From Chromera velia (lineage: Eukaryota > Sar > Chromeraceae): 25,546 bases of DNA. Positions within the stretch are counted from its first letter, which is position 1, and every line of letters starts with the position of its first letter. The DNA is taken from NCBI GenBank assembly GCA_018398765.1, contig JAHBMJ010001286.1:2473-28018 (forward strand), read 5' to 3'. Of the stretch, positions 1 through 25,546 are shown one piece after another. The translations under genes were made by a program, and so were the position numbers. Under the pieces are notes generated by a model, which saw only the letters and a list, made by a program, of their open reading frames with translations, made no database searches and was not told the DNA's origin.

Positions 1-472
1 CGGGAAAAAAGCCCGGGTCTGAAACCCATCTAACGCACGCATAGCGCAAATTCAGCCTTTCGGGGCCGGGTTTTTAGCAAAAGACACTGCGTGCACGCGT
101 GGGCTGGGGTATTTTTATTTTATAAGTGCCCCCCGCTTTGCTTTCCGGGGCTGCATGCAGACGCAGCCCCGGAAAGGCAGTCACTTGCAGACCATGCACT
201 AAAAGTTAAGTGCTGCCACAGCCGACGAGCCCGACCGAGCTACATGTGCACCGCTCAAGCAGGCGTTTGTAGGCGAATCTTTCAGATCCTGAAAATCCGC
301 ACTTCACTTCTCTGACAACCCATCATTGACAGCACAGTGTGTCTTCTTCTGACATTCTCAAAACATTTACGGAAAGACTCGCATGATATGCGCTCCGAAA
401 CCTTGCTTAGATCCGTAGCAGTATCTGTGCTGCGTATGCCGTCTCGTTTTTTTTCTGTTATCCGAACCCTCA
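1..472. other. Intergenic / promoter-like region at window start
   Basis: I see no convincing gene here. The stretch has CpG-rich words (gtgcacgcgtggg near 90-105) and the palindrome at 141-176. It shares the word GCATGCAGCCCCGG (as reverse complement) with the divergent promoter near 23529-23542. This suggests a promoter for the low-confidence gene starting at 473, or for a gene lying left of the window. Short reading frames in it (such as 91-315) lack supporting features. Confidence 0.35.
141..176. repeat. Perfect 14-bp inverted repeat with 8-nt loop
   Basis: The left arm ctttccggggctgc (141-154) is exactly complementary to gcagccccggaaag (163-176), separated by atgcagac. It lies about 300 bp before a possible start codon at 473. 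It could be a binding site for a dimeric factor or a cruciform or hairpin. Related half-sites (gcagccccgg and ctttccggg) occur around 23533-23555 in another promoter region. Confidence 0.7.
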
Positions 473-601
473 ATGGAGGAGATGAGTCAACCCACAGGAC
501 CCGTCCCTACTGAGGCATGTGATGACGTTATACTGGAAGCTGCCTTGAACAACGTACTAGAGAGCCTTCACAGGCTTGAGGAGAGGGATTTGAAACGCCT
601 T
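473..601 (+). CDS. Possible first exon of an unresolved gene
   Basis: An ATG at 473 opens a frame whose first ~43 residues look protein-like: acidic and helical, with ...ILEAALNNVLESLHRLEERD. After about 600 the frame becomes Pro/Ser-rich and looks non-coding. A phase-0 GT (gtctcg) follows at 602. A phase-0 acceptor at ..catagctag (1020) would join it to the hydrophobic frame at 1021-1281, but this join is only a guess. The family is not recognised. Confidence 0.2.
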
Positions 602-1020
602 GTCTCGCCGGCATCCCCCATCTCTTCCGAAAGAAACCATGGACTTCCGCAGTGTGCGTCTACGTTTACGTGCCCTTCTCCCACCCTTCACCCCTTTGGC
701 CCTTCGGTTCCTAACCGTCCGCACCTGTCCACAGCAGAGCAGCCAACGGCTATACTACCTCTCTCGTACTGTCAGGAACACAAAGGGACGGCCTCTCCAT
801 TTTTTAGCCCCAAGTAGCCCCAAGGACCACTGTCTCTATGAGTCGCCCTTAGGCCCCCGCACTGACAACTCCGCGATGTCTAGAGAGTAGGGAGGAGAGC
901 AGGTAAAGGTAGGGGAGTCTGTTTCTCTCCGTTACCTCACTCATCAGGTGGAGGGCAGGAAGGCGACGTTTTACGACGCGGATTAATTAGAGAGGGGACC
1001 CGACTCCTTTTCATAGCTAG

Positions 1021-1281
1021 AAGAAGAATTGCCAGCAAATGCTTCTGAATTTCTGGTTGTACACGGTGCTCATCACTCCGTTTTTTATGCTGTTGTACCA
1101 GCTGAGTCTTTTGAAATCAGGCCACCTGACTCGTGCGATGTTGGATGTCTATTGTGCTTTCCTCCCTACCTACCTTTCAATTCCCCTTTATTTTCTTTCA
1201 ACCTGTTTCCCCCACAGCTCGAGGATCCACTCTATAAATTTTGCTCTGACAATCCTTCTGGCTGTCATAACTCTGAGCTAG
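1021..1281 (+). CDS. Short hydrophobic reading frame, possible membrane-protein exon
   Basis: From 1021, with an internal ATG at 1039, this frame encodes two to three hydrophobic stretches (LLNFWLYTVLITPFFMLLYQ; LSIPLYFLSTC; FALTILLAVITL). A strong acceptor-like sequence (pyrimidine tract then cccccacag) ends at 1218 inside it, so only 1219 onward or only the part before it may be exonic. It may belong with the membrane-protein frame at 1459-2172 as one multi-exon or decayed gene. No family could be assigned. Confidence 0.2.
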   Translation, partial: KKNCQQMLLNFWLYTVLITPFFMLLYQLSLLKSGHLTRAMLDVYCAFLPTYLSIPLYFLSTCFPHSSRIHSINFALTILLAVITLS

Positions 1282-1458
1282 GGTGTTTTAAGGACGAATT
1301 TGGAGTTCGAGACCCCTGTGTTCGACTCTGCATTACTCTCATACGGGCTCCTTAGCCTCTATATCTTGAGTCACTATATTTTGCACGTGCTCAGTGGCCC
1401 TATGTAGTTGCTCCCCCACGGTTTTTCTTGAGAAGAGTGGACGGAGATTTGTGTAGAG

Positions 1459-2172
1459 ATGAACGCTAGAAAGGATATGAGCCTAGCAGATGTCGAGGAA
1501 CAGCTTTCCTCTTCTTTTGTTCTGTCAATGAGGAATCGACAAGGGGAGGCAGGAGGGTTGAAGGAAGACAGAACTCCGATCTGCCGAGGGATTTGTTTTC
1601 CAAAGCGCAAACCACGGCGATACACATTCGTACCCCCTTCAGTCCCTGCTCTCAAGAACGTTCCACTTGCCCCAGAAGACCAGACCATTGAGGCCCTCCC
1701 TCCATTTTGTAGGGGAAGGGCCAAGCCAAAAATCAGGAAGGGGTATACACGACTGACAACTTGTTGCTGCAGACGGCGATCCACAGCAGATAGGGTGGAT
1801 CAGCGTCGTCTCATTTTATTTATTGCCTTATTTTTTGCTTTGGTAGACTTTATGTCTGATGTGTCTGTGGCCATACTGCTGCTCGTTTCATGTGGGGAGA
1901 GTCCAGAGGAAAATGTGGTGCTTGGTAGGTGTAAAGTAAAAAGGAGAGAGGCGAACCTATCATTTGGAATTCCAATTTTGTGTCCGTCGGCGCTTCACAG
2001 TCTAAACTTGATGATTATCTACAGAAGTCTCCTGTTTCCCAAACTGCCTCGGAGTCCGACTTCAGTTTTCAAGTTTGCAGTAGCGTTTGTGGTTTCGCTT
2101 TCTGAGATTGTCATTCTCTTCCTGACCGTGGTATCAAGAGAAAGGGGACTCCTCCAGCCGACTGCCGATTAG
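1459..2172 (+). CDS. Putative multi-pass membrane protein (237 aa, possibly part of a larger or decayed gene)
   Basis: The ATG at 1459 and stop TAG at 2170-2172 bound a 237-residue frame. It has a basic, Pro/Arg-rich N-terminal half and then hydrophobic segments around residues 117-144 (LILFIALFFALVDFMSDVSV) and 203-226 (FKFAVAFVVSLSEIVILFL). The Asp-x-x-x-Asp pattern inside the first helix is reminiscent of the first membrane segment of XK-related proteins, but that resemblance is weak and I do not assign the family. A donor-like cttg|gtaggt near 1924 and a protein-like frame at 2211-2340 (containing FRLLFVTVGGLESVFG, preceded by tctctcgtag) suggest further exons, but I could not connect them with matching phase. 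It could be a pseudogene. Confidence 0.35.
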   Translation: MNARKDMSLADVEEQLSSSFVLSMRNRQGEAGGLKEDRTPICRGICFPKRKPRRYTFVPPSVPALKNVPLAPEDQTIEALPPFCRGRAKPKIRKGYTRLTTCCCRRRSTADRVDQRRLILFIALFFALVDFMSDVSVAILLLVSCGESPEENVVLGRCKVKRREANLSFGIPILCPSALHSLNLMIIYRSLLFPKLPRSPTSVFKFAVAFVVSLSEIVILFLTVVSRERGLLQPTAD

Positions 2173-3085
2173 GTTTTTGTGATATCTATCTGTTCCATGT
2201 CTCTCGTAGTCGGTATCAAGGCTTTCCGCCTTCTGTTTGTGACTGTAGGGGGGCTGGAAAGCGTCTTCGGGCGATGTCGAGCAAGGTCCGAAAGAAAAAA
2301 GACAGTGAGTTCAAATGATACCAGAATAGACAGTCAAACTTGAAAGACTGCTAGAGAGATGAAGGATTACATACGACCCTCCGCCTGCAGTCAGACTTCC
2401 GAGGTTCGAGGGACCTGAGTATGAGGTTGATAAAATGCATTGGATAGTAAGAAGTTTATGGGGAAGCAGCATTATTTGGTAAAATAGAAAGGGTTTCAAG
2501 TGAAAGATGCTTCTTGGGAGCCAGCCGAGAACCTTAAAAGGGCAAGAAAAAAGATCGCTGACTTCAAAAGAAAAGGAAACGGAACGAGACTTCGAAGAAA
2601 GAAGGAAAGTTAGACAGGCGGGCAGTGTAAGAGATTAATAAAAGGGTGAGAGACACGTGAATGAGTGCATTGCCACATGTTTGTCTGTTAACCATATTCA
2701 GCACGTGATCCTATGTGATTGTATGTCTGCATGCGCATTCATGGATGATGTGATTTGATCGATTCAACTTGATTCATTAATTGATTGATTGATTAATTGA
2801 TTGTGAGACTCAGTCTTCAGAGCCAAACGTGGACGTTGGCTTGGCAGGCGGGCAAGTGTGAGGGGCGTACCTGCTTGAAGGCTGAGCTATATGCAAGGGT
2901 TGGCTGGCGGCTGGCTGGTGGCGGCGCGCCCACAGACTATGCACACGACTGTCTTCCGGGGACAAGGATTCACTAAAATCAAAATGTGAGCGCACGCTGT
3001 CTGAACGACCGCTGGGGGACAAGAGGAATAAGTGAGAGAAAGGCTTGCTGCCTTGCTGTTGTCAGACAGGATTGTTGTATAAAGT
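2173..3085. other. Intergenic sequence without a supported gene
   Basis: Apart from the possible extra exon at 2211-2340 mentioned for the membrane-protein locus, no coding frame is convincing. The stretch around 2755-2805 is a run of imperfect attgattg repeats. Composition shifts gradually to AT-rich toward 3086. Confidence 0.4.
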
Positions 3086-3880
3086 AGGTATTAGACTCTG
3101 ACTTCTAGATGACTCTTCTAGGCCAGACACTTCACTTAAAACTCCCACTAAAGTAACGACTAGAGTAACGACTAAAGTGTATCAGTTAGGCTGAGTTAGC
3201 TCTACAGAAAAATGTGCGAGCTAGCTCTTTTTAGCTTTCTATAGAGCTGTTTAAATGTTTTTTGATTTAAAACATAGTTTAAAGATTACGAGCTTTGTAT
3301 CTTATACTTAATTAAAGCTTGTTAATCATAAAAAAATATGTAGCAGATAAAACCTGAAGCAAAACTTAGTATTGTATCAATGATCATGATTATTATTTTT
3401 TACGATTTAATTAAATTTAAGATTCAAATTTTAATATTAAGAAACAAATACTCAATCATGCAAAAGTCTAGTCACAAGTATACACTGATTATCACTAAAC
3501 CAGTTAAGCAATCAAACAATTAATCAATCGATCCATCATTTTGATTTGAAGTGTTGATTAAGGCAGTGTAATTCCTAGTGTAGTATATGGGGTATCCTAA
3601 AAAATAAAAACCTTTCCCTGCCTAACATTATAGAAGTATGATTCAAGTATCGATCCAGCTAGCTCTGAGTCTAGATATGGATCACGATAGCGCATCATAG
3701 TCATGGTCATAGTTAAGAGTCCGAGTCACTAATAGTTAATTTATTTTCTAGTTTGACAATTTGGTGAGTCGTCCGTCATTTAGGCGTGGACTAAGTTATC
3801 TAGTAAGTTGTATAAGAGTCTACATGATAGTTTAGGTAATAGACTTAAATACTAATAATGACACAGTAATAAATGAAATG
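3086..3880. other. AT-rich intergenic block
   Basis: This ~800-bp block is much richer in A+T than either flank and has no reading frame of note. It contains short direct repeats (taacgacta around 3153-3178), a hairpin at 3198-3248 and runs such as tttaattaaatttaag. It resembles in style the AT-rich block at 19560-20330, which contains a foldback element, so it may be a decayed mobile element or matrix-attachment-like spacer. Function is not known. Confidence 0.4.
3198..3248. repeat. Imperfect hairpin, 12 of 13 bp paired
   Basis: The arm agctctacagaaa (3198-3210) pairs with tttctatagagct (3236-3248) with one mismatch, around a 25-nt loop that itself repeats agctagctc. It lies in the AT-rich block and could be part of a decayed foldback element. 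Confidence 0.5.
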
Positions 3881-3903
3881 CATCAAAGTTTTACAAACTT
3901 TCG

Positions 3904-5238
3904 TCAAATTTCTTCAGCACGCGGATCCCTTTTTTTGTGGTCCGCAAACAAAAAGATTTTTTGGGGTGGTGTGGGAGGAGGGTCCCAAAGAGACTGGCGG
4001 AACAAAACTTCTGTGACCGGCCGACGGCGGCAGAAGGGAGTCATCCAAGATGGGAGAGAAGAAGGAGACTGAGAAGCCGACACTGCCCCCTCCCCACATG
4101 CTTCTAACGTCTCTTCCCACGTTCGTTTCCCCCCTCCCCCTCCCCTCCGCTTCTCCTCCAGTCTGCCCGCAAAATCTTTCGATTCCTCCAACAGACCGAC
4201 CGCCTCCCCACACACAGACTTTCCTCCTCCTCCACCCTTTCCCTTCTGTCTCCCCTGCTCATGCGATGACTGTCCACACAAAACGAAACGAACGGCAGCG
4301 GTCCAAAGCATCTGTCCTGAGAGCACCGACACGGGATGCCATCGCTTCCACCCTTCAGAAATCGGACGAATCACACGACTCGGAGACAACCCAAACCCCA
4401 CCGCCCCCTCTCGAAACAAATTCTCGTGCACTTCTGCAAACCCCTGTCTGGTCACTGCAACAGACGCCAAGTCGAGTGCTGCCCTGACAAACGGATGGAA
4501 AGCAGAGGTGCCCAACAAACGGTCGTCCAGGAGATTCCCGGACTGCAGCAAATTTGCGCCCGCACTCAACGACACGGACGACGAACTGCAACTCTCACCC
4601 CCAAAGATTTCGGCAAACTGCTGTCCGACAAATGTCGGAGCGTACAGGCTCGATGCATCTCTAAAGGAGGGGCCCTTTTTAGAGCTCAGAGCAATCACGG
4701 CTCTCTGCCCCTCCAGCCAGGGAGCCAAAGGTGCGGGAGTCATTCGAGGAGACACTACAACCCCCCCCCGTTGGAAAAGCACCCCGTATCTCCACAAATC
4801 TGTTTTCATGCGCTCGCTTGTCAAAACGCTGAACGCCCTCCAATAGAGGTCCAGCTCCGTCTCCTCAAAGGACTCCCTCATGAACGCCTCTCTCTCCTCA
4901 AAACCCACCACCCGGATTTGCCACCCAGGATTCACCCGTCCCCAATCCCTTTCCTCCTTCTCTCTCTGTTCCGAAGTCCAGCGGAATGGACTTGGAACAA
5001 ATAGGCGCCGAGGAATTGCGCCCTTGACCCCACTAAGACACTCGGGAGCCTCAGCGATTCGGGATACCGCCATTCGCTCCGAGAAGTCTGCAAAGAACTG
5101 CCGTGTGCTATCCGAGACGAGACGCGGGGACCGCCCCACGCCGTAGAAATAGATCTGGTAGACGACGAAAGACACCAGCAGCAAAACGGGAGGAAACGAC
5201 CACCAGAGATTCTCTTGCACAATGCGGAGAAGTCTCAT
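3904..5238 (-). CDS. GT32/OCH1-like type II membrane glycosyltransferase lacking the DXD motif
   Basis: This single-exon gene encodes 444 residues. The start is the ATG at 5238-5236; the frame stays open upstream to 5412 but without another ATG. A short cytoplasmic tail is followed by a signal-anchor helix at residues ~12-35 (WWSFPPVLLLVSFVVYQIYF), as in Golgi transferases. The lumenal part follows the GT32 sugar-binding-region pattern: IPRRLF at 75-80 (family IPKxIH), W...NPGWQIRVV at ~98-111, then KTDLWRYGVLFQRGG at 145-159 (family aDlfRYxxLyxxGG). Where the family has the metal/sugar-binding DXD right after the GG, this protein has VVVSPR (SPR at 163-165). It may therefore be inactive or use another mechanism. 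The C-terminal ~120 residues are Gly/Lys/Glu low-complexity. It is divergent to the giant gene. The fold call is fairly sure; activity and substrate are unknown. Confidence 0.72.
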   Translation of the reverse strand: MRLLRIVQENLWWSFPPVLLLVSFVVYQIYFYGVGRSPRLVSDSTRQFFADFSERMAVSRIAEAPECLSGVKGAIPRRLFVPSPFRWTSEQREKEERDWGRVNPGWQIRVVGFEEREAFMRESFEETELDLYWRAFSVLTSERMKTDLWRYGVLFQRGGVVVSPRMTPAPLAPWLEGQRAVIALSSKKGPSFRDASSLYAPTFVGQQFAEIFGGESCSSSSVSLSAGANLLQSGNLLDDRLLGTSAFHPFVRAALDLASVAVTRQGFAEVHENLFREGAVGFGLSPSRVIRPISEGWKRWHPVSVLSGQMLWTAAVRFVLCGQSSHEQGRQKGKGGGGGKSVCGEAVGLLEESKDFAGRLEEKRRGGGGGKRTWEETLEACGEGAVSASQSPSSLPSWMTPFCRRRPVTEVLFRQSLWDPPPTPPQKIFLFADHKKRDPRAEEI

Positions 5239-6210
5239 CTCATCTGCATCACTCCACTTGCAGGCCTCCGCGTGGTCGGTGCGGATGAAGAGCTGGAGAG
5301 GGCAAGCCGTCTCGATGGGCAACGGACGGGAGTGGAAACAGTGGGTATCAAAAGAGCCAACAGCATCACCGGTATTTTTCGCTCTGCGGTTTGGAAGGCA
5401 GGCCTCTAGCACCCGGTACTACCGCAACTCTGACTGTATATTGTTGCGCTCTTATGCTGGCATTGAATCCGAAAATGAGATCAACTCAGCATGACTCAGC
5501 AACATCAAGGTTGCCCGCCCTGCATGCAGGGTTGCTGAGAGCTAGAGCTGGGAGATGCAGATGGTTGACAAAATTAATTGATTGTGCCGCGTGCGCGGCC
5601 GCAGTCTGCGCGCGTGGCGCGCGCACGAGTGAACAACACTTGCATGTTGCATGTTGCAAAACGCTTCAATTGAGGATTTGTACGTGCATGTTGCATGCAA
5701 CAGTGATCGACCTCTGTATTTGTATATATAAGTGACTATAATTTTGAATTCGAGTACATATATATTACATATATGAATGTACGTATGCATGCATGCATAT
5801 ATGTACGTATACACGCGGCACATGCATGCATGGATATAATCAATTCAAAGATTCGCCGATTAATTGCATAATGGGAGCGAGCCATGCTGTAAGGCGAAAT
5901 GTCTCAATCGGATGATCTTCTACACAGCACAAAAGACTGTCAAGGTCGTTGCACAAAACCTAACTGGCAATGCGCATATCATCCCGCAGGTCCCTCTCCC
6001 ACTCAGAGCGTCTCTTCACACAAGGTTTCCATTTGGATCTGCTGCCGCAAAAGGATCCAGACCCTCTATATGTATTCTTTGGCGCTGCGCGAAACTTAAG
6101 ACATTCAAATTTGGTCTTTGTACGGTGACCTAATTTCACCGACAACCGCTGACATTCCATCAACATACAGAGTCTTCCGTTGTCTGTCCACACGCTCCTT
6201 TTCTGCTGAT
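5239..6210. promoter_or_regulatory. Divergent intergenic region between the glycosyltransferase (-) and the giant secretory-protein gene (+)
   Basis: This 972-bp region should hold both promoters and 5' UTRs. It contains a CG-rich block (5586-5628, gcgcgcgtggcgcgcgc), repeated TGTTGCA/TGCATGC words (5641-5702), a TATA-like tatatataag at 5723-5732 and alternating gcatgcatgcat words at 5786-5832. The TGCATGC word resembles known AP2-factor sites of apicomplexans, but any role here is inference. No gene is supported inside it. Confidence 0.5.
5583..5702. promoter_or_regulatory. CG-rich palindromic tract plus TGTTGCA motif cluster
   Basis: The tract from 5586 has nested palindromes (tgcgcggccgca, gcgcgcgtggcgcgcgc). 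It is followed by three TGTTGCA/TGCATGTTGC copies at about 5641-5660 and 5685-5702. The divergent promoter at 23239-23882 carries the same two ingredients (TGTTGCA copies at 23394-23434, CG tract at 23505-23530) in the reverse order, which argues for a shared regulatory architecture. Confidence 0.45.
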
Positions 6211-6288
6211 ATGGGTTGTTGTTGGGTTTTTCGTCTCCTTTGGGTCACTTGTTTTTTCCTTCTCGCGAGGGACGGCCTCGCCTTGAAG
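6211..6288 (+). other. Exon 1 of the giant gene: signal peptide on its own exon
   Basis: The 26 residues are a short polar start, a hydrophobic core (VFRLLWVTCFFLLA) and a plausible cleavage region ending DGLALK. The exon ends gaag|gtggta in phase 0. The 113-nt T-rich intron ends gaatgcag at 6401. No other in-frame ATG lies in the ~90 nt upstream. Confidence 0.7.
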
Positions 6289-9200
6289 GTGGTACGTCAG
6301 AGTCCAGTTGAACGATTGATGCTCTGGAGTGTTTTTTTCTTTTTTTCATTCTTCGACGAATTTTGTTCCTTTTTTTTCTTTGGTCTTACTGTCGAATGCA
6401 GGTCCGAAGCAGCTCCGCTAAAGGCGTTTCGTGCAGTGGCGGCAAATCTGGGTGTTCGGCAGTGGAAGGGGAAGGGGGGGGGGGAGGGAGAGAGAACAAT
6501 GGAAGTGGTCTCGCATTTCTCCAGGAAGAGGAGAAGGAGCAGAGGAGGAGACAGCGGAGACAGAAGGAGCGCGCAATGGCTGCGAAGAATTTGGATGAGA
6601 GTGCTGTGCAATACATGAATGCGATTCGAGCATTGGCCCTACAGATTGAAGAGGATGCGCGTGCCATTAGCAGGCTAAAAGCTCCTCCTTCGAGCGGAAC
6701 TCCCGTCCGCTTTTCAGAGCGTGCAAAGACACTGGAGTCAAAGGTGGTAGCAGCAGAAAAGCTTCACCAGAGACTTGACAAGCTTGCACGCACAGTCGGG
6801 CCGCTACAGCTGAACGATGACCTCACTGAAGGAGTCCAGGACCTCTCCCAGGAAGACGAAAAGAGACTTGAGGAAACTCAACAAACCCACGAGGCCATCA
6901 GACGAGCTCGTGATATGGTCTTTTCAGTCGTCACACCCGAAGCAAAGTCTCGAATTGAGGTGGAGACGGAGGTGAAGTTGCGTGCTCGTGACCAATCAAC
7001 AGAAGCCCTTCTGGAGGACGTCCACGACCTGAGTGAGGAATCTCTAGATGCGATGGAACTCGCAGAAGGATTAGATGAAGAGCTGCTCAGAGCAGAAGAA
7101 AACCGTCGTCAACAGTTGAGGACAAAAAAGGAACAAGAGGGGAGAGAAAGGGAAAGGCAGAGACAGAGAAACAAAGAAAGAGCACCCGATGACTTGGATA
7201 TCAGCGATGACGACTCTTCTCTGAGTCCCTCAGAAGAGGAAAAAAAGAGGCTGCCCGTCGAAGTAACAGACGAAGTATGGGGATGGCTGGATCCCGAGAT
7301 CAGATGGGTGCGCATGTTTTTTGTATTTAGTTCTGACTTCTTGTCATGTCTTTGCTTCTGTTTTTCTCTCCCCCCCTCCTCTGTGTGTGCGTATGTGTGT
7401 GCGTGAGTGCCTCTCTCTCATTCTCTCTCCGCTTCTGTTTTTATGTACGTGCGAACGTTCGCGCGGGCGCGCGCGAGGAAAAGATCGGCTCTGAAAGAAG
7501 TACATGTCCTTCGTTGTGTCCCGAGTGATTGTCCGATCACGCACCGACACTTGGATGCCTTCTTGGATGTCTGGCGGTTGTTGATGTGCTTTTTGATTGC
7601 ATGTGCGTGTTCTCTGTTCATGCCTGCCTGCCTGTCTGTGTGTCTGCCTGCAAGTAAACCTACAGGTGTCGGAGGAGGACGAAGGTTCTGATGACGAGGG
7701 TGAAGAGTATGCCATGAGGGAGAGAGGACTGAAGAGGGAAATGCAAGGGGCGTATGCAGCGAAGAGAAAGAAGGAAGCCAAGCTTTGGGACTCTGATTAT
7801 TCAGACGACGATGAGGAAATCTCCGAGGGTTGGGAGAGCGGAGAAGGTCCTGACGATTTTGAGCCCGACATCATCCTAAGGACTCCCGACTCCTCCAGTT
7901 CCACAGAGGCAGAGACGGAGAGAAGTTTCGGCAACTCGACAGAGACAGAGACAGAAAGACACTCAGAGAATCCTGGTTCAGTTCGGATAGATGAGGAAGA
8001 GCCTAGATACAGGGGACGACGAGGACGGAATGTCAATCGATGAAGCCCTGACTGATGTATATGAGGAAGGAGGGGACGCTCTGGAACAAACAGACATCAG
8101 TCAGTCAGTCGGTTTTTCAAAGAGGACAATAGTGGGCAACCCCGTGCAGTCTCCTCACACAAGGAGCCTATTTTGTCCTTTGTTTGTCCTTGCTCTTCCT
8201 GTTTTGTTTCGAATCCTTCTCCTCTCATATTTGAAACGTTCTTGTCCCTCCCTTTGTGCGTCAAGTTGCCGATCACCTCCCCGATTTAAATTCCCGCTTG
8301 CCTGCAGCATGTGCCTTGGACGGATCCCTCGAGAGCGTCGGCGTGTTTACTCTCCCTGGGGAAGTTGAATTTTCAAGCAGAAGGCAGGGTCCAGGAGCCA
8401 GAATGAAGGCGGATGTGGTGGACGATTTTGCTCGGGCAGAGGCGTGTGCCTCGAACCCCGAGGTCCAATGCCAAGACTGTGACCAGGTGGGTGCACATGT
8501 GCTGTTACAGAAAATAAAATTAAGGGGGCATGGAAGTTTGGAAGAAGGGAGAGTGAAGAGAGGCCGCATGCATATACGCTTTTTCTTTCCATGTAGCATG
8601 CAAGAGTCAACAAATCAATGAGTGTGGAGAAGTGGGATACACCTATTCGAGAACTCTTGCACAATTCACCCCCCTTGTTTGATGCTTGTAATCGAGTATC
8701 TGTTTGACATTCTGTTCAGGCCTATGCGGAGTCTGCGAGTAACGGAGTGCCAGAGAAAGAGAGGGATCAACTCTGGCGTCGGTGTGTGGGGTTGAAGCTC
8801 GTGGCTGCTCACCGTGAGCGGCAGAACAAGAAAGTGTCGGAGAAGGCAGAGAAGATTCTGGAGCACCTCAAAGAGGGGGACTATGAGAGGTGGCGAGCAT
8901 CGTGGGGAGAGAAGGTTGACAATGCCATCAATGCCCGGGTGGGTTTTTGAAAAGAATTAAAACATTCATGCAATAGAATCATAAATTCCTTTTTGTGCAC
9001 TTGTTGTATACGGGTGTCCGCGGGAGAACAGGTTGATGGACAGAGAAAGAAAGGAAGAAAGAAAGGAAGAAAGAAAGAAAGAAAGACATCGTGCAATGAG
9101 AGAGTCCATACCCCTTTGGATGAACGTTGGAGTCGGGTGGGTTGCTTCGGAATGTGCCGATAAGTGAAGTCAATCGTCCCTCCCGGATTGGAATTTCGCC

Positions 9201-12200
9201 CAAGAAAGGATAAGGAAGATCAGAATACTCCATTTGATTTTGCAAACCCAGGACTGTTCAATGCGGTTTCATATATCATTTGTTTTTTCTCTTCTTCAGG
9301 GAAAGTTGATGAACTATCTGTTCATTCGGGATCTCACCAACGACCCAGAGTGGCCCCTGAACATGTGGTCGGCCAATTTCTACGAGACGCAGGCGAATAG
9401 ACTGCCTGCTCTCCTGCTGAGCCACGTGGATGCCTTCAAGGAACAATTAGCGGCGTTCGAGTTGGTGGGAGAGTTCAGGGATGCCGTGCCTCTTCGAGAC
9501 GTCATTGTGGGCACAGAGGGAATCCAAAAAGTGGCAGACTCGATTCTACAGGCAGCATCGGCAGCCAAGGGGGACGCAGAAGGTCTGCCTACCTGAGTCT
9601 CTTCACTCTGAACATAAAAGTATGTGCGTGTCTCATTTGCTCATAGGCACATGCGCACGTAGGTCTGCCTCTCTTTGTCTCTCTCGCGTACACGTAAAGA
9701 CGTTTCACTCAAAGAAATACTTTCTGTTTCCACTATGCTCCCACATGACAGAAACGTGCTCCGATAAGACGTCTTGCCAAGTTGCTCGATTTGACCTCTG
9801 TGCTACAACATGACGTCTTTCCGCTCAACTTCAAGCCATTGTTCCCTGCATCGCTCTACGCATTCCTGTGGAATCGTTGGCATTGAATACGTCCATCCAT
9901 TCGACTCTCAGACCGATTGATGCTCTCTGTGTGTGGGTGCAGGTGTTGTCGGCAATGTCCGCAAACTGTTCTCTGGAGGGAACGCCGGAATGGACACTGC
10001 CGTGGATGCCGTCAGACCTGTCAGTTTAAGTGGAAGACGATCGAGGGGGCGCTTCTGTCAAGCCGACCCCCAGCATCAGAACAGCTCCATTCGCACGGAT
10101 TCTTTATTGTTGCTCCCTGTATGCGTCGATTCACTGTCCTGAATTGATGAAGGGACTTCGACCAGAGCGACAGATGAACGCGAAATGTTCCGATGTTCTA
10201 TCCGTAAATCGTTCAAACCAGGTATGAATGAAGGCACGCGTGTGTTTTGATTTGATTATTTCCTCGCATGCAGTCTCCTGGAGGCAGCGCAACTCTAGTA
10301 GCAGACTCTGAGAAGGCCGTCCAGGAAGCCCAGAGCATCGGGGCGAGGCTCGAGGAGGTGGCTGAGCAGATCCGGGCAGGGGCGGCAGAATGCCAGGGGG
10401 GGGGAGTGTGTGAAACAGCCTCACTCCATGAACTGGCCGTGGAGCTGACGGAGCTGGAAGAGAGGTCGAGGGAAGTGAGGTCCCTCTTGGGGTCTCAAAC
10501 CACGGAGGTGGGTTGCATGGTTTGTCTGTCCGTTTCTGTCAGCATGCATGTGCACACTTGGGGACAGTCAGTCAGTCAAGAACTTGACAAGCAGACGTTG
10601 TGCAAGAGAGACGAGGTGTGAATGGAAAGAGGAAGGAATCTGGGTTAGCTTTTTTGTAACTACATCTCCTCGCGACCCTCCTGGCAGACTTCTCTACATA
10701 TGCGTAGAGACTTGCATATCCAACGCTCAGTTTTTGTGTGTGTCTTTCTCTCCTGTGTTCTCCTCTGCAGCTCAGCAACGTGCGCATCAAATACTATGAA
10801 GACGTTGCAAAGCCCATCTTAGAGCATCCCATTGTAGGGGATGCAGGAAAGGTGGTGTTAGAAGGTCTGGAGGTTCTGAAGGAGAACGTCATCACCCCGG
10901 AAGTCCGGACGGTCCTCAGCACGCTGTCGAATCACGTTCTCTCAGCAGTACCCGAAATCGTGCAGGGAGTGAAAGTTGCAGCGGAGGCGGTGTGGGTCGT
11001 GTTGCAGCCGATTTTGGTGGACACTTTATTGATTGCACTGGAAGTAGCGTTTGATTTGATCACCCAATGGGGTTGGGTTATCTCGGCCGTGCGGATGTTG
11101 TATAAATTCTACAAGTGGGCCACCACGTATGCGCCCGAGCCCTCTCGTCTGTGTGTCCCCGACCACCAGTTGAAGTGTTGCTTCGATACGGTGATGGAGT
11201 GGGCAAAGGTGGCAAAGAAGACCAAGGGAGAGTCAGAATTTTTGAGGGAGACGGGGAAGAGGTTTGAAAAGTCTCTGCAACAAACCTGGAGGGACTGGGT
11301 GGCAGGGACACGACCAACTGCGTTCATCCAGACGGAGTCTCAGTGCAATGCGTGGACGACATCGATGTGAGTGAGCTGCATGGGGTCGATCAATAGTCAG
11401 GAATGGAGGGGTCGTAGGGGAGTTGGAGTTTGATTGTGATGATGGAAGTGAGAATAGGGCTTGCTCGATTCAAAGCCTTATGGGGATGGGAAGGAGAGGG
11501 GAGGAATGGCAAAATTTGATATCTAGGAGTTTGCTCTGCAGTTTCGCACATGAAATCAATTCTGTTCTCGGACTTTCTGCTTCCTTTTCCTTATGCAGGT
11601 ACTATGACAGTCCTGGGAAGATCTTGGAGGTAAGTGAAATCTTTGTCTCGTGTCATTGTTTGTCATTCATTTTGAAAGGGAGGGGCGGGGCGGTCGTGTT
11701 GTCTCCCCCCTCTCACTGCGTTTTCTCTGTTTGCCTTTCTGGTCATTTGTGTTTGGTCCTTGGCATCTCACTATCTCAGTGTCTTTCTTGACTCGCCTTC
11801 CACAGTGACACGAATGACAGAAGTTGCTCGCAAATTCCACAGACACCAGAAGTATTCGCACCTCGAGACCTCATTGTCTCGCAATTTGAGAGACTGGCAG
11901 TAGGATCATACTGATTCTCCTCATCGGAATGCAGGCCGACGGGGACGAGTTGGGAGACAAAGCGCTGGACGGTGTGAAATCTGCTGATGCCATCATGCTG
12001 GAGCAATTGAAGCTGATGGGTGAAAGGCCTCTGAAGAAGAGGCAGAGGACAGACCTGCAAAGTCTGGCTTCGGGGCAGAGCGCAAAGGGAATGTGGCTGG
12101 TGCACGAGAAGTCAGCGACCCCTGTGACATTCTTCAGGTGGACCCCCGATGGCGCCCTCCACTTTTCGGTCAGTCAGTCAGGCAGTGAGTCATGCGACAC

Positions 12201-12374
12201 GTACCAAGAGACGCAACCCGGTCTCCGCAATTGAAGAGGACCAATAACGCGGATCACGATGTAAAAGTGATGAGATACATCGTGATGACTGTACTACTTC
12301 AGGGTGTAGAGGGAATAGGTTTTTCTGCAAGAGCGAACGTTGCACATACATGGATTTCTGCATTGGTTCGTTGG

Positions 12375-12407
<33 letters not shown>

Positions 12408-15400
12408 GATGATGATGATGATAATGATGAAAAGTATGCCCATGTCGTTGTCTGTGCAGGAGAAATCGTTTTTGACTGGCCTGAAGTCTCACGTGACTGC
12501 CAAGATGCAATGCCGATCCTTTCTGTCGAAGCCGAGAGATAAAGACACGAGGTCAACGCTTCAGCAGAGAGGACAGGTCAGTGACGGGCTGAATGGAATG
12601 TGTGAGTGAGAGAATGAAAGATTGCTTGGTAGAAGAACGAGGGAGGCTAGAACGGTTGGAAGGAAGGGCTGACTCACATCTAAGGCGGCCGGGAGAGGAA
12701 TCAAATCTTACAGTGAACGTGTTTGGGCGTATGCATCAATGAATGTGTCCGTTTACAATGACTGCACGACGGCTTTCTGCCTCTTCATCTCTTCTACGAA
12801 AACAAAAGCGGAAGTCCACATGCGTGTACGGCAAAAACAGGTGTCCAGCCCAGTAGCCATGCGGGTGCTCTCAAGGAAGCCCTGTCTATTCGAGGATTGT
12901 GTTCTCTTTTCTTTTGTTTTCTTTCCTTTTCTTTTCAAGCAATCTGTACTGATCTCCGCAACCACTTGCCACATGAATCCATGGCTGCCTCACGCTCACT
13001 TTCTTCATTGTGCCCCGAGGCGCTTTCCGATTCTCTTGACTGCAGGTGATTCAGACTCTCATCAAGACAGTAGGGTCCGACACGGGAGCTCCGAGTTCTT
13101 TCAGGATGCAGATGAAGATTCCAGTCAGCGTTCTTCGAAAGGGCACCCTCGGTATTCCCTTCTACCTCAAATTGAAGCCTGTGCCTGTCCCCCAACGAGC
13201 AGACTTCCCCTGTGGAAACGGGATCTCAACGTTGGGAGCCAACCCGAACAACGGGTCCGTCGTCCACTCGGACGACCCCGCAGAGGCCCCCTGCAAGGAC
13301 TTTTGGGCAACTCCGGAGGACGCACCGGATGTGCAACCTGAGAGTGCGCACTTGTGCAAACTCGCTAACGAGCTTTGCAAGTCAGTCGACTACACATGCA
13401 GAGAATTTATTTATTCTCCCATTTGTTTTTCAACCCAATCGTCTTTTCCTTCGCTTCTTCTGGCTGTCTGCCTCATTCGGCTTTCTTTTCTTTCGGCCTC
13501 AGATCTTCGTGCCTTCTCGCGTGTAAAAAGTCAATTAAGCAAAACAAACACCTAGAAATACGTTGGGTCCGAGCATTCCCTCGCAATTCATGATTCATGA
13601 AAACACTTTTGACAGAGTCTCATTTCAGGCATTTCATCCTTCCTACCTGTTTCGTCCCAGGTCTGCCTGTGCCCTCCTGCCGTCTGAAGAGGCCGCCTGC
13701 GACTCCATGTACGGCGGGAAGAAGATTTTTGACATCCGCGCTGCCATCGAGTACCTTGGAAGAGACGGGGCCGCAAAGAAGGGGAAGAAGAAGGAGGTGT
13801 TCCTTGAAGACTTCTGTGGGGTAAAGGCGAAAGACGCAGGGGAGGTCTTGAAGGAGAAGGAGACAAAGATCAGACGCGCCAACGCTCTGACAGTAGATGC
13901 TGAAACCGAGGGGTCCAGAGGAAGTAAACGAAAAATGATCAAGAAACGAACCCACCGAAGGCATTCGTCTGCCGCCTCCTCTCCTCCTGGGGCCTTCCTT
14001 GAAGAAGAAGAGGAGGAAGGGCAGATGACTGCACGACAAACAACTGCCACCGAGTCGCCGAGAAGGGCTTTTTTCCATTTGTTTGTTTCAAAGCCTCCAA
14101 ACAAGGTGATTCAGCCAGTGGCAAACAAATTTTGTTATGAGCAGATGCTTCCTCGTTGGCGTTGCGGATGGGAGGAGTGCCAGATCTGCCGGTAGGTGGG
14201 TGGGATGGGTTGGAAGGGTGGGAGACACCCGTCAAGGCAGAATGAGGGAAATGGAATGGTGGCCTTCCAAACACCTTTTCTGGAAAGCGGGCTTCCTTCT
14301 TGTTTTTTCAGAGAAGACCTTTTTGAATGAAAAATGGATTGGTCAGCTTTCAGCTATTTTGTCGATCGTTCCGGACGCGTGTTTGAGTGAACCGAGTTTT
14401 CTTTCTTTTCTGTGGTGACTGCATGCAGGCAAGTCGCCTCCTTCTTCTCAAGCAACGAGGGTTCTGCGGGGTGGGCCGCCTGCCGGGCCTTTCAGCGAAT
14501 CGCGGAGACCAGAGGAGAGGGGAGGTCACTGGTTCCCTGGGATTCCTCGAGGGTCCGGGGGGTCTCGAGGGCTTCAAAGTGCAAAGCGATACACACGCAT
14601 CTCAGCGCAAGGAACGCGAACCGCGTGGTCAGTCACATTCATCGAGCGGGCAAAGGCTATCAATCAATAGGGAGCGCCAAAACAAAGCTCTAAATCAATT
14701 GTGCGGTTTGGAGCTCATGATATGATGCATGTCGGTTGTGCTTTTGCCCTCTGACTCTGCACGAGTTTTTCTCGAAAGCAAATGGACGTGTGCAATGGAG
14801 CTGCAAAACTCTCTCCGGACTGCTCTGTCATTGTGGTTGTGATTGCAGCTTAAGGGCAGGCAGATTTCTCTTCAGCAAGCGTGCGAAGAGAACGGCTTCT
14901 GTGACGACAGCATAGAGGCAAGGCAGGGCAGCCAGGCAGAGGTCTCACTCGATCTGACTGGTCCCATTGAGTGGACGCTCCTTCCCTCAGGGTTCAGGGA
15001 GGGGAACATGGAGGGCATGGGGGGGAAGAAGTTGAGGAAAATGGAGGCAAGCGGACGGACTCTGCGGGAGGGGGGCAAGAAGAAGGTGGAGGTGGAGACG
15101 ATGTGCAGGTGGGTCTCTCAAGAGACTGTGTTTTCTCCCTTCTCTTCCTTCGTCGTCCTGCATATCTTTTCCACTGTGTGGCTTCATGCTTTCCTGAGGA
15201 GGGAGTCAAAGCCTTTTCTGCCTGATCTGCATTGAGTCCTCCTTTTTCGTTTTTTTTTTCTGAGGGATGGCTTCTTCCCTCATGATTAGAACGTGTGAAT
15301 TGTTAAGGTATTAATACATTATGGTCATTCAGATAGAAGATGGGAGGTCCGTTTTTGCGTCCAAAAATTGCGTCTCTCTGATGTCTGGTACTGCAGAATG

Positions 15401-17564
15401 TGTACGGAATATGCTTTCCGGGCTTGGGTAGTTCCTGTGATCTCAGAGAGAAGATCGAATCCCAAACGTCTGTGTGAGAGGATTCCCTTCTTTTTTGAAG
15501 AAGAGAAAGAAAGATGTTTTGAGGGACTGAAGTTCTTTCAGACTCTCTTTGGTGATGAAGCAAAGACAGACAAGGAAGAATCGAAAGACGCAATGCACGT
15601 CGTCGCAGTGTGCCGAAAAATCTGTTCCAATGTCCACAAACGAAACGGAGGAATGATCACCCCCGACGTCCTCCTCCCATTCCAAAAAGATCTCAAAGCC
15701 CTCCCCACCCTCGGGCCTGCCTTCTCAAAGTCAAGTCTTCATCTAGAGTTGGGTCCCGATTTGGAAGGAGAGGACGTGGATGAGGGAGAGAACAAACCTC
15801 CCCCAGGGTTCAATGAGACATGGTACCTTGAGGACGCCCAAGTGCATCAGCCGGGGTGGCTGAAGGTCTCGGTTAGGGCTAGGCTCCTTCAGGTTGGTGT
15901 GTCTTTCTGTAGAAAAGGACGGATGGTTGATTTGATATTTACTTGGATGATGCCCCAAGACGTCTCTCGTTTCCTGCATGAAGCCGCTTTTTGCTGTCCG
16001 GGACACGCATGCTCCCCTTGCTTTTGAAAGAAATTGATTTTTCCATCGGGTAGTGCGCAAGGACTAGTCAAGCGACGGAACGGCTTCCGTCTTCTCCTCA
16101 CAATTTTTGGATGCAGATCTTTTTGCCTAGTATGCCTTTTGGTCCGCTCGCCCTCTGTGTCTCTCTCTCTTTTTGAGCAGATTGCCGAAGCACTCGAGAG
16201 GACCTCACGGAAAATGAGGGCACGCCTGGAAGTCATGCACTGGGACGCGCACTACTCCGTCAGACACGTGTACCCCCAGTCTGGGCAGTCGGGTATCGTG
16301 ACCAGAATGACAGAGGAGGGCCTGATGTTCGCCTTGCAGAAGTTTCACCTGGTCTCTAGGTGGGTCGGTATGAGAGAAAAGACATGCAGACACAGAGATG
16401 CATTTCATGCTTTTCACATTCTCCATTCTCTTCGGGTCCCTTTCCCTCGGGCAGCCTCTGAAGAGTCAGCAGAAACGCGGGGTCTGGTGCAGAAAACGAA
16501 GGGAGGGAGGGAAGGAGGAACAGTAAGAGGAGCAGAAGCTCCAAATTTCTGTCTGGATTTTGTGCTTCTGGAAGGTCCACTTTTGCTGCTTCAGAGACTG
16601 GAAAGCTCGACAGATGGGTCGATTCAGTCAGAACGTTGGATTATTTTTTGTCATCTGTGTGCCATTTCCTTTCTGCCTGTGCAGGCACATCAAGGCCGGT
16701 TATGAGTTCTACGTTGCCGGGATGCCCCTCGTGCGTCCTTGTGAGTCTATGAATCGCATCGACGGTGTGATTTTGTTTTTTGAGGGCCTGAAGAGACCCC
16801 TCGAGGAAGTGAAGGACAGCCTGAAGGGGTTGGGGTCTGACATGGACGAGGTTCGTCTGTCTGTGTATTCAATGGGCCAGAGGGATCTTTTGAGGTCTTT
16901 CTTCTTCTTCTTCTTCTTCTTCTTCTTCTTCTTGACTTTGTGGTAATTCGAAGTCATTTGAGACACATAGAGACAAAAAACAAACAAAAAGGAAAAGCAA
17001 GACAATCGGATGGGGGGTGCTCTGGAGAGCGCGTCATGGGTCGACCTTGAGAGAGGCCCACAACCGGAGGAGAAACTTTTGAGAAGGAAGACGAGGGAGA
17101 ACAAAAGTACGTTTGTCGTGCAAGATGTGTTTACATGCACAAATCCACGTGTCCCTCAACGAAAACATGCTCAATTCTTTCTTTCTTTATGCAGGTCCCC
17201 CCTCCCGCTCTGCCAAAATCCTTCCGAGAGAGACGCGTGTGGAGGGCCCGCTCTGACGAGGCAGACAGAGTCCTTCAGTGCAGTAGACAGTCGTTGAGGA
17301 TCCACCAGCTCAGACAGGCTGTCTTCAAACAACTCCAGGCGGACATGAGGAAACTCCACGAGGGACTCAGGGACAGACACGTACGTGAGCTCAAATGAAA
17401 CGAGGGAACCAGCATGGTGGTATTAATGCTAAGAGTGAGATTGCACGAAACCAAACACCAGAGTTTTGGAGTGTCATGTACTGTTCTGTTCTCACGGCCG
17501 CGACAGCTGACCGTCAAAGGGAAAATGCTATAGTAAATGAACGAAGTCAGAAGTTCTTCATTAT

Positions 17565-17614
<50 letters not shown>

Positions 17615-19556
17615 AAGAATCTTCTTGACTACTCATTGAAGGACCTGAAGATGCAGGAGCTGTACGCAAAGTTGGGAAACCTAGTGCCTCCCGATTTTGT
17701 CTCTAGGTGGCAGAGGGCAGGGCACAAACTCCATGACGCTTTTTCGTTCCAAGAGGGGGAGAGAAATTGGCAGAAGGCAAGGTACTGGAAGGTTAGTCCG
17801 CCTCACTCTTGGTGAATGCACTTGAGAATCATCCTTTGTTTGTCTCTTTCTTTGCTGGTATGCTGGCTCTTTGGCTGCCTCCGAATATGTGTGCGTTTAT
17901 TGAAAGTATGAGGTTTTCACACATTTTGCCTGTATACTGCGGTGCAACAGTACAAGTGTGTGCACGTGTTTTTGATTGTTTTTGCATGCATGCGCTCCAT
18001 GCAACAGATATTCGAGCAGATCGAGTCTCAGTGTAGCCTGAGGGATATGAGCTCGTTCAAACACGGGGACATGTCGAGAGCCTTCACGAAGTGCTGCTTC
18101 TCCTCCCAGGAGATGTTCGTGGCAGGAAACCATCAAGTGTCAGTCAGTCAGTGAGTCAGCTAGTCGATCACTTAGTCAGTTGATTGTTGGCATTTTTGAT
18201 TTTGGACAAAGTTGAAACAAGTGGGAAGATGAGACTTTGAAATGCAGAAAGACAGTCTCACACATCCATCCTTTACATACGCAAAGAAAACAGCAAGCAG
18301 GCGGCCCATGATACCGTGTAAATATTGTCGAGTCAGTCAGGAAGTCACGCATCATCACAAATCTCTTAACAGGGACGAGTCATTTTTACACAGCCGATCC
18401 CCCTCATACAGCAGCGGGAAGCACCGCCAGGGCAGCGGCAGTTGCCCATGCCCCCTTGTCGTCGATCAGAAATTTGCGCTTTTCTTTAGTTTTTTTGAGG
18501 GTATTTATGATCCGATGTCTCAACCTGACTTCTTGAAGAATACTCAGAGAAAGAGTCTCAATTTTATTGCGGATGAGTCGAGGCCTGTGTCAATGAAGCG
18601 GTCATTTGTCTGTTCTTTCGCTCTTGTGCAGAGCCGTTATTTTCATGCGACTTGGTACGGTCATGAGGGTACTGGGTGCTCTCAAAGAGCGCGGCTTGTG
18701 GTCTCTCCTGAAGCGTCTGGTTGTCAAGAAGAGCCCCAGCAAGGGCGAGCACGTGTGGGCAGTCAAGCTTCTCTCGGTATTGGTGGCTGCGTTTCAGAGG
18801 ATGATCGACTTCAATGAGAGAGAGTTCAAGGTTGGTTTTTTCTTACCGGGGTTTGGTGTGCCGACACAACCGGGGTTTTCTTACCGGGGTTTCTTACCGG
18901 GGTTTGGTTTTTTCTTACCAGATCTCTCTGTGCGTAGGCCGACACAAACACAAACACACGTACGCGATTCAAGCTGGTTGTGTTTGCATGAAGAAAAGTG
19001 TTTCATTCAATGCTCTGCGAGCTTGGAAGAAAAACGGTACCCTGACACATCTACATAATCAGTCAGAGTGTCATCAGTCATCCCTGCATTCACCGTGCAC
19101 CCATTCACGCAGACCAATCGATCGAATGGATCAGGTTGCGGAGCTTCATTTCCCTTTTTTGTGAAGTGCCCGTGCTTCAAATTTGGACAGCGGTATCGGA
19201 TCCTTCTCTCTCTCTCTCCCGCTCAGGCATGGTTGCAATTTTGGTTTCTCTCTTCTGGTATGTGCTGCGCACAGATGCACGAGGGCGCGTTCAGGTCGAT
19301 GCAAGACATCGCCACGGAACTTCGCGAGCACCGAAGGCGTGGTCTGTCGCACTTCTTCGCACGTCGCTTCGAGGTGGCAAAAAGGAGGGGCAAGAAAACT
19401 GTGAATGCAGTTGCAAAGCGCCTCTCGAAGGTTGGGGGGGCGCTGGATAAGCTGATTTCAACTTTGGAGTCCGAGGCTTCACCTGAAGACAGGAAACGTC
19501 TAGCCCTCAATCGAGAAGGACACGACATGTGCGATAAAAACACACAAACCCGTTGA
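6211..19556 (+). CDS. Giant secretory protein of unknown function, ~25 exons, ~2,163 aa
   Basis: I threaded 25 exons with matching phases: 6211-6288, 6402-7307, 7666-7975, 8013-8099, 8308-8486, 8720-8938, 9300-9582, 9943-10019, 10274-10507, 10771-11366, 11599-11629, 11935-12168, 12460-12576, 13046-13380, 13661-14191, 14429-14627, 14849-15108, 15397-15892, 16181-16359, 16685-16850, 17195-17380, 17615-17791, 18008-18138, 18632-18830, 19275-19556 (TGA). The summed length is a multiple of three. The start ATG at 6211 opens a signal peptide (MGCCWVFRLLWVTCFFLLA). Then come an acidic coiled-coil N-terminus (to ~460), mixed helical segments, a hydrophobic stretch (~865-906), a Cys-bearing region (~1118-1724) and a helical, basic C-terminus. 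No known domain is recognised. The role is unknown; secretory-pathway entry is inferred from the signal peptide. Weakest points are the 7976-8012 junction and the last acceptor. Introns are otherwise 113-493 bp. Confidence 0.75.
6402..8099 (+). other. Exons 2-4 of the giant gene: acidic, coiled-coil, Ser/Asp/Glu-rich N-terminal region
   Basis: Exon 2 (6402-7307) starts with a Gly-rich segment over a long G run (6472-6484), then a Glu/Arg helix and heptad-like stretches to WGWLDPEIRW at the donor (gatgg|gtgcgc). Exon 3 (7666-7975) is dominated by Asp/Glu/Ser (SDYSDDDEEI and similar). Exon 4 (8013-8099) continues the acidic character (GDDEDGMSIDEALTDVYEEG) but in a different frame, joined through a 37-nt GT..AG interval or an uncertain junction. 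Its donor is the first GTCAGT of a gtca repeat at 8100. The composition suggests an extended acidic domain, perhaps for calcium or partner binding; this is speculation. Confidence 0.55.
9042..9086 (+). repeat. (GAAA/GGAA)n purine microsatellite in an intron
   Basis: A run of gaaagaaaggaa units lies in the 8939-9299 intron of the giant gene. It explains the Phe/Leu-rich shadow frames on the opposite strand. No function is apparent. Confidence 0.8.
10771..11366 (+). other. Exon 10 of the giant gene: hydrophobic helical core
   Basis: This largest mid-gene exon encodes ~199 residues (about 792-990). A series of Val/Leu/Ala helices leads to a hydrophobic stretch at 10990-11115 (VWVVLQPILVDTLLIALEVA, then ITQWGWVISAVRML), followed by YKFYKW and a Cys pair (LKCCFD). 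The stretch is long enough for one or two membrane segments, or a buried helical bundle. It is the only strongly hydrophobic part of the protein after the signal peptide. The exon starts after ctctgcag in phase 0 and ends tcgat|gtgagt in phase 2. Confidence 0.55.
11599..11629 (+). other. Exon 11 of the giant gene: 31-nt microexon
   Basis: The 31-nt exon sits between ttatgcag and gtaagt, the latter the closest match to the canonical donor in the gene. It takes phase 2 in and gives phase 0 out, encoding (M)YYDSPGKILE. Without it the flanking exons are out of phase, which supports it being real. Confidence 0.6.
12379..12431 (+). repeat. (GT)n followed by (TGA)n microsatellite in an intron
   Basis: About 14 GT units run straight into a (tga)n tract in the 12169-12459 intron. 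The acceptor tctgtgcag follows 28 nt later. Confidence 0.85.
13046..15892 (+). other. Exons 14-18 of the giant gene: Cys-bearing central region
   Basis: The five exons cover residues ~1118-1724. Cysteines cluster in short helical patterns, e.g. HLCKLANELCK joined to SACALLPSEEAACDSMY across the 13380/13661 junction, CGWEECQICR (to 14191) and KLCERIP..RCFEGL in 15397-15892. Such spacing would suit disulfides in a secreted protein and is loosely saposin-like, but I cannot assign that family. A basic, Ser/Lys-rich insert followed by a Glu run lies in 13661-14191. Confidence 0.45.
16899..16933 (+). repeat. (TTC)n microsatellite in an intron
   Basis: Twelve or so ttc units lie in the 16851-17194 intron. 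They produce an artificial poly-Lys frame on the opposite strand. Confidence 0.85.
17571..17611 (+). repeat. (GT)20 tract abutting a 3' splice site
   Basis: The uninterrupted gt run ends directly in gcag, and the next exon starts at 17615. It occupies the place of the polypyrimidine tract in this intron. Confidence 0.85.
18836..18921 (+). repeat. Short direct repeats (tttcttaccggggttt) in the last intron
   Basis: Four to five imperfect copies of ttcttaccggggttt(gg) occur in tandem within the final intron of the giant gene. The last is shortened to tttcttaccag. It looks like a young minisatellite. Confidence 0.65.
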
Positions 19557-19813
19557 TTTTACTCAAATATATAATGGTATGATGAGTATGAATCATCTCT
19601 TGAGCCGGTTAGATTTTTAGTAAAAGACTAGTAAAAACTACTAGTAGTAGTTAAAAGATGTTAAAAGCTTATACTTTCACTTTAAAGAACTGAATTAATC
19701 TTCGAATTAATTAAATTGATCTATTATATTTTTCGATTTGCAAAGATTTACCACTTAATCTGCCGTCTAATTCATCGTTATAATCTTTATAATCATTAAC
19801 GATGCATCGCTTA

Positions 19814-20373
19814 GGCTTAGACCGTCGCTATCAGGCTATAAAAGAACGCTTAACATTCGGCTGGTGTTATAGTACCGCAGTTTGATCTTCCTATAAAGCT
19901 TAGACTATACGCTACCCTGCAAAGACTTAGTAATTTAGACGGGAATCTAAAGGGATTTAGACAGGAATTTAGAGGAATTTTGACAGGAATTTAGACAGGA
20001 ATTTAGAGGAATTTAGATGAATTTAGCTGGGAATCTAAAGGAATTTAAAGACAGGAATTTAGAGGAATTTAGTAAATTTAGGAGGCCGATTTCTCATGAA
20101 CTATGATCAGTTAGAACTTAATCGATATTAATGGTGCTTATAGATCTATATTGGAACTATAAGCACCGTTAATATCAAGCTCTAACTCATCATAGTTCAT
20201 AACTATTGACCTCCAAAGTTTAGGAATTTAGAGCTCTAAATTCCTTTAGATTCCTGCCTAAATTCCTCTAAATTCCTGTCTAAATTCCTCTAATTCCTGT
20301 CTAAATTCCTAGGCATTTGCAGAATAGACTATAGGGCAGTTGCCTTTTATGACAGGGCTAACTGGTCTTAGCC
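19814..20373. mobile_element. MITE-like foldback element with internal tandem subrepeats
   Basis: The outer ends are complementary (ggcttagacc at 19814-19823; ggtcttagcc at 20364-20373, one mismatch). Further in, ctgcaaagacttagtaattt.. (from ~19917) pairs with the complement of ..aattcctaggcatttgcag (to ~20321). The centre is a strong stem: ctatgatcagttagaac..ggtgcttatag (20101-20143) against ctataagcacc..tctaactcatcatag (20157-20195), loop of 13 nt. Between are tandem units of gacaggaatttagaggaattta on the left (19937-20080) and their complements on the right (20220-20312). No protein is encoded. It is a non-autonomous foldback or MITE-type element or a large palindrome; I see no clear target-site duplication. 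Confidence 0.6.
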
Positions 20374-21093
20374 AGGGTCTTAGACTTCTACGTCTTGTAC
20401 TGCGTTTGAGACTGGTTCCGATGTCGGGACATGAAGAAGCGTGCATCCTGATCACCATCCATCACCATCCAGGCTCCACCAACCTGTGACATGTCAAATT
20501 TTTGACACGCTACAGATAGGAAGGCAGGCTTGCATGCATCCTGATGGACACGTACGGGGCTGCATAGGCACCGGCCGGTCTTCTGGGAAAGAACAGACTT
20601 GCATACAGAATGAATGTCCATGAAATGCGATCGACTTGGACGATTCACTTTAAATTCACCCGATCGGCTCTCTCCCGGGCCCCATTCATTCTTTGAGACG
20701 AATGCCACCGTGAATTGTCGAGCCTTTAGAATGGACATCTTTTCTGAGAGTCATGTTATACGACCGACCATGGAGTATGACAGATACAGTACTCGTGTGA
20801 ATGCTCTCTCTCTCGGGATGCGTTCCAACACGACACCCACTTTCATTTGCCGCAAAATGGATACATCGGAAAAAATTTTCATTCAACTGACAATTAAGCA
20901 GAAGATTGATTCTCTTTTTTCCTCTCAAATGCAACAAGAAAACAGTGATCGAAGGGCGGGTGCTTTCTTTTCAGAAAGAAAACTGCATGACTGCATGAGA
21001 CCTTCCGGTCTCGTCCTCACTCACTCTCGCATGCAAGTTTGCACGCTTCGCCATAAAGAATTTTCAAGCTGCAACTGCTCTGCCTGGATTTCT

Positions 21094-21096
<3 letters not shown>

Positions 21097-21125
<29 letters not shown>
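21097..21125 (+). repeat. (TC)n microsatellite
   Basis: An uninterrupted tc run lies just 3' of the LPMO gene's stop codon. Confidence 0.85.
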
Positions 21126-21129
<4 letters not shown>

Positions 21130-21161
21130 GTCTCTGCCAGGCTGACGTCTTATGCATCAGT

Positions 21162-23238
21162 TCACTTGGAAGAGAGCAGAGTTCTCCTTGCAGGCTTAGT
21201 GCAGGGGTGATCCTCCCACTCCGCAAATGCGCTCTCGCAGGCAGACTCGGAGGTGAAAGGAGACGGCCAGTCGACCTCAATGCACTCGCAGAGGGGAGCG
21301 AAGGACCCGGAGGAAGATTGGACTCCGGTCTCGAAGGAGAACATGAAGTACTTCACGGGCTCCGGGGCAGGAGGAGCCGTGGTGGTGGGAGCAGCGCCAG
21401 GGGTGGTCGTCGTGCTCGGGGGCGCGGTGGTTGTGGAAGGCGCCTCTGTAGTGGTAGTTGTAGGAGCGCTGGTGGTGGTTGTAGGTGTCGTGGTGGTTGG
21501 TGTGGTTGTGGTGGGAGGAGCGGTGGTGGTTGTGGTTGTTGTTGTTGTTGTGGGGTAAGGCGTCGTAGTGGGGGTGGTGGTCGGATAAGGCGCCGTGGGA
21601 GGGACGCACTGTGGGGGGGCGCACTGAGAGAACCACGGGTTTCCGTACACGCACTCAGAACCAGCCTCGCAGCAGGTCGGGCCATCCCATCCCATTCCTC
21701 CGCACTGTTCCCACATCATCGAGCAGGTACCGGGATAGCCTGGAGCACTGGTCGTCGTGGTGGTGGGTGCTGCGGTAGTGGTTTCAGCTTCAGTTATCGT
21801 GCTTGTGGTGGTAGTTGTGGTGGTGGGGGCAGGCGTAGTGGGGGGCACGCACTGTGAGTACCAGGGATTGCCGACTACGCACTCAGATCCGGACTCACAG
21901 CAGATGGGGCCGGTCCATCCCTGCCCCCCGCACTGGCCCCAGAGAGACGCACAGGAGCCGTCCCCTCCTCCAGCAGCCTCTGTAGTGGTGGTGGTCGGGG
22001 AGGACGGAGGAGCAGTCGGGATGATGGTGGGGACGGGGGCGCCATCTCTGGTGATGGAAATGTCAGCACAGTTCCAGAACTCCTCGGTGTACGTGTTCTT
22101 GGTCAGGCAGTCTCCAAGGTTCTGCACCCACCAGTCTTCAGCTGCAGTCAGTTCAGAATCATCAGATCATCCTATTGACGTCATCCGTGTATGCATGCAG
22201 ACAACAAGAAAGAAAGGAAGAGTGCCGCATGAGGAGCTCAGCTAAACAGATATCCGAGTCGGCGGAACCAGTGAACAGAGATGTTGATGCACAGAAAGGG
22301 TCGATTATTCGAGATGAGGCACGGAAAGGTGTTGATTGCACGCCGATGCAGGCACAGAACGAGCGAGAAAGAGTCAACAGACCTGGGCAGTCGGGAAACT
22401 CTTTGACTGTCGCGAAGTACTCCTGACGGTAGCCGATGGGGTTACACCTGTTTGCCTCCCACCAGTACCACTGCAAAACGCAGTGTTCGCACTCGATGTC
22501 GGGCAGGTAGTACTGCATCCTGGTCGTTTGGGCACTTGTGAAGTGCTCCTTGTACCCGTTCGCAACTGACTGCTCGACATGGTCACGGGCACACGGGGGC
22601 TCCAGATAATATCGCCCGGGGTAGAGGGGGTCGACTGGAGAGATCTCGCCGTCGATGGGAACTCTTCTGAGGGGGTGCTTGTTGAAGCACGCCTGCTCGA
22701 GCCTTCCTGAGGGGTCGGGAAGATCTCTCACATCACACAGGAAGAACTCATAGTGGCCTCTGTGGTGTGCAGTGATGACGACCTCAATGTCGATGATGCC
22801 TCCAGACTTGTACACAGACGCCGAAGGGACGGCATAGTTGGTAACGTCCTGGTCGAATCTGGCATCAGAACCGTCGCGAGTCTGCCCAGGGTCTCCGCAC
22901 ATCCCGTGCCTCTTTGCAATGCTGGGCGGCTCAAGCACAGTACCAATCTCCGAAACTGCGCCGCCCACAATGAGTTTGTCGATGGGGAATTCCCCTGACT
23001 CGATGCCGTACTGGGCGTTCACTGCGGGATCCTCATAGGCGATTTGACGAGCACTCACGGCGTCAGGACCTCCTGACTGCAAACAGTGGGGGCAGTACTC
23101 AGGCTGGGCCCCTTCCCAGCCTTCAAAATTGCGGGCAAAGATACTGCGAGAAGGGGGAGTTGCAACGTAGCCATGGCCGGCAACTCCTGCGAACAGTCCG
23201 GCTGAAGCAACAGCGGCGGACAACAGTCTACCTGACAT
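21162..23238 (-). CDS. Secreted AA15-like lytic polysaccharide monooxygenase with two CBM1 modules
   Basis: There are two exons: 23238-22383, and 22141-21162 ending in TGA. The intron is 241 nt (cccag|gtctgt ... gactgcag|ct), phase 1. The product is 611 aa. It is a copper enzyme that cleaves crystalline polysaccharide oxidatively outside the cell. A signal peptide (1-21, ending AGVAG) exposes His22 ([13 protein letters not shown]), the N-terminal brace histidine. The second is His159 in [19 protein letters not shown] at 114-118 and a Cys-rich close ([13 protein letters not shown], 248-260; CADI, 310-313) fit AA15 LPMOs. Then come a Thr/Pro linker, CBM1 at 349-383, a Thr linker, CBM1 at 425-459, a long Thr-rich linker and an unrecognised ~66-residue tail with four Cys. 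CBM1 points to cellulose, perhaps self-wall remodelling. It is divergent to a histidine kinase. Confidence 0.88.
21366..21605 (-). repeat. Thr/Pro-rich linker encoded by a GT-rich minisatellite
   Basis: About 80 residues, almost all Thr with Pro/Ala/Ser, lie between the second CBM1 and the C-terminal tail. On the + strand the DNA is gtggtggttgt-type repeats. It is a likely O-glycosylated spacer, and a region where length is expected to vary between strains. Confidence 0.75.
21621..21725 (-). other. Second CBM1 cellulose-binding module of the LPMO
   Basis: Residues 425-459 repeat the signature ([26 protein letters not shown]), with Phe in place of the final Tyr. It is close enough to the first copy to suggest internal duplication. 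Confidence 0.93.
21849..21953 (-). other. First CBM1 cellulose-binding module of the LPMO
   Basis: Residues 349-383 show the full fungal-type signature: [13 protein letters not shown], GPICC, then C and NPWYSQC. The flat aromatic face (W353 side, W379, Y380) and paired cysteines are present. Confidence 0.93.
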
Positions 23239-23882
23239 TCTGTGAATAGAGTGTTGCGCGGCTAGAGTCGGACGCTTGTTGTTCGAGAGAGGAGCAGGTG
23301 GGGAACTCTTAGTTTGAGAAGTGATTCAACGACTGTTTGAAACGTGCTTCCGACGACTGTAAAGCCCAGCGCTGTTTGTTTGGCTGCCTATGCACTGTTG
23401 CACGATATGTTGCACGTATGAGCATATGCAACAGCAATGCATGGAATCGTGTAGACGGCGTCGCGCATGCAGACGCTCAAAATACGTGTATCTTCAAGTG
23501 CCCCGCGCCGCCGCGCGCGTGCACGCGCGCATGCAGCCCCGGCCGCTTTCCGGGATCTTTCGATCCGCTGCGGAGCTGGGGCCGCGACCATGCCGCGACC
23601 GCGAGCTATCTGATCCAATTTAGCATTCAATCCAAGTGTGGTGAATTCTGAGATGTTCAGAGAGGACAGACTTACGATATACTTACAATGCTAGTGACCT
23701 AGAGTATGTGCTGTCATATGCACTCAGACGCCGTCTTTGCGTGCGTCGAGCTGCTTCGTATCCAGAATTTTCAGTTGACGTTATCATTGATTCAGTCTGT
23801 TTTTCGGCGTCTCGCGTAAGTCTCCGCCTATATCTCCCGGGTCACTTTGTTTGTCTCGTGCGCCTGGAAGACAAGGCAGAAG
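23239..23882. promoter_or_regulatory. Divergent promoter region between LPMO (-) and histidine kinase (+)
   Basis: This 644-bp region holds TGTTGCA/TGCAACA words at 23394-23434, a CG-rich gccgccgcgcgcgtgcacgcgcgc tract (23507-23530) and the gcatgcagccccgg word (23529-23542) shared with the palindrome region at 141-176. Its make-up parallels 5583-5702. The ATG at 23883 has a strong start context (aagATGg). Confidence 0.5.
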
Positions 23883-25054
23883 ATGGAGACAAGACGGGCA
23901 CACCCGACGCCAAGGAACGGTGAGGGGCGAGAGAGTCTTCCCTCAAGCTTCGAGGAATGGCGCATCGACGCTGTGAAACAACAGTTGGCACGCGCCAACA
24001 AGACCATTCTTTTCGGGTTCCTCTTTATCTGCGTCGCCGCCCTCCCAAAGGCTATATGGGATGCTGCCCAGCCAGAAGCCGCCCCCTTCTTTTCCTATTT
24101 GTTTGTTGCCTACATCATCATTGACTTGGTCGTCCTCGGAGTGCTTTTGTCCCCTTGGCTTCGTGCGCGTCCATATCAGATGCTGGAGAAATACCTGATC
24201 TTCGTCCTTTTCGTCTTTTTGGTTCTCAATAACGTGTGGCCGCTCGTGGCCTTCAGAGCAGTGACCTCGAGACAGGGGTACATCGCAACTCACTGCATTG
24301 ATGGTCTGGTGTTTCCCATCATTTTCTCTTTGTTCGATTTGCACCCAACAGCAAATCTTTTCCTTCTCGTCACTCACGGAACCATATGGGCTGGGGTTCA
24401 CTCCTGGCTGACCGACTTTGACGCACAGGATTTCGGTAGCACAACCTGCTACCTTCTTGTCGGCCTGATGTTCTGCGGGACAAATGCATCGGGACGGTTG
24501 GGGACGCTGAGAGACAGTTTCGACATGACCGCTTTAAAGCAGGAGGCTGAAGAGGGGTATAGGCGCTTTCTGTCAGTTTCAGCTTTGCTTCACCTGTTTG
24601 TCTCTCGCTTTCTTTATCCGCACCGCTCCAGGTCTTCACAGATAAGAAAGAGATCGAATGTCCCGATTTTTTCGTTAATGGCGTCTGTTGTTTCTTTCTA
24701 CTCTTCCTGCGACGACTCCTTCTCTTCCACTTCTTTTTTCATCGCATCAGCCCTTTCGCCTTGGTTGCCGTCAATTCTTGCATCGGTTCTCGGTAGCCGG
24801 AGAGACATGCAGATGGTGAGAGGAAAGGAAAGAACGGAAAGGAAAGAGAGACGAACAGGCGACCTTCAGAGAGACTAACAAAGGCACCCGCACACAGAGA
24901 AATACAGGGGCAGAAGGACGCGAATGCGGTAGAGAGATAATCGGACGCAACATACTGTGCCCGCCGCTCCTCCTCCTGATTTGCTTTCTTCAAGGTTGTT
25001 TCTCAGATCGTGTCGCGTTTCTGACCTCCGTCCGTCCGTCCGTCCCTCCCCGTG

Positions 25055-25089
<35 letters not shown>

Positions 25090-25092
25090 AGA

Positions 25093-25123
<31 letters not shown>

Positions 25124-25185
25124 GTGAGTCTGTCTATGTTTTTGTGCGTGCATGTGTGTGTATATGTGTCTGTGTGTAAGAGAGA

Positions 25186-25255
<70 letters not shown>

Positions 25256-25546
25256 ACGCAGATCGTACATGATGCACGAGATGAGGAACCCCATCGGAGG
25301 GGCGATGTTCCTTCTAGACGATCTGGAGCACACCAACCGTCGGGTTCTGATGACAACGAAAGCGCGTAGTGCAAAGACAGGAAAGGGAATGGGGGGGGGG
25401 ACGGGGAGGGGCACGAAGGGTAGTAGTTCGAGCGGGCTCTCCCGCAGAAGCCTCACAACTGCACCTGAGTTTTGGGGTAGAGAGCTGAAGGAAAAGGGGG
25501 GAGGGGCACAGCTGCTACTTCCGGTGCCTGCCAGGGCTTCGAATGG
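23883..25546 (+). CDS. Multi-pass membrane sensor histidine kinase, 3' end beyond window
   Basis: Exon 1 is 23883-24571 and exon 2 starts at 25262 and is open to the window end (324 residues seen). The donor ttct|gtcagt and acceptor tacgcag both give phase 2. The N-terminal ~35 residues are polar, then about six hydrophobic helices follow (roughly 41-59, 69-90, 104-124, 139-152, 156-175, 188-201). A cytosolic helix (MTALKQEAEEGYRRFL) then runs straight into SYMMHEMRNPIGGAMFLL, a HisKA H-box with the phospho-accepting His235 (25275-25277). The join recreates the usual ..FLxxMxHExRxP linker, which supports the splice. After LLDDLEHTNR comes a Gly/Ser/Lys low-complexity insert. The ATPase and any receiver domain should lie beyond the window. 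The ligand is unknown. An upstream TTG at 23847 was not chosen. Confidence 0.8.
24572..25261 (+). other. Intron 1 of the histidine kinase gene, microsatellite-rich
   Basis: The 690-nt intron begins GTCAGT and ends gcgtacgcag. It holds (TCCG)n at 25028-25043, (TA)n at 25055-25081, GT-rich repeats at 25094-25125, (CT)n at 25188-25223 and (GT)n at 25224-25252 next to the acceptor. Confidence 0.7.
25055..25252 (+). repeat. Compound microsatellite (TA)n-(GT)n-(CT)n-(GT)n
   Basis: Successive dinucleotide runs occupy most of these 200 bases in the last part of the histidine kinase intron. They generate Tyr/Ile, Val/Cys and Ser/Leu shadow frames with no coding meaning. Confidence 0.85.

Follow-up and report, generated by a model that had tools for sequence, protein, structure and literature searches.

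Among the described systems that invite comparison are apicomplexan rhoptry proteins. PfRON3 is described, in the excerpted literature, as a protein of 2,215 aa with a signal peptide, three transmembrane (TM) regions, and a coiled coil, with TM regions at residues 250–298 and 551–573 and the coiled coil at residues 1822–1847. RON2 of Babesia orientalis (BoRON2) is described there as a 1,345 aa protein containing 12 cysteines; it has a putative signal peptide, and its C-terminal part carries three TM regions with conserved cysteines. ROP9, together with ASP, lies within a gene module shared with Chromera, according to the portion of Woo et al. (PMC4501334) drawn on here; the other papers, likewise represented by excerpts, are PMC9250747, PMC8303630, PMC10340547, PMC4295329, and PMC5523350.

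Here we analyze a 25,546-nucleotide stretch of the Chromera velia genome (contig JAHBMJ010001286.1, positions 2,473 to 28,018 of the forward strand), hereafter the window. It contains a gene for a predicted protein comparable to PfRON3 in size and parts. Among the literature matches listed, judged by titles and the first lines of abstracts, nothing dealt with this gene, which may already be named as a locus in the public Chromera annotation.

A Very Large, Many-Exon Gene

The analysis confirmed that the window contains a genuine gene, very large and split into many exons. The hand-built model (Table 1) is a chain of 25 exons and 24 introns on the forward strand, running from an ATG at 6211 to a TGA at 19554–19556 and encoding 2,167 aa, and so bears out the single chain of about 25 exons and about 2,163 aa proposed in the earlier note. 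The 24 phase-matched GT/AG junctions of that proposal were also recovered, every intron beginning with GT and ending with CAG in matching phase, with the exon 3/4 junction doubtful. A G is found at position +5 in 23 of the 24 donors, the exon 3 donor being the sole exception, and intron length averages 285 bases (range 88 to 481).

Table 1. Exons and doubtful intron of the hand-built gene model (window positions)
Feature	Coordinates	Strand	Description
Exon 1	6211..6291	+	Start codon, hydrophobic signal-peptide-like leader, aa 1–27; donor gtacgt
Exon 2	6402..7307	+	aa 28–329: Ser/Gly-rich part, then charged coiled-coil-prone head
Exon 3	7666..7924	+	aa 330–415, acidic; 3′ end uncertain; donor without G at +5
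Doubtful intron	7925..8012	+	88 bases; alternatively exonic with frame break
Exon 4	8013..8099	+	aa 416–444, acidic
Exon 5	8308..8486	+	Cysteine-bearing core begins; conserved C491, C499, C502
Exon 6	8720..8938	+	aa 505–577; conserved C526
Exon 7	9300..9582	+	aa 578–671; conservation weak
Exon 8	9943..10019	+	aa 672–697; phase-matched
Exon 9	10274..10507	+	aa 698–775, coiled-coil-prone; C743 opposite Cys, C737 not; 3′ intron shares alignment position with a paralog intron
Exon 10	10771..11366	+	Conserved hydrophobic hairpin about aa 849–889; C903, C911, C912, C967
Exon 11	11599..11629	+	31-base micro-exon, aa 974–984
Exon 12	11935..12168	+	aa 985–1062
Exon 13	12460..12576	+	aa 1063–1101; C1080 opposite Cys
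Exon 14	13046..13380	+	aa 1102–1212; C1157, C1205, C1212 conserved; C1184 not opposite Cys
Exon 15	13661..14191	+	aa 1213–1389; conserved C1216, C1226, C1265, C1371, C1381, C1386, C1389, flanking a low-complexity linker
Exon 16	14429..14627	+	aa 1390–1456; conserved C1408, C1441 and block KCKAIHTH
Exon 17	14849..15108	+	aa 1457–1542; C1468, C1474, C1542 opposite Cys
Exon 18	15397..15892	+	aa 1543–1708; C1545, C1569 opposite Cys, C1583 opposite gap; paralog match ends
Exon 19	16181..16359	+	aa 1709–1767
Exon 20	16685..16850	+	aa 1768–1823
Exon 21	17195..17380	+	aa 1824–1885
Exon 22	17615..17791	+	aa 1886–1944
Exon 23	18008..18150	+	aa 1945–1991
Exon 24	18632..18830	+	aa 1992–2058; moderately hydrophobic segments
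Exon 25	19227..19556	+	aa 2059–2167: hydrophobic start, basic tail, stop; start ambiguous, 19227 or 19275 (alternative acceptor)

Coding potential was scored with a codon table trained solely on two neighboring open frames and independent of the gene's own exons. The chosen frame was the top-scoring of six in 20 of the 25 exons, the others being exons 1, 13, 14, 16, and 21. At each of three intron costs, a gene finder using this table gave the real strand a higher score than its reverse complement and than any of 30 dinucleotide shuffles, with a real-strand score of 418 at the middle cost vs. a shuffle maximum of 262. The freely found chain, which starts at 5777 and ends at 19799, matched hand-model exons exactly in 4, 6, and 9 of 25 cases at the three costs; the gene finder therefore backs a spliced gene at this position but not the ends or boundaries of the model. 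Splice-site weights, like the values of the hydropathy and octanol scales used below, were set by the authors rather than taken from a tool. Two variants were dropped. A finder trained on the gene's own blocks predicted 2,214 aa in 37 exons, among them spurious and implausible micro-exons; a codon table trained on 20 randomly drawn genome stretches was too noisy.

The 88-base candidate intron between exons 3 and 4 is the shortest of the 24 and has the poorest donor, and its T content is 17%, vs. 27 to 47% in the other introns. The frame of exon 3 runs through it without a stop, but four other introns are likewise open in one frame, so that this openness proves little by itself. An inserted or deleted base at 7925–8012 is just as likely as an odd intron.

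An Ancient Paralog in the Same Genome

A second gene on contig C209 (C209:43200-53874, forward strand) is colinear with residues 481–1604 of the window protein and provides independent support for that part of the model; residues 1–480 and 1605–2167 are tied to this core by reading frame and splice phase alone. Eleven tblastn pieces with E < 1e-3 (calculated for an 11-kb database) fall in one order on one strand, and the full alignment contains 377 identities over 1,053 aligned residues (36%), rising to 49% over residues 851–970, with several weakly conserved paralog segments (residues 581–850) chosen by eye from open frames. Opposite 30 window cysteines the paralog has 27 cysteines, a somewhat flattering count because the aligner rewards Cys-on-Cys pairing, whereas other residues are 34% identical; by our count, 22 of the 27 lie within the tblastn pieces at E < 1e-3. 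A hydrophobic hairpin is also common to both copies.

Identities at the codon positions are 50%, 58%, and 36%, and fourfold-degenerate sites are identical at 42 of 147 positions, which is chance level (26% expected from composition). Synonymous sites between the copies are saturated, while the alignment indicates clear constraint on the protein; the pair is therefore an old duplication maintained by selection on the protein. Most introns have shifted between the copies. Of 13 window introns, 6 lie no more than four residues from a paralog intron (random expectation 1.6, p 0.002), and 2 lie no more than one residue away (expectation 0.4, p 0.06). The paralog was recovered over its middle part, its C-terminal part lying past the contig end, so the missing C terminus is not evidence of absence.

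No third copy was detected at E < 0.1 anywhere in the genome, and the paralog used as a genome query matched only C209 and the window contig. Locus L040 on contig C1499 (genome-wide E of 0.16) and loci L042 and L043 (E of 2.4 and 4.2) were checked and judged chance matches, and C2376 (E of 1.9) and C1855, C3606, C3982, and C3671 (E of 0.28 to 6.5) were left as chance. On the alignment evidence, the window gene and its C209 copy would thus be an ancient two-member family. The earlier note had singled out the gene as its leading candidate for something undescribed; the absence of a known domain stands, but the gene is not a singleton.

No Recognized Domain

That note had seen no recognizable domain and had named a clear profile match to a known family as contrary evidence. 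No Pfam or NCBIfam model, of enzyme families or others, exceeded its cut-off: in Pfam the whole protein matched only DUF4094 (15.4 bits vs. a cut-off of 24.5), the window core had no match, and the paralog's best match was MLKL_N (E of 0.013), under the cut-off; in NCBIfam, searched with 5 of the 25 exons, two models fell under their cut-offs. PDB sequences contained no credible relative, with ATP synthase inhibitor IF1 (E of 0.069) and 3qua and others (E of 0.65 and up) being weak and left as chance. A scan of prokaryote genomes and viral contigs that finds close relatives only detected none for residues 776–1297. Self-BLAST revealed no internal repeats.

A Putative Secretory-Pathway Scaffold

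The protein contains 46 cysteines and opens with a hydrophobic leader (mean Kyte–Doolittle of 1.88 over residues 1–19), so that a hydrophobic N terminus and alignment-conserved cysteines, the marks of a secretory cysteine-rich protein, are both present. The parts anticipated from the first inspection were all seen, as a signal-peptide-like leader, an acidic coiled-coil-prone head, a hydrophobic middle, a cysteine core, and a basic tail; leader and membrane calls come from hydropathy scales and coiled coils from a home-made heptad score rather than trained predictors. The conserved hairpin at about residues 849–889 includes Asp and Glu, which argues against simple membrane spans. AlphaFold2 single-sequence models were poor (mean pLDDT of 51 for exon 10 and 41 for exon 18), so the helical-scaffold reading given here rests on sequence character.

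These features are best read as those of a putative secretory-pathway scaffold, mainly helical, cross-linked by disulfides, and led by a signal peptide. Its leader would route the chain into the ER, as its hydropathy suggests, and the core (about residues 490–1570), in which cysteine conservation is observed, would form a mainly helical body held by disulfides among those cysteines. The hairpin, hydrophobic by scale, may anchor the core to a membrane or pack against one, and the two ends of the protein, the head acidic and coiled-coil-prone and the tail basic, may help assembly into a matrix or complex. Candidate sites are the cell or cyst wall, an extrusome, or an apical organelle. The retention of 27 of 30 cysteines in a sister gene only 36% identical strengthens the proposal of a structured extracellular or organelle-lumen protein, although cysteine conservation by itself would also fit metal binding. 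We regard the chances as about even that the gene is one of an ancient pair encoding very large proteins of the secretory pathway, whose role would most likely be structural, as the scaffold of a secreted coat or of a secretory-organelle lumen, and not enzymatic.

Alternative Explanations

The model may instead have fused neighboring genes, two or three in number, with the acidic head (up to about residue 444) and the basic C-terminal part being separate transcripts. Homology support is confined to the core, the weakest junction is that between exons 3 and 4, and on contigs other than that of the window no match to the N- and C-terminal queries fell below E 0.1, the best being C209:43194-43370 (E of 0.10). 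We nevertheless consider fusion unlikely: all 24 phases match, there is no in-frame stop, no intron exceeds 481 bases, and the paralog runs off its contig, which makes its absent C terminus uninformative.

Targeting to the complex plastid, or to one of its outer compartments, with the leader and the following Ser/Gly-rich, slightly basic stretch acting as a two-part signal, would suit a photosynthetic genome and the Gly/Ser-rich composition of residues 26–68 (5 basic and 3 acidic residues). It appears distinctly unlikely, given that no plastid family was matched, the strongly charged head comes directly after this stretch, and many conserved cysteines would be unusual in a plastid protein.

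A bolder extension of the scaffold reading, which we rate as a long shot, is that the pair may represent an undescribed apical or extrusive-organelle matrix family of a free-living apicomplexan relative, part of an ancestral secretory apparatus preceding invasion organelles, with diverged rhoptry counterparts that sequence search does not link.

Direct kinship to RON2 or RON3, as a chromerid relative stored in an apical organelle, was considered from size and architecture. The resemblance in size and parts to PfRON3 as excerpted, the signal peptide, C-terminal TM regions, and cysteines reported for BoRON2, and the shared ROP9 and ASP module are in its favor, as are three moderately hydrophobic segments at about residues 1988–2075 of the window protein (octanol scale positive, Kyte–Doolittle ≤1.4), although the cysteine layout differs from that of RON2. 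Where PfRON3 has its two placed TM regions, however, no segment of the window protein between residues 20 and 830 reaches a Kyte–Doolittle value of 1.2, and at residues 1822–1847 there is no heptad stretch, the coiled-coil-prone stretches of the home-made score lying elsewhere. No relevant Pfam match was found at E ≤ 10. The AMA1 partner of RON2 had two matches in the genome (best E of 0.74), none over the family cut-off in an exon-by-exon search of limited sensitivity. TM and coiled-coil positions, cysteines, and the AMA1 search thus do not support either identity, and such kinship appears highly improbable.

Least credible of all is a decaying window copy with a true frameshift at 7925–8012, for although the acidic reading frame of exon 3 stays open across the candidate intron and exon 4 is read in a different frame, the remaining exons are open with matching phases, protein-level constraint between the copies is clear, and a small true intron or a sequencing error accounts for the site equally well.

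Significance and Comparison with Known Systems

Chromera velia is a coral-associated alga. The putative scaffold family offers a testable orphan family in this photosynthetic relative of malaria parasites: large, constrained, cysteine-conserved, of secretory type, and present as two old copies. If its home proves to be an apical or extrusive organelle, the family would reveal organelle content predating parasitism; in a wall or cyst coat, it would be a structural protein of ordinary interest.

The chromerid extracellular proteins described in the excerpted part of Woo et al. (2015; PMC4501334) are built from known domains, whereas the window protein has none over cut-off; both are of secreted type and from the same algal group. 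Compared by published description only, as excerpted, BoRON2 differs from the window protein in length (1,345 vs. 2,167 aa) and cysteine number (12 vs. 46) but similarly has a signal peptide, hydrophobic segments near the C terminus, and conserved cysteines. PfRON3, compared on the same partial basis, differs in the order and positions of its TM regions and coiled coil, and is like the window protein in size class, signal peptide, coiled coil, and hydrophobic segments.

A Multiexon Gene Without a Recognised Domain

The earlier note had proposed a secretory protein of about 2,163 residues, encoded by some 25 exons and with no recognisable domain, and the analysis bore out both the gene and the absence of recognised domains. 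A chain built by hand from an all-frame reading joins 25 exons from ATG to TGA (Table). All 24 junctions have GT donors, CAG acceptors, and matched phases, with G at +5 in 23; introns average 285 bases and 46.5% GC, and exons are 54.8% GC (63.2% at third positions). An independent codon table, trained solely on the neighbouring glycosyltransferase-like and LPMO frames, favoured the frame used in the model for 20 of 25 exons, and the spliced-gene score obtained with it exceeded those of 30/30 dinucleotide shuffles and of the reverse complement at all three intron costs. Free chains from the same program, spanning 5777-19799, matched 4, 6, and 9 exons exactly at the three costs, and an earlier gene-finder run gave 37 exons; because these chains differ from the hand model, individual boundaries and both gene ends are hand-made. 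One proposed intron, the shortest, has the sole donor lacking G at +5 and a T content of 17%, compared with 27-47% in the others. The exon 3 frame stays open across it, as one frame does across four other introns, and the site holds an unusual small intron or else an insertion/deletion, real or from sequencing. Exon 25 has two candidate in-frame starts as read from the sequence, and the choice decides whether hydrophobic segment 2057-2075 is retained.

Searched against Pfam at E ≤ 10, the protein matched DUF4094 alone, under its cut-off; five exons queried against NCBIfam gave no match above cut-off, and PDB sequences held no credible relative (best E 0.069 and 0.65). Residues 776-1297 were scanned against prokaryote genomes and viral contigs, a search sensitive to close relatives only, which found none. 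Among the papers listed by searches of the open literature, none concerned the gene by its title or the start of its abstract. The leader (residues 1-19) is strongly hydrophobic by hydropathy; the head, which extends to about residue 444, is charged with coiled-coil propensity and becomes strongly acidic. Segments around 831-889 are hydrophobic, those at 1988-2075 less strongly so. Of the protein's 46 cysteines, 27 fall between residues 446 and 1474; its three N-glycosylation motifs are little informative, no internal repeats were found, and AlphaFold2 on single exons suggested helices at low confidence.

Coordinates of the gene, its paralog, and neighbouring features
Feature	Sequence	Position	Strand
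Window gene, 25 exons, 2,167 residues (ATG 6211; TGA 19554-19556)	Window	6211-19556	+
Proposed short intron	Window	7925-8012	
GAAA-type simple repeat, intron 6	Window	9039-9086	
Exon 25, alternative starts	Window	19227 or 19275	
504-codon open frame	Window	3904-5418	-
Imperfect palindrome	Window	19905-20334	
LPMO_10 and CBM_1 frames	Window	21162-23325	-
352-codon open frame	Window	23820-24878	+
Paralog, twenty exon segments	C209	43200-53874	+
Sequence examined (loci L035-L039, L041, L044, L045)	C209	43001-53943	
Best outside match, terminal queries	C209	43194-43370	

A Diverged Paralog with Conserved Cysteines

A search of the 177.8-Mb assembly with residues 776-1297 detected, besides the window, a colinear exon set on a second contig, C209, where the strongest individual match reached 48% identity (E 1.9e-16). 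tblastn on C209 gave eleven pieces at E<1e-3 (calculated for an 11-kb database), which share a strand and a consistent order from residue 489 to 1561. The paralog segments, some of the weaker ones chosen by eye from open frames, align to residues 481-1604 with 377 identities in 1,053 aligned positions. A paralog cysteine is aligned with 27 of 30 window cysteines, compared with 34.2% identity at other residues; by our own count 22 of the 27 fall inside the tblastn pieces, and cysteines 743, 1080, 1468, 1474, and 1569 rest on weaker or hand-picked segments. Conservation is highest in blocks 851-970 (49%), 1351-1470 (46%), and 1101-1270 (40%) and lowest in 1271-1350 (26%) and 581-850 (27%).

Identity at first, second, and third codon positions is 50%, 58%, and 36%, and at fourfold sites in identical residues third bases agree in 42/147, near the 26% composition expectation. 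The synonymous sites have thus reached saturation, whereas the cysteines and core blocks are kept: the duplication is old and under protein-level selection. Of the 13 window introns in the aligned span, six have a paralog intron within 4 residues (1.6 expected under random placement; p 0.002) and two within 1 residue (0.4 expected; p 0.06), so introns have shifted considerably. The paralog enters simple repeat at the end of C209, and its C-terminal part was therefore not recovered.

Outside the 28,018-base window contig, genome queries with residues 1-775 and 1455-2167 found nothing below E 0.1, the best match (E 0.10) being colinear with the paralog; most of the paralog as query found no locus other than C209 and the window contig. 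The genome thus yielded two family members in an exon-by-exon search, which diverged copies may escape. Over residues 481-1604 both the reality of the gene and its constraint are nearly certain; outside them both are likely. The sister gene, the evidence of selection, and the conserved cysteines are new beyond the earlier claim.

Genomic Setting

The window covers positions 2,473-28,018 of its contig. Searches of the genome gave 11 IMCp (alveolin-type), 58 chlorophyll a/b-binding, and 56 AP2 matches; each family also matches in one bacterial control genome, so none alone proves lineage. Chromera velia has 26,112 predicted genes according to PMC4501334.

Downstream of the gene, an LPMO_10 copper mono-oxygenase domain (E 5e-16) adjoins a same-strand open frame with two fungal-type CBM_1 cellulose-binding stretches (E 7e-24) and Thr-rich linkers. 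The two frames are perhaps a single gene with an intervening intron, and perhaps encode an algal secreted enzyme that acts on cellulose and carries binding modules of fungal type. The 504-codon frame weakly resembles a DXD glycosyltransferase (Gly_transf_sug at E 0.056, under the cut-off), and the 352-codon frame, membrane-protein-like with long hydrophobic stretches, has no Pfam match at E ≤ 0.1. A large palindrome of short A+T-rich units, starting ~350 bases past the stop codon, has arms of up to 55 bases (84% complementary) and one perfect 32-base pair, resembling a non-autonomous mobile element. A 601-base query around the intron 6 repeat gave at least 155 genome matches, nearly all to that repeat.

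Proposed Role and Comparison with Rhoptry Proteins

The leader, cysteines conserved across ~1,100 residues, and the lack of a catalytic family suggest a disulfide-bonded secretory-pathway protein. The leader would act as a signal peptide directing the protein into the secretory pathway, where the conserved cysteines would form disulfides. Although hydrophobic in each copy, the 849-889 hairpin holds acidic residues, and it may therefore pack inside the protein or sit at a membrane rather than across it. We give an even chance to a structural scaffold of a secreted coat or secretory organelle, the site of action being a prediction. Orphan families are to be expected in an alga with so many predicted genes.

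Apicomplexan rhoptry proteins were weighed as possible kin. AMA1, the partner of RON2, had no match above cut-off in the same genome, and the one RON2 member considered, by its published description, has far fewer cysteines than the window protein. PfRON3, as described in the literature, resembles the window protein in length and component parts, but the positions of its membrane segments and coiled coil differ.
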